Source: Corallium rubrum (Eukaryota; Cnidaria; Anthozoa; Scleralcyonacea; Coralliidae). From it: a DNA stretch of 64,000 bases. The DNA lies in assembly GCA_964035015.1 (NCBI GenBank), contig OZ036010.1, forward strand, positions 6,509,467 through 6,573,466, given 5' to 3'. Shown here in pieces: positions 1 to 64,000 of the stretch. The notes under the pieces are model-generated. The model had not been told where the DNA came from. It searched no databases and worked only from the letters and a program-made list of their open reading frames with translations. Both the position numbers and the translations under genes were made by a program. Position 1 is the stretch's first letter. Every line of letters begins with the position of its first letter.

Positions 1-6
1 TATATC

Positions 7-45
7 ACTCTGATGATGTTACTCGTGTAGTGACGAAACGTTAGT
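7..45 (+). ncRNA. Hammerhead-ribozyme-like motif 1
   Basis: The core boxes CTGATGA (10-16) and GAAA (35-38) flank a 5-bp stem II, GTTAC (18-22) with GTGAC (30-34) including one G-U pair. A minimal stem III/cleavage segment CGTT follows. Stem I is only 3 bp (ACT 7-9 with AGT 43-45). This layout resembles the minimal hammerheads known from Penelope-like elements. The short stem I makes it the weakest of the five found here. No PLE coding sequence is seen beside it, but the window begins at this point. Confidence 0.5.
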
Positions 46-151
46 TTTTTATTAAAGTATTTCAATCTTCTCAATGTATTCCTGTTCGATATGGTGTTTT
101 TAAAAGTTATCTGCTGGGCAATAATATTTATCACCAGTTTACTGCTCATCA

Positions 152-949
152 TTATGATTCTGACTTTACGCATGGCTCCTCGTCAGGGACTCCCCGGTCT
201 TCATACTCATCTCTGGACAGGAGGAGAACCAACTTCTGAACAGGTCGATCTAAATAGGAAATAGGTCGTTTTCGTCTTCCTTGGTTGTCTAAATTACTGT
301 CAGCCAAGGCGATTTTGACCTTTCGAACGAGTCCATCATTCTCAGGATATGCCTCTACAATTCGTGCGAGCTTCCATCGGTTGCGAGGCGTATCCATATC
401 CTTAACAATGACCACATCCCCAATTTTAAGATTCTTTCGAGGACGCATCCATTTTTGCCGTACTTGTAGGGATTGAAGAAATTCGTTTCTCCAACGATAC
501 CAAAACTCGTCAATCAAATACTGAACACGACGCCATCGCTTCCTCGAGTAAATGTCCGCACGCTGAAAATTTCCAGGAGGAGGTAGAATGACTTTACTCT
601 TCATCGTCAGCAAGTGGTTAGGGGTTAGAGGTTCAAGGTGGTCTGGATTTTGAAGGGTTAGCGATCTACTGTTTACAATCGCTTCGGCTTCCACCATGAA
701 GGTTCGCAATGACTCGTCGTCCACAATGGTTCCATGGTTGTCCAGTAAAACTGTCAAAACGTTTCGTACAGTCCGTATTTGGCGCTCCCAAACGCCACCC
801 ATGTGACTCGCATGCGGTACATTCATTTGGAACTCAATCCAGTCACAACTTTCTTCCAATAGTTTCAGTTTTATAGCCTCCTGATTCATTTCTGTTAGCG
901 CTTCTTTCTTTTGGCTGTCTCTAAATGAATGGCTCGTGATGCCAAACAA
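152..949 (-). pseudogene. BEL/Pao integrase, core 3' part and C-terminal region
   Basis: This frame carries the end of the integrase core, with SHMGGVWERQIRTVRN holding the last catalytic Glu. The Pao-type tail follows, with RKNLKIGDVVIVKD and the strand-rich RWKLARI segment typical of the DUF5641-like C-terminus. It opens in a different frame from the upstream integrase half, which overlaps it at 895-949. The stretch between the first Asp region and this part is missing, so the second catalytic Asp motif is absent. The insertion enzyme cannot be functional here. Identity as a BEL/Pao integrase is firm; nothing suggests domestication. Confidence 0.85.
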
Positions 950-1500
950 GTGAATAGGACTCCATATCTCTTTATTTGTCGGCGTCCTTCTTTAATTAGC
1001 CAAGGTCCAAAATAATCGACCGCGCTGTATGTGAAGGGTGGAGCAGGGTTCAAACGATCTTCTGGCAGATCTGCCATTTTCTGTTCCTGCAATGAACCAC
1101 GAAGTTTTCTGCATTTCACGCACTTTGAAATTTGACTGGCCACGGCTGATCGTCCACCGATGATCCAGAATCCGGACGATCTGATGTTGTTATGCGTCAT
1201 TCCACGTCCCTGGTGTGCAACTTTCTGATGATGGTGACAGATAACCAATTCAGTCACGCGACCTTTTCTTGGAAGGATACATGGGTGCTTAATGCTCTCA
1301 GGAATACTTGGACGTCTGATTCGGCCACCCACACGCAGAATACCATCTTTACCAAGGAATGGATCTAGTTGATAAATTGAACTCGATTTTTTCACAGTTT
1401 TTCTGACTTGGTTGCGAACATCTCTGGTGGGAGGAGTTATATTCTGTGAACGCAGTCGCTGTTTCTCCAGATGACCCCGAAGTAAGAAAGACTTCCACAC
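895..1500 (-). pseudogene. BEL/Pao integrase, zinc-binding region and start of core
   Basis: Residues around VICHHHQKVAHQGRG and CVKCRKLRG give the HHCC zinc-binding site. YSAVDYFGPW carries the first catalytic Asp of the DDE core, and RAIHLETA follows. The frame then runs into a junction at about 895-930, where part of the core has been deleted and the frame changes. The upstream side is cut by the inverted duplication at 1449-1974, so the link to RNase H is broken. Residues at the start (MWKSFLLRGHLEKQRLR) also occur, in another frame, in the duplicated copy. Confidence 0.82.
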
Positions 1501-1974
1501 TTGTCACTGAGGTCAAAGAACTAGCAGGCATTGAAGATCGTTTGTGTGGTTTTTCCAGTTGGTATCAAGCCAAGAAAGCTATTGCAATTTGTCTTCGTCT
1601 TAGAAAGAGACTTACAAATCAGTTGCGTCAGAAGAGTTCGTCTGCCTATGACCGACAAACAATATTTCATCGACGTTTACTGGCTTGTAGGACAACCTTT
1701 CTTGCTTGGTAGCTTAGACGCTTTCATTTACTAACTGATTCAAATATTTACTAATGGGATTTGTTTGTCGGTCATAGGCAGACGAACTCTTCTGACGCAA
1801 CTGATTTGTAAGTCTCTTTCTAAGACGAAGACAAATTGCAATAGCTTTCTTGGCTTGATACCAACTGGAAAAACCACACAAACGATCTTCAATGCCTGCT
1901 AGTTCTTTGACCTCAGTGACAAGTGTGGAAGTCTTTCTTACTTCGGGGTCATCTGGAGAAACAGCGACTGCGTT
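1449..1974. repeat. 214-bp inverted duplication inside the BEL element
   Basis: Bases 1449-1662 are an inverted, near-identical copy of 1761-1974, with a 98-bp spacer (1663-1760). The right copy is in the native orientation and encodes the stretch around VSPDDPEVRKTSTLV. The left copy encodes the same residues on the opposite strand, so this is a duplication plus inversion rather than a simple inversion. Near-identity suggests a recent event, perhaps template switching or fold-back repair. Confidence 0.85.
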
Positions 1975-2916
1975 GTCAATTACACCACGCTGTGTGTCGA
2001 AATTGGTCCAAAGGAAATCGGGTCCATGCCACCACTCTTTTTTCTCAATTAAGTCTTGGGCGTAAAAACCACGGGAAGCATAATCAGCTGGATTTTCTTT
2101 CGATTCTACGTATCTCCATTGAGTAGGTGAAGTGAGGTCACGAATCTGTTGAATTCTGTTTGAGACGAAGACATGGAAGCGACGCGCATTATTGGAAATG
2201 TACCCAAGTACGACTTTACTGTCGGACCAGAAGAACTCATCGATTTGCTCGTACTCTAACTCCCTTTTCAATAACGCCCCGACTTTCGCCGTCACCAACG
2301 CAGCAGTAAGCTCTAGTCGAGGAGTGGTTACAAGCTTCAACGGTGCCACTCGAGATTTCGCCAACACCAACGAACAATGAATCCGACCCAGGTGATCGAC
2401 GAGCCTCAAATAGGAACACTGTCCGTAACCATTTTCACTTGCGTCCGAGAAGTTATGCAGCTCCACTACTTTGAATTCTCCAAAGTCGACTGGTACATAA
2501 CAACGAGGGATACTTAGTTTTGCTAGGAGCACTACATCGTTTCTCCATCTTTCCCATCTCGGCAACAGATAATCTGGAATCTTGTCATCCCAATTCGCTC
2601 CATCTCTACATAACTCTTGAAGGATTCTCTTTCCGATGAGTACGAACGGAGCAAGGACTCCCAAGGGATCAAACACAGAACTCACTGTTGATAAGATGCC
2701 TCTTCTTGTAAGTGGTCGGTCAGCCAATTCAATCCGAAATTTAAGAGTATCAGATTCCACGCACCATTGGACTCCCAGGGCTCTTTCAATCGGGAGGGCA
2801 TCACGAGTTGGATCCAGGTCCTGAATACCTTTCGCGCGTTCTTCAGGGGGAATTGCTTCGATGACTTCCTTACTGTTCGAGATTATCTTGTGGAGACGAA
2901 AGCCTCTTTCTTGCAT
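1714..2916 (-). pseudogene. BEL/Pao reverse transcriptase tail and RNase H
   Basis: The N-terminal part (LGVQWCVESDTLKF, GILSTVSSVFDPLG) is the Pao RT thumb region. The RNase H part shows NFSDASENGYGQ, TTPRLELTAAL, FWSDSKVVLGYI and KENPADYASRG, carrying the acidic residues of the family. The frame differs from the RT frame to its right (overlap 2883-2916), so a frameshift separates them. The last roughly 90 residues lie in the inverted-duplication arm and end on a sequence not native to the element. Confidence 0.88.
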
Positions 2917-5036
2917 AGCATTTTGGTCTTCTGGATTAGATCGATAGCATTGGTAGGTGTGGAAACCGACTTTAGTCCGTCGTCAACATAGAAATTATCT
3001 CTCACAAAATTTGCTGCTTGACTACCACATTCTCTTTCGTAATCATCTGCTGTCGCCTTCAAACCAACGTTAGCGCAACCAGGTGATGAAGTTGCTCCAA
3101 ATAAATGCGCTGTCATTCGGTACACAATTGGTTCGTTGTGCAAATCACCATCTTTCCACCAGAGGAAAGGAAGGAAATTTCGATCGTTGACATTCACCAT
3201 CACTTGGTGGAACATAGCCTCAAGATCACACATGAAGGCAATATTATCTTGGCGGAAACGGCAAAGAACACCCAGCAGACTGTTTGTGAGGTCAGGTCCC
3301 TGTAATAGGTTTTGATTTAGGGATTGTCCTTTGTACACAGCACTACAGTCAAAGACTACTCTTATCTTGTCAGGTTTTCTTGGATGGTAGACACTATGGT
3401 GCGGTAGATACCATATCCGACCGTCGTCCAATTTCATCTCTTCCTGAGGAACAAGTTCGGCGTAGTTACTAGCAATGAGTCCAACAAGATAGTTCGGGAG
3501 TTTGTTTAGCATCTTTCGATTTTCTTCCGGATCATCCAAGATGTTCAAGAAGTTTATTTTGTCCATCGCTGTACAACAGTGTTGAAGAAAATCTGAATAT
3601 CTTCTGAGCCCTGGACCATCATTTGGCGCGATCTTTGGCCAATTCTCAAGTTTCTTTCGATACGCATTCGAGACGAGGAAGGAATTACCAGACCTGTTCG
3701 CTAGGATTTTCTTGGCTTTCGCGTAGGCTGTTTCTGTGTCCAAGGGTAAGAGACCGCTTACTGCTTCTCTTGCTTCCCCAGATGTGTACCTTCCGAGATA
3801 ATACAGTCTCTCCGATGGTTGTTTTGTTTTTCTTTCAATTAAGGTCTCGAAGGCCTTGATCCAAATTGGATATTGAAGCAAATCACCACTGGAGACGTCC
3901 GGTTGAGGACGTGGAAGTGAGTCGTAAACTTGTCGTTGCGCGAGCATGTCCGCTAACCTTGTTAATGAATCCCCATTGGCATTGGCATTGGTATTGTAAC
4001 CAGCAGAGACGTGAAGCGACGTATCTCTCCCGATTGTAGAAATGGGGAGTGATTCTTTTGACGTTTCTCCGTGCGATACAGCTGATGGAGGAGTTGGTAG
4101 TATAAAGCTCGGATGTGCTGTTGGGATGGGAAGAGATAAGGGATTTGAAACGTTGCCAGGTGTCACTCGATCTTTTGAATCTATATCTGTAGCTGGAGTT
4201 TTGCTAACCATGGATCCACAGATATTTATGTCGACTGGAAGTGTGCTTAAGCCCTTATTATTGATGGTATGCTGGGATTCCACATACTTCTTTACTCGTT
4301 CTCGCGAGCTGCCGTCATCTGGCAACTTCGATATGTTCTCGACGTTCAAATCAATGCTGAAATTTGACTCAACTTTAGCGACTGCCTCGATTTCGGCCTC
4401 AGTAGCAGCTAGCTCCTTCGCGATTTGAAATTGTTTCAGTTCGTCTTCTTGCTTTTTTAAGTCAGCCATCTTTTTCATTTCAACGTCATGAAATTTTAGC
4501 TCAGTTTCGAGTCTAGCTTTCCTAGCTAGCATTTTCGACCTCCGACGCAGCGAAGAATTCGATGTCTTAGTCGATGTCGATTTACCAGATGTTCTACTTC
4601 GAAGTGAGCGTTTAGAATTTGCAGAGCTTCGATCGTCCATTAGCTTTGAAATTCTCGTATTCAAATCAGTTAAGATTTTTTGATGTATACGACACCATTG
4701 TTCGTATGTACTCGATTGTTCCCCGCTAAATGAGGCACCAAATTTTACTTGCATGTTCGCCAAGTCATCCATACGCCCTTCTAGCATCGATCTTTCATGT
4801 TGTAATGCAACCACGTCGGCTGAATTTGCCAGAACGGCTTCGGCTATATTCGCTTGTTTTCGCCATGCCCTTGATGCAGTTGAATAGTCTCGTTGTAACA
4901 GTTGACGTTGGTATTCTTCTCCCTTGAGGGTAGGTATTCTTTCTCGTTGACTTGCACGATACCGGTCTCGAAAGTCGTGTTTTCCTCAGTAACGCCGTCT
5001 TCATCGACTGTGCCCTTTTTGGATCCCTCGGCCATG
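2883..5036 (-). pseudogene. BEL/Pao Gag-like region joined to reverse transcriptase by an internal deletion
   Basis: An ATG at 5036 begins MAEGSKKG. The frame shifts around 4930-4950, and from 4814 a 643-residue frame continues. It has a coiled, charged Gag N-terminus (Lys/Glu-rich helix near residues 90-145), a Pro/Ser/Thr-rich linker, and a Gag core with QYPIWIKAFETLIERK. It then jumps directly into RT (VWYLPHH-type residues, IRVVFDCSA, MCDLEAMFHQVMVN, and FYVDDG with the catalytic Asp pair). Zinc knuckle, protease and the RT N-terminus are missing between Gag and RT, and the junction is in frame. Known BEL elements have these parts, so this is a deletion. Confidence 0.85.
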
Positions 5037-5119
5037 TTCAGCTAAAACATATACTGTTGAATTTGATGTTTTTACCACGAACAAACGGCCATTCTCTTAA
5101 ACACGGGAGAGTTTTTACT

Positions 5120-5280
5120 GTAAAGGATCGGACTTTGAACGCGGCTAAGCTTTACCCATTTACTTGGAGATATGTGCCGAATTGTCGCTTATTTGGCTTT
5201 AGTTTATAAAGTAAACGATGCCTTGAATGAAGAAACCGTTCAGCAAGCTTGTAAAGGATCGGACTTTGAACGCGGCTAAG
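5120..5280. repeat. 30-bp direct repeat in the BEL 5' flank
   Basis: The 30-bp sequence beginning GTAAAGGATCGGACTTTG occurs at 5120-5149 and again at 5251-5280. It lies just upstream (minus strand) of the Gag start, so it is probably part of the leader or LTR. Function is unknown. Confidence 0.8.
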
Positions 5281-5886
5281 TTTACTGAACCGTCCCGAAA
5301 CAAACTCGACAAACAAACCAACAACAAACGCATAGACTCTTCGTGGTCTTAAGTTGTATGGCAAACGTATATTTGTCCAAGACAGTACGTAAAAGCTATA
5401 ATAAATAATAATTACGAATCACTAAAAAAAACCTATCTACTGAATGCTACGGTCGAAAACTAAGACATATTACAATTATAAATATATAGTATATCATAAT
5501 AAAGTCAATAAAGTCAAGTTATACTTCTGTCCCCGCTGATCCTTGTATAACTCTTCGTTTAACGTCCTCGATTTATCGACTAACTCTCAATGTTCGATTT
5601 CTGACAACCTTCTCGTAGCAAGCGCTCTAACTAACTGAACAAATTCAAAATTCTACCTACTAATTTTTTTGGGTTTATTAAAAAGTCATGCATATATTAT
5701 GTGCATGAACTATTTCACAAGCTAATTAAAAGTCAATTCTTAACAAAGCTGTTCGAAAGACATTGAAACACTTTCTTCAGAAGGGTTTGCCAGAATATAA
5801 ACTGTCAGGGGTTAAACGGCTGACTCGGCTATTTTATTAACGTCGTCAAGCATCTGGTTAATGTTGCTAATGCTGATATTTGCATA
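5281..5886. other. AT-rich stretch, no gene seen
   Basis: No convincing coding exon is visible. The part up to about 5600 may be the 5' LTR of the BEL element, but no partner LTR was recognised on the other side. The remainder is ordinary AT-rich flank before the foldback element. Confidence 0.4.
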
Positions 5887-6775
5887 TTTATCCCGAGTGC
5901 ACGTGCAGGAGACAAAAGAGAAAATCATTGGGGATCATTAAGAGGATTAAGCGCTTAGGCAAGTCTAGGCGAGAAAGTCATTAGCAACACGCGTGCATGT
6001 AATATAGAATTTAAGATATTTTATTGAGAAATATATCTTTACACAAAAAACTCTTGATTATTTAGTGATCTATCGATAACACGAGCATATGGGCATACAG
6101 TACATCTTATAATCCGAAGGCATGAGGGTCTTCGTCTTGACTATTATTGACTGTTGTTTCATGTGAATCTTCGTATAATCTTAGTCTTAGGACTATAGTC
6201 TTAGTCTTAGGACTATATAGTCTTAGTCTTATGACTATAGTCTTAGGACTATATAGTCCTAAGACTATAGTCCTAAGACTAAGACTATAGTCCTAAGCCC
6301 TAAGACTAAGACTATAGTCCTAAGCCCTAAGAATAAGACTATAGTCCTAAGCCCTAAGACTAAGACTATAGTCCTAAGACTAAGACTATATAGTCCTAAG
6401 ACTAAGACTATAGTCCTAAGACTATAGTCATAAGACTAAGACTATATAGTCCTAAGACTAAGACTATAGTCCTAAGACTAAGATTATACGAAGATTCACA
6501 TGAAACAACAGTCAATAATAGTCAAGACGAAGACCCTCATGCCTTCGGATTATAAGATGTACTGTATGCCCATATGCTCGTGTTATCGATAGATCACTAA
6601 ATAATCAAGAGTTTTTTGTGTAAAGATATATTTCTCAATAAAATATCTTAAATTCTATATTACATGTACGCGTGTTCCTAATGACTTTCTCGCCTAGACT
6701 TGCCTAAGCGCTTAATCCTCTTAATGACCCCTAATGAGTTTCTCTTTTGTCTCCTGCACGTGCACTCGGGATAAA
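5887..6775. mobile_element. Foldback element, about 300-bp arms around a tandem-repeat core
   Basis: The outer ends TTTATCCCGAGTGCACGTGC and its complement (6756-6775) begin two arms of about 300 bp (5887-6185 and 6480-6775) that match with few differences. The centre (about 6180-6485) consists of repeats of AGTCCTAAGACT and its complement, switching strand near 6250. No coding frame is present. Long inverted arms around internal repeats is the Foldback-type layout. No clear target duplication was found. Confidence 0.85.
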
Positions 6776-7495
6776 ACTTACTTTACTTTACTTTACTTTA
6801 CTTTACTTTACTTTACTTTACTTTACTTTACTTTACTTTACTTTACTTTACTTTACTTTACTTTACTTTACTTTACTTTACTTTACTTTACTTTACTTCG
6901 CCTCTACTCTACTCTACTTCACTCTATTCTACTCCACTCCACCCTACTTTATTCTATTCTACTCCACTCCACTCTACTTTCCTCCACTCCACTCTACTTC
7001 ACACCACTCCACTCCACTCCACTCTACTCTACTCTACTCTACTCTACTCTACTCTACTCTACTCTACTCTACTCTACTCTACTCTACTCTACTCTACTCT
7101 ACTCTACTCTACTCTACTCTACTCTACTCTACTCTACTCTACTCTACTCTACTCTACTCTACTCTACTCTACTCTACTCTACTCTACTCTACTCTACTCT
7201 ACTCTACTCTACTCTACTCTACTTTACTTCACTCCATCCACTTCACTCCACTCCACTCTACTTCACTTCACTCCACTCCACTCCACTCTACTTCACTCCA
7301 TTCCACTCTACTTCACTCCACTCCACTTCATTCCACTCCACTTCATTCCACTCCACTTCACTCCACTCCACTCCTCTCTACTTTACTCCATTCCACTACT
7401 TCTACTCTATTTTACTCCATCCATTTTGCTCCGTTCTACACCACTCTACTTCCCTCCACGCCACTCTACTCCACTTCACTCTGTTCCACTTTCTT
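6775..7495. repeat. Pentanucleotide satellite (ACTTT)n then (CTCTA)n
   Basis: Pure (ACTTT)n runs over 6775-6897, then a degenerate part, then nearly pure (CTCTA)n at 7019-7222, then CTCCA/CTTCA variants. It gives long stop-free frames in several phases, which are artefacts. The array ends about 80 bp before the acceptor of the ZU5 exon and supplies pyrimidine-rich DNA upstream of it. Confidence 0.95.
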
Positions 7496-7573
7496 GCATG
7501 CACCTCAGTTTAATACTGTTCTAAAAAGAATTTTACTTTTATTTTTTTTATACAAACGCTTCAACACGACCAG

Positions 7574-8436
7574 GAATGACAAAGGAATTCATTACAGAAC
7601 TTGATGGGGGAACACTAAAAACCAATGGAGTCACGCTTCGATTTGGAGCCGGCTGTCTTTCAAAAGACACTCAAATTACGATGATCGAGAATTACCACAA
7701 CTTTGCGTTTGGGTCTTTAGTTGACTTGGAACTACTGAAGGTCGCCCCACGTGTCCTGGAGTTCCTTCCTGACGGACTAGAATTCACAAAGTCGGCAGAT
7801 CTGACAGTTCAATTTGGGGAACATCTCGATTCGTTGGAACTTTTCGTTTTACATGGCTCTTACGACATCGAAATGGAAAGAACTATTTGGAGATTAGTGA
7901 CAGACGACATTGAAGTAAATAGCAAGGAGGGATATGTCAACATGAAAATCAACGGTTTTTGTTTCTACAGTTATATTTTGTCAACCCGAGGGAAGATAGC
8001 TCGTATTTTAAGTCACCTCAACCATTCGTTCAGCTGTCATGCAGTGGCCCTTTATCGTCGAATGCCAGCATCGCCGAAGATTGACGTGGCTGTGGTTCTT
8101 CTTAGCGAGTTTGTCGAAAGCCACGAAGACGAACGAAATAGTTCGCAGCTTTTAAGGATGGTTAACGAGGATAGTTTTTGTAGAAGTGAGAAGGGGGCGT
8201 TGAAACGTGTTGATACTCATCGTGGTCTCGAAATATGCATTGAATTTCCTGGAAAAGACGATCTAATTTCGTATTCGTTCAAAGTTGATGTGCCTCAGCT
8301 TGACTCAGTTGGTATGGTGCTTGACGAAAACAATTTTCGAGAAATTGCGCAAGAATTCCCCGCTCGAGGAAAAGTTCTTATTTACGAAATTCATCGGAAC
8401 AATAAACGTCTTCTGTGGACCTTGAATATCACCGAG
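7574..8436 (+). CDS. ZU5/UPA-like domain exon
   Basis: A large internal exon. The acceptor is CACGACCAG ending at 7573 and the donor is GAG|GTTAGA at 8436/8437. Reading from phase 1 it encodes 287 full codons. Residues 8-75 match the ZU5 pattern: GGTLKTNGVTLRFGAGCLS with the early Gly-rich turns, then LPDGLEFTKSADLTVQF. The second half (about 135-285) resembles the UPA module that follows ZU5 in UNC5, PIDD and ankyrin-like proteins; this half is less certain. ZU5-UPA usually precedes a Death domain and regulates it by folding over it. Death-like exons lie downstream on the same strand, but the 3' phase (0) does not join them directly. Upstream exons are not seen. Confidence 0.75.
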
Positions 8437-8669
8437 GTTAGAATAAATAATTGTTTTGTATTGTTACATTTTATGTTGGAGTTCGTCTTGTTATTGAGTT
8501 TATAGTATTTTTAGTGCAAAGTTTCACAGAAACTTTGCAGTATTGTGATGAGGGGCAAAAATTCACACGATAGATCGATAGATAGATAGATAGTGTAAAC
8601 TTACCAGGTTTAACGACATACATACATGTCGTAGTTGAAAGGCTAAAACCAGTGAAAATGTGAAACACC
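8437..8669. other. Intron or flank, with short GATA repeat
   Basis: The frame of the ZU5 exon would run on to a stop at 8505 if the donor were not used. A short (GATA)n tract lies at 8572-8594. Nothing else is recognised. Confidence 0.4.
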
Positions 8670-8677
8670 AGTATCAG

Positions 8678-9143
8678 CAGGCCTGACGAGAGGGGGGGTC
8701 AGCCTGGTCGTTGACCAGGGGCCCGGGGCCAAAGGGGGCCCATTTTTAAGGAAACAAAAGATATATTACAAATTATCTTTACCGTGAAAGTGTGAAATGA
8801 TAAAATCGATTTTATCATAAACAATTGAAGTTTTAGCATTAATCGTTACATTGCATTGTGTCTCTCGCTAATGGTTTATCACTGCTATATAGAGGCCCTC
8901 TATGGCTTTATCTCTGGCATTGGGCCCCTTTATGGCTTTATCACTGCTATGGGGGATATGGGGGCGCTTTATGGCCGGCACCGCTATAGTACTATCCATC
9001 GCCGCACTGGGATTATTTGATTCTCTATCATTAACGTACAGAGGGACTTGACTGGGATTCGATTTCGAACCCACAATTACGTTGGGGAGGGGGCCCGTAA
9101 ATATTTTTTGACCAGGGCCCCAAAATTTCTTTCGGCGGCCCTG
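8678..9143. mobile_element. hAT-type non-autonomous element with 8-bp target duplication
   Basis: The element is bounded by AGTATCAG at 8670-8677 and 9144-9151, an exact 8-bp duplication. The ends are imperfect inverted repeats, CAGGCCTGACGA on the left and the complement of CAGGGCCGCCGA on the right, with subterminal GGGCCC-rich blocks on both sides. An 8-bp duplication with CAGGG-type ends is the hAT signature. There is no transposase frame, so it is non-autonomous. Confidence 0.85.
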
Positions 9144-9367
9144 AGTATCAGTCTTTTATATACGACAAATACTTATGTCGCTTAAAGCTGGTCAGTCTTA
9201 AAGAGCGATAACCGACAGGTTTGTACCTTATCTATGGGTATTTTTTGAAAGACGTGTAAAATCCTGGTAATATCTTAATATATCGAGAATGAAAGAAGGT
9301 TCCCCCCGGAATATATTAGAATAACACTGCGCACGCGTGGTTTTGTTTGCCACTGGCGAATGCAACA

Positions 9368-9497
9368 ATGGCGGAGAATTGCGAAGGAGCGAATGGAGCG
9401 GTCAATTTTCTTCTCGAAAACAACGACTTTCTAGGCTTGGCTGCATGGCTAATTAAATATGGTCTGGACGAAAGGATTTATAGTCTGCCTAGCGGAG
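9368..9497 (+). CDS. Candidate exon upstream of the Death-like exons
   Basis: An ATG at 9368 (context CAACAATGG) opens 43 codons plus one base before the donor GGAG|GTGCGA. The predicted start is MAENCEGANGAVNFLLEN, with a hydrophobic helix-like stretch after it. It ends in phase 1, matching the phase-1 acceptor at 20385. The upstream GCGCACGCGTGG block looks promoter-like, supporting a first exon with a 10.9-kb intron. Alternatively the frame stays open back to an AG at 9323-9324 region (ATATTAG|AATAAC, phase 0), which would fit as an internal exon after the ZU5 exon (phase 0). I cannot decide between these, and no family is recognised. Confidence 0.45.
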
Positions 9498-9978
9498 GTG
9501 CGAATAAATGTTAAAAGCTTTATATTCAACTTTAATATGGTATGGTCAGTTTGTAGAGTGTTGTTGGTTCGTGTCTGTTATATTTTACATGAGTGGCGCT
9601 CGAGCAGTTTTGCACGTCAGCTCAATAACAAATTCTGTATACTGGAGATTGTAGACTGTCTTCGCATTTTGATTTGGCGTTCAATAAACAACTATACGAA
9701 GAACCCTGGCCATATATTAAACATGATTGTTTAAATTCTACATGTATCTGTACCTGCGTGAAGTTAGCGCGTGATTGGGCAGACGATTCGCAAGCCTACA
9801 TAACCTGAAGCTAGCAACATAATCATCAGACGCTCGTAATTTGTAAAGGCAACAAAAACTTTTGTATATTTACATCCACTTCGCAGATTTTAGTCAATTT
9901 TGATCAGGATTGACCACAGGAGCCCGACTCTGATGCCTGTGTGGTCCTTCCTTTTTTTTTTGTTTTATTATATTAAGC
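9498..9978. other. Intronic or intergenic DNA, nothing recognised
   Basis: AT-rich sequence with a homopolymer T run at about 9950-9961. No exon, structured repeat or element end was recognised. Confidence 0.35.
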
Positions 9979-10343
9979 TTCTGACTGAAAACCGAGGCCG
10001 CTTAACAGTTGTGTAAGCTGGGATCGTGGCGCTTCTCTAAACAGTTGGTAATATATGCATATATATATATGCAAATTGCAGCGCGCAGTAATTTGAAACT
10101 CGAAACAGCTGTGGGTTTCTGTGCCACGTGAATGGCGCGTGACGCTCACTGAAAGCTGAGACAACTAAACATCACACCGCAGGTATGGTGTTCTGCCAAC
10201 GTCAATTTGTTCGAGTTCAAATTACTAGGACACAGAACGCCGCATTGTTTGGTCGTCTCAGCTTTCAGTGAGCGTCACGCACCATTCATGATGCACAGAA
10301 GCCCACAGCTGTTTCGAGTTTCAAATTACTGCGCGCTGCAATT

Positions 10344-10406
<63 letters not shown>

Positions 10407-10477
10407 CCAACTGTTAAGAGAAGCGCCATGATCCCAGCTTACACAACTGTTAAACGGCCTCGGTCTTCAGTCAGAGG
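9979..10477. mobile_element. Palindromic MITE with internal (TA)n
   Basis: The left arm (9979-10177) is the inverse of the right arm (about 10246-10477), starting TTCTGACTGAAAACCGAGGC. Each arm carries an AT tract at the same place; in the right arm it has expanded to (TA)n over 10347-10404, while the left arm keeps a short version. There is no coding capacity. Confidence 0.8.
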
Positions 10478-10856
10478 TATTTTTTTGCGTGCTTGACAAG
10501 AGAAAATGACTCTTTAAGAATCCCTCGAGATTTATTTTGGGTTGTTTGTCTGAGTTTTGTCTTGTATTATTAAATTAACATGGGCTTGGCTTTAGAAAAT
10601 GGGCTGGCAGGCTGCGGGGCTAGCAGCTCTGTCCATACACCTGGCAAAAATTGTTATTATCTTTGACTAGAAACTTTGCACTATCCTAGGGATCTAGTTT
10701 ATGTTTTCTATATTTTGAATGCTATTGCATTTATATAACGTTCAGACATTTATTTTTTTTTTTTTTTTTAATCTCAGATAGAAGAAGTTCAATGCACTGC
10801 AGCTGAAGGTATTTAAAAATCACCTATTTTTCTTCTTTTTCCCCTTTCCTTCTTTA
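10478..10856. other. No feature recognised
   Basis: AT-rich DNA with a poly-T run near 10751-10770. No gene or repeat boundary is visible. Confidence 0.3.
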
Positions 10857-11085
10857 TGCATTGCATTGCATTGCATAGCATAGCATTAGCATAGCATAGC
10901 ATAGCATGGCATGGCATGACATGGCATGGCATGACATGGCATAGCATATAGCATGGCATGGCATAGCATAGCGTAGCATAGCATAGCATTGCATAGCATA
11001 GCATGGCATGGCATGGCATGGCATGACATGGCATAGCATATAGCATGGCATGGCATAGCATAGCATTGCCTAGCATTCCCTAGGC
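10857..11085. repeat. Pentanucleotide satellite (AGCAT)n
   Basis: AGCAT/GGCAT repeats with scattered TGACA and GCATATA variants. Stop-free frames here are artefacts. It is followed by a G-rich block (CCGCCGAGAGGGGGG, about 11088-11150) resembling the subterminal part of the hAT-like element at 8678. Confidence 0.95.
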
Positions 11086-11311
11086 CGCCGAGAGGGGGGG
11101 CTAGGGGGAGAGGGCAAGTTGCCCCGGGTCCCCAACTTGAGAGGGCCCCCTAAAATCTTTGAGATTTGCGTATTTGACGTAAGAAAACATGAGGCCAGAA
11201 AGCGTAAAGATCAGTAACACTAATTTCATCTCTATCCAACCCAGGGAACTAATTGAGAACACGTAGACACGAGTCTATGACGTGTGACGTCATCAGCCTC
11301 CGCAAATCGAC

Positions 11312-12302
11312 CTAGCATAGGATATAGCATAGGATATAGCATAGGATATAGCATAGGATATAGCATAGGATATAGCATAGGATATAGCATAGCATATAGC
11401 ATAGCATATAGCATAGCATATAGCATAGCATAGCATATAGCATAGCATAGCATATAGCCATAGCATAGCATAGCATATAGCATAGCATATAGCATAGCAT
11501 ATAGCATAGCATATAGCATAGCATATAGCATAGCATATAGCATAGCATATAGCATAGCATATAGCATAGCATATAGCATAGCATATAGCATAGCATATAG
11601 CATAGCATATAGCATAACATAGCATATAGCGTAGCAAATAGCATAGCATATAGCATAGCATATAGCATATAGCATAGCATATAGCATAGCATATAGCATA
11701 GCATATAGCATAACATATAGCATAGCATATAGCATAGCATATAGCCATAGCATATAGCATATAGCATAGCATATAGCATAGCATATAGCATAGCAAATAG
11801 CATAGCATATAGCGTAGCAAATAACATAGCATATAGCATAGCATATAGCATATAGCATAGCATATAGCATAGCATATAGCATAGCATATAGCATAGCATA
11901 TAGCATAACATATAGCATAGCATAGCATATAGCATAGCATATAGCCATAGCATATAGCATATAGCATAGCATATAGCATAGCATATAGCATAGCAAATAG
12001 CATAGCATATAGCATAGCATATAGCATAGCATATAGCATAGCATATAGCATAGCATATAGCATAGCATATAGCATAGCATATAGCAAAGCATAACATAGG
12101 ATAGCATATAGCATAGCGTAGCATACCATACCATACCATACCGTACCGTACCATACCATACTATACCACAAAACAAAACAAAACAAAACAAAACAAAACA
12201 CCACACCATACCATACCATGCTATACCATACTATACCACACCAGATTAGATCAGACCATATCGTACCATACCATACCACGCCAATCATACTATACCATAC
12301 AA
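11312..12302. repeat. Satellite (ATAGC-type)n passing into (CCATA)n and (AAAAC)n
   Basis: ATAGCATAGC-type repeats fill 11312-12120, showing a higher-order pattern (blocks with ATAGCCATAGC, AACATA or AAATA variants recur near 11460, 11745 and 11943). The array then changes to (CCATA)n with an (AAAAC)n island at about 12168-12200. It produces three overlapping long minus-strand frames that are not genes. Confidence 0.95.
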
Positions 12303-12846
12303 CAAGGGCAGATTTTGTTTTGAGCCAATGAGGGCGTTTGTTTACATTATTTCAACAACCAATCAGATTACTTGAATTTCGTGTGGACTTCCGGTGCAAT
12401 CGAAAATCAACAAAATATTATGGAGCAAACACACCTTCTATAAAAGCTGTACGTGCACGCCGATTTTTAATTTTTTCGTTTCAAACGTGCTTATTCGGAT
12501 AGAATATGAATTTTTCTTTAATTTCCTCGTGGGGATAAACAATCCGTTTTCTAATTCAAAAACAATCGGTCCTTGAATTACGGCTTACGAAGAGCCGCGA
12601 CCAAGCTAAGTCGTCCCCTTCCTTCTAGCAAAAAAAACCTACCAAAGTTTACTTTTCCCGCTTGTTTTGACTTGTCATTAGTATAAGAACCTTCCCTTGT
12701 GGTAACGTGACCGTTTCCGGTTTTAAAGTGTTTACTTCCTTTGGACTCAGGGGGTCTAGTGAAGCATGAAGCTTCTTGTCAGTTCTCATGCAGCGCTCGT
12801 CAACTGGAACTCTTGCATTAATAAATCAAAACGTATGAAGGATGGG
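12303..12846. other. Flank of the large inverted duplication, no gene assigned
   Basis: Mixed sequence with no recognisable exon. The arm homology of the 2.3-kb inverted repeat begins only at 12847. Confidence 0.35.
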
Positions 12847-13101
12847 TTCATCTGTTGCCTAAAGGTTTGCAAATACTGCTTTAAAATATACTTCAATTCG
12901 TGGATCATCGCTAACACTTACGAGAAGTTACTGTCTTGGGGGCTCAACTCGAGGCAAACTGCTTGGTTGACCATGAGCGTTGTCATCAAGACATCAACTA
13001 AACCTGCATTTTTATCGTCATCGTCGTCGTCTTCCTACTCTTTATCGTCGCTGGTCTCTTCGTTGGCTTTATTGTCTGTTTTAGCTTGTTTGATGACGGC
13101 T

Positions 13102-13266
13102 TCATTTGCTGTTTTTCCAAGGGAGATCAATAACCTTTAATTGCAGCGGTTCGTGGCAAATTTGACAAACACAGCTGTCTGGGAGGTTGCACTCCAGGTG
13201 AAAAGAATGTCCACATCCTCGAAATATCCTCCACATTGTGCTTTGTCGTATACATTCAAGACTTTT
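13102..13266 (-). pseudogene. RING-like zinc-finger exon, left-arm copy
   Basis: On the minus strand an acceptor (TTTCAACAG) precedes a frame with ECIRQSTMWRIFRGCGHSFH, then a Cys and CVCQICHE, ending at a stop at 13102. The spacing C..CGH-x2-H-x2-C...C-x2-C fits a RING-H2 type finger. Compared with the right arm it lacks two codons that would supply the first Cys, so one zinc ligand is missing. After the finger the protein becomes Lys-rich and stops early. Confidence 0.55.
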
Positions 13267-13524
13267 CTGTTGAAATGAAAATTGAAGGTATTGGTCTGTT
13301 GGCAAGCCTTAAAACTGACTTTTAGAGTTCTGTAATGAGCAAATTCCCTTAAAACTCAAGAACATTTCAAATGGGAAATTCGACTTTTGGATCGATTTTG
13401 ATTACTGTATTTGATTTAGAGATTCTGGTATAATTTTAAAATCTAATTTATGTTTCTATGGCCCCTGTTTATTTAATCTTCAGTGATACTATTATATGTT
13501 TGTATTATAGTTTAATTTGTATTT

Positions 13525-13595
<71 letters not shown>

Positions 13596-13935
13596 ATAGA
13601 TTGCATCTTACGCATGCTGTGATTGGTCAGTTATTGTGTTTATATCAGGCTATCTGCGAACATGGTTGTGATGTCACAGCATATTTCTTAGTCTTATTTC
13701 ATGAAAGAAATAGAAAATATATGCCATGTGTTTATATACCCTGATACAAACTACCTCTCACATTTGCATCAGGCTATATATACAGGAGTGGCCAAGGAGA
13801 TTTTTCTACCGCTGTAAATCCAAGTGGTAGTATTTGGTTGTTCAGAACTGCTTCACCAAAAAGATTAGGAAGTTTCCATCTGAACAATTGTTTGTGTTGT
13901 TAGGGGCTCCTGGGTAATTCAACTCCCATTCCAGG

Positions 13936-14169
13936 ATGATTGTTCATACTTTCAAATTTTTTCCACCTAAAAAATTTGTGACACCTAAAAAATTCAATTT
14001 TGGTAGCAAAAGAATTGACCAGCTAAAAGTCAAGGCAGCTGAATGTCTTACTGAAAAATTTGAAAGTATCAACAATCATCCTGGAATGGTTGTTGAATTA
14101 CCTAGGACCCCCAACACAAACAATTGTCCAGATGGAAACTTCTTAATCTTTTTGGTGAAGCAGTTCTGA
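13936..14169 (+). pseudogene. Coding remnant spanning the palindrome centre, OTU-like end
   Basis: The frame reads through the spacer into the right arm, with FGSKRIDQLKVKAAECLTEK and, later, CPDGNFL. The latter resembles the PDGNCLF start of OTU-type cysteine proteases, but the catalytic Cys position is Phe. The left arm holds an inverted, more diverged copy of the same region. The OTU reading is weak, resting on a seven-residue motif. Confidence 0.25.
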
Positions 14170-14400
14170 ACAACCAAATACAGACTACCACTTGGATTTA
14201 CAGTGGTAGAAAAATCTCCTTGGCCACTCCTGTTTATATAGCCCGATGCAAACGTGAGAGGGAGTTTGTATCAGGTTATATAAACACAGGGCATGTATTT
14301 TCTATTTCTTTTATGAACTAAGACTAAGAAATATGCTGTGACATCACAACCATGTTCACCTAGCCTGATATAAAACAATAACTGACCAATCACAGCATGC

Positions 14401-14437
<37 letters not shown>

Positions 14438-14472
14438 CAAACAGGGGCCATAATATATATATATATATATAA

Positions 14473-14505
<33 letters not shown>

Positions 14506-14709
14506 AACAGGGGCCATAGAAACATAAATTAGATTTTTAAAATTATACCAGAATCTCTAAATCAAATACAGTAATCAAAATCGATCCAAAAGTCGAATTT
14601 CCCATTTGAAATGTTCTTGAGTTTTAAGGGAATTTGCTCATTACAGAACTCTAAAAGTCAGTTTTAAGGCTTGCCAACAGACCAATACCTTCAATTTTCA
14701 TTTCAACAG

Positions 14710-14947
14710 AAAATGTGATAGTCTTGGATGTACACGACAAAGCACAATGTGGAGGATATTTCGAGGATGTGGACATTCTTTTCACCTGGAGTGCAACCTC
14801 CCAGACAGCTGTGTTTGTCGAATTTGCCACGAACTGCTGCAATTAAAGGTTATTGATCTCCCTTGGAAAACAGCAAATGAAGCCGTCATCAAACAAGCTA
14901 AAACAGACAATAAAGCCAACGAAGAGACCAGCGACGATGAAGAGTAG
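14710..14947 (+). pseudogene. RING-like zinc-finger exon, right-arm copy
   Basis: The acceptor CATTTCAACAG (AG at 14708-14709) opens a frame with KCDSLGCTRQSTMWRIFRGC, then GHSFHLEC and CVCRICHE: two Cys, CGH, H, C, and C-x2-C, a complete RING-H2-like ligand set. A Lys/Asp/Glu-rich tail (ANEETSDDEE) ends at a stop at 14947. RING fingers of this kind act in ubiquitin ligases, but they also occur in proteins carried by DNA transposons. The setting in an inverted duplication favours a transposon-derived or captured fragment. Confidence 0.5.
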
Positions 14948-15185
14948 GAAGACGACGACGATGGCGATAAAAATGCAGGTTTAGTTGATGTCTTGATGAC
15001 AACGCTCATGATCAACCAAGCAGTTTGCCTCGAGTTGAGCCCCCAAGACAGTAACTTCTCGTAAGTGTTAGCGATGATCCACGAATTGAAGTATATTTTA
15101 AAGCAGTATTTGCCAACCGTTAGGCAACAGATGAAAAAAAGGATCCGTACCCTATTCAAATGCTGCTATAGGATATTTCAAGAGT

Positions 15186-15480
15186 TAACCCTTTGCAGCC
15201 TGAAGACGAGTCTTTAGTATTTTATCTTCATTGCTAACGCCAGACGATTTTATTCAGCACAGGCAGAGAGCTTTAAAACCTGATTGAGACACTTTAATCA
15301 CTCACGCAACAATGATTTTGTTGCAAGTTGAATCAGCATGTTGCAGCAAGTAGAACCATAGTTAGTGGAGGGAGATGTCTTTAACCCTTAGCCTGAAGAC
15401 GAGTCTTTAGTATTTTATCTGGCTAACGCTAGACGATTTTATTCCGGACAGGCAGAGGGTCCAGGCCTCAAAGGGTTAAG
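15186..15480. repeat. Two copies of a dispersed ~100-bp repeat
   Basis: The block containing GACGAGTCTTTAGTATTTTA, then GCTAACGCCAGACGATTTTA and an AGCACAGG/CAGAGG end, occurs at about 15189-15285 and 15395-15475. Relatives form a tandem trio at 47175-47499. The flanking words TTAACCCTTTG and CAAAGGGTTAA make each copy slightly foldback. Confidence 0.7.
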
Positions 15481-15576
15481 TCTCTCGACATTGAAGGAAC
15501 TACATGTCAGTTTCGAAATATCAACAATACTAGTACCATCATTTCACGACTTGCTCCAAACTTGACCATGTAGCTC

Positions 15577-18178
15577 AGGTTGCATTTACACTGTGACGGC
15601 ACGGTAATCCCTTTGGATAAACTAGCACATGCACCGTAGCGATTGTTTACACTATAACGAATACTGTAGCGTAATGAATTACATCCGGAGTGCTAAGCGT
15701 AGTGACTACACTACGGCAAACCACTCCGGAACAGTGTACATCGCCAGAAATCATAACCCTCGCGCCCGTCGTGAGTAGTCAGTGGTAACACCCAAAGGAT
15801 AACATTTTATTTGATTATAAGAGCAGGGAAATCTGTCTGCGCATGCGTCAGCCGCAAGTCTAGTGCGGGTTTTCCACTGGGGTTTTCAAAAGGAAAACAA
15901 ATATGGCGGTCGGATGGCCAGGAAAAAGTTTGCTATTTAATATCGTTTCTTTTCTGCATTTTGAAATGTACAAGGGTCTCGACAAAAGCTACATGCATGG
16001 CCTATAATAGAAATTGTAACTAAAATAAAGAAAATACTTGGAATGTCGAAAATCAAACAATATATTTACAAACGTGTGGCATGTCCAGAATGACAGTCGT
16101 ATAATAACAGCGACAAACGCATGGTTTCGAAGACGAAATGAGGGGTCACCGGCAATTTTTAACGGTAAACATTTACCAACAATGGGTTCCCATACAACCA
16201 GAGAATAAAGTCACATGATTTTGGTTTTGGAGCAAAAGGCAAACTTTGCAGAAATTAACAATATTTGGATGTCGTCGCCACACTGAAATTAGTAGCATAG
16301 ACAAGTCAAACTTCATTGTAAGATCTGAGCAAGACAAAAAAACTGATTATATATTTCTATGTACCAACGGAATTATACATAAATTTAGCACAACATTGTG
16401 GCAATAAAGGTCTAGCTCAATATAAAACAGAATCTAAGTTCGTTTTACAGAAAGCATTAACTAGTAAACAAGTCGTCGGATGAAAGGAATGAATACATAA
16501 TTTACCTACCAACGGCAATTTTCCCATTACTAAATACCCCTCAGATATCAAGAGCAGAACTTGGATAAACATGAACCGGTAATTAAATTTTGGAGCAAAA
16601 GGTAAATTTTACGATATAGTCGATCAGTCATCCCCCACCGATTTGGCTCTAATGTGGTTTCTTATACCGCCATTTCATCTTCCAATATTTATATAACCTG
16701 CCACTTGAAATATCTTCTTTCAAATCTCAGAACAAAGGCCGTGTTGCCAGGAAATTATCGACATATGTTAAAGCTCTGGTTCACAGACAGATAGTTAGTA
16801 AATCTTGCAAATATCTTGCTGGTTGTGTCTTCTTCACATTTTCAAATTTTCGATGTAAACAGCCACATAACTCAATGAGCCTGCTGTATTTCTCAATAGC
16901 GGCAACAAATTTCCCTGCTCTTTTTGATTATATTTTGTTCAACATTTCGCGCCTATGCGTCTACTGCGAACGTTTTCTCAGGAAATAATCCACTGTAGAA
17001 GTTATAAAATATATTGGCAGAAAGATAATTCATACATCCAACATACGTACAGTTTACCGACCAAATAACTTAGTTTCCCTAAAAAAAGCGAAATACCGAA
17101 CCTGTCCAAATCATAATAGCGGCCGCTATTATGAATTTTTTTTTCGTATGTATTATAATCTGCCTTCTCCGAATGTTTTCTCGGGAAATAAACCACTGTA
17201 GTAGCTTCAAATATACTGAGTAAATATTGAATGCCAGGTTTATTGTAATGCTCCGACTTTTTAATTTGTTTTCTAATTTGGGTAAGTATATATGTTGTGC
17301 ACGTACAGTTTATCTGACCAAATAGCTTAGTTTCCCTTAAAGAAAAAGCGAAATACCGAACATGTCCAAATCATAATAGCGGCCGCTATTATGAATTTTT
17401 TTCCGTATGTATTATAATCTGTCTTCTCCAAATGTTTTCTTGGGAAAAAACCCACTGTAGTAGCTTCAAATATATTGGAAGAATATACACGTACAGTTTA
17501 TCCGACCAAATAGCTTAATTTTCTTAAAAAAAAGTGAAATACCGAACGTATGTCCAACACGAACTAGAGATGCTTGTTGAACGTCCCGGGTATTCCAGGG
17601 TGAAATCCTCCGGCCGGTAGAAACATTCTCATGTAAACCCGGGATGAAAAACGGAAAAAAGCACTTTTTCGACAGAAAAAAGGTAAGATCAATTTGTTCC
17701 TTAGCAATGTTTAAGTACTTGGAATTGAAAGCTCTAGTCTTCATGTTTACGTCCTGGGGATCACATGTCGTTCGAGCTTTGCTTTTATAAAAAGTTCACT
17801 TGATTTAGGTAACTCGACGGAAGTTTATAGTGCAAGTACCCAATTTGTAAGGAGAAGAGCAACGAAAATGTTCATCGAGAAAAGTAAGGTCAATTTTAAA
17901 CATACAAGAGTGACTGTTACTCCTAGATGTAGTTTATATGCCTTACTCCTGTACTGGGGGATCACATTTTTTATTTTTTGTGCATAAATAATAAAAATTG
18001 GGAATAAAAGGACTTTTCCTATACATTTCATTACATTGAGTGAGTTCGCGACATTGGCCTCAGGGGCCTGGTGCGAGTGTAATATTTCAGTTGATGGTTA
18101 TGATTTCTGGCGATGAACAAAGAAACGTAGGCGTTTTTGAACAGAAGTCTTACCGTACCGTAATAGTGTAAATGAGGC
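15577..18178. mobile_element. Candidate 2.6-kb inverted-terminal element
   Basis: CATTTACACTGTGACGGCAC near 15589 is the approximate inverse of CGTACCGTAATAGTGTAAAT at 18153-18172. ATCGCCAGAAATCATAACC near 15740 is the inverse of sequence at 18091-18113. No transposase frame and no clean target duplication were found. The interior carries the 16970-17560 repeat units. The boundaries are tentative. Confidence 0.4.
16970..17560. repeat. Three imperfect ~200-260-bp tandem units
   Basis: Units start at about 16973, 17171 and 17435 with GTTTTCTCGGGAAATAAACC-like sequence. They share a stretch near GCGAAATACCGAAC and the palindrome ATAATAGCGGCCGCTATTAT (in the first two units; a NotI-type site). 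No coding frame. Confidence 0.75.
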
Positions 18179-18240
18179 CTGTCGGTGGAGCATCGGACTA
18201 GTAAACCGAAGGTTGCGGGTTCGAATCTCACTTACCTCAA
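18174..18240 (+). repeat. tRNA-like (SINE head) sequence
   Basis: An A-box-like TCGGTGGAGCATC and a B box GGTTCGAATCTC are spaced as in a tRNA. An anticodon-arm remnant would carry AGT. Acceptor and T stems are poorly paired, so this is a tRNA-derived SINE or tRNA pseudogene rather than a working tRNA. Confidence 0.55.
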
Positions 18241-19014
18241 CCGCGGTTACGTAGAGTTTTTCTCTGCTTACCCGGTATGGTTCATCACTCGGAGTAGCAC
18301 CGTATATCATTCTACTAGAAATACATGAATGCAACAACCCCCCGCCTCTTTTATTAAATGGTTTTTTGAAACACCCCCCACCCACCCATCCTGATTTAAA
18401 ATAAGCACTCCTGATATAGATGTACAACCAATATAAAAACAAACAGATTTTAAAACAAATGATAATCCTCTAATCCTCGAGATAATTATAGAATTTATGG
18501 ATAGGATGACTATATAACTGATTTAATGAAGGTTGAACATATCAAAGCAAAACTTAGATCTGGTTGTAACAAATATATTGTTTTTATACTGAGGAGGATT
18601 CAAAAGGGATTACCTTTAGCAAGCACTTAAATGGCTTAGGGCTTCCTTATGTGGCTATGTATACATGCTTTGCAAAGGCAGAATTAAAAGTTAACAGCTC
18701 AAAAGTACATTTATAATAGTCTGAGATAAAAACAATTCACTAGAATCGGATCCCAGAAAGAAGTATTAAACAGACCACGTTTCAGTCGAAAATTTGGAAA
18801 TACAGCAAAAAAAATCGCCAAAGCCCATGCAAAGTCAATGAATAACATCAACATAAGCTTATAAAGGAAGTGTTTTCAGTTAGCTTTAGTTAAGCTGACT
18901 TATGGTTTGGACGAGCAAAGGGAAGGCACGAAAACGTGAAGCTGTATATATTGTTTAGGTTATTAAGAGAACAAGAATCCTACCGTTTATAACTTTAAAA
19001 TGATTTGACCACTG
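18241..19014. other. No gene seen
   Basis: Probable SINE tail to about 18310, then AT-rich intronic DNA. No exon or element end was recognised. Confidence 0.35.
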
Positions 19015-19129
19015 AGGCCCCGTTTATACTAGAGCAAAAGTATCCGGATTCACATTGTTTTTCATCCTCATGGGAATAAAAAAATTGTTTTTTTAATCCG
19101 GATACTTTTGCTCTAGTGTAAACGGGGTC
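19015..19129. mobile_element. Small foldback MITE (CCCCGTTTATACTAGAGC type)
   Basis: Arms of about 40 bp, GCCCCGTTTATACTAGAGCA on the left and its inverse at 19095-19127, surround a 35-bp spacer. The CCCGTTTACAC-like end resembles the MITEs at 38619 and 46403. Confidence 0.75.
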
Positions 19130-19379
19130 TGAGTGACCACAACCACTGCAATTCAGATCGAGTTTTGTTTACCATACGGCGTTTGGTTTCTTCAGGTTCT
19201 CTGGTTTCGCTTCAAGATATATTAAACAGGCTGTTTGTATCCTTTCCTTCGTTGTTCTCTTTTATTATTTAAGTAGAACAGGCTCCATTTTTAAACGAAA
19301 GCAAAATACTGACAGATTTAATAGTTTTCTTCGTCGCTAGTCACCAGTGTCCAACTATTCTTACCGCGTGACACCGTAC

Positions 19380-19381
<2 letters not shown>

Positions 19382-19429
<48 letters not shown>

Positions 19430-19434
19430 TAAAC
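19382..19434. repeat. (TA)n / (AAAT)n microsatellite
   Basis: (TA)n over about 19382-19418, followed by ATAA repeats. Confidence 0.9.
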
Positions 19435-19655
19435 TATTTCCCAGATTTCGTCTCCCTCGCTTTTTCTACACGCGTGTAAAATGGACTCCACGCGTGTCGA
19501 GATTAGCACTCTCACGGCTCGGGGATATATAGATGCAAGTGTTTTATTAGAAAATATGCAGCGTCGTATTTTCCATATCCTCACTAGTGAAGATATCGAT
19601 GACGTCATTAAGAATTTTACCTCTTTTTGCATTGAATCTATATAATAAAAAGAAA

Positions 19656-19792
19656 ATTACACGCTGGCTTGAAGATATGAATTTTATCTTCGAGTGGTAA
19701 AAACGATATTTTACTCATTCGCTCCGCTCATTCGTAAAATATTGTTTTCACCACTCGGAGATAAAATCCATATCTTCGCACCACTGTGTAAT
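19656..19792. mobile_element. Palindromic MITE, ATTACAC ends
   Basis: The ends ATTACACGCTGG and CCACTGTGTAAT enclose arms (TATCTTCGAGTGG with CCACTCGGAGATA) and a centre with ATTCGCTCCGCTCATTCG. Almost the whole length is self-complementary. Confidence 0.75.
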
Positions 19793-19868
19793 ATCCTCTA
19801 TATTCTCCATGCCCCCGAGCTTGCTGTCCCACAATAATCATTTCTTTTCACACAGTGTTATATCTTTG

Positions 19869-20360
19869 TTTAAAGTGCCTATGAAACGAAAATTAAATCT
19901 GTCTTATTTAAAAGAACACTTAAAATGACAAAGTGACATCTTTTGCAGTTTTTCGTTTCTTTGCTTCGTTATTGAGATACTTCAGGTTATTTGATATACA
20001 AATTAAACATTTTGACGTCACACGTGCATAATGAGTTACCGAAAAAGTTATACACCTTTGCTATTGTCAAATTATAAATACAATCACTTGAAAATCTACA
20101 TGTTTAGTGTTTTGGGCGAAACACACGCACTTGCTTCCTTTGAATTATTTTGGTTTGATAATAGCAAAGATATATAACTTTTTTCGATAACTCATTATGC
20201 ACATGTGACGTCAAAATTTTAATTTGCATATCAAACAAACTGAAATATCTCAAGAACGAAGCAAGGAAACGAAAAACTTCAAAAGACGTTACTCTATCAT
20301 TTTAAATGTTCTTACAAATAAGACAGACTTAATTTTCGTTTCATGCATAGGCACTTTAAA
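19869..20360. mobile_element. MITE of the TTTAAAGTGCCTATG family, full copy
   Basis: The outer ends TTTAAAGTGCCTATGAAACG and inverse meet at 20360, with arms of roughly 220 bp. Each arm contains TGACGTCA (20013-20020 and 20206-20213). It ends 24 bp before the acceptor of the first Death-like exon, so it sits inside the branch-point region of that intron. Relatives are at 21205 (one arm), 34531 and 36778. Confidence 0.85.
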
Positions 20361-20384
20361 TTACGATATGTTTGTCTTCTATAG

Positions 20385-20671
20385 TTGTTGTCAGTCGCAC
20401 TACAAGACTATCCAATTCAGAGATTAGTCGTTTGAGTTGCTGCGTGGGCTTGGATTGGGACGGCTTGGCTGGACTTTTGGATATTCCGTATGCTGAACGA
20501 GAAGAATTAAGATTTAACGTCACTAGCTACGCAGGTTTCTCTTCGAAAGTTGAAGTGATATTGGGGAAGTTTAACAAGAGTAAATCTTTCTGCAGGAAAC
20601 GGCTTATTACGATAGTAGAGGAACTCGAAAGACACGACTTGAGAAAGGAAATTGTTAGTGGTGTACCCGAG
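20385..20671 (+). CDS. Death-like domain exon 1
   Basis: The acceptor TTTGTCTTCTATAG ends at 20384 and the donor is CCCGAG|GTATGC. It encodes about 96 residues, phase 1 in and phase 0 out. After RTTRLSNSEISRLSC come a conserved-looking DWDGLAGLLDI (helix 2-3 core Trp), then FSSKVEVILGKFNKSKSFCR and IVEELERHDLRKEIV. These correspond to the six-helix Death-domain pattern with the near-terminal RxDL-like motif (ERHDLRKE). Death domains form homotypic complexes in apoptotic and inflammatory signalling. It pairs with the second domain at 22580 through the linker exon. Call on pattern only. Confidence 0.65.
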
Positions 20672-20713
20672 GTATGCATCCAAACGTTATTTTTCGAGAA
20701 CTGCGTGATTTAA

Positions 20714-21059
20714 TAGCCTGTGCCCCAGACCACACACGCCTCGTGTATGGCCTGTGCATCAATCTCCAAAAACCTGTCCCGTGGCGTCACCATTTTCACC
20801 GCCGTGCAAGTGGTGAAAAGTTATGCATTTATAATCAAGTTATGCTTTTTAACTTTTAAGATAATACTTTAATTTCTACAAAAGGTTAACTTTTGAAGAC
20901 AGGAAAAATTGTCTTTGATGTTTTAAGTTTTTGCATAATTTTCTTATGAATGCATAAACTTACACCGACTGGCGGTGAAAATAGTGACGTCACTGGACAA
21001 GTTTTTTGAGATCGATGCACAGACCATACACGAGGCGTGTGTGGTCTGGGTACAGGTTA
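20714..21059. mobile_element. Foldback MITE in the Death-gene intron
   Basis: The arms begin TAGCCTGTGCCCCAGACCAC and, inverted, TAACCTGTACCCAGACCACA, with ACACGAGGCGTGTGTGG in the right arm. Flanks GTGATTTAA (20705-20713) and GTGATTGAG (21060-21068) match in 7 of 9 bases, a possible decayed 9-bp duplication as in Mutator-like elements. Confidence 0.75.
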
Positions 21060-21204
21060 GTGATTGAGTGGTTACAGAATGTTCTGGTTTATGTAATTTA
21101 AGATAGACCGTGGATAGTAAAAAGACTGGATACGATACTTGATGGCGTGAGCATGGCATTTTGTTGAAATTGATGAGTTTAAGAAGCCGGCCAATAATAC
21201 AGTT

Positions 21205-21388
21205 TATAATTTTTCGATAACTCATTATGCACATGTGACGTCACAACGTTTAATTTTTATATCAAACAAACTGAAATATCTCAAGAACGAAGCAAGGAAA
21301 CGAAAAACTTCAAAAGATGTTACTCTATCATTTTAAGTGTTCTTTCAAATAAGAAAAACTTAATTTTCGTTTCACAGGCACTTTAAAA
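21205..21388. mobile_element. Single arm of the TTTAAAGTGCC MITE family
   Basis: It matches the right arm of the element at 19869-20360, including TGACGTCA (21236-21243), AATATCTCAAGAACGAAGCA and the GGCACTTTAAA end. The left arm is missing. Confidence 0.8.
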
Positions 21389-22128
21389 GAAAATATCAAG
21401 GTTTACTAGATAAAATATGCATCGCAAGCAAAGCGAAGTACTTTTGTCCAACGCCAGTTCAATTGACGGTACCGAAAAACATGGCGGCGGTACATTTAAC
21501 CACAATGCTTTGCGACTTCAAATTAGCTCAAATAACAATTAAACATTGTTTATCAGGTTAACATACTAAAATTCTTTTTTAGTTCATCTTTTTAAAGACC
21601 TATCTTCCGATAACTGTACAAGAAACAATATTTACTATGCGCAAAGGATTGTGGTTAAATGTATAGGTACAATTGTACAATTGAAAATGCAAAAGTACAA
21701 TTGCAACAACACAGAAAACATCAAAACAAAGGTCAAAACGTTAACGTCGAGCACTCGTTTGTGGCTTAGGCAGGTTTGTAAGGCGATAAAACCATTTGAA
21801 TTGTCAACGTAGTTATCTGAATGCGAGAATAAGAAGAATTGGAAGAAAACTTTACTTAAAAACCTCAGTAAAACAATTATACTCATACAATTGAACAGCA
21901 AAGATTAGCTCTGTCTCGGCGGCATCCGACTCTCAAGTCTTATGGATTTTACTCGTCCCAGGGAAAATCCACGGATGGGAAAGGGTTGAGCAAGATATAG
22001 TTTTTGCTTTTGAATTGTATAGGATTTACAACGGATTTCCCTGTAAATCACACATAATTTGACTCCTTATATCGTATATATTACTTTTTGTTATTTTTTA
22101 TAGAAATTAACTTTTTTATTTTGTTCAG
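21389..22128. other. Intron, nothing recognised
   Basis: Intronic AT-rich DNA ending in the pyrimidine tract TTTATTTTGTTCAG of the next acceptor. No element ends were noticed. Confidence 0.4.
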
Positions 22129-22198
22129 ACGGACGACGAAAATGAAGAAAACCCAGAAAGGCCAGAAAATGAAAATGGACCCATTGAGAATAATAACG
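22129..22198 (+). CDS. Short acidic linker exon between Death-like domains
   Basis: Bounded by TTTGTTCAG at 22128 and AACG|GTAATT at 22198/22199. Phase 0 in and phase 1 out fit both neighbours exactly. It encodes 23 codons rich in Glu, Asn, Asp and Pro (TDDENEENPERPENENG), an expected flexible linker. No domain. Too short for an ORF scan; support is splice signals, phase and composition. Confidence 0.6.
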
Positions 22199-22267
22199 GT
22201 AATTATTTTGTAAACTAATTTTCTCAAATGGTGGGACGAACGATTTTGCCAAATTGATTTGCAAAAA

Positions 22268-22480
22268 GAAATTTGTTGTTTCTGTCTTTGTCATCTTTGT
22301 CGTCTTTGTCCTCTTTGTTCTCTTTGTCACCTTTGTCCTCCTTTTCTTCTTTGTCCTCCTATTCTTCTTTGTCGTCTTTGTCGTCTTTGTCCCCTTTTCC
22401 CCTTTTCCCCCTTTTCCCTCTTTGCCCTGTTTGTCCTCTTTGTTCTCTCTGTCCTTGGCGTTGGCGTCGTCGCCGCCGGG
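22268..22480 (+). repeat. Pyrimidine-rich (CTTTGTC)-like tract
   Basis: The plus strand is almost pure C/T/G with repeats of TTTGTCCTC and CTTTGTCGTC. It lies about 100 bp before the acceptor of the last exon, in the sense polarity expected of a polypyrimidine tract. It keeps three frames open artefactually. Confidence 0.8.
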
Positions 22481-22579
22481 GGTTTTTTTTGTTATGTTTT
22501 GTTTTTTGTTGTCTTATGCCTATTATCATATTTCAGTTCTATTTTTTTCATTTCATTTTTATGTTTCTCGTTGATATAG

Positions 22580-22875
22580 ATGATGTCGTTGTTCTGCGTG
22601 ACACACCCTTATCGTCTCGCGAGATGTACCGAATAAGTCGACAGATCGTGGATTGGGAAAGACTTGCGAGTCTCATTAACACATCGCAGGCTACGAAAGA
22701 CGATATACGACGTAATGTTATGTACCCGGATGCGAAATCTCGAACGGAGAAAGTTCTCTCCATTTTTAACAACAAGAAAGAATTTTGCCGAGAAAAACTT
22801 GTTGGCTTCCTGAAAGAGATTGGCAAACATGACTTAATATCCACAGTAAAAACCGGTTCATGCCGATGTTTATAA
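22580..22875 (+). CDS. Death-like domain exon 2, terminal
   Basis: The acceptor TCGTTGATATAG ends at 22579; phase 1 in; stop at 22873-22875. Residues LSSREMYRISRQIVDWERLA, the following NTSQATKDDIRRNV, SRTEKVLSIFNNKKEFCREK and LKEIGKHDLI parallel the first Death-like domain (DW near helix 2, KxxFCR..L, x-HDL near the end). The two exons therefore probably arose by internal duplication. The protein ends shortly after in a Cys-rich tail (TGSCRCL). With the two preceding exons this gives a tandem Death-domain C-terminus. Confidence 0.68.
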
Positions 22876-23064
22876 TACCTTGGTCACATAGCTTCTTATA
22901 TTTTTGCTTCTGTCTCTCTCAACGCGCTTTCTCAAGCTGGAGATTAGAGGCAACTCACCGAGGGTCTTTGTCATTTTAATACCATAATTGACTCTGTTTC
23001 TTTTGTTCTCACTTTAATCTCTAATTTCCCCCAAACAGGGGAAATTTCTAATTTTTCCTTCTAA

Positions 23065-23355
23065 AGGTGCTGTTCCACGATGCGATTTTTCTTGCAACTT
23101 GCAACAAATCACTGAATGTTGTAAGTTGCTTAAAAAATCGCACCGTGTAACACCCCATAGCAACTGGCGATTTTGTTATTTTTGCCGTGTTGCAAGTTGC
23201 AAGAAAAGTTGGATGGGTTCTACTTTTTGCTGCAACTTACAACAAAAATCGCAAGTTGCTGAACGTGTAACACCCTTCCTGCAACTTGCGATTTTTTTTT
23301 TCACGAGTAAATTTGTTGTAAGTTGCAAGAAAAATCGTATCGTGTAACAGCACCG
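23065..23355. mobile_element. Foldback MITE downstream of the Death gene
   Basis: The ends AGGTGCTGTTCCACGATGCG and its inverse (CGTAT at the third position) at 23337-23355 form 40-bp arms. Inside, CTTGCAACTT-type words recur in both orientations. Probably in the 3' flank or 3' UTR of the Death-domain gene. Confidence 0.75.
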
Positions 23356-24123
23356 TAACAGGGCATGAATCTCTAAATTCTCCCTCAAGTCAAGTCAAGT
23401 CAAGTCAAGTCAAGTCAAGTCAATTTATTTAATCACAAAAGTTACAAATACAGAAATTACACAATACCGCAAAATAGCAAAGCTAATCGAGGCGGTATGT
23501 GTTTTATACAGTATTATAAGAAAAACAAAAATCTATCACGTTGAAACATTGTGTTTGCTTTCCCCGTAAAGGAAACCAGACACAATGTTATAAATTGTAT
23601 TCGAAATTTTGGCAATAATGTAAAGTAACAAAATGTATAAATAGACAGAGTGATTATATTAACAAAGTAGTGTTAACAAAATAGTGTTGCAATGGAAAGT
23701 TATTTCATTCTAGAATTTTTTTTATTAAGTCCGCTACATCAACATAGGTCCCCTCAAATTCAAGAATTGAAAAAAGTCTCTTTCTAATTTCTTTTCGAAA
23801 AGCCTTTTTTGGCAAGTTTTTCACATCTCCAGGAATTTCATTCCATATAAACTTATACACCTACCCCTGAAAATGACTTTTTTTTGTTGGTTCAACCTAG
23901 AACGCTCGACGTATCACTTTTTTGATTTTGATGCTCGTGTATTATGGGAATGAATTTCAAAAATATTTGTAAATAATTTTAGCAAATTTTCTGGCACCTT
24001 ATTATTGACAACATTCAAAATAGAGAATATTTATGGGTGAAATATTTGTTTCTATGAAAAAAGGGATAGCATGTGTTTGTTTTTGGGTAAAATAAATTAA
24101 TCTGAGTGCCCGTTTTTGCAAAA

Positions 24124-25498
24124 TTAGTAATTATTTGTATATTTCTTTGATGCCTGTCCCCACACACATAATCCGTCACTTAAATATGACTGGGTGAGAG
24201 AACGGTAAATAGTAATCAGTATATTTTGTGGAAGAAAATGTCTTAATTTAGCGATGATGCCAACTGTTCGACTTATTTTAGTGGCAATATAATCAATATG
24301 ATATTTCCACGTAAGATGACAATCAATCAGTATTCCGAAGTATTTTACATAATTTTTGTTTTCAAGAGTAACATAGCTATTACTCGAGTTGTCATATATT
24401 TTAATATTAAGTTGAACATCAAGCTTTTTCTGATAACGACGAAAGATAACAAAATTTGATTTTTTTATATTAAGCAAGAGTTTGTTTACAGTTAATTTCT
24501 CTAATTCGGTATTTACTATTGATTCAAGTAAACGAATATTTTTGTTGGCATAAAGTAGATTATAGTATCATCAGCAAATAGGTAAAATTTAAATTTGCTA
24601 GATGCTTTATATATATCATTTATATAAATTAGGAAAAGTAAAGGTCCCAAGACTGAACCTTGAGGGACTCCGCATACAATTTTCTCTTTGTCAGAAATAG
24701 AATCGCCAAGTTCTCCATTTAAATATGAGGAAAACCATTCATGTATAATCCCCCTAATTCCATAGAATTGTAATTTATCTAAAAGTATGCTATGATTTAC
24801 TGTATCGAACGCTTTTTTCAAGTCAAACACAGCACAAGAGAACATACTTTCATCCATATTACTGTATTTTGTTTGTATCTGATTTATGATGTCCAGTATA
24901 GCATGCTGAGTTGAGTGTGCAGATCTAAAACCATATTGAGCATTATATAACAGGTTATTCTTCTCAATAAAATTTGCTAATCGTTTGTACATTATCTTCT
25001 CAAAAATTCTATTAAAGATAGAGAGCAATGATATTGGTCTATAATTATGTGGATCCGTTTCATCATCAGCTTTATAAATTGGTGTGATTTTGGACATTTT
25101 AAGCTTTGAAGGATATTTCCCCAATTTTCACTTAAAATTTCCTTTGCACACTTCAGCACGCTAACTGGACATGAATAAAGTCCATATGACTTATTGTTAG
25201 GTATTAGTTCAATTTCATGTTTAATTTCTTCACGTGATATTGGATTAAAGAAAAATGACTTTTCTTGTATAATATCTTGCATATAATCAGTAAATTTACT
25301 GTTTGTTGTAGAAAGATTGCTTGTTATTTTACAACCAACAGAAGCAAAATGCTTATTGATCAGATTGGCTAGTTGTAGGGACTCTATAATAAGTTCATTG
25401 GTTTCAGGATCTTTAAGTGAAAAAATAGGTCTTAGATTTTTTTTATTATTGGTGATTAAATTATTTATTCCTTTCCATGTTTTCCTTATGTTGTTCAT
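24124..25498 (-). pseudogene. LINE reverse transcriptase, three broken frames
   Basis: In order: pre-RT (SREEIKHEIELIPNNKSYGL), RT fingers/palm (ISKITPIYKADDETDPHNYR-like start, NYRPISLLS, FDLKKAFDTVNHSILL, GVPQGSVLGPLLF, FADDTI with catalytic Asp pair) and thumb region (YFGILIDCHLTWKYHID). Frames break at about 25000-25120 and 24480-24520. Catalytic residues survive but the frame does not, so it is inactive. Confidence 0.87.
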
Positions 25499-25545
25499 AT
25501 TGCTTTCAAAAAAAGAACGGAAATACGCTCTCTTGCTTGTGCGAA

Positions 25546-26556
25546 TCAGACTTGATAATTTGTTTCGGTACAGTTTATATTTGTTATGGTTTCTGGAAAA
25601 AAAAGAGTTTGTTTTTTAGTTTTTATTGATGTTCTTATTCCACTTGTTATCCAAGGTTTAAGAAATTGTTTTCTTTTACGTGAGGATATTGGTTTCAGTA
25701 GAGCAAATTTATTTGTTAAATTATTCAATTTTTTATAAAAAGAAGAGAACGTCTTATCTATATCGATTATATTGTCATTTTCAGATACTAAACCAACATT
25801 TGCTAATTCAGCATTAAATGCATTAGCCTGAAATTTTGAGAAATCTCTTATTTTCTTCCCTTTATACTTATTTTTTTCTTTTATAGAGAAATTCAAACAA
25901 AACTGTGAAAAATGATCACTAATATTAGAGACTATATTGCCACTTTTTAATGCCTCGGGGTTATTGGTAAAAATGTTGTCGATAATAGTGGCCGAATTAT
26001 TATACACCCTAGTTGGTTTATCAATTATAGGAGTAAAAAAGTAACTTTGTAAAGATAACATAACATCATGACTATAATTACATGTCTCCAATTTGAGAAG
26101 ATCTATGTTGAAGTCGCCTATAATATACATCGGTTTTCCAGTTAAACTATATTTTTCTAGGGTCTCATCCGTGTATGTCATAAATGTGTTGACGATATAT
26201 AATTCCGCATACAATATTTCTCTTATTAACAAATTCTATTTCAATCCATAAAGCTTGAAAAGATTGATTTGACTTCTTTTCCAAAATGGAGTATTTAAGA
26301 ATTTCATTTATATAAACTCTGACTCCTCCTGAAGACAGAGGGGTTGGAACATGTTCAAAATTATATCCTACAATATCAACATTGATATCAAGGATTGTAG
26401 AATTGGTAATTTTTGTTTCCGTAATACCAATTATATCAAAACTGAAATCTAATTCATTTAGAAGATGAGTTTGCAGATTTTCAAAATTACGTCTTAAGCT
26501 TCTTACATTATTATGTAAAATAGAAAAACATGTTTCTACGTTAGAAGTTGAGAAGC
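25546..26556 (-). pseudogene. LINE apurinic endonuclease remains
   Basis: The N-terminal part (NNVRSLRRNFENLQTHL, IIGITETK) lies at about 26240-26550 in a frame different from the C-terminal part. The latter has YIIGDFNIDLL (the catalytic GDFN box), a TRV..ATIIDNIFTN segment and NISDHF (the SDH box). A frameshift near 26220 separates them. The endonuclease order upstream of RT fits the Jockey/CR1/L2 group. Confidence 0.83.
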
Positions 26557-26827
26557 ATTTCTTAAATTACGCAAAACTATGGGGAGAATAATAATTAGAC
26601 CGAACGGAATTGTCAAGTAGGCATGTATAATTTTTTCAAGATTGTTTTTAGATGGAAGATTACTGATATTAATAAGATTACCATAATAAATGTGTAAATA
26701 AAGACCTGTTCTCTTTCTGCTTAGATTTATCACGTACAGGCCTCATTTATGGTGTTCATGTAATGATAAACATGAATAATAATAATAATAATTAGACAAA
26801 TCTAAAAGAGGCATAAGCAAACGGTGT

Positions 26828-26830
<3 letters not shown>

Positions 26831-26896
<66 letters not shown>
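26831..26896. repeat. (TA)n microsatellite at the PLE left end
   Basis: An uninterrupted TA tract immediately before the inverted PLE segment. A matching tract lies at the other end (29979-30048). Its presence at both ends may reflect insertion into, or extension of, a TA tract. Confidence 0.92.
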
Positions 26897-26897
<1 letters not shown>

Positions 26898-27479
26898 CGC
26901 TTACCTCAAAAGTCTGCTACAGGCTGTTTCATCTAAAAAGAATCTTCAGGCAGATGACAATTTTCGAAAACAGGGGGTGCTTATATCCTTCTTGTCGGAA
27001 CGTGGGAGTGTGGGGGCGAAACAATACATGCATTCATGGCTTTGTTGCGCTGTTTGCGCGGAATTTGTTTCGATGACGACATTGACTGATAATTTCTGCT
27101 CTTTTGTTGAGTAAACAATTCTTGTTTTTATCTTTCAAAATATAAAATTTTTCTTCTAAACATAAATTACATCGTTTTGAACCTCGTGTACGAAATAGAA
27201 TGTTTTAAAATTTGCCAATTAATACTAAAATCCTTATTGTTTTCTTTCAATGCCCAAATATATTTCGAAAGTTTGGTGTCGTTTGCATGCTTTTTATGCT
27301 GAAAAGATTTAGTGTGGTTGGCCAATCGCTCTTTGAATGTGGTTGAAGTCATGCCAATGTAATTCTTGATCGTGTTTGTGTTGTTTACTGTGACTGTTGC
27401 TTTGTATACTATGTCCCTAGTCATGCATTGTTTTCTAAGTGGACAATTCGTGTTTTTCTTACAATTGCAACTGCTAGAT
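26897..27479 (-). repeat. Inverted 5'-truncated PLE copy
   Basis: It is the reverse complement of roughly 29327-29910, including the last 85 residues of the GIY-YIG domain (27167-27424 minus), the 3' UTR and the hammerhead-like motif. Residue differences from the direct copy are minimal (TKLSK versus TELSK), implying the same insertion event or very recent duplication. Confidence 0.9.
26913..26954 (-). ncRNA. Hammerhead-ribozyme-like motif 2, inverted copy
   Basis: The reverse complement of the motif at 29851-29892, with the same CTGAAGA and GAAA boxes and GCAGA/TCTGC stem I. It lies in the inverted PLE end. Confidence 0.62.
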
Positions 27480-27590
27480 GAAACAGCCTGTAGCAGACTT
27501 TTGAGGTAAGCGAAAATCTATATTTGCTCTAACTATATGTTATCGAGCACTCTTTGCGTTTCGTAGACCAAAACCCACACGTATATTCGC
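27476..27590 (+). repeat. PLE direct terminal repeat (left pLTR, truncated)
   Basis: AGATGAAACAGCCTGTAGCA and the following ~110 bp equal 29871-29986 with two or three differences. This copy begins inside stem II of the hammerhead-like motif, so it keeps only the 3' half of the ribozyme core. The junction with the inverted copy lies exactly there. Confidence 0.88.
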
Positions 27591-27605
27591 ACCCGTATAT
27601 CGGTT

Positions 27606-29638
27606 GTGCACTCTTGTTTACGTTATTCATTTCTATTTAACTTCAAAATGCGGCAATTTCGATTTGACTATTCACTAAAGAATATCCCAATACCATCACA
27701 GGACGCTTATTTGAAGAATTTTATTGAAAAAGTGGAAAGTGTAATAAAACGTATGAGATGGAAAGCCAATTTCTTTCTTAAAAACAAACAGAGAGAAAAC
27801 CAAAACAACCCTTTCGGCCTTGCGTCCAACAAAACACCTCCTTCTATCCCGGAAATAAAACCTTTCGAAGACGACCTTATAAAACTCATCGAAAATATAC
27901 AATTTCGGCCATATACGAACCAGTTTCAGAAATGTTTGGCTACCGATTTAAAGAAAATTAACTCATCTCCCAACATTTTCATTTTTGCAGACAAAACTAG
28001 GAACATTTATGAAACCCCGCTCGACACATACAACAAGCTCCTACATGACAACATCACAAAAACATATAAGCACGGATCCGAGGACGCTATAGATGAAATT
28101 GATTCGGAACTAAAAGAAATTTCGAACAGTTTAGGAATCGGCGACAAAATTGAAAAAATGAAAAAACGCGAAGCGTTTATATCTTTAAAAGACCACAAAG
28201 AAAATTTCGAAAACAATCCAAAATGCCGATTAATTAACCCCGCTAAAAGCGAATCCGGAAAACTAAGTAAGGTGATTTTGGACAAAATTAATTCTAATTT
28301 GAGACAAAAACTGAATTTAAACCAATGGAGAAATACAAAACAAGTAATTGAGTGGTTTGGCAATATAAAAGATAAGGACAGACATAGTTTTATTTCCTTT
28401 GACATTGTCGATTTCTATCCGTCTATTTCTGAAAAACTATTGGACCAAGCATTATCTTGGGCTTCGAATTTGTCTACTATAACTGAAAACAATATTTCAA
28501 TAATAAAACACGCTAGAAAATCTCTCCTTTTCAATACCGGAATTTCATGGATAAAAAAAGATAGCAATAGTTTGTTTGACGTTACCATGCGGGTTGTTTC
28601 GACGGCGCGGAAGTTTGTGAGTTAGTAGGCCTTTTCATTTTAAATCACCTAAGTAAGAAATTTGGCAAAGAAAGTATTGGCCTATATAGAGATGACGGTT
28701 TAGCTATTATAAAAAGTAAATCAGCACGTTTAGCAGACAAAACAAGGAAAGAACTCCACAAAATTTTCGAGCAGTTTGACCTAAAAATTACCGCCGAATC
28801 AAATTTACGCATAGTAAACTTTTTAGATGTAACTTTCGACCTTAACCATGGAAATTATAGGCCCTATAGGAAGCCCAATGACGATCCGCTTTACATAAAT
28901 AAGCACTCTAACCACCCACCAAGCATCACAAGACAGTTACCTGCATCAATCAACAAGCGCATTGCACTTCTCTCATCAGATGAACAAGTTTTTCAGGAAT
29001 CTGCACCCATATATCAGAACGCACTTAGGCACAGCAACTTTGACTATGATCTTAGCTACACTCAACACACAGCACAGCAACCACACAGGAATAGGCAACG
29101 CAACATCACTTGGTTCAACCCACCTTTTAGCAAGAGTGTAAGCACAAACATAGGACGTAAATTCCTAAATCTAATTGACAAGCACTTCCCACCACACCAC
29201 AAGCTCCATAAGATTTTTAACAGAAACACAGTCAAAGTAAGTTACAGCTGCATGAACAATGTTAAGTCAATAATCACTAAACACAATGCACACATATCTA
29301 GGAATAACATGCCACAGGATAAGGACACTAGCAGTTGCAATTGTAAGAAAAACACGAATTGTCCACTTAGAAAACAATGCATGACTAGGGACATAGTATA
29401 CAAAGCAACAGTCACAGTAAACAACACAAACACGATCAAGAATTACATTGGCATGACTTCAACCACATTCAAAGAGCGATTGGCCAACCACACTAAATCT
29501 TTTCAGCATAAAAAGCATGCAAACGACACCGAACTTTCGAAATATATTTGGGCATTGAAAGAAAACAATAAGGATTTTAGTATTAATTGGCAAATTTTAA
29601 AACATTCTATTTCGTACACGAGGTTCAAAACGATGTAA
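27606..29638 (+). pseudogene. PLE reverse transcriptase with GIY-YIG endonuclease, frameshifted
   Basis: Penelope-type polyprotein. RT part: FRPYTNQFQK region, EAFISLKDHKENFENNPKCR, PAKSESGKLSK and FISFDIVDFYPSIS (first catalytic Asp). A frameshift at about 28590-28625 (two extra bases by reading) stops the first frame at 28625. The other frame continues with GLYRDDGLAII (RT catalytic DD), INKHSNHPPSITRQLP, a Cys-rich linker (CNCKKNTNCPLRKQC) and the GIY-YIG endonuclease (VYKATVTV, NYIGMTSTTFKERLANH with catalytic Arg). Except for the shift every domain is present, so loss was recent. Acts in target-primed reverse transcription at chromosomal nicks. Confidence 0.9.
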
Positions 29639-29850
29639 TTTATGTTTAGAAGAAAAATTTTATATTTTGAAAGATAAAAACAAGAATTGTTTACTCAACA
29701 AAAGAGCAGAAATTATCAGTCAATGTCGTCATCGAAACAAATTCCGCGCAAACAGCGCAACAAAGCCATGAATGCATGTATTGTTTCGCCCCCACACTCC
29801 CACGTTCCGACAAGAAGGATATAAGCACCCCCTGTTTTCGAAAATTGTCA

Positions 29851-29892
29851 TCTGCCTGAAGATTCTTTTTAGATGAAACAGCCTGTAGCAGA
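29851..29892 (+). ncRNA. Hammerhead-ribozyme-like motif 3 (PLE 3' pLTR)
   Basis: CTGAAGA (29856-29862) is followed by a weak stem II, TCT/AGA with a T4 loop, then GAAA (29875-29878). Stem III is ACA/TGT with a GCC loop, the presumed cleavage site is GTA (85-87), and stem I is TCTGC (29851-29855) with GCAGA (29888-29892). Hammerheads in PLE terminal repeats are published for several eukaryotes. This one is read by eye and not folded computationally. Confidence 0.65.
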
Positions 29893-29975
29893 CTTTTGAG
29901 GTAAGCGAAAATATATATTTGCTCTAACTATATGTTATCGAGCACTCTTAGCGTTTCGTAGACCAAAACCCACAC

Positions 29976-30027
<52 letters not shown>

Positions 30028-30048
30028 ATATACGTATATATATATATA
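29872..30048. repeat. PLE right pLTR and flanking (TA)n
   Basis: The direct repeat partner of 27476-27590 ends at about 29986, followed by a TA tract to 30048 interrupted by CTATATACG. Confidence 0.85.
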
Positions 30049-30215
30049 TCATAGACAAACTTATCTTGGTGACAAAGTTTTGATAATAGGATTCTGAATG
30101 TTCAATCATCAGCATCCAAGCGGTGCATCCTCATTAGCATGCATGACCAAACATCCAAACAGTACTCTTTTACACACCAAAGAAATGCATTATTATAAGA
30201 TAATCATGGTATTAC

Positions 30216-30353
30216 AAACTAATACCATGACATGTCGGGAAATTCGTGATTAAATGTCCCCTCAAGCCTCGGGCCCGAGGGACTTTCACAAATCTTCCCG
30301 AACCTTGAGGGGACATTTTATCACTAATTTCCTTCACGTCATGGTATTACTTA
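30216..30353. mobile_element. Foldback MITE (TAATACCATGAC ends)
   Basis: The left arm ACTAATACCATGAC...AATGTCCCCTCAA is inverted at 30303-30350. The centre is GC-rich (CCTCGGGCCCGAGG). A related right half lies at 63830-63880. Confidence 0.75.
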
Positions 30354-31274
30354 TAAATAACTGGACTGCGGGTCCTGCCAAAAAAGTGACCGAACAAAGA
30401 TGGCAGAATATATTCCTGCTCTTAGAAATATGGGTCTTTTCTCTCATGGTAGCGACCGCTGACTTTATTGTCCAAATGTATATTTGACTGTGGGCTCAGC
30501 TGCGCCAGCAGACTAATCAATCCAACTGTTAGTAGAAATTTATATGAGAAAAAGGTCAGCGGTTACCAATATTATATGAAGCTATAAACCGCCATCTTGA
30601 ATCGGTTACCCTCTGTCGTAGTTCCTTTATAACATGAGGCTGAAGCAGCCGTAGTAAACATAACATTTCTGATTTCAGAAACTTTTTAATATTTAGGTAT
30701 TCTATAAGGATAAAATTTGCTTATCGATTATCCTTGACAATAATCCTAAACTTAGTGTCTAAAAATAATGAACTCAAAACATGAAAAAACAGTCCCAACC
30801 TATGTTATCTTCCCGTTATGCTTTAATAGACACGATGCAATTTGCATAGGGGCCCAAATTGAATAGGAAACTAATTTGCATGTGGGCCTGAATGAAACTA
30901 CGATTTGGTGCATAGGACACCCGCAGTTCAGTTAGTTACATGGGTCAGTGCTCCCAACGCAGTCTTTTAAAGGTGCAGGATACTAGATGCAATTTACCAA
31001 CGGTCTTAGTAGCTTTGTACTGCTTGCTTTGAATTTGATTGGTGTTTGAGTAATAATCCTATTTTCTCATTGGTCGTTTAAAAACAAAAAAATCAATCAA
31101 ATTCAAAACAAGAAGTTTCCAACAAATTTCCAATGGATTAGCTTGGCTGAGAAACCAAATAAGAACGGCTTATATTTCCACGGTAGTAAGAGTTTAGAGT
31201 TGTATACATTTAAAGTTAACTCCATACGCTAGTGTTGTAGTAATTAATCGTAAAAAAAGGTCCAATACTTGATG
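30354..31274. other. Repeat-like DNA, no gene
   Basis: 30395-30610 contains inverted words (CATGGTAGCGACCGCTGAC with GTCAGCGGTTACC, and AGATGGC with GCCATCTTG), suggesting another small foldback. The remainder is unremarkable AT-rich DNA. Confidence 0.45.
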
Positions 31275-31515
31275 AAGTGGAGTATAACGACCCTATTGAG
31301 ATTTCCAACAAGTTTTGTGAATATTTTACTAATATTGGTCCCAGTCTTGCTAACAAAACCCCGATCTCGAGTAGAACTCATAAGTCATTCTTAAATGGGA
31401 ATTTTGTTAATTCAATATTTCTTGACTCTGCAACTCAACAAGAAATAATCGAGATTTCAAATTCGTTCCGCCCGGCAATTGCGGCTGGTTATGATAATAT
31501 ACCGATGGTAATCAA
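31275..31515 (+). pseudogene. LINE fragment, linker before RT
   Basis: The frame has FCEYFTNIGPSLANK, SFLNGNFVNSIFLD, TQQEIIEISNSF and AAGYDNIPM, the segment just before the RT palm in CR1/L2-type LINEs. It is cut off at about 31510, where a dispersed repeat starts. Opposite strand from the LINEs on either side. Confidence 0.72.
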
Positions 31516-31590
31516 CTTTAGCACGCAAATCAATTTTAGCACGCAAATCCTATGGGAGCTGTTTTCATGACACTTCATACCACACTATAA
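31512..31590. repeat. Dispersed repeat shared with 41169-41228
   Basis: TTAGCACGCAAATCCTATGG, then GAGCTGTTTTCATGACACTT and ATACCACACTATAA recur with changes at 41169-41228. Confidence 0.65.
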
Positions 31591-32185
31591 AGATTGAGCG
31601 TTCATATTTTAACTACTATTATTTAAAAAGCCCTAACATGAGATAAGCACTATTTATAATACGAGGAAGATTTGTAGATAGATACATTACATTTATTTAG
31701 CTTTTGGCCTGTTGACTCGGGTCTTTATCAGAGTAATATTTATCTACAATATCTTTGACTGTAGAATATAATAATAAGGAGAAATGCTTATTAAGTTAAA
31801 GCATGGGTAAAATGTTTTTATTAATGTATTATCGACATTACACGATTATATTTCTTTGATAACAGTGACGCTAAAATATCTTGTTGTGAATTGAAGATAG
31901 ATAAAATACGTCACCAGATACATAAAATCATCACTGTTGATTTGTCTTGATTTCTCTAAAACTTTCACTTCTCATCTTTAATTAAAGGTATCAGCAACAA
32001 AAATTACAAGTACACATTTTTTAATTTCTGATTAACAAACTGTCTTGCGATGGTATCCAAGTAAACAAAACAACTCTTGTGCCAAAAAACATCACTAATT
32101 TCGACAAAAGACATTTTTTCCGTTCGCCATCTTGTTGTAAGACCTTGCTAATTAATTGACGTCACAAGCTGGGTAAACATTATGA
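31591..32185. other. AT-rich DNA, no gene
   Basis: Nothing coding. GACGTCACAAGCTGGGTAAA at about 32159-32178 is the inverse of a block near 34370-34390, suggesting the LINE between them inserted into an older inverted-repeat element. Confidence 0.4.
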
Positions 32186-32187
32186 AA

Positions 32188-32273
32188 CTTATATAAATAA
32201 GTTTTGTGGAAACACCACGTAAACTATTTCTTTGCTTAAGTTTACGTGGTGTTTCCACAAAACTTATTTATAT
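32188..32273. repeat. Perfect-looking hairpin, about 38-bp arms
   Basis: AATAAGTTTTGTGGAAACAC, continuing to GTAAACT, is mirrored after an ~18-bp loop as AGTTTAC ... GTGTTTCCACAAAACTTATT. Confidence 0.8.
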
Positions 32274-32334
32274 TACTTTATCGCCATGAAAACGTTCAAA
32301 GAATTAATTATGAAACTTATTCTTCTGGCAGTTG

Positions 32335-34262
32335 AATTCAATTCAATTCAATTCAATTCAAAGGTCTTTATTTATAAAATCATAGGGTAAAAAGAACATA
32401 TCCTATGTTACAATTGTAAAAAAGTTCAAGATATTTTAAAGCATTATATTATATTTAAAATGTACTCGGTTAATAAAAGTGTTCATAAAACGGTTAGTGT
32501 TTATCTTTGGGCGTTGACTTGACTTATTTCTTAAGTTGTATTTAGTTAGTTTAACTTGTGGCATTAGATGATGAAGTGGATGATTACTCAGCGAGGATAC
32601 CTTCTTGATTATCTTTTTATCTTGGTTTTCCATAAGGTTGCGTACCATCACACGTTTCGAGGTACATTTGCGTTTATGGCAACGATCTAAGAAGCACTGA
32701 ATTGTTGTCAATTCAGAATCAGCTGCACCATATACTGATAGGCCATAAGTGATGTTAGGTAACACAATGCTGTTAAAAAGATGGTCAATTTCTGTTTGGC
32801 TACAACCTTCCTTACGCAATACTCTTAGTATATAAAGACCTCTGTTTGCCTTAACTAACTTATTTTTTACATGAGAGGTAAACTTACAATCATGCTGAAA
32901 GGTAACACCTAGTATAGGAAGAGCTTCGCATTGTGGAATGTTCGAGATAGTAGGATAAGTTTCCTTTTTTCCTTTCTTACAAAATGTTAGTTCTTTACAT
33001 TTACTAGGATTACAAGACATCGAATTTGAATTTGTCCAGTCCATAAACTGAGAGACAAGGTCCTGTGAGCAATCCTTTTCATTCCAGACTGGCGATATTA
33101 TGGTTGAGTCATCGGCATATTTATATAGGGCATCTTCACTGCTTTGGTTGATTTCTAAATCATTAAGAAAAATGTTAAACAGAAAAGGGCCACTAACGCT
33201 CCCCTGTGTAGTTCCCTTATTTACTGCCTTCCAGTCTCCTGCAAAATCATTATGGAAAATTCTCTGTTGTCTTCCTTCAAGAAAATTGATGTACCAGTTA
33301 ATAATGTAAGGGTTTAGTGGCAGTTCTTTGAGTTTAGTAGCGAGCAGGTTATGTTTGACGGAGTCAAAAGCTTTGCTGAAATCCATGGCAAATAGTCGCA
33401 CAGCTTTACACTTGGGGTTATCGAGATAACTACATACTTTGTGTTGAATTGTTAATAAAGCATGTGTACAGTTGCCACCATCCCTATACGCAAATTGAGT
33501 TGAGCTCAGATTCTCCTCCACCTTATCTTTAGCACAGTTACGATATACCACTCTCTCAAAAGCTCTGGCTATTACTGGAGTTATATTTATCCCCCGGTAC
33601 TCGTTGTTTTCACTAGGTAAGTCTACTTTAGGGATAGGGTTAATATTAGCTCGCTTCCAGGTTAGTGGCCAGGTGTGTGTAGATATTGATAGATTCCAGA
33701 CTCTAGTTATAATGGGGGTCAAAATTCCTGCGTGATCTTTCCATATCCAGTAAGGAAGGTTGTCGGGTCCACTTGCAGTTCTTTTTAACTTTCTCAACGA
33801 GTTCCAAACCTTTTCCTCAGTGATCTCAGGAATCTCCATCTCACTACCAATGTAAATAGCTTCTGGCTTTTTATACGCATGATCGGAGCACAGCTCTCCA
33901 AAATAATTATTCAGCTCCTCCAGTGATTTGTTATCTAATGTCACATTATACGAATATGATTTTCGCTGCGAGATTTTATCAACCCCCTTCCACCATCCAC
34001 GACTTCCCAATGCGGCTGCAAGAGCGTTTCTTCTGTTTTCACTAATCACCTCTGATATTCTTTTATTAATTGTTGTTAGTCGGTCTTTATTTAAATTGGA
34101 AATTTTGGCCTTAGTCTTGAGCATATACTTAACCAGGGGAGTCATCCATACTGGGTCACGAGACGACATGGAAACAGTTCTTAATGGCATGCATCTGTTC
34201 ATATGACTTTTAATTTTCTGTTCTAGTAAATTTACCGCTTGATTTATTCCTGTGGTATTGAA
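32335..34262 (-). mobile_element. 5'-truncated LINE with intact RT frame
   Basis: The element runs leftward from about 34262, where homology starts inside the ORF2 linker, to a (TTGAA)n tail (plus-strand CAATT repeats at 32335-32361). The endonuclease is absent, the usual result of incomplete reverse transcription. Confidence 0.85.
32436..34202 (-). CDS. LINE ORF2 fragment: reverse transcriptase (CR1/Rex1-like)
   Basis: 588 residues without a stop. A linker with [16 protein letters not shown] leads to RT blocks: [55 protein letters not shown] (catalytic Asp), [26 protein letters not shown] (catalytic Asp pair) and [17 protein letters not shown]. The C-terminal part includes [12 protein letters not shown] and a Cys/His-poor tail ending near (TTGAA)n. 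The frame remains open through upstream codons to about 34262, so the ATG at 34202 is only the first Met. It lacks the endonuclease, so it is non-autonomous, but the frame is surprisingly clean. Confidence 0.88.
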
Positions 34263-34869
34263 TTTCTGTGTGGTTGAATTTCTGTGGTATGTTTTAGAAT
34301 GAAAATCATTTACAAAAAATGAGTTTCAGACTTATATATGTGAAAGTATGGCTAACTAAAGTTTTCGCTTTACCCAGCTTGTGACGTCACATGCATATCA
34401 AAAATGTTCCAAGATGCAGATACTGATTCAGATTAGCAACTTTAGTTGTTTTATTGGAATACTTTGGGTCTAAATAACACACTAGATTGTATCTCACTAG
34501 ATTGATTTTTTTTTTTTGTTGCCCATACGCTTTAAAGTGCCTATCTCACCTTTGGGAATTTAACTCGTCACTCAACCAAAACCACACCCGTGGTGATAAA
34601 TACAGCCTACACGACAGTCACAGACCAGTTTCAACTCTACTTCGACAAAGAGGCGAAGAGCAACTTTGGCCCAACAGTATAATCAAATACTGGAGTATAA
34701 TGGCAGGACGCTACGGACTACCAAGACACCACAACGACTTCAGTAAGATCATTATTAAATTACCTTATAGTGGTTTTATACGTGTTTTACAAATTAGTTG
34801 TCTTACACTGTCTTTCTCTCCTTTTTCTACTAACTGACTATACACCAACAATTGACAACCAACGCCAAA

Positions 34870-34909
34870 TCCCTCCTGAAGAAGACCAGAAGGTCGAAAC
34901 GCGTCGAGG
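34870..34909 (+). ncRNA. Hammerhead-ribozyme-like motif 4
   Basis: Stem I is CCCTC (34870-34874, approximately) with GAGGG after the cleavage triplet GTC. Box 1 is CTGAAGA (34875-34881). Stem II is GACC-AGAA-GGTC (34883-34894). Box 2 is GAAA (34895-34898). Stem III is a minimal A-CGCG-T. All parts are in order. Read by eye only. Confidence 0.68.
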
Positions 34910-35097
34910 GTTGAAACACAAAATTACTATTCTCTTTTCGATCTTTCTTTATGATCAATGTTACTATACTGAACTACGTCACTACTACTAGCGCCATGGA
35001 TACCATAATGGTTGGCTAACTCTGTATGCTATGTCCCGCTTCTGAAGGCAATGCCGATGGAGGTCCCATTACCTATTTAAATCTTATACCATTGTCG

Positions 35098-35365
35098 TAA
35101 TATTTGGGTCTTCCTGAACAAATCCATAATATATCTTGTCAGCCGAAAATTTCATCTTCATGGAGTTTTTCGCTGTCAAAGTTACCGGATGTGATGTCAC
35201 AAGAGGCATTCCAAACCAGTTTTCTTTTGTTACTTGCCACAAAAATTCCTCTTGTGACATCACATCCGGTAACTTTGACAGCAAAAAAGTCCATGAAGAT
35301 GAAATTTTCGGCTGACAAGATATATTATGATTTTGCTCAGGAAGACCCAAATATTACGAATATGT
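35098..35365. repeat. Inner palindrome of the 34531 MITE
   Basis: The left arm (GTAATATTTGGGTCTTCCTG ... GATGTGATGTCACAAGAGG) and its inverse are separated by about 35 bp. It yields mirror-image frames of 88 and 87 residues on the two strands, which are artefacts of the palindrome. Confidence 0.85.
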
Positions 35366-35397
35366 AAAATCCCCAAACGTGAGATAGGCACTTTAAA

Positions 35398-36208
35398 TGT
35401 TGTATTACAATTTATAATTAAACATATTTTTCAGGACTTCAAAGGATAGTTCTTTTAACTTGAAACTCGCGTGAATGAATGTTTTTGTCAAGAACACATT
35501 AGAACAGAAAGCTATTGACGTTATCAGCCGTTAAGGGGGTGTTTACGTGATGTCAGCCCGATATTCAGGCCGGACTGACTCTAGGTCGGTTGTAGTATTT
35601 TTATATTGTAAATCGTTTTAATGAGTCTGGCCTGAGATCCGATCCAGTTCACGCCGGCCTAATCTGAGGTCGCCTCCTAGACCGAACTGAAATTTTGAGG
35701 CCGGCTTTCCATGCATGTAAGCAGAATCTAAGTCTGATTCGAACCGATTTTGGCCACACAAAAAAATGCTTTTTGACCGACGTAATAAGCATACTTTCAC
35801 CTCTTAAACTCATGATCAGTACTTTGTTTTAAATGAGTTTGAAGCTCCTACATGAAAAAAGGGTCGTTTTTAATTATAAGAATACCGTTTATTTGTCCTA
35901 TTCATATACACTGTACGACCGTGTTGCTCACTATAGCTAGTGAAAACTAAAAGAATGCCCATTCATTTTGCATGCTCAGAGTGCATTGTGTTCCAGTCCA
36001 CTACGCTACGCAGACAGCGTCCGAGTGTATGATATAGCATCTCAAACAAATCAGAAATCAAAAAAGAAAAGAGAAAAGCGGGTAAATTAAAGTTTGCTTA
36101 ATTTATGTAATTTCTTCCTCCGATATCAAAACCACCGACATGGTACTGATTTCCTTTGTGTTTTCCTCGTGAATTATTAATGATTTGAGATATTTGAAGC
36201 TAGTTTAA
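35398..36208. other. No gene; possible degenerate foldback
   Basis: 35540-35800 has inverted words (GGCCGGACTGACTCTAGGTC-like and GAGTCTGGCCTGAG) suggesting an old element. The remainder is unannotated. Confidence 0.35.
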
Positions 36209-36655
36209 TAAAGTGCATATATGAGAATTTTCTTCTTTTTTCTAAAAATCGGCCGTATTGAGACGATTCTAAGGATATATAACACACCTTAAACGGATAA
36301 AAACTTCTCGAGATATCTTGCAATCAAACATAGCCAAAAAAATTTTTTTCCAAAACATGGCCGGGAAAAAAGAGTCTGAGTCTGAGTAATGGTGATGACG
36401 TCAAATCGGGACAAGCCATGTCGGACTAGCTTACCTATAGTTTGGAGAGACAGGCTGCAGAAAATTATCGATTACTCTGTGTTTTGTGACAATGTCTACA
36501 TCTGGATCTTAAAACAACTAAACAACTGTAGTCGTTTACAAGATATCTCGAGAAGTTTTTATCCGTTGAAAATGTGTTATATATCGTTAGAATCGTCTCG
36601 ATACGGCCGATTTTTAGAAAAAAAAAAATTAAAATTCTCGTATACATGCACTTTA
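36209..36655. mobile_element. Foldback MITE (TAAAGTGCATAT ends)
   Basis: The arms 36209-36330 and 36535-36655 are inverse (CGGATAAAAACTTCTCGAGA; AATCGGCCGTATTGAGACGA with one change). The spacer holds AT and a TGACGTCA (36396-36403). Confidence 0.8.
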
Positions 36656-36777
36656 ATGACTTCCAAAACGCCTCAGTATAGCTAAAATGATTGTAGTATC
36701 CGTATTGAAGTCAATCTCAAGCAACATTTCTAATCTTTTGGCCGTTGACGTCGTTGTAAAGACGTGAAAATGCCGGC

Positions 36778-37262
36778 TTAAAGTGTATATGAAACGAAAA
36801 TTAAGTTTGTCTTATTTGAAAGAACTCTTAAAATAATGGGGAATATCAATTTACAGCTTTTTCATATTTTACTTAGTTCTTGAGATATTTAGACTTATGT
36901 GATATTCAAATGAGATAACTTATGGTTCGTTTTTTTCTAATTAACATATTCGAAAATCGTGAATAGTTTTAAGATTATTGATCAAAATCACTTGAAACTT
37001 TGCATATTGCTACAGTTCATGCAACTAAACATGAAAGACAAGTTACAAGTGATTTTGATCAATAATCTTAAAAATATGCATAATTTTCGAATATGTTAAT
37101 TGAAGAAAACGAACCATAAGTTATCTCATTTGAATATCACATAAGTCTAAATATCTCAAGAACTGAGTAAAATATGAAAAAGCTGTAAATTGATATTCCC
37201 CATTATTTTAAGAGCTCTTTCAAATAAGACAAACTAAATTTTCGTTTCATATACACTTTAAG
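36778..37262. mobile_element. Foldback MITE, TTAAAGTGTATATGAAACG family
   Basis: Nearly full-length palindrome with about 220-bp arms. It shares its outer ~45 bp (ATGAAACGAAAATTAAGTTT) with the element at 19869. Confidence 0.85.
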
Positions 37263-37505
37263 TGGCGTTGTATAAAGAACGAGGACGGTGTTGAGGTTAC
37301 TCTCGGGCCTAAACCTTGTTCATTCTCTTTGTTTTACAAAAATATTCTTTCGTTTAAAGGACGTCGTCGTTGTGGTTGACGTTGTAGATCCTAAAGTCCC
37401 TAGTATTCGGATTCGACCGTTGACACTACACTCGGAATTAGTTATGTTCGCCATGTTAGTTCTACCCGTAAACTCATGACTGCGGGCAGAAAAGTATTCG
37501 GAATG
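37263..37505. other. Unassigned flank between MITE and PLE remnant
   Basis: Includes a GTTGTGGTTGACGTTG stretch; nothing recognised. Confidence 0.3.
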
Positions 37506-38009
37506 AAGTAAACAAATAAATTAATATGTAATTTTAGCCTGTGTGCAGGTGCTGACCCAATTTGTGGGTCAGCTACCTGCAAATGGGCAAAGAAACAGGT
37601 TATAAATTACTATTTAAATCATCAGAAAAAGGTTAAGGAAAAGGTGTGGAATATGGTGGTGGAGTGAGCTAAATGAAAGAGAATCGCTCATTGAGGCCGT
37701 GAGGGTGAATGGTACCAAGTTTGTAAATGAGACGCATTTCTTGTTTACGACGAGTATCGTTACAACCTGTAATGGGCTGAATGGCGCAGATTTTTATGTT
37801 GGAAAAGGAGTGGTTGGCACTGTTGAAGTGCCTGGCAACAGGTTTGTTTTGCACATTGTTTTTGACATCACGAAGGTGTTCAACAAACCTGTCACCTAAA
37901 CGTCTTCCAGTTTCTCCGATGTAAAGCATGGGACATTAATACTGCAAGGGATACAGTAAATGAGGTTAGCACACAGGCTAAAATTACATATTAATTTATT
38001 TGTTTACTT
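37506..38009 (-). mobile_element. Second PLE remnant framed by a 40-bp inverted repeat
   Basis: AAGTAAACAAATAAATTAAT, continuing to CCTGTGTG (37506-37545), is exactly inverted at 37970-38009. Inside, on the minus strand, is a GIY-YIG endonuclease end. Inverted end plus downstream hammerhead-like motif is again the PLE terminal layout, but no RT is present. Confidence 0.7.
37669..37929 (-). pseudogene. PLE GIY-YIG endonuclease fragment
   Basis: The frame starts MLYIGETGRRLGDRFVEHLR (the YIG half of GIY-YIG with the catalytic Arg helix), then KPVARHFNSANHSFSNI, and ends after a RRKQEMRLIYKLGT helix at a stop. It differs from the 29.5-kb copy, so it represents another PLE family. Typical C-terminus; everything upstream is missing. 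Confidence 0.8.
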
Positions 38010-38096
38010 TGTTTTTATTGGCTTACATGTGTTCACGTGATTCCCATTGTAGCTCTGCTATAAATACGCGTGACCTCATGTGAGTTGTTTACTAAT

Positions 38097-38134
38097 TTCT
38101 CCTGACGAAGGGCCTTCGCTCGAAACGTCGAGAA
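38097..38134 (+). ncRNA. Hammerhead-ribozyme-like motif 5
   Basis: Stem I is TTCTC (38097-38101) with GAGAA (38130-38134). Box CTGACGA (38102-38108). Stem II is GGGC-CTTC-GCTC (38110-38121). GAAA (38122-38125), a minimal stem III A-CG-T, and cleavage triplet GTC (38127-38129). One extra A lies between box 1 and stem II, as in motif 4. It sits just beyond the PLE remnant. Confidence 0.7.
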
Positions 38135-38618
38135 GATTTTTCTCTGTTTTTCAGGCCAACGTGACTTAACCCTGGTAATATTTGGATTTCAACCGTGGCC
38201 GACGCTGTCCTAGAAGCTTTTATTCGGATTGAAGTTGGATACTCCAGTAAAATAAAATCGGCCACCCAAGATATTAGATGAAAACTGGTGTTCATCTAGT
38301 TCTTAAGATCTTAATTATCTATATGCAAAATAAACAAGTTGCATGCTGTATGAATAAATTTTACACACACACATGAATAAAATCTCATTTGAGTCGTCCC
38401 TTTTAGCCGAAACCCAAGAATACTGACAACGCATTCTGGTAGTTGTAGTCACCGAAACGCCATCGCACGACATCGTGCAAATGGCCTTATGGCCTATTTA
38501 CCAATATCACGAATCGTATACACGCGTAGGACTCGAATCAATATGACAGTGTTGGACAACCCTCTTCGGTCGTCACCAATCCAGAAACTTTTGCGCTAGT
38601 GTACCCAGGGGTCTTAGA
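38135..38618. other. No gene seen
   Basis: Probable continuation of PLE terminal sequence to about 38300, then unassigned DNA. Confidence 0.35.
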
Positions 38619-39333
38619 CCCGTTTACACAATGCCGGTACAATTTGAAAACGGAACAAAATCATGCCGTTTAGGCCTTGCGGTTACACGACGATACCGGC
38701 ACAAAAATGACATGAAAACGGCACAAAATGAAGACGGGTTCCCTGACGGCATGAAATTAAATTAAATTAAATTAAATTAAATTAAATTAAATTAAATTAA
38801 ATTAAATTAAATTAAATTAAATTAAATTAAATTAAATTAAATTAAATTAAATTAAATTAAATTAAATTAAATTAAATTAAATTAAATTAAATTAAATTAA
38901 ATTAAATTAAATTAAATTAAATTAAATTAAATTAAATTAAATTAAACTAAACTAAACTAAACTAAATTAAATTAAATTAAATTAAATTAAATTAAATTAA
39001 ATTAAATTAAATTAACTTAAATTAAATTAAATTAAATTAAATTAAATTAAATTAAATTAAATTAAATTAAATTAAATTAAATTAAATTAAATTAAATTAA
39101 ATTAAAATGGAAGACTGGTTTGATGACGGTAATCACGATATATACGACCACAGTATTCGGGTCAGCAGTATTCACAAAGTCTTCTCAATTCTCATTGGAA
39201 GAGAATAGTCACACGCTAATCTGCCATTATATTATATCGGCACCGTGTAAACGCAAGACTTTTTGGCCTGTATTTACACACCGGCATGATTTTGTTCCGT
39301 TTTCAAATTGTACCAGTATCGTGTAAACGGGAA
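38619..39333. mobile_element. MITE (CCCGTTTACACAATGCCGG) interrupted by satellite
   Basis: The outer ends CCCGTTTACACAATGCCGGT and, inverted, the GTACCAGTATCGTGTAAACGGG type enclose a shared interior (TTTGAAAACGGAACAAAATC). CTTAGA at 38613-38618 and 39334-39339 is a candidate 6-bp target duplication with 2 extra bases at the right end. The same family lies at 46403-46579 without the satellite. Confidence 0.72.
38754..39106. repeat. Pentanucleotide satellite (AATTA)n
   Basis: About 70 copies of AATTA with a few ACTAA variants near 38945-38965 and 39016. It lies inside the MITE at 38619, so it expanded after that MITE inserted. Confidence 0.95.
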
Positions 39334-39339
39334 CTTAGA

Positions 39340-41265
39340 TAACACGAATCATGCCAGTTCTCGCTATACAGATAGTATTACACGTTTTTCTATAAAACCA
39401 AAGTATTTTTTATGTAATCTAGTTTTCTTGACTTGCACGAATTTCTAAGAATATTCTGCACGAACGCTGACAAAGTTTTTCTAACTGCAGACTTCTAATT
39501 CTTGAATTACAATATTCTCAAACATTCCTGGAAATTTTGGATCTAGATTAGAACAATTAGAAAAAAAGATTAGAATAAAAATATAGTTGATCTTTAGCAA
39601 CAAAATTTGAAATTAAGATAGTTTAAGTCTCTGTTCCCGATACGCAATTGATGAGGTGATATAGGACTTTGTTATTATTGTTTTATAGAACATTGCCACC
39701 AAGAAATTACCTTTTTCGGAAACGTTCTGTAAGGAAATATAAGAAACTATGTTAAAAAACAAACAAACATGTAAACACTTGTAGCTATCTTGTATAGTAA
39801 TGCTGCCTTCAAACTGATCAATTAGTAAAGTCAAAAGCTGGTACACTAGTGCATGCCGATATTTTTAGTAAAGAAATACTGAAGTTTCGAGCGAAACCAT
39901 TAATCAATGTAAAATAATAAGTTATTTTATATTTATTAAATTCGCCATGCTAAAAGTAAATTACAGGCAGGGTGACACAACAGCTGACGCCAATTGCTGT
40001 GATTCCCCCAAATGGGTTAAAAATATATTGTTTCAAGTTCAAATCCTTTGAAGGATTTAATTCAACTATTCAAGTCTTTTGGCAAGTGTGGATCGTTTTC
40101 ACTCACGTGATCGATCGGTAGCGCCATTGGGGTGGTAAAACAATACAAAATATTTGAATAAGAATATTGTGCGAATTCCCACAGGTTAAAGGTGTACACC
40201 AATATGGCCGCCATTAATTTCATTGTTTTGGTACACCAACATGGCCGCCGTGACGTCAGGTGAAAACGATCTATACTCGATGTTATTTTATTCCATTATA
40301 CAAATCATGGCTTTGATTGGCTGAAAATATAAATTAGTGCCGCACTTTGATTGGCAGACAATCCAAATTACACTCTGATATGATTGGCTAACACTAGTCT
40401 ACAAGTATCACACTCTGTTTGGCTGGTGAAATATAATATACTAAATACACTCTTTGGTTGGCTTTCAATGCAAATCACTCTCTGATTGGCTGTCGAGTAG
40501 TCAGCACCACAGTACGAATCGCACAGGGGGGTACTCTGGCAATATTTGGGTAGGGGTGTGCCGCCGTGACCTCAAAATCATGACCCTATCCCAGACCTAA
40601 AGGCGATTTTCCATACCCCATCAATACCCTATCCCAGCACTGGTGTCACATCAGCATCCATATACCCTACCACAGACCAAAATATACACCCTATTCCAGA
40701 CTATTTGTCTATTTGTATACCTTATCCCAGACCCCGGAGCTCGAAAACCATGCCTTTATAGGGCGGCACATACCCGTATCCCTTATATACGAGAGTTCTA
40801 CCTCCTGGGCATAAACCCATAAAAAGAAGTGGTAAAATTAAAGCTTTAAAAAACGTAAAAATACAGACAAATAAGTAAAAGTAATAACTTGTATACCAAA
40901 CATGCTGAGGTCTGAACTGGGGACAATATTTTCTTAGCACGCCCCCCCCCCCCCCCCCAGTACAATTTTCTAAATAGCTGTAATCCCGTAGGCATGCTAA
41001 AGTTGATTTCTGTTTCTTTTTTCAGTTCTTTTTGAGTTGACTGGATGTCAAACTATCAGAAAATGCAATTCAAATTTTCCGAGCTCTCAACTGAACCCCC
41101 CTGTATGTCGAGAGGTCGAAAATGTGAACCCCATCATTGATCTAGTCAACTCAAGAAAGAAAAAAATATCAACTTAGCACGAAAATCCTACTGCAGCTGT
41201 TTTCCTGACACTTCATACGACACTATAATATCTTTCCCAGCTGCGTGACAATGTACATGCTTTAC
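39340..41265. other. Mostly unassigned; repeats at 40300-40960
   Basis: No exon recognised. 40310-40500 holds six copies of a GATTGGCT-like word at 30-60-bp spacing. 40520-40800 is a known-looking repeat type rich in CCCTATCCCAGACC words. A C homopolymer lies at 40943-40959. 41169-41228 repeats the 31512 sequence. Confidence 0.4.
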
Positions 41266-41355
41266 CTGGACAGCCTGATTGGCCCGAGCCTTGCGCAGGC
41301 GTTTTTCCATCCGGGCAACATCCCCACTTCGTCGTTGCACAGGACCCTTGCATTG
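41266..41355 (-). CDS. Candidate Cys-rich exon (WGCCPDG motif) of the EGF gene
   Basis: Minus-strand acceptor ATATTGGAG ends at 41356 and donor CCAG|GTAAAG at 41266. Phase 1 on both sides, 30 codons: AMQGSCATTKWGCCPDGKTP then a Gly/Ser stretch and GCPG. The C-x6-CC-x(n)-GC pattern with PDG resembles the short Cys-rich repeat found in papilin-like matrix proteins. Same strand and phase as the EGF exons, so it probably continues that gene 3.4 kb downstream of EGF12. The acceptor lacks a good pyrimidine tract, and no exon to its left has been identified. Confidence 0.5.
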
Positions 41356-41737
41356 CTCCAATATTATTATTATTATTATTGTTAAATGCAGATACTAAAA
41401 ACAAATGTAAGGTGTCACTATTAGCTAAGTAATATATCACACACACAAAAAGACGTTACCAAAAAGTGTGTTAAAATGCAAAAAAGAAATTTTCCCCATA
41501 CTTTAAGCTAATACTGTAAAGTCGTCCTAAAAATGTAGAGTAAGGTTTTTTGGCAAGATATTTAAAATTTTTTGTTGTAATTTTTGGTGAGTTTTTGTTT
41601 TTCTGATTTTGATTTTACTTTCTAGTGTGTTTTCAGCATTAACGTTGTTTCCACCTAACCCTCCCCTCCCTCCCCCTCCCGTATTTTTTCTCGTCCCCAG
41701 GCTCCATCGCATTCCAGTTCCAAGAATCCTGGCGACC

Positions 41738-42744
41738 AACTGACCTGTATATAACTGGACCGCTTGCTCTTGCCAAAAAAGCTGTGGTCATTTGAACATG
41801 GCGTCAAATGGCGAATTTGAGTCCTTCTGCTCATGGGAGCAGCCACTGACCAGTGCTTGACACTGATCTGTAGGCGTTTTATGCTGTTCTTTCGTAAAAA
41901 AATTTTTCTCTGTTTGAAAATTGATCTAAACTGGCCATGTCTTTTTCAGTTTAATATATTTTTACGCTCCGTTGTTGGCAACTAGTGACACCTGGAGAAC
42001 ACCAGCTTATAGTAAGTGCAGTTAAAACTTTCAGTGTAGTCTGTCGAAGTACAAAATAAATGTTTTACATCGTACGTTTTTCAGTATATGATTGATGTTT
42101 CGGGTTTAAGTTAATAAGCTTAACAGTTGTTTACTTCGTATTTGCTTGCCTTCACTGGCCCTTCTGGTTCAGATTTCAAACTCACTGGAACATTTCAACA
42201 TAAGGACGGAATTTTTCGCAAGATTTGGTATATGTTTTACAACGAGAAATACTGATGTTTTAAAACAGTAAGCTTATTAAATCCTTTTCGAAAAGTACTA
42301 AAATGTGCCGAAAGCCCACGAAAAGTATTAAAATACAAGCCGTTGAATTGCCGGCCTGGTATTCACTTGTCAGTTCAGCTGTGCCTTCTTCATTTCGGCA
42401 ACAAAAACAGTTAATAAATATAACTTATGCGGCAACAAAACCGAGTAACCGACAGGAATTAACAATATAACTGCTTTGTGTATTTATTTCTGTACCTTTT
42501 TTAACCTTTCAAAAAAGAATTGTTGTGTTTATCTTTGAAAATATCAGCGAGTCGAGGATTTTTTTCTTCATTTCACGGGATATTTTATAAAGCCTGCGTC
42601 TGTAATCCAGTCAAAATCGTGGTCAGTGTTGTCTACCATGAGCAGAAGGACTCAAATTCGCCATTTGACGCCACGTTCAAATGGCCACACTTTCATAACT
42701 CAAAGATAATAGGAGCAAGCGGTCCAGTTATATACAGGTCAGTG
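41738..42744. mobile_element. Mutator-like TIR element with 9-bp target duplication
   Basis: CTGGCGACC occurs exactly at 41729-41737 and 42745-42753. Just inside are inverted ends ACTGACCTGTATATAACTGG (left) and the same (right, inverted), continuing for about 120 bp of TIR with CATTTGAACATGGCGTCAAA. A 9-bp duplication with long TIRs points to MULE. There is no transposase frame. The interior is AT-rich with a LINE-free, unrecognised core. Confidence 0.82.
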
Positions 42745-43206
42745 CTGGCGACCCGTGCAGAAAAATGTTCTGAAATCTTGGTTAAAAACCGGCTTTGAGC
42801 GGTACGTTGTAGTGTATTCTTGTAGTGTGATACTCTTTGAGTTTATATACCTAAATTTGTTTATATATTGGCAATTTTTCTTGTGGTATTTACAACTAAT
42901 TGTGTATTCAAATTTAATGGACCCACTTTGGGGGCTTGCACCTGGATATATTTTAATGCCGAACTGCTACTCCCAGTCTTTTACTCTTTTCTATTATTTA
43001 ATTTTGTGATGTGCAACCTCAGACTTATTAATGCTCGGGGTGGGGTGTTCAGGGGGGGGGGGGGGGCAAAATGTCTTTTAAATGTTAATATCCTAAGGAA
43101 AATGATATACCATGAGTTATAATCTTGACACTATGGTTAAGAACTTAAACCATAAATAAATAAATATGTGACTTTAAGTTTGTTTTTCTTTTTAAATACT
43201 GACTCT
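42745..43206. other. No gene; G run
   Basis: Unassigned AT-rich DNA with a G homopolymer at about 43053-43066. Confidence 0.35.
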
Positions 43207-43527
43207 GTTATATTATATTATATTATATTATATTATATTATATTATATTATATTATATTATATTATATTATATTATATTATATTATATTATATTATATTA
43301 TATTATATTATATTATATTATATTATATTATATTATATTATATTATATTATATTATATTATATTATATTATATTATATTATAATATTATATTATATTATA
43401 TTATATTATATTATATTATATTATATTATATTATATTATATTATATTATATTATATTATATTATATTATATTATATTATATATTATATTATATTATATTA
43501 TATTATATTATATTATATTATATTATT
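43207..43527. repeat. Pentanucleotide satellite (TATTA)n
   Basis: Over 60 copies of TATTA, with phase slips at about 43381 and 43480. Confidence 0.96.
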
Positions 43528-44793
43528 AAGTTTTAATTAATTTTAATAATTAATGTTACCTGTGTGTTATATATTATATTTAATATGTTATGTTCCGCAG
43601 TTACGGTATGTTAAGTTGTATAATTCTATATTATGTTAGGTTGTATGTATTTAGGGGTGTAACAACTATAATTTAATAATGTAAACAATTGTTTATAACT
43701 TTTGGTGGCTTGGGTCAAGCGATACCTAACTCTTCATTTAGTTGGATTAGATATCCCCCAATGAGCTACGGTAATGTGTGTGATACTTGATATATGGATA
43801 TTTCTGACTGCCTCAGCCAAGAGTCCCAATACGTTAAACTATCTACCTTGGGTTTGATTCCTATAGTGCAGCTTTTCTTAATACATTTATTCTTTTTTTT
43901 TTTTCATGCACAGTGAATGAATGAAATCAATGAATTCTGTTGAACAAGATGTGTACTATATATAGTATCACATTGTTCAAAAATAACATCTTGTTCAACT
44001 GAATTTGTTTTTAAAAAAAGGGTAAAGAAAAGTACGAAGGGGTAAATTCAATACAATATTGACAAGAAGCCATGCACAAATTGTATGTACCTTATATGTC
44101 CTTCCTAGCTCTTTTTCTGAGGACGAGCTCGGAAGTCGCACTTATGTGCAAAACGTTTGACAGCAGTGTTGTAAACATGAGTATGAGGTTGCATTTGGCT
44201 GGAGAGGAAGGTCTACTGATTTTGAGAGTATTAGTTTGGGAGTACAGACTATTTGGGAGTTACCAAAACCAATGATCTGTGGCATGGGTGTATGAAAAAA
44301 ACATTCATGATATACCACCCAAAATATTAACAAATCCCCATCTGCATTCCTTAAAGCCTTTGAAATTGACATGGTGAGATCAGTGAAATATAATTGGTCC
44401 ATTTGCCACTTTTGAATTCTCCAGCCAAAAAGTTTTAGGAATGCACGACAGATTCATCAATGTTTTGGGCAGAAATCATGACATATTTTTTTCACCCAAA
44501 TATGTCAGTCATATCGTCACTGCAGAGTTTTGGTAAATTTGACATTTGTATATACAGTACATTGTATTTGAAATTAAGGCATTGATTGAAATTGATTCCA
44601 AGCATATCTGAATTGTCACACCCCTATTATAACATCAGTTATGCATTGCGATTTAATTTTATTTAACCTTTTAACACTTAATGTCTGACATATTGGATAA
44701 TGAAAGAAATAAAGCAAAAACAATGGGAGAACAAAATAAATATATTTTAGTGTAAAAGGGTTTAATTGCCTGTGTTGCTTAATAATGTCTTAC
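43528..44793. other. Intron between Cys-rich exon and EGF12, nothing firm
   Basis: No clear exon. 43930-44000 contains ATTGAATTCTGTTGAACAAG and its approximate inverse, a small hairpin. A weak minus-strand frame at 44142-44402 has scattered Cys but no family pattern. Confidence 0.4.
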
Positions 44794-44904
44794 TTTGACA
44801 GTTATTTCCCATCCACTGCGAGGGACAGTGACAAATATAATCACTATTTCGTGAAATACATATTCCCTCATGATCACATGGGTTAGGATGACATCTATCC
44901 TCAT
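44794..44904 (-). CDS. EGF-like domain 12 exon
   Basis: Acceptor TTAAAACAG before 44904, donor CAAA|GTAAGA at 44794. 111 bp, phase 1-1. DEDRCHPNPC, then DHEGIC, an x8 spacer, CHC and eight residues to the last Cys. All six Cys are present. It lacks the Ser/Thr before C3 (IC), so the O-fucose consensus is missing. This is the last EGF seen; the Cys-rich exon at 41266 is in phase with it. Confidence 0.85.
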
Positions 44905-45016
44905 CTGTTTTAATTGGTTAGAATTAAGATTAGTTTTAAGATTAGTACTAGGAACATTATCTAGTGAGGTAATTGATCAACCCCTTGTTTTATCTTTTGT
45001 TTTATCATTATTATTC

Positions 45017-46110
45017 GGTATGATTAATATGATTATGATTATTATTATGATTATGACTATGATTATGATTGATTATGATTATGATTATTATTATTATTAT
45101 TATGACTATGATTATGATTGATTATGATTATGATTGATTGATTATGATGATTATTATTATGATTATGACTATATTATGATTGATTAGGACTGATTAGGAT
45201 GATTATTATGATTATGACTATGATTATGATTGATTATGATTATGATTGATTATGATTATGATTATTATTATGATTATGACTATGATTATGATTGATTATG
45301 ATTATGATTATGATTGATTATGATTATGATTGATTATGAGTATTATTGATTATGCACATGATTATAATAATGATTATTGTTATTATGATGATTATGATTG
45401 ATTATTCTTATATTTGATTATGACTGATTATGAATATGATTATGATCAAATATCAATTATGATTGATTATCATCATTATGACTGATTATGATTAATTATG
45501 ATTAGCACTGATTATGATTGATTATGATTATGATTGATTATGATAATGATTGATTATGATTATGAATATGATTATAATAATTATTATTATGATTATTATG
45601 ATTGATTGTGATTGTGATTGATTATTATTATTATTATTATGATCGAATATTATTGATTATGATTGATGATTATTATGTTTGATTATGATTGATTATGACT
45701 GATTATTATTATGTTTGATTATGAATATGATTATGATCAAATATTGATTATCATTATCATGACTGATTATGATTAATTGGGATTATCACTGATTATGATT
45801 GATTATGATTATGATTGACTATGATTACAATTGCTTATGATTATGATTGATTATGATTATAATTATAATGATTATTATGATTATGATTGATTATGATTAT
45901 AATTTATTATGATCGAATATTATTTGTTATGATTGATTATTATCTTTGATTATGATTGATTGTGATTAATTATGATTATCATTATGATTGATTGTGATTA
46001 ATTATGATTATCATTAATGATACGATTGATCATGAATATTAATATGATTATAATTGATTGTAATGGATTATTATTGACTATGGTTAAACTGATTATTATT
46101 AAGTAGGTAT
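45017..46110. repeat. Degenerate (GATTAT)n satellite
   Basis: A 1.1-kb array of TGATTATGATTA-like words with frequent TGATTGATTATG variants. It occupies most of the intron between EGF11 and EGF12. Confidence 0.92.
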
Positions 46111-46202
46111 GTAATACTAGCTTGGCTGGAAACAGGCAGCATTGGGGGAAGTATCATTTATTATTCATGTACGTCTTGTGATGATAATTATCCTCACAAT
46201 AC

Positions 46203-46313
46203 CTTCACAAGTCTGTCCGGACCAACCAGTTGCACAAGTGCATGCATAATCTAGACCTTCAGTTTCACATCTGCCATTGTGACGACAAGGATTTGGATGA
46301 CATTTGTTTTGAG
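46203..46313 (-). CDS. EGF-like domain 11 exon
   Basis: Acceptor TATTTTCCCAG, donor GAAG|GTATTG, 111 bp, phase 1-1. Reads QNKCHPNPCRHNGRC then ETEGLDYACTC and ATGWSGQTC. The usual NGG is replaced by HNGR, and no O-fucose consensus is present. Trp in the last loop parallels EGF12, suggesting the two are sister duplicates. Confidence 0.88.
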
Positions 46314-46402
46314 CTGGGAAAATACACATATATAAAAAATATTTGTGAATGAACTAGGTGGCAGTAAGCAGTAAGAGACGTGACTATTTTGCATCATTCT
46401 AA

Positions 46403-46579
46403 AGACCCCAGTTACACGATGCCGGTACAATTTGAAAACGGAACAAAATCATGCCGTTTAGGCCTTGCGTTTACACGATACCGGCACAAAAATAACATGA
46501 AATGTTATATGCTGTATTTGCATACCGGCATGATTTTGTTCCGTTTTCAAATTGTACCGGCATTGTGTAAACGGGGTCT
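46403..46579. mobile_element. MITE, same family as 38619, compact copy
   Basis: The inverted ends (AGACCCC with GGGGTCT; TTTGAAAACGGAACAAAATC with its inverse) span 177 bp without a satellite. It gives the family's likely intact form. Confidence 0.82.
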
Positions 46580-46677
46580 AAGAGAGGTTAATTTGCTCAC
46601 TGGGACCCAAGATAGGTGTCCGTTTAAAAGGGCTGGGACCTCGCCTATATAGGTGTCCTCTTAAGATAGCTGTTCGC

Positions 46678-47170
46678 TTACCGTAATTTCTGTATTAAGC
46701 CCCCCTTCTCTTTTAACCCCACCTCTCTAATAAGCCCCCCCCTTTTGGAAGCAGAAAAAAAAATAAGCCCCCCTTCTCTTTTTAGTTCTCCCCCCCCCCC
46801 CCCCCCCCAGTTCGAAGAACAGGTCCCTTATCTCACTCTGGATGAGGATGACGACATTCTGGATGGGGATGACGACATTCTGGACATTCTTGAATAATAA
46901 ACACGTATTTTATAACGATAATAAAACGTTATATACAAACACATAAAAAACGCAAGAAAAAACTGTTATGTTAACTTAACCTAAATGTATGTTTACTATT
47001 TTACTGCACCTTGATTAAAATTCTAAAATTCTATGTCTGCATTTATGGTAGGTAAAAAAGAATCGAACACGCAAACAGACTTGTTGTAGCCCCCCTCTCT
47101 ATTAAGCCCCCCTCAATGATGTTTGAAAAAAAATAAGCCCCCCGGGGGCTTAATACAGAAATTACGGTAA
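46678..47170. mobile_element. MITE, TTACCGTAATTTCTGTATTA ends
   Basis: 27-bp inverted ends (…TATTAAGCCCCC). C-rich blocks lie inside both ends, with a 20-base C run at about 46790-46809. Confidence 0.78.
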
Positions 47171-47174
47171 CACG

Positions 47175-47499
47175 TTGAAGCCTGACGACGAGTCTTTGGT
47201 ATGTTATTCTGGCTAACGCCAGACGATTTTATTCAGCACAGGGCGAGGTCCAGGCCTCAAAGTGTTAAAACCTATCTCTTTAACACTTCGACGCCTGACG
47301 ACGAGTCTTTAGTATTTTATTCTGGCTAACACCAAACAATTTTATTCAGCACAGGGAGAGGTCCAGGCCTCAAAGTGTTAAAACCTATCTCTTTAACACT
47401 TTGAAGCCTGAAGACGAGTCTTTAGTATTTTATTCTGGCTAACGCCAGACGATTTTATTCAGCACAGGGAGAGGTCCAGGCCTCAAAGTGTTAAAAAAG
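47175..47499. repeat. Three tandem ~112-bp units (GACGAGTCTTTAGTATT family)
   Basis: Units start at about 47175, 47287 and 47400, each with GACGAGTCTTTAGTATTTTA, GCTAACGCCAGACGATTTTA and GGCCTCAAAGTGTTAA. The same family as the copies at 15189 and 15395. Confidence 0.85.
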
Positions 47500-47831
47500 G
47501 TGTCCGTCAATAGGGGTTGGACTGTATTTAGCTCTTTATATTCAACATGCTTGTTTGATTAATTGTAGTAAATAAAATTATCAGTTCAGTTGTAATTATC
47601 AGTTCGTACTGTAAGTACTAACGAAGAATCAGAGAATGACTATTTCTCGCAAGCTTGTGGGTTTGATTCACACTGGAGTACCTATAATATTCTTTTTTAG
47701 TTCGCTTGACTCACAAACTGAAACCTTAAAGATATGGTGTCACGTTTCTGAAGATGGCCCGCCCATTAGACCGAAATGAACTGTCACTTGAAAGCTTTTG
47801 CTCCAGTCTCTCCCCTGTAGGCTACAATCTT

Positions 47832-48262
47832 GGCCCCAATTCAATGTTGTCATTTGAAAGCTTGCGCAAAGACTCACGGTGGGACGCAAGAATGTGACAA
47901 CATTGATTTGGGGGGCGGGGGTGTTACAACAGTTTTGTCCAAGATTGATCTTGGACAAAAGTAGTTGTAACACTCAGCCTCCTTCCCCCCAATTCAATGT
48001 TGTCATTTGAAAGCTTGCGCAAAGACTCACGGTGGGACGCAAGAATGTGACAACATTTATTTGGGAGGCGGGGGTGTTACAACAGTTTTGTCCAAGATTG
48101 ATCTTGGACAAAAGTAGTTGTAACACTCAGCCTCCTTCCCCCCAATTCAATGTTGTCATTTGAAAGCTTGCGCAAAGACTCACGGTGGGACGCAAGAATG
48201 TGACAACATTTATTTGGGAGGCGGGGGTGTTACAACAGTTTTGTCCAAGATTGTAGTTTCCA
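47832..48262. repeat. Tandem ~155-bp repeat, about 2.8 copies
   Basis: Copies start near 47833, 47988 and 48143 with CCCAATTCAATGTTGTCATT. Each contains the hairpin TTTTGTCCAAGATTGATCTT-GGACAAAA. The last copy is truncated by the MITE at 48254. Confidence 0.88.
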
Positions 48263-48406
48263 CCCAGGACAATTTTCCTCAGGCCAGGAACGGACAGGGA
48301 AGTTTTCTTTGTCTTGTGAGCTCTCGGTCGGAACTAATAACTTTAACACAAAGGAAATTTTCCTGTCCGTTCCTATCCTGCGGAAGATTTTCCTGAGTGG
48401 AAACTA
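48254..48406. mobile_element. Small MITE (TAGTTTCCAC ends)
   Basis: TAGTTTCCACCCAGGACAAT and its inverse at 48387-48406 enclose arms with GGAACGGACAGG. Confidence 0.72.
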
Positions 48407-48472
48407 GCCTTATTAGTACACTCCCCAATATCAACATGAATCGTGTGTTGACCTCTGGGGACAAGAGGAAAA

Positions 48473-48871
48473 GTTAGGCTCTGTTTACATGAAGTAGTTG
48501 AGTGTTCAAGTCATTGTGTTTACATGAAGAAGATTGAAAGTTTTCGATCTGATCGAAACGAATGGCTGAAGTCAATCCACTTAGTGGAGTGGATTGACTT
48601 GAGATTCAAGCAAGGATCGACTTGAATGTCTCCAATCTGATTCATCTAAGCACGGTTTGACTTGAAAATGACTTGATACGCATGAGTGAAGTTGGTGCGT
48701 GTCGTGCTAAATGACAGACATTGAGGGAAGCACAGAAAATAGTGTTCCAAAACCGAAAACAATGTTCCAAGCAGATCGGATTCTCCATGTAAACATGTGC
48801 CCGGATTGACTTCACTCGCGTTTTTCGATCCGATTGGACGGTCAATCCGCTTCATGTATACAAGGCCTTAA
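48473..48871. mobile_element. Degenerate foldback (CTGTTTACATGAAG ends)
   Basis: TTTACATGAAG near 48487 is the inverse of CTTCATGTATACA near 48850, with further inverted words inside (AGTCAATCC). Boundaries are approximate. Confidence 0.5.
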
Positions 48872-48881
48872 GGACAAATAC

Positions 48882-48992
48882 CTTGACAGGTTTTTCCGCG
48901 GTATCCGGCAGGACAAGTGCACGTGAATTCCATATCATTTTCAAAACATGTTCCTCCATTTGTACATGGGTTTGGACGGCATTTGGATCGAA
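48882..48992 (-). CDS. EGF-like domain 10 exon
   Basis: Acceptor TCTTCCATAG, donor CAAG|GTATTT, 111 bp, phase 1-1. RSKCRPNPCTNGGTC, FENDMEFTCTC, PAGYRGKTC. It has the O-fucose consensus (C-x4-T-C at TNGGTC). Gln replaces the usual Glu after the last Cys. Confidence 0.9.
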
Positions 48993-49073
48993 CTATGGAA
49001 GAAAAAATAATCCGACTCAACAGTTTAATGGCAGAATCAACCTAATGTACTCCGTTACTCTATTTCTCGCTAA

Positions 49074-49240
49074 AATAGACCTTTCCACATGAAGTGAATG
49101 GATCACGTGATCTTTCTAATTCACAAATTTGATTGGCTAATGTCCAATGGTTGTCCGAAGTTTTGGATGTCTGAAGTTTTGCGAGAGCCAATCAAATCTC
49201 TCAACGCGTTATCCACGCACTTTGTGCGGAAAAGTCTATT
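49074..49240. mobile_element. MITE (AATAGAC ends), partner of 57956
   Basis: TAGACCTTTCCACATGAAGT at the left and AAAAGTCTATT at the right, with ATTTGATTGGCTAATGTCC inside. The copy at 57956-58124 is an inverted relative. Confidence 0.7.
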
Positions 49241-49345
49241 GTCTTATGTTGAAATTCTGAGCTGTTTACTTCAAAATTAAAACTGTACATTGATTCGTTT
49301 GTGAAATACAAGTCATCAAACAATTATGGAGGATTTCTAAACCTG

Positions 49346-49542
49346 TAAGCCTGGTTCTCATATGTCGCCGATGGTCACCGATCGTCGGCGATTTGTGATT
49401 TAGATCCATGTTAAAACGGGAAGTGCAGCAGCATGTTAAGTAATAAAGAACAATGCAGAAAAGCAGTGCTTTTATTCTTTTACTTAACATGCATCTAAAT
49501 CATGGGTCGGCGACGATCGGCGAGATATGAGAACCAGGCTTA
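49346..49542. mobile_element. MITE (TAAGCCTGGTTCTCATATG ends)
   Basis: The inverted arms contain GTCGCCGAT and ATCATGGGTCGGCGACGATC words, and the whole 197-bp unit folds on itself. Confidence 0.8.
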
Positions 49543-49989
49543 AAGACCAAGTTTTTACACAAATTGACCGAAACTTGATTGCTGCTGGGCCAACAGAAAT
49601 CAAGATCGCTTTAGTTTTGACCATCATTACTTCTGTGCTGGTTTCTTTACAGGTGTATTTGTTTTATGTTTTGACGCACGTGCATAAAATTTATTATATG
49701 GCTGGGTTTGATTTCCAGTCCGTACGCAAAACGACGCACGCTGATTGGTTCCTGAGAGGTCGGGATTTTAATTAGGCACGCTTTTTTCTCGGCCCTGTAA
49801 GTTTTGGCGGGAAAATGTCTTTGATTTGAATACAAATGAAAGAGAACTGGGTATCTTTATTCAAATATTCTGAACAGTAAAATGTGTTGGAACATTACTG
49901 CTGGTTTTCTTTAAAGCTGTTTATCTATCCGAACTTGTGTAAACAAGAAGGGCCTCGCACTCGGTTAATAAGTCCTTAATATCACAAAC
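49543..49989. other. Intron DNA, nothing recognised
   Basis: No exon is seen between the MITE and EGF9. Confidence 0.4.
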
Positions 49990-50100
49990 CTTCACACGTA
50001 GGTCCGCTGAACCCTGCCATACATGTACAGCTATCGCCGGAGCTACTCGGAACACAAGATCCTCCATTTCGACAAATGGTTGAACGACAATGTTCTTCTT
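49990..50100 (-). CDS. EGF-like domain 9 exon
   Basis: Acceptor GTATTGTAG, donor GAAG|GTTTGT, 111 bp, phase 1-1. EEEHCRSTICRNGGSC, VPSSSGDSCTC, MAGFSGPTC. The NP before C2 seen in most repeats is replaced by STI, and the mid-loop is Ser-rich. It carries the O-fucose consensus (RNGGSC). Confidence 0.88.
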
Positions 50101-50212
50101 CTACAATACACAAGAAAACAAACTTACGACTTACAAGCCGGTTGTAAACAGGAAATGATTGGCGTTATAACGTACATTTATACGCTACAACATCGATAAC
50201 AAATTAAACAGA

Positions 50213-50562
50213 CAACAACAACAGCACTACCACCAACAACTGCAACAATGGTAACTACAACAACAACAGTAAGCAGCGCCAGAAACAACAACAGAAGCAG
50301 CAGCAACAACAACAACAACAACAACAGCAACACCAGCAGCAGCAACAACAACAACACCAAAACCACCACCAACAACACCACCAACAACACCATAACCAAC
50401 AACACCATAACCAACAACACCACCACCAACACCACCACCACCACCACAACCAACAACAACACCATCAACAACACCACTAACACCAACACCAACACTACCA
50501 TCAACACCGATACCACCATCAACACAGACAACACCACCAACATTACTACAACAATATTTTTA
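50213..50562. repeat. (AAC)/(CACCAA)n trinucleotide-type satellite
   Basis: ACAACA, CAGCAA and CACCAA repeats fill nearly the whole intron between EGF8 and EGF9. They give Asn/Thr and Val/Leu artefact frames. Confidence 0.93.
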
Positions 50563-50567
50563 CGCAC

Positions 50568-50684
50568 CTTCACAATGCGTTCCCTTGTAACCTGATGGAC
50601 AAACACATCTTGCTTGAAGTCCCATGGACGATGTACACGATCCTCCATTGAGACAAGGATTGTTGTCGCAAGCATTGATATGTT
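50568..50684 (-). CDS. EGF-like domain 8 exon
   Basis: Acceptor TATCTTTTCAG, donor GAAG|GTGCGT six bases from the satellite. 117 bp, phase 1-1. EHINACDNNPCLNGGSC, TSSMGLQARCVC, PSGYKGTHC. It carries the O-fucose consensus (LNGGSC). The middle loop is one residue longer than in most copies. Confidence 0.9.
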
Positions 50685-50810
50685 CTGAAAAGATAATTGA
50701 GTTAGCAGACGTTGCACCTAAAGAACGATCTTCCGAAATGCATAGTGCTTTTTTCTAATATTTATTTACTAAATGCCAGCTGTTTTTTATTATCAAAATT
50801 CACATTTTCT

Positions 50811-51005
50811 TTACAGTCATTTGCAACTCACTTTTCACCCAAGTCTTCGGAAGTTCATTCCGAAGTTCGCAAGTTCGTTGGGATGTTCGTAGTTAGCTAG
50901 GAAGCAACCAACCAATCAAATGCGTAGTTGAATACGAACTTGCGAACTTCCCAACGAACTTCCGAAGATTTGGGTGGATAAAAAGTGAGTTGGAAATGAC
51001 TGTAA
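50811..51005. mobile_element. MITE (TTACAGTCATTTGCAACTC ends)
   Basis: Nearly complete palindrome with GAAGTTCGCAAGTTCG blocks in both arms. TTA/TAA flanks are compatible with Harbinger-type insertion but are not proof. Confidence 0.78.
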
Positions 51006-51010
51006 TAACA

Positions 51011-51312
51011 ACCCTGCGAGTCAAAGCCCCTTTCCGACCTACGCGGGCTTTGGGGGAAAGTGGGCTCTGCCAACAAACTCGATATTTCTTTTTGAGCATG
51101 CGTGAACGGTTGCCAAGATACTATTTTGGGCCCAGGCTCTAACGCGTCAATTCCTATTTTCCTGCTTACGCGTGTTCGTAAACTGGAACTTGTTTGACCA
51201 GTTTAAAACCTGACTGCTCGTCCCAAACGTAGGGCGAAGATCGAGTTTGTTGGCAGAGCCCACTTTCCCTCGAAGCTTGCGTAGGTTGGAAAGGGGCTCT
51301 GACTCGCAGGGT
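51011..51312. mobile_element. MITE (ACCCTGCGAGTCAAAGCCCC ends)
   Basis: The inverted arms include GTGGGCTCTGCCAACAAACT and inverse. It adjoins the previous MITE within six bases. Confidence 0.82.
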
Positions 51313-51621
51313 AAACAGAGAGAGACCAACATTTTGAATTGCGAACTTGTTTAAGTCAGTTGGTGCTGTATTGATTGTTTTATAGAATTATAATGAAAAC
51401 AAAACGTATATAAACAAAAAGCTTGTCACAACGTGCGTTTCCCCTACTGTGCAGTTAAACGGACACGCCTCTTAAGCGGACACCTATGCGAGGTCTCAAG
51501 GGTGACAAGCATACTAGTACTGTCTAGCCCGAGATACTACAGTAAGACCGGACACTGAAATGTGGCTGGAAAGGGGGGAGGGGGGGGGGGGGTAGATGGG
51601 GGGGGGGAATGTTATACTTGC

Positions 51622-51738
51622 CTTCACAGTTTGTCCCTTTGTAAGGTTTTGGACACTCGCATCTGTAGTCTCCTGTCGTGAAACTTTCATGGCACATTCC
51701 GCCATTCTGACATGGATTCGGTTCACATCTTTTCTCCA
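51622..51738 (-). CDS. EGF-like domain 7 exon with GC splice donor
   Basis: Acceptor AATTACGACAG; the donor reads GAAG|GCAAGTAT, a GC rather than GT donor with otherwise perfect consensus (AG|GCAAGT). 117 bp, phase 1-1. EKRCEPNPCQNGGMC, HESFTTGDYRCEC, PKPYKGTNC. Met precedes C3, so there is no O-fucose site. The Pro-Lys-Pro in the last loop is unusual in this series. Confidence 0.88.
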
Positions 51739-51786
51739 CTGTCGTAATTAAAATGGATTTTATGAATACAAAGATAATAACACGAA

Positions 51787-52293
51787 GGCCCTGTTTACAC
51801 AAGCACCCGGGCACAGAATAAAGACTATACAGAAGGGCCACTTAGCGGTACAACGTGTCCTCGTATTTTTATGCAAAATATGCAGTTTACTGGCTAGGAC
51901 AGCCAGTTCAGCGTGCTTATTGGCCAGAACATACAGTTTACTGGCTGAGCAACATGCGTAATGCGACATGCGCGGAGACAAAAACTTCAAAGGTTCCGAC
52001 CCGAGTGGCCCTTCTGCTTAGTCTTTATTCTGTGACCCGGGTCAAAGTTAACCCAGGTTTACAAGCAAAATTTCACAGGTAGGGTCACCCTGTTGCCCAG
52101 GTTACCAAGCACTAATAAGAAGAAGCCTGGAAATGGTAAAAAGTTGTCCCGGGTAGGCGAGTTATCCCTGTCAAACGCGATTACAAGAATAAAACATACT
52201 TAGCACCCGGGTTACCCTAGCGTCCTTGTAAATACGACAAACAAAAAACAAGAAGTGTACGAGAGCTAGGGTAACCCGTGTAAACATGCCCTA
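51787..52293. mobile_element. Foldback region (GGCCCTGTTTACAC ends)
   Basis: GAATAAAGACTATACAGAAG and GGCCAC words recur inverted at 52005-52035 (CTTCTGCTTAGTCTTTATTC). The far right end CCCGTGTAAACATGCCC is the inverse of the left end. Possibly two nested copies. Confidence 0.6.
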
Positions 52294-52385
52294 AGATATA
52301 TTGCTTCGTTTAGAACTTTTACTCAAGGTTTGCTTAAATCGGGTCGTCGAACGAATGTGGGGTTGGTTGGTGGTTCAGGTTAGGC

Positions 52386-52965
52386 GTGAGCTGAGGCGGC
52401 ATGAAGTGAGGTGAGGTGAGACGAGGCGAGATAAAATGAAGTGAGGTGAGGTGAGGTGAGGCGCGTGAGATGAGATGAGGTGAGGTGAGGTGAGGTGAGG
52501 CGAGGCGAGACGAGGCGAGGCGAGGCGAGGCGCGTGAGATGAGATGAGATGAGATGAGATGGGATGGGATGGGATGGGATGGGATGGGATGGGATTGGAT
52601 GGGATGAGATGAGAAGGGATGGGATGGAATGGGATGGGATGGGATGAGATGGGATGAGATGGGATGAGATGAGATGAGATGAGATAGGATGAGATGAGAT
52701 GAGAAGGGATGGGATGAGATGGGATGGAATGGGATGGGATGGGATGAGATGGGATGAGATGGGATGAGATGAGATGAGATAGGATGAGATGAGATGAGAT
52801 GGGATGGGATGAGATGGGATGAGATGAGATGGGATGGGATGGGATGAGGTGAAATGAGATGAGACGATGGGAAACGAGATGAGATGAGGTGAAGTGAGGT
52901 GAGAGGCGCGTGAGGTGAGGTGAGGTGAGGTGCGGCAGCATGAGGTGAAGTAAAGTGAGATGCTA
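52386..52965. repeat. Pentanucleotide satellite (GATGG/GGTGA)n
   Basis: AGGTGAGGTG, GAGATGGGAT and GATGAGATGA blocks in mosaic. It starts 12 bases from the donor of EGF6 and fills the intron toward EGF7. Confidence 0.94.
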
Positions 52966-52976
52966 GGTTAACTTAC

Positions 52977-53093
52977 TTTCGCACGTCCTTCCCCTGAACC
53001 CTCTTGAACATGCGCACTTGAATGCCATTGGTCCGAGGTTAATACACGAGCCATCATTCAAACATGGTTCCGAGTCACAAGGGTTAATAGCCG
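52977..53093 (-). CDS. EGF-like domain 6 exon
   Basis: Acceptor TTATTTTAG, donor GAAA|GTAAGT, 117 bp, phase 1-1. AINPCDSEPCLNDGSC, INLGPMAFKCAC, SRGFRGRTC. The C1-C2 loop DSEP fits the O-glucose consensus C-x-S-x-P-C, the only copy that does. LNDGSC fits the O-fucose consensus. Confidence 0.88.
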
Positions 53094-53185
53094 CTAAAAT
53101 AATAAAAAATAAATAAATACAGCGAAGTGTTAGTATACACGCTTTTAATAAGCACTGATTACTTCATTGAAATCTGCGTTCTTAC

Positions 53186-53296
53186 TTTCGCAGCTGACTC
53201 CAGTAAATCCTTGAGGACAGAGACATTCAAAAGCACCTTGAGCGTCTGAACAAGTACCACCATTTCGACAAGGATTGGTATGGCATCTACTTTCGA
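53186..53296 (-). CDS. EGF-like domain 5 exon
   Basis: Acceptor TTCTTTACAG, donor GAAA|GTAAGA, 111 bp, phase 1-1. ESRCHTNPCRNGGTC, SDAQGAFECLC, PQGFTGVSC. It has the O-fucose consensus, and CSDAQGAFECLC fits the Asp/Asn beta-hydroxylation pattern (C-x-D-x4-F-x-C-x-C), although the calcium-binding residues before C1 are absent. Confidence 0.9.
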
Positions 53297-53503
53297 CTGT
53301 AAAGAAAAAGACTGCGGTTAGTTCGAACATTTATTATTTGACAGTGACGTCATTATCCCTAATATGGGCAAAAGAACGCAGTTAATACACTACAGTATTG
53401 TATCGTAATAATCCGTATTATAATCACAATACAACACAGCACAGCACAGCACAATAGCTTGTATAGTACGTACAGTTCTATGTTAAAAACCGCCGTTACT
53501 TAC

Positions 53504-53620
53504 GCTCACAATGAATGCCGCTATAGCCTCCTTGACAAAGACAAGACATAAATCCTGGACCCTCTCCTCCCATACATGTCCCTCCATTAAGACAAGGACT
53601 GAGATGACAGTGATCGATTT
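53504..53620 (-). CDS. EGF-like domain 4 exon
   Basis: Acceptor TTACTTTCAG, donor GAGC|GTAAGT, 117 bp, phase 1-1. EIDHCHLSPCLNGGTC, MGGEGPGFMSCLC, QGGYSGIHC. EID before C1 is the nearest any copy comes to a calcium-binding start. The middle loop is Gly-rich and longer by two residues. O-fucose consensus present. Confidence 0.9.
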
Positions 53621-53738
53621 CTGAAAGTAAATCAAACAGCTTGTTTAATTAAAGAAAACAAACTTTAAACAAATATTAAATTTGGAAATTACCAAAATAT
53701 CTCTTGACTCTACTGAGTTAAGAAACACGCGTGCACAG

Positions 53739-54056
53739 TACATTACATTACATTACATTACATTACATTACATTACATTACATTACATTACATTACATTA
53801 CATTACATTACCCTACGCTACGCCACGCCAGGCCACACCACACTATACACTACATATTACACATTACATTACATTACATTACATTACATTACATTACATT
53901 ACATTACATTACATTATATTACGTCGCATTACGTCGCATTACATTACATTGCCTTACATTGCATTACATTGCATTACATTGCATTACATTACATTACATT
54001 ACGCTTTACATTACATATCACATTACATATTACATTACGTCGCATTACATTACATT
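53739..54056. repeat. Pentanucleotide satellite (CATTA)n starting at a splice donor
   Basis: (CATTA)n with CGTCG, CCTAC and ATATCA interruptions. Read on the minus strand it is (GTAAT)n, and the donor of EGF3 is the first GTAATG of the array, so every unit looks like a weak 5' splice site. Confidence 0.95.
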
Positions 54057-54058
54057 AC

Positions 54059-54169
54059 CTTCACATGTTGCACCTCTATACTCAGCCCCGCAGCTACACT
54101 CGAATCCGCCGTTAATCTCTGTACAAGAGCCGCCATTTTTACACGGATTAGGCTGGCATTTGTTATGCT
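54059..54169 (-). CDS. EGF-like domain 3 exon
   Basis: Acceptor TTTTTTCTTAG, donor GAAG|GTAATG at the edge of the satellite. 111 bp, phase 1-1. EHNKCQPNPCKNGGSC, TEINGGFECSC, GAEYRGATC. Canonical spacing and O-fucose consensus. Confidence 0.9.
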
Positions 54170-54352
54170 CTAAGAAAAAAATAGGCGGCATGAAAAATTA
54201 CATACATGTAGCAAAACCGCGTTGCTGCACAGTTTACTCGCTTAGACTGAGTGCCCGTGTCCAGTGCCATTTTACGTCATCAAATCCAATATGGCGACGC
54301 CCATGAGGCCTAATTGTTCAAACATGCGGTGATCCTTCTGAAATCTATCACC
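54170..54352. other. Short intron segment
   Basis: Contains CAATATGGCGACGCCCATG; no exon recognised. Confidence 0.35.
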
Positions 54353-55513
54353 TGTATTCTAACGGCTCACTCCCACTCACACTCACACTCACACTCACAC
54401 TCACACTCACACTCACACTCACACTCACACTCACACTCACACTCACACTCACACTCACACTCACACTCACACTCACACTCACACTCACACTCACACTCAC
54501 ACTCACACTCACACTCACACTCACACTCACACTCACACTCACACTCACACTCACACTCACACTCACACTCACACTCACACTCACACTCACACTCACACTC
54601 GCACTCAGTGAGTGGCCCCTCACACTCAATAAGTACAACTCAACACTCAATGAGTCTCCATTCACCCCCACTGAGTATGAGACTATACTCGCCATTCAAT
54701 TGAATGTTTAGAGAGTGAGTATAGTCTCATACTCAGTGAAGGTGAGTGGAGACTCATTGAGTGTTGAGTTGTACTTATTGAGTGTGAGGGGCCACTCATT
54801 GAGTGTGAGTGTGAGTGTGAGTATGAGTGTGAATGTGAATGTGAGTGTGAGTGTGAGTGTTGAGTGTTGAGTGTTGAGTGTTGAGTGTTGAGTGTTGAGT
54901 GTTGAGTGTTGAGTGTTGAGTGTTGAGTGTTGAGTGTTGAGTGTTGAGTGTTGAGTGTTGAGTGTTGAGTGTTGAGTGTTGAGTGTTGAGTGTTGAGTGT
55001 TGAGTGTTGAGTGTTGAGTGTTGAGTGTTGAGTGTTGAGTGTTGAGTGTTGAGTGTTGAGTGTTGAGTGTTGAGTGTTGAGTGTTGAGTGTTGAGTGTTG
55101 AGTGTTGAGTGTTGAGTGTTGAGTGTTGAGTGTTGAGTGTTGAGTGTTGAGTGTTGAGTGTTGAGTGTTGAGTGTTGAGTGTTGAGTGTTGAGTGTTGAG
55201 TGTTGAGTGTTGAGTGTTGAGTGTTGAGTGTTGAGTGTTGAGTGTTGAGTGTTGAGTGTTGAGTGTTGAGTGTGTGTGAGTGTGAGTGTGAGCGTGAGCG
55301 TGAGGGTGAGGGTGAGTGCGAGAGGGTGAGTGCCAGAGTGTGAGCGTGTGAGCGTGTGAGCGTGTGAGCGTGCGGGTGAGGGTGAGGGTGAGTGTGAGTG
55401 TGAGTGTGAGAGCGTGAGCGTGTGGGTGAGGGTGAGGGTGAGTGTGAGTGTGAGTGTGAGTGTGAGTGTGAGTGTGAGTGTGAGTGTGAGTGCGAGTGAG
55501 CTTTTAGAATACA
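54353..55513. repeat. Foldback with asymmetric satellite arms (TCACAC)n / (GAGTGTT)n
   Basis: TGTATTCTAACGGCTCACTC (54353) and its inverse (55494-55513, one or two changes) bound a palindrome centred near 54705. The inner arms (54600-54700 and 54715-54815) match exactly over about 90 bp. The left arm has (CACACT)n for 230 bp. The right arm has a 7-bp (GAGTGTT)n over 54858-55270, not found on the left, then (GTGTGA)n. All long frames here are artefacts. Confidence 0.9.
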
Positions 55514-55688
55514 TGCGTATATAACACTCGACCAAAAATGTTTTTTGACCCAGGCCGTCTTTGACCAAAAAATGTCCTCAGAACATCTATAGATCAATCG
55601 AGTGAAATGTTAAATATATTACTACCATTACATATATTTCCTTCATCCTCCTCACCACATTTCCCCAAGTTATTTAATTATTCCTTAC

Positions 55689-55799
55689 CTTCACAATTTA
55701 CCCCCTTGAATCCCTCACTGCATGTGCAAACAAAAGCTCCATCGGCTTCAGTACAAACCCCACTATTACGGCATGGATTAGGATGGCAGTGATTTTCGT
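55689..55799 (-). CDS. EGF-like domain 2 exon
   Basis: Acceptor TTTCTTTCTAG, donor GAAG|GTAAGG, 111 bp, phase 1-1. DENHCHPNPCRNSGVC, TEADGAFVCTC, SEGFKGVNC. Val before C3 removes the O-fucose consensus. Confidence 0.9.
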
Positions 55800-56143
55800 C
55801 TAGAAAGAAATTTTTAAGGCACATTAATTTATCTCCAGGGGCTATTTTCTGCAGGTTTAGACCAGTTGTTCTAGCCCCACACCTAGCCATTGAGTTAAGT
55901 CACTATTTAAAGCCCGAGGATGTTTTTATCAATTCTTACACAAACAAAAATTGTTTAGGTCAAAGAGATACTAGAAATTTTAACGGAATGTTAAAATTGA
56001 GTGAGATTGAAATGGAATTCAAATGACAGAAGTCAGGTTTAGGTCAATTTGTATAAAATGGTTTTTTTTTTAATTTGTCTTGTTTTTTTTAATTTGTCAG
56101 AAATTCACAAACGACTCGTATTTTATAATTACTCGGGCTATCT
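55800..56143. other. Intron, nothing recognised
   Basis: AT-rich with a T homopolymer near 56061-56090. Confidence 0.4.
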
Positions 56144-56372
56144 GCAATCTCGTTCCCAGAGCCCATGTTCCCCACCCGGGAAACGAGAGACTCTGGGATA
56201 ATCCGTTTCACATCGATATTTCATTGGCTGATGAACACAGTGAACTCTATATAACTCTTCTTCCGGATAACAAGAATCCTCTGATGGCGTGAACGGATTA
56301 TCCCAGAGCCTCTCGTTTCCCGCCCGCTGGGTAAGGGGAACGTGGGCTTTGGGAACGAGATTGGGGCTATCC
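56144..56372. mobile_element. MITE (CAATCTCGTTCCCAGAGCCC ends)
   Basis: The inverted arms include ACGAGAGACTCTGGGATAAT and inverse. Complete fold with an AT-rich loop. Confidence 0.82.
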
Positions 56373-56829
56373 GTTGTAGGCCGAGTCTAGGTTTCGGCTC
56401 GTTTTTTTTTTCTGTTTCTTGCTCCTTTTGCTTTTGGAGTTGGACAAAAAGTTGAACAGCTTTGCCTTTTGACCAAGGTGTTCTTGTACATTGTTGGTAG
56501 ATTTCGAAATAGACTGACTGACTTTGTAGTTTAACAGTGATCAGATATGGACGACAACTGTCTTGATCGTAAATGTGTTCACCAGTGTGAAGTATGCACC
56601 ACATTCAGCCTTCGATCTGATCTTCCTCGGCCCACTCCCACCTTTGCTAGCGCGGTATAGAGCTTATGCGGAGGAGAAAGCCCTTCGATTCAGGCTTCCA
56701 TTTTGTGATTGCTGCAATAACACTACAATTAGTACCTTTTACCGAAGCACCTCCACACTTTGCCAGTGGCCCAAGTGAACGCCTGACCTAGGTGTCTTGT
56801 TGAACCAATTTTTAGCTCTTGGAGAGAAT
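56373..56829. other. Intron, nothing recognised
   Basis: No exon pattern or element ends seen. Confidence 0.35.
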
Positions 56830-56837
56830 GTAATGAT

Positions 56838-57182
56838 CAGGGACGTAGCCAGGATTTTGAAAGGGGGGAGCCGAAATCAAAATAAATTTTTAGGGGGGTC
56901 CGGGGGCATGTTCCCCCGGGAAATTTTGAAATCAAGAGTCGCTGAAATGCCATTTCCTATCTTTTGGAGGAAAATTTAAAAAAACTCTAAAGGTTAAAAA
57001 ACGTCATATAAAATACTCAAAACACGCAAACGTCACACAGATACTCAAAATGCATACACTCAGTAGATTGAATACACTGTTTACAGTTTATTTCCTACAC
57101 AATTCATATTGCATCAGTTTTGTAGTTGCATGTCTGTTGCTTTATATCAAAAGGCCGCGGCTCCCCCCTGGCTACGTCCCTG
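56838..57182. mobile_element. hAT-type MITE with 8-bp target duplication
   Basis: GTAATGAT at 56830-56837 is repeated exactly at 57183-57190. The ends are CAGGGACGTAGCCAGG and its inverse (15 of 16 or better). G-rich/C-rich subterminal blocks lie inside. A different family from the element at 8678. No coding. Confidence 0.9.
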
Positions 57183-57279
57183 GTAATGATTAAATACAGT
57201 AAGTTTAAATAAGAAGTAGCGTGACTTGCAGTAGCTTTTAGTATTTTTAGAAAGACTCGTGACACGATTCTTAGGACAT

Positions 57280-57370
57280 AGCCTGCGAGTACAGATGCTT
57301 CATCTTCAAACGAAACGTTTTGGAAGGACGTTTCGTTTGAGGTGATAAAGGCTGCTGTATTCGCAGGTTT
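57280..57370. mobile_element. Short foldback (CCTGCGAGTACAG ends)
   Basis: CCTGCGAGTACAG with CTGTATTCGCAGG inverted; inner CAAACGAAACGTTTT/GGACGTTTCGTTTG. Confidence 0.65.
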
Positions 57371-57395
57371 GTTAGGACAATGACTGTCAACATAC

Positions 57396-57500
57396 CTTCA
57401 CAATCGGATCCTTTGAATCCTGAGGAGCAAATACATTCATAACCTTCCTTAATCTCGTTGCACGTTCCACTATTCTGGCATGGATTGGGCTCACAATGTT
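57396..57500 (-). CDS. EGF-like domain 1 exon
   Basis: Acceptor TTTATCGTAG, donor GAAG|GTATGT, 105 bp, phase 1-1. EHCEPNPCQNSGTC, NEIKEGYECIC, SSGFKGSDC. Canonical C-x4-C-x5-C-x8-C-x-C-x8-C. O-fucose consensus (QNSGTC). It joins in phase to the signal-peptide exon at 59045 with no other exon needed. Confidence 0.9.
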
Positions 57501-57671
57501 CTACGATAAACAGTATAGTTTAGTATTTTATTGGTATTATCCACAGGCGACCAATATCGATTTTTGAGAGAAACACATATCACGACTGTAGAGATATACC
57601 CAGTAATATACCCAACTCTCTCCTGGCATTACCACCTTATTATATATACAGAACTCGCGATCAAGCTCTCG

Positions 57672-57760
57672 GCAACGCCCTCCGTGGCTGAGGTCGGAGT
57701 ATTGCACTAGAATCGCAAGGTCGTGGGTTCAATTTCCGCCTGTGTAGTTGCATTTTTCGC
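57672..57760 (+). repeat. tRNA-like SINE head
   Basis: A-box-like TGGCTGAGGTCGGA and B-box-like GGGTTCAATTTCC in tRNA spacing. The stems are degenerate. A second SINE family or diverged copy relative to 18174. Confidence 0.5.
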
Positions 57761-57955
57761 AACTGTTCCCGGTTTGGTCTTAATGTATATACTCTACACT
57801 CGAATTTTCCTTCACCCAAAATCCTTAGAACATGCTATGTAGTCGAGTGAAATGCCCAATATTACTGTAGAGATAGACGTTGGCTAAACCGGGTAATAAT
57901 TTGCTCATTGACAAAGTCAGTGCATGGACACTGTTTTTATAAGGGAGTATACGGA

Positions 57956-58124
57956 AATAGACTTTTCCGCATGAGATGCGTGTAGAAGGCGCTCGTTGAG
58001 AGATTTGATATGCTCTCGGAAAACCTAAGACATCCAAAAGTGTGGGCAATTTTGAACATTAGCCAATCAGATTTGTCAAAAAGAAAGATCACATGATTCA
58101 TTTACTTTAAACAGAAAGGTCTAG
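57956..58124. mobile_element. MITE (AATAGAC ends), inverted relative of 49074
   Basis: AATAGACTTTTCCGCATGAG at left and AGAAAGGTCTA at right, with GAGAGATTTGAT and CATTAGCCAATCAGATTTG inside, match the other copy in reverse. Confidence 0.7.
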
Positions 58125-58739
58125 GCCGAACCACGTCATAATAGCTAAAGTCTAGAGATATAGTCGGGTTTCTAAAGTCTGACCACCACTAGTTAAAGAA
58201 TAGCCACCTTGACTTGAAGTCTTGCTATTAATTTCCACTGTAGCTCTACATGGTATTTTCAGGTTTTCGAATGATTGATAACCAAACCTCTTGAGTGGAT
58301 TTTCCCATTCTTGAGCTTCTGCTCCCTCCCCAAACACTGCTCTCTTTTCTAAATTTCTCTCAAGACTTTGCAAATCCCCGTTTGGCGGGGGGCGGGTGCA
58401 TATGGATGTCTGGTTAAAAAGTAGCTTGCTATATTACAGTATTTATATTAAACTATTTCTTGACGACTATAAATTCTGTTATTTAAGCAATAATTACATG
58501 GTCTCATTCCTTGATACACGTATAACGATTAAGAACATTTGTGCAATTCCGTTAATTGGACTCAACGGGTTTGGTTAGATGTATTGTGATCTGGACGGGG
58601 GGGGGGGGGACCTTACCTGAATTTTGAGATCTGAATACATTGAACAGTATTATATAAGAGATGAAGCACTGCATCCAGATTTTGATTTTGTATTGTAAAC
58701 TTTATAAATTTAAGTGTCAAGAATATACAATTCGGAGAA
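58125..58739. other. Intron 1, nothing firm
   Basis: No exon seen. G homopolymers at 58386 and 58599-58609. Confidence 0.35.
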
Positions 58740-58893
58740 GTAATTGGGGTTTCTTCCGGGGGGGTGTGTGTCTGGCAAACCTAGTGAAAAACGCTCGAGG
58801 CTCAGGAGGGAACCAACGAACCTACTTACATGAGACTAAGACGGTCACCCATCCGAGTACTTCAGCTCACTAACCGTACGCGCCACCCGTGAA
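58740..58893 (-). repeat. Possible 5S-rRNA-related SINE head
   Basis: On the minus strand GGTTAGTGAGCTGAAGTACT and CGGATGGGTGACCG resemble the internal control region of 5S rRNA (GGTTAGTACTTGGATGGG... type), as in SINE3 elements. The first half of 5S is not recognised. Confidence 0.35.
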
Positions 58894-59044
58894 GTTTTAA
58901 AACTGTGAAATAAGAACCATTTTGGGAAATCAGGCACAAAACGCTCTTGTTTGGGGACATAAAATCCCAATTTCAACCTGAGGTCCTTGTAGGCGTTATA
59001 AATTCCATATTAGGTGTTTCTTGTAGCAAAGATTACAGACTTAC

Positions 59045-59552
59045 CATCACTATCTTGGTCGCCATAATCGTGAGGTGTTTCCGAAGGATATTCTTGTCCT
59101 CCATCATGAAATGCTTCCATGTGTTGCGAATACGGAGACTCTTGTCCATAACCCCCGTTTCCATAAGCTGGGTACCCCTGTGCAATCCCTTGTCTACCAT
59201 AAGGAGACATTGTTCGATATCTGTTCGCCAATAACCGCATGACTCTGGTCGAATATGGCAGCGCCAGTGGTGGTCTTGGAATGTGCGTAGTAACTATAGT
59301 CCGTTGTGTCAGTGGCGCTGGTTTCATCCATATGTACGGTCGATTACCGAAATATCGAATACGTGGCCGATTTATAAACTGTCTTTTTGTCTCATTCTTA
59401 ACTCCATTCTTAATCCATGTTCCGTTCTTAAAAACTTTCGCTCTTCGTCCTTTTGACTTTGATGTTGACTTTCCAGCTTTGTTGGCAGTATTCCCAGACA
59501 CAAAAAACGCGAAGAACAGAACAGTGACCAGGATGACACTAAGTCGTTTCAT
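59045..59552 (-). CDS. First coding exon of secreted multi-EGF protein
   Basis: ATG at 59552 (59550-59552). MKRLSVILVTVLFFAFFVSG is a clear signal peptide (Lys-Arg, hydrophobic core, small residues before cleavage near SGNTA). Then a strongly basic segment (KAGKSTSKSKGRRAKVFK), several Arg/Pro/Thr motifs, and a Tyr/Gly/Gln/Pro-rich part (YGRQGIAQGYPAYGNGGYG) turning acidic before the donor GATG|GTAAGT. 169 codons plus one base, phase 1. Together with twelve EGF exons it predicts an extracellular protein. The low-complexity N-terminus resembles matrix or structural secreted proteins, but no family is recognised. Confidence 0.82.
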
Positions 59553-60537
59553 TCTCCCTCATTCATGAGTGTTTATAACATCAAAAATGTTTGAATTTCC
59601 TTTCAAAACGTACCCTATAACATAGATTTTTGATTTTTCTTCCACGAAAAAAATTGTTGACCTTTTGGTTCTGTTTTGCCACCAAGAAGTACCTGCTTGT
59701 ATTGATTTGTATAACGGCTTTTTTAACTTGTGGTTTAATTCAATGGCGTCGCTGGGTGTGAAAGTTTGTTTAATATTGTCAATTGGCATAAGTTGTCTTT
59801 AGGAGTATTCCTAATGTTTTTTTAATTGCTCATACCAACTGGATAATTATCAAAAAAAGAGTGTTCTTTTGGAATTTTGAGTGGTTTATTTTTATTTTGT
59901 CTTATCTAAATGTCAACAAATTTGATTGCATAAAAATTGTTTGTCAATGAATAGACATGTTTGTTTCTAATTAGATCACGTGACTTGAACGGCTTGCGGA
60001 GATATCAACAGATAGGTTTTTAGATAGTTTTATGGAATATATTGTAACGATAAAAGACCCTATGAGACTCCCGTGTGAATATCCCGGATTGTTTCACCGA
60101 CATTACAAGGCTCCGCAGCCTTGACACGTAATGCCTTCGTTTTGTCTCCCGTCCTATGCTAAGTTTTCATAATTATTTTCCCTTTATGGATCGTATTCCC
60201 ACATGTCTGAGATTGTATGTTGTTTTTTAAAAGACCCAGTTCTCACTTCAGTCTTGAGAATAGTAAAAATATGGAACATTTTTATCGATTCTTACGACAG
60301 CCACGTTCACACTTGTCGTGAATTGTCGTAAGGATCAGGGATTTTTCTTGTCCCCGATCGTCCCAGACGAGTGGTTTCAGTGTTCTTCAGTGTTCACATA
60401 TGTCGTAACTGGTCGTAAGAATCCCCGATCGTCGGCGACCGTCTGGAATATATTTTCCAAATGGAAATTATTCCGACTCTTGCGATGCTTCCGATCAGAT
60501 CGGCGACTGTCTGGGACGTTACTTTAACAACGTTTAC
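59553..60537. other. 5' flank of the EGF gene
   Basis: The minus-strand upstream region holds an open frame (59559-59789) with no recognised domain and no signal sequence; it ends seven bases before the gene's ATG and may simply be 5' UTR. TATAA-like words occur near 59575. 60240-60530 contains TCGTAAGGATCAGGG and TCGTAAGAATCCCCGATCGT inverted or repeated words of a degenerate element. Confidence 0.4.
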
Positions 60538-60986
60538 ACGTTCGTCCGTTCGTTCGTTCGTTCGTTCGTCCGTCCGTTCGTCCGTTCGTTCGTCCGTTCG
60601 TCCGTTCGTCCGTTCGTTCGTTCGTCCGTTCGTTCGTCCGTTCGTTCGTTCGTTTTCGTCCGTTCGTCCGTTCGTCCGTTCGTTCGTCCGTTCGTCCGTT
60701 CGTCCGTTCGTCCGTTCGTCCGTCCGTCCGTTCGTCCGTTCGTTCGTTCGTTCGTCCGTCCGTCCGTTCGTCCGTCCGTCCGTCCGTCCATCCGTCCGTC
60801 CGTCCGTCCGTCCATCCATCCATCCATCCATCCATCCATCCATCCATCCATCCATCCATCCATCCATCCATCCATCCATTTATCCATCCATCCATCCATC
60901 CATCCATCCATCCATCCATCCATCCATCCATCCATCCATCCATCCATCCATCCATCCATCCATCCATCCATCCATCCATCCATCCA
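60538..60986. repeat. Tetranucleotide satellite (CGTT/CGTC)n then (CCAT)n
   Basis: A mosaic of GTTCGTCC units to about 60812, then (CCAT)n. It yields frames of repeated Asp-Gly-Trp-Met and Arg-Thr-Asn-Glu, all artefacts. Confidence 0.95.
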
Positions 60987-61370
60987 ATATGTAAACTATT
61001 TGTATCTACTCTCATTGCGGGCTTGTATGCCGTATTGGGAACTGATATACATTCACTGACAGAAAAACACTGCCTACACAGCACCCTACTTTATTATTTC
61101 ATAAACTATAGTGTGATATAGAGTTCCGACCTGAGAAATCATATCTAAACCCATATAGATATAAAAATATGAGTTCAAAACAATTTACGTTTTTTATTAA
61201 CATTTTTGACCGGATATTTTATAAAAGAAATAAAAACCACTTACTCGTGTCCCCCCTCGTCGAAATTTGGAAGAACCTCTCGGAAAGTGATTTTTATTTC
61301 TTAAATAGAATGCTATAATGAAGATGGTGGTCTTTAAAAACCTGGAGGTCTTACTTTTATTTCTATCTTA
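60987..61370. other. Unassigned
   Basis: No gene recognised. Confidence 0.35.
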
Positions 61371-61814
61371 GGGGGCGATTACATGGCAAGCGGGCTATCC
61401 CGGTTAACCGGGATGAAAATGCCCATGTAATCGTTTTCATCCCTGCAAACCGGGCTGGAAAACTGTTGAACTCGCTTTGATACGCGTTTGTTTGCTTGAC
61501 TGTGTGAATAAATAGTGCTGAAAGGAACTGAAATAGAACATAATAACGTTCGTGTGTTTCGTGATCATAGTGAAGATTTAATAAATTAATTAGTCTTCGT
61601 GAAGACGCTTTCATGGGTTAGCTAAGACTATAACAATCTGTTTATTAACGATTATTAACAAAACAAGTAATAGACGAAAAGTGTAAAACTGAAATAAAAC
61701 TAACGTAACTTTGCCCTTATTTACCTGACAATTGCAAATTTTGGCCTGAAATCATCCACGTCAATTCAAACTCATCGCGACTTACAGGGCTAGCCCGCTC
61801 CATGTAATCACCCC
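61371..61814. mobile_element. MITE with 5-bp target duplication TCTTA
   Basis: TCTTA at 61366-61370 and 61815-61819 flanks ends GGGGGCGATTACATGG and CCATGTAATCACCCC. Inside, GCGGGCTATCCCGG and GGGCTAGCCCGC continue the inverted pattern. No coding capacity. Confidence 0.75.
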
Positions 61815-61939
61815 TCTTAATGAGAGGTGACTTATTGAAAAGGAGTTAATAGATGTTGTTACATAGCTAGAGTTTCGCTGGATACAACGATGACTGTCAT
61901 TGGTTGGTTTGTGGTCACATGTCCTTAGCTAAATTTCAA

Positions 61940-62010
61940 TGTCTACCGAGCGGGCAATAATTGAGAACTTATTGCCTGCTCGGGCAATAAGTTTTCAATT
62001 GTTGTTCGCT
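61940..62010. repeat. Hairpin with CGGGCAATAA words
   Basis: AGCGGGCAATAATTGAGAAC is approximately repeated and inverted (TTATTGCCTGCTCGGGCAAT). Confidence 0.6.
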
Positions 62011-62280
62011 AGAACTTTGAACTCTTCACGGTTTTCTATAAACAAAAGCTTGTTTGGTAAGGAAAAAAAGAATATTTATAGGTCTTCAAAGCATGTGTGA
62101 AGGTTAACTGGAGAAATGTATTGCTGTTCTTTTGTTCTGAGACTCATATTTGTTTGTTTGATGTGAAATTACAGAGCCAGGCGAAATGTTTTGGTAAGTC
62201 TTTCAGTTTGTCTTTTCGTTTGTGTACTTTCCCTTGATAAACGTCAACTTTATTCAGCGAAACTCAAGCTATATAACAAA

Positions 62281-62423
62281 ACACTTAATGTCTGATCCCT
62301 CGGGAAACAGTTAGTTTTGTTTTCCCTCGAGTCTCGATGTTTCCCTCGACTTCGTCTCGGGAAATATCAAGACTCTCGGGAAAACAAAACTAACTGTTTC
62401 CCTCGGGAGCAGACATTAAGTGT
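62281..62423. mobile_element. MITE (ACACTTAATGTCTG ends)
   Basis: A near-perfect palindrome with CTCGGGAAACAGTTAGTTTT in both arms and a short CCCTCGA-rich loop. Confidence 0.85.
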
Positions 62424-63071
62424 ATAAAATACGGTGTACAGTACACTTACAAACATTACATGCAGTGTATTGGGGAGGTTATATCTTTCTTTATTTTCTC
62501 TTATTTTAACAGTCTCGAGCTACTACTCATACATAAGCGGATTTTTTAAAAAAGTAATTTGATAGTTGACGGAAATACGGGTTCTTTTTGTCATGGTAGC
62601 TACCACTGGTATTTTTCTGTCTTATTTCTATCTACCTGTGACCTCAGCTGCGCAACAGTCCGGCCCAGCCTAGTCCCAGGCTCTCTTTCTTCGCTGTTTG
62701 AATATTTACTAGCATTGGCTTCCCGTGGTCGAGCGCTGCGATGAGCAGTGACGTCAGACCTAGGTACCAGTCTCATTATATACGCGCGTGCTTCAGAACG
62801 ATGGAACTAGGCTGAGACCAGCAAATCTAGCTATAAATTTGTTCAGAAAAAAATCCAGCGGTTACTACTACAACCGGGAAAGGAACATACATGTTCTGAT
62901 CCGCACGTTTTAAGTAATAGTTTTAATCCAAGTTATTAGTATTGTAATCAACAGGACCAGTTCAACAAAGCATAATGATCGAAACAACATTGCTGGGCAA
63001 CATTTATATACTTTGAAAGCTTGATTCTTGGCCGTGCGTCAAGTTGGATTTTTTTCTGTCATACGTCATTT
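62424..63071. other. 3' flank of the minus-strand gene
   Basis: Repeat-like DNA related to 30380-30610 (CATGGTAGC...GGTTACTAC words). An ATTAAA on the minus strand at about 62928 could serve as a polyadenylation signal for the exon at 63072. Confidence 0.35.
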
Positions 63072-63262
63072 TCAACGTCTGTAAAAAGGCACTGGCTGTA
63101 CTCCAGATGGTGAGTGAATGATTTTCCCGCCACGTCGTGTGCCGCCGCCAAATAAGGACGGCGGTATGCTCACTGGTTGATTTGATGGAGAGGTTCGATC
63201 TGGAGGAACGTTTGACGCAGGGTTTTCATTTGAAGGAAGATTATCAACGACTGTCCTCGTTT
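63072..63262 (-). CDS. Proposed terminal coding exon of an upstream gene
   Basis: Acceptor CATTTATAG, then 2 bases and 63 codons to TGA (63072-63074). Phase 1 in. Pro/Ser/Asn-rich with DNLPSNENPASNVPPDRTSP, then PPSLFGGGTRRGGKIIHSP and a short end FYRR. No domain recognised. Evidence is a clean frame between an acceptor and a stop, with coding-like composition in otherwise stop-rich DNA. It would be the 3' end of a gene entering from the right edge, head-to-tail with the EGF gene. Confidence 0.42.
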
Positions 63263-64000
63263 CTATAAATGAACGGTATAAACATAACGAGTGTGAGTCA
63301 ATGCACGATCGGAAATTGCGGCTGTCGAGGCTCGCGAAATACGGGCTGACCCGTATTAGCTGCCCATGCGTAGAACGGATATCTCGCTTGTAAACGTCAT
63401 CAATACACGTGAGACCAAGCGAAGGCCGGCGCGAGATGAATGAGGAGCGAAGGAACGTTGTGGTACATGTGGGTTCATACGATAAAATTAGGAAGATAAA
63501 GGAGAATAATGGAACGACTGAAGACGATACTAGGGATATTGTAGGATGACAAGCATTTGTTGACTTGAAATCAAATATGGCGAGAAAATTAGGCGAAGAA
63601 CAAGGTGCGATCTAGTATCGTAATCTTCCATGTCAAATGACTAAAATCTGTTGTTTATTGGCCGTTTACTACCCCCAAAAGAAGTCGGGTTGTTCAGCAC
63701 GCACGTGGCCTGCGAACTGCCCCGTAAGAGTGGTCGATTTTCTATGCGATTTCCGATCGTGACAGGGCGATTGGTAGATTGCGCTCAAGACTCGAGAGGA
63801 TTTGTGAATACAAATCCTCCCTCGGCTTTTGGGGACATTTAATTACTAATTTTCTTCATGTCATGGTATTACTTATAATAAACCTTCTTCACGGGTGTTA
63901 CCCGCATACCCGAGAACCGAGGCTTTTAGCCATATACCGTCCGAGGGGCCTCAGGGCAATATCTAAATACACTTGAATTTTTAATTACTGGTTTTCTTGG
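63263..64000. other. Right edge: probable intron and repeat fragments
   Basis: 63775-63885 shares GGGGACATTTAATTACTAAT and TCATGGTATTACTTATAATA with the MITE at 30216, so it is a partial copy. No exon seen. Confidence 0.4.

Follow-up and report, generated by a model that had tools for sequence, protein, structure and literature searches.

The 64,000-nucleotide stretch of Corallium rubrum DNA analyzed here (the window) carries a Penelope-like element (PLE). The element probably belongs to a young, high-copy retrotransposon family that inserts into (TA)n microsatellites and primes reverse transcription at two sites, designated A and B. How PLEs insert is an open question; in the purified system of PAc, a Poseidon element from Anolis carolinensis, starts of reverse transcriptase (RT) without target homology were reported (PMC11167929). 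The young inserts described here constitute a natural record of (TA)n targets, the same 9-mer at two RT starts, a rule that pairs A ends with B ends, and a predicted hammerhead cut that would separate these starts from the element body. This record makes the PLE priming rule and the role of the hammerhead directly testable. The features of the element are located in the window as follows.

26831..26894, no strand: (TA)n tract to the left of the insert (from sequence)
26887..27477, minus strand: inverted arm, a copy of 29328-29918 with 1 mismatch in 591; its outer end lies at site A in (TA)n
26913..26954, minus strand: inverted duplicate of the hammerhead-type motif, identical letters
27475..27586, plus strand: 5' direct repeat (pLTR copy) with only the 3' half of the motif; 2 mismatches in 112
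27519..27527, plus strand: site A 9-mer TATATTTGC in the 5' repeat (from sequence)
27582..27590, plus strand: site B 9-mer TATATTCGC, read through into the unit (from sequence)
27648..28592, plus strand: ORF part 1, putative N-terminal part of the RT (motif FDIVDFYPSI)
28595..29638, plus strand: ORF part 2, in a different frame from part 1, with putative motifs YRDDGLAI, a Cys-rich stretch and the GIY-YIG-like NYIGMTSTTFKERLANH
29851..29892, plus strand: hammerhead-type motif, predicted cut after 29887 (29887/29888)
29870..29981, plus strand: 3' direct repeat (pLTR copy), pairs with 27475-27586 and ends at site B
29914..29922, plus strand: site A 9-mer TATATTTGC, probable RT start used by inverted arms (from end mapping)
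29976..29981, plus strand: site B (CACACG/TATAT boundary), 3' end of the element in (TA)n (from end mapping)
29977-30025 and 30035-30049, no strand: (TA)n tracts to the right of the insert (from sequence)

Both outer ends of the insert lie in (TA)n, and the element has the Penelope-like traits given in PMC3846280, namely direct pLTRs with an inverted copy, tandem units and 5' truncation. A first-pass annotation of this DNA had reported a 42-nt hammerhead-like motif, complete at 29851-29892 (plus strand) and inverted at 26913-26954 (minus strand), and had placed a hammerhead in both terminal copies of the PLE. Both 42-nt copies were present and identical, and the motif does lie in a terminal repeat. 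The inverted copy is not independent, however, because it is contained in the 591-nt inverted arm with its one mismatch, and the second direct repeat carries only half of the motif. This third, partial copy, which the annotation lacked, arises where the 5' direct repeat (27475-27586) begins at the end of motif loop II, without the 5' strand of stem I, CTGAAGA and the 5' strand of stem II. The element therefore contains one complete sense motif, together with its inverted duplicate.

Canonical PLEs encode a telomerase-related, PLE-type RT and a GIY-YIG endonuclease (EN). In the element described here, we take FDIVDFYPSI, YRDDGLAI, the Cys-rich stretch and NYIGMTSTTFKERLANH to be motifs of the PLE RT and GIY-YIG domains. 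The open reading frame (ORF) contains a frame break, and this copy is therefore defective. The sequence CNCKKNTNCPLRKQC is situated between the RT and EN parts, and the Cys-rich stretch at this position suggests that the element may be Neptune-like. The ORF protein had no match in Pfam, NCBIfam or PDB, the ORF read through the frame break had none in Pfam, and the AlphaFold model of ORF part 2 (pLDDT 37) was too poor for a fold search. Since no profile or PDB match was obtained, the RT and EN assignments are putative and based on short sequence motifs. Neither protein searches nor DNA-pattern searches of IMG/VR and GTDB yielded relatives, and tblastn of ORF part 2 against phages and plasmids gave no match. 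Two contigs retrieved with an RT-motif pattern were rejected, as their ORFs were not PLE-like. Elsewhere in the window, ORFs that by eye resemble a BEL/Pao-type retroelement occur at 152-4814 (minus strand), and ORFs that by eye resemble non-LTR RT and endonuclease parts flank the PLE at 24124-26232 and 32436-34202 (both minus strand). Long simple-repeat tracts, open in several frames, lie at 6734-7604, 11232-12288, 52375-55597 and 60394-61084.

A search of the host genome (474 Mb, 312 contigs) returned at least 41 DNA matches and at least 117 protein matches to the element, and the protein matches were 97-99% alike. Some copies form head-to-tail arrays, such as four units spaced 2397 bases apart on contig C9. 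This period is divisible by three, and some tandem arrays may therefore read through their units in frame. Open frames of 2118, 2222 and 2176 aa were observed around PLE units at C9:1127861, C20:468580 and C20:448706, respectively.

The ends of the element were assessed in 60 copies (rows 2-61 of the 117 protein matches) chosen by the EN-side match alone, with 301 bases taken across the end of each copy. Twenty copies continued into the next tandem unit, 19 had their end at site A and the other 21 at site B; all 40 free ends lay in (TA)n. This protein-chosen sample replaced a right-end count from the first 30 loci, which was set aside as biased because the query ended in TA. Two loci (L115 and L116) were assigned as B ends on second look, and L106 was scored as an A end by eye and as tandem by a stricter script, owing to a chance TATATTCGC in its flank. 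The (TA)n of L106 (C12:16436186-16436486) is followed by TTCGCAC, as after TATAT at site B, which may be chance or the trace of an older copy.

The opposite side of the insert was followed in 21 loci with long flanks, the window and L048-L067; for the 20 fetched loci only the inverted side was counted, because their query ended in TA. In 14 of the 21, there was an inverted arm whose outer end coincides with site A or lies no more than about 15 bases from it, and all 14 arms start in (TA)n, which is short in L050 and L055. Inverted arms with other outer ends were found in L056 and L064. No inverted arm was present in L053, L058, L059 and L060, some of which join non-TA DNA on that side, and the remaining locus, L067, is a tandem that was followed short of its end. 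The inner ends of 15 A-arms were scattered. Several inner junctions show short overlaps or microhomology, and others carry extra bases.

Among the protein matches listed, 22 head-to-head pairs were recognized by eye and 21, with copies less than about 7 kb apart, were examined, a pair on C1 with copies 9 kb apart being left out. Two of these 21 (L142/L084 and L103/L146), in which the array continues, were excluded from the tally. Of the 19 inserts assigned, 18 have site A at one end and site B at the other, an excess with P(>=18 of 19) = 3.8e-5 at a 1:1 expectation; one member, L138, had been reassigned to A both by eye and by the stricter script. The sole A-A insert was L072/L128. In L128 (C37:10633425-10633725), a PLE end, two partial copies of the hammerhead region are separated by a short (TA)n block, which could reflect a small second event within the motif.

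The two sites share a sequence. The DNA at site A reads GCGAAAATC then TATATTTGC, and at site B CCCACACG then TATATTCGC; in the RNA these boundaries are ..GCGAAAAUC / UAUAUUUGC and ..CCCACACG / UAUAUUCGC, respectively. Within the element, the consensus 9-mer TATATTYGC has just three occurrences, at 27519, 27582 and 29914; a search of both strands found a single further one in the window, at 4845. In 80 stretches, site B was sharp, with 23 of 26 matches ending exactly at CACACG. Site A was loose, as its 33 matches, one of which is the internal block of L128, ended at GAAAATC (12), GAAA (9) or GA (4) in the main; pairing with UAUAU at site A is therefore inexact. Another TATAT run between the sites (29929) formed an end in none of the 80 stretches. 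Position 29913 is A in the window and C in most of the family members inspected, and the A lengthens the TA run of the window.

These observations are consistent with the following model. The endonuclease would open both strands of a (TA)n tract, and each TATA 3' end would pair with the UAUAU of one site and prime cDNA synthesis on an element RNA that extends past a unit boundary. The two cDNAs would then be joined head to head, with some inserts having one arm only. The two UAUAUUYGC copies, one used per strand, could in this way set both the target and two-strand priming by RNA-DNA complementarity, and a ribozyme cut would disarm the template; we propose this complementarity rule tentatively, at somewhat under even odds. 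An unlikely alternative is snap-back: the first cDNA would fold back on itself and serve as its own template, producing the inverted arm without a second priming event on the target. Self-priming was suggested earlier for Penelope elements of rotifers (PMC3846280), and snap-back would suit the overlaps and microhomology seen at several inner junctions, but not the extra bases at others. Under snap-back the start should also be fixed and the outer end should vary, whereas the outer end was observed at or near site A in (TA)n and the inner junction varied. The near-fixed outer end, the variable inner junction and the A-with-B rule therefore fit two-strand target priming better than snap-back.

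The origin of the (TA)n itself could also be questioned, since both element sites begin with UAUAU and tract lengths vary: the RT might generate the tracts by slipping on UAUAU, the real target being merely AT-rich. Tracts are found at both ends of inserts, however, and are often interrupted by other bases or by repeat blocks, for example (TG)n (L085), and (TA)n tracts also occur in the window away from the element. Slippage as the source of the tracts is accordingly improbable, and insertion into existing (TA)n microsatellites is the preferred reading. A (TA)n target combined with two target-complementary start sites may be new: no PLE with strict (TA)n targeting was found in the literature searched, outside which Repbase and subscription papers lie.

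The hammerhead-type motif lies just upstream of both sites. The hammerhead consensus comprises three stems, a CUGANGA...GAA core, the A15.1-U16.1 pair and an NUH cleavage triplet. Every core base of this consensus is present in the motif, and the core order given in the first-pass annotation (stem I TCTGC/GCAGA, CTGAAGA, stem II, GAAA, stem III ACA/TGT and GTA) was found in both copies. CTGAAGA occupies 29856-29862, GAA 29875-29877 and the GTA triplet 29885-29887, and the bases of the A15.1-U16.1 pair are present. Stem I has 5 bp; the base of stem II is a mismatched U.U (T29863/T29874), above which 3 bp (TCT/AGA) follow; stem III has 3 bp closed by a GCC triloop.

That annotation had also proposed a covariance-model check, and its outcome was negative, which is one half of the refutation named there. 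No hammerhead was detected by Rfam 15 at gathering thresholds in the whole 64-kb window, nor at E<=10 in 26700-30100 (3.4 kb) or in 65 bases containing the motif, with models that may miss minimal PLE variants. Because no Rfam hammerhead model matched, we use the name hammerhead-type motif and do not assign it as a proven hammerhead. The missing Rfam match is the sole point in favor of a chance resemblance, which is otherwise scarcely credible. A descriptor fitted to the compact layout matched none of 2000 Markov sequences of 64 kb, and the version with wide loops allowed matched 7 of 2000; a looser version gave 0.01-0.03 matches per 64 kb in 100 simulated sequences. The exact core and stem III pattern retrieved 15 loci from IMG/VR (including three pairs with the same sequence), and in none of these did stem I exceed 3 bp, against 5 bp in the motif. 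The placement of the motif within a PLE end repeat likewise speaks against chance. A 31-nt match elsewhere in the window (42514-42544) had no hammerhead in the sequence around it.

In the first set, 27 of the 30 loci, counting that of the window, carried an intact motif (exceptions L032, L039 and L046). Among the 60 protein-chosen copies it was readable in 56 and intact in 54, the other two having G12 changed (L103) or stem I broken (L071). The cleavage triplet was GTT instead of GTA in 13 of the 54 intact motifs, and the U.U at the base of stem II was present in all 108 readable motifs (110 stretches, some loci fetched twice). Loop length and H17 vary among copies and the core is intact in most, yet the motif is nearly identical overall, and no divergent family was found in which stem covariation could be assessed. 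Because the copies are 97-99% alike at the protein level, this conservation says little about selection.

The 42-nt monomer was folded with RNAfold, which does not credit the hammerhead core; it favored CUG/CAG pairing and folded no better than shuffled sequences. Stem III is limited to 3 bp in the monomer, and in a dimer the near-palindrome ACAGCCUGU can pair 4+4 bp around a C.C. The double-hammerhead dimer was predicted at -17.2 kcal/mol versus -5.8 for two monomers, and an alternative dimer fold in which the core is tied up reached -22.6 versus -17.2 kcal/mol. The annotation had derived a possible need for a dimer from the weak stem II, which was the wrong stem: in published dimeric hammerheads the extended helix is helix III (PMC6155905). 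Its statement that hammerheads in PLE terminal repeats were already published is borne out by PMC6155905, PMC7761336 and PMC11167929.

It is possible, though doubtful, that the motif is an inactive passenger kept only through the youth of the copies. The absent Rfam match, the invariant U.U, the weak stem III, the preference of folding programs for other pairings in monomer and dimer, and the near identity of the copies would all be expected of a passenger; against it, the core stays intact in most copies while loop length and H17 vary, and the motif lies where other PLEs carry theirs.

Whether an active ribozyme would serve insertion is a separate matter. The predicted cut lies 26 nt before the A 9-mer and 89 nt before the B 9-mer. 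Both RT starts are thus downstream of it, and cleavage would sever the RT start from the element body. The long cDNA arms read across the predicted cut, and their templates were therefore uncut at that place. If cut RNAs were templates, the signature would be (TA)n directly before GCAGACTTTTGAGGTAAGCG. The site was also compared in 146 copies for which upstream sequence was available (a redundant set); 5 had unusual upstream letters and none started at the cut, in a collection of loci mostly chosen for sequence upstream of the cut, where cut templates could be under-counted.

These results bear on the proposal that an active dimeric ribozyme cuts array transcripts into unit RNAs that serve as transposition templates. 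Several lines of evidence suit it: 54 of the 56 motifs that could be read retain the core and have A or U as the cleavage base; the C9 units, 2397 bases apart, would place several complete motifs in one RNA; and helix III is near-palindromic. For PLE hammerheads, work cited in PMC7761336 has already described action as dimers, and the axolotl HHR_Amex2 cleaves despite a U.U at the base of helix II (PMC7229834). We nevertheless regard this proposal as unlikely, since both RT starts lie downstream of the cut, none of the 15 A-arms ends at the cut, none of the 146 redundant site copies begins there, and Anolis hammerhead mutants inserted normally in vitro (PMC11167929). The need of the arms for uncut RNA, the absence of starts at the cut and the normal insertion of the PAc mutants suggest that the ribozyme is not the maker of the integrating template. 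If active, it more likely processes other RNAs, for example transcript units of tandem arrays, and might do so as a dimer through helix III.

That PLEs carry hammerheads, which probably act as dimers, was already known (PMC6155905, PMC7761336, PMC7229834). As described by Cervera and De la Pena (2014) and Lunse et al. (2017), via PMC7761336 and PMC6155905, these hammerheads share with the motif reported here the minimal type I layout in pLTRs and a weak or absent helix III, and are thought to act as dimers. The present motif differs in its 3-bp stem III with a triloop, the U.U at the base of stem II, and cDNA arms that run through the cut. The Penelope elements of Adineta vaga (PMC3846280) likewise have two direct pLTRs with an inverted copy on the 5' side, an optional tail on one side and junctions with microhomology. 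Some of them are flanked by target site duplications of 8-10 bp, whereas the flanks here are (TA)n, and the inverted arms here are of very different length, some extending deep into the ORF. Simple repeats are also the insertion targets of the Dong-type microsatellite-targeting non-LTR elements (as cited in PMC3636483), which belong to another retrotransposon class, and an AT-rich preference of PLEs is known (PMC11167929; PMC3124438).

The closest comparison is with PAc, for which the following was reported in PMC11167929. PAc cuts and extends both target strands in vitro, and its RT starts at two adjacent sites described as not homologous to the cut DNA. The PAc hammerhead required protein for cleavage, and cleavage mutants of it showed normal insertion in vitro. 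Both systems have a hammerhead upstream of two RT starts, an AC-rich start and an AT-rich target. The distance from cut to start in PAc is 85-92 nt (by subtraction from the published +26 and +111 to +118), compared with 89 nt to site B here. In contrast to PAc, the motif in the present element lies upstream of the ORF and not at its start, and both RT starts lie next to UAUAUUYGC, a 9-mer in which the UAUAU part is complementary to (TA)n.
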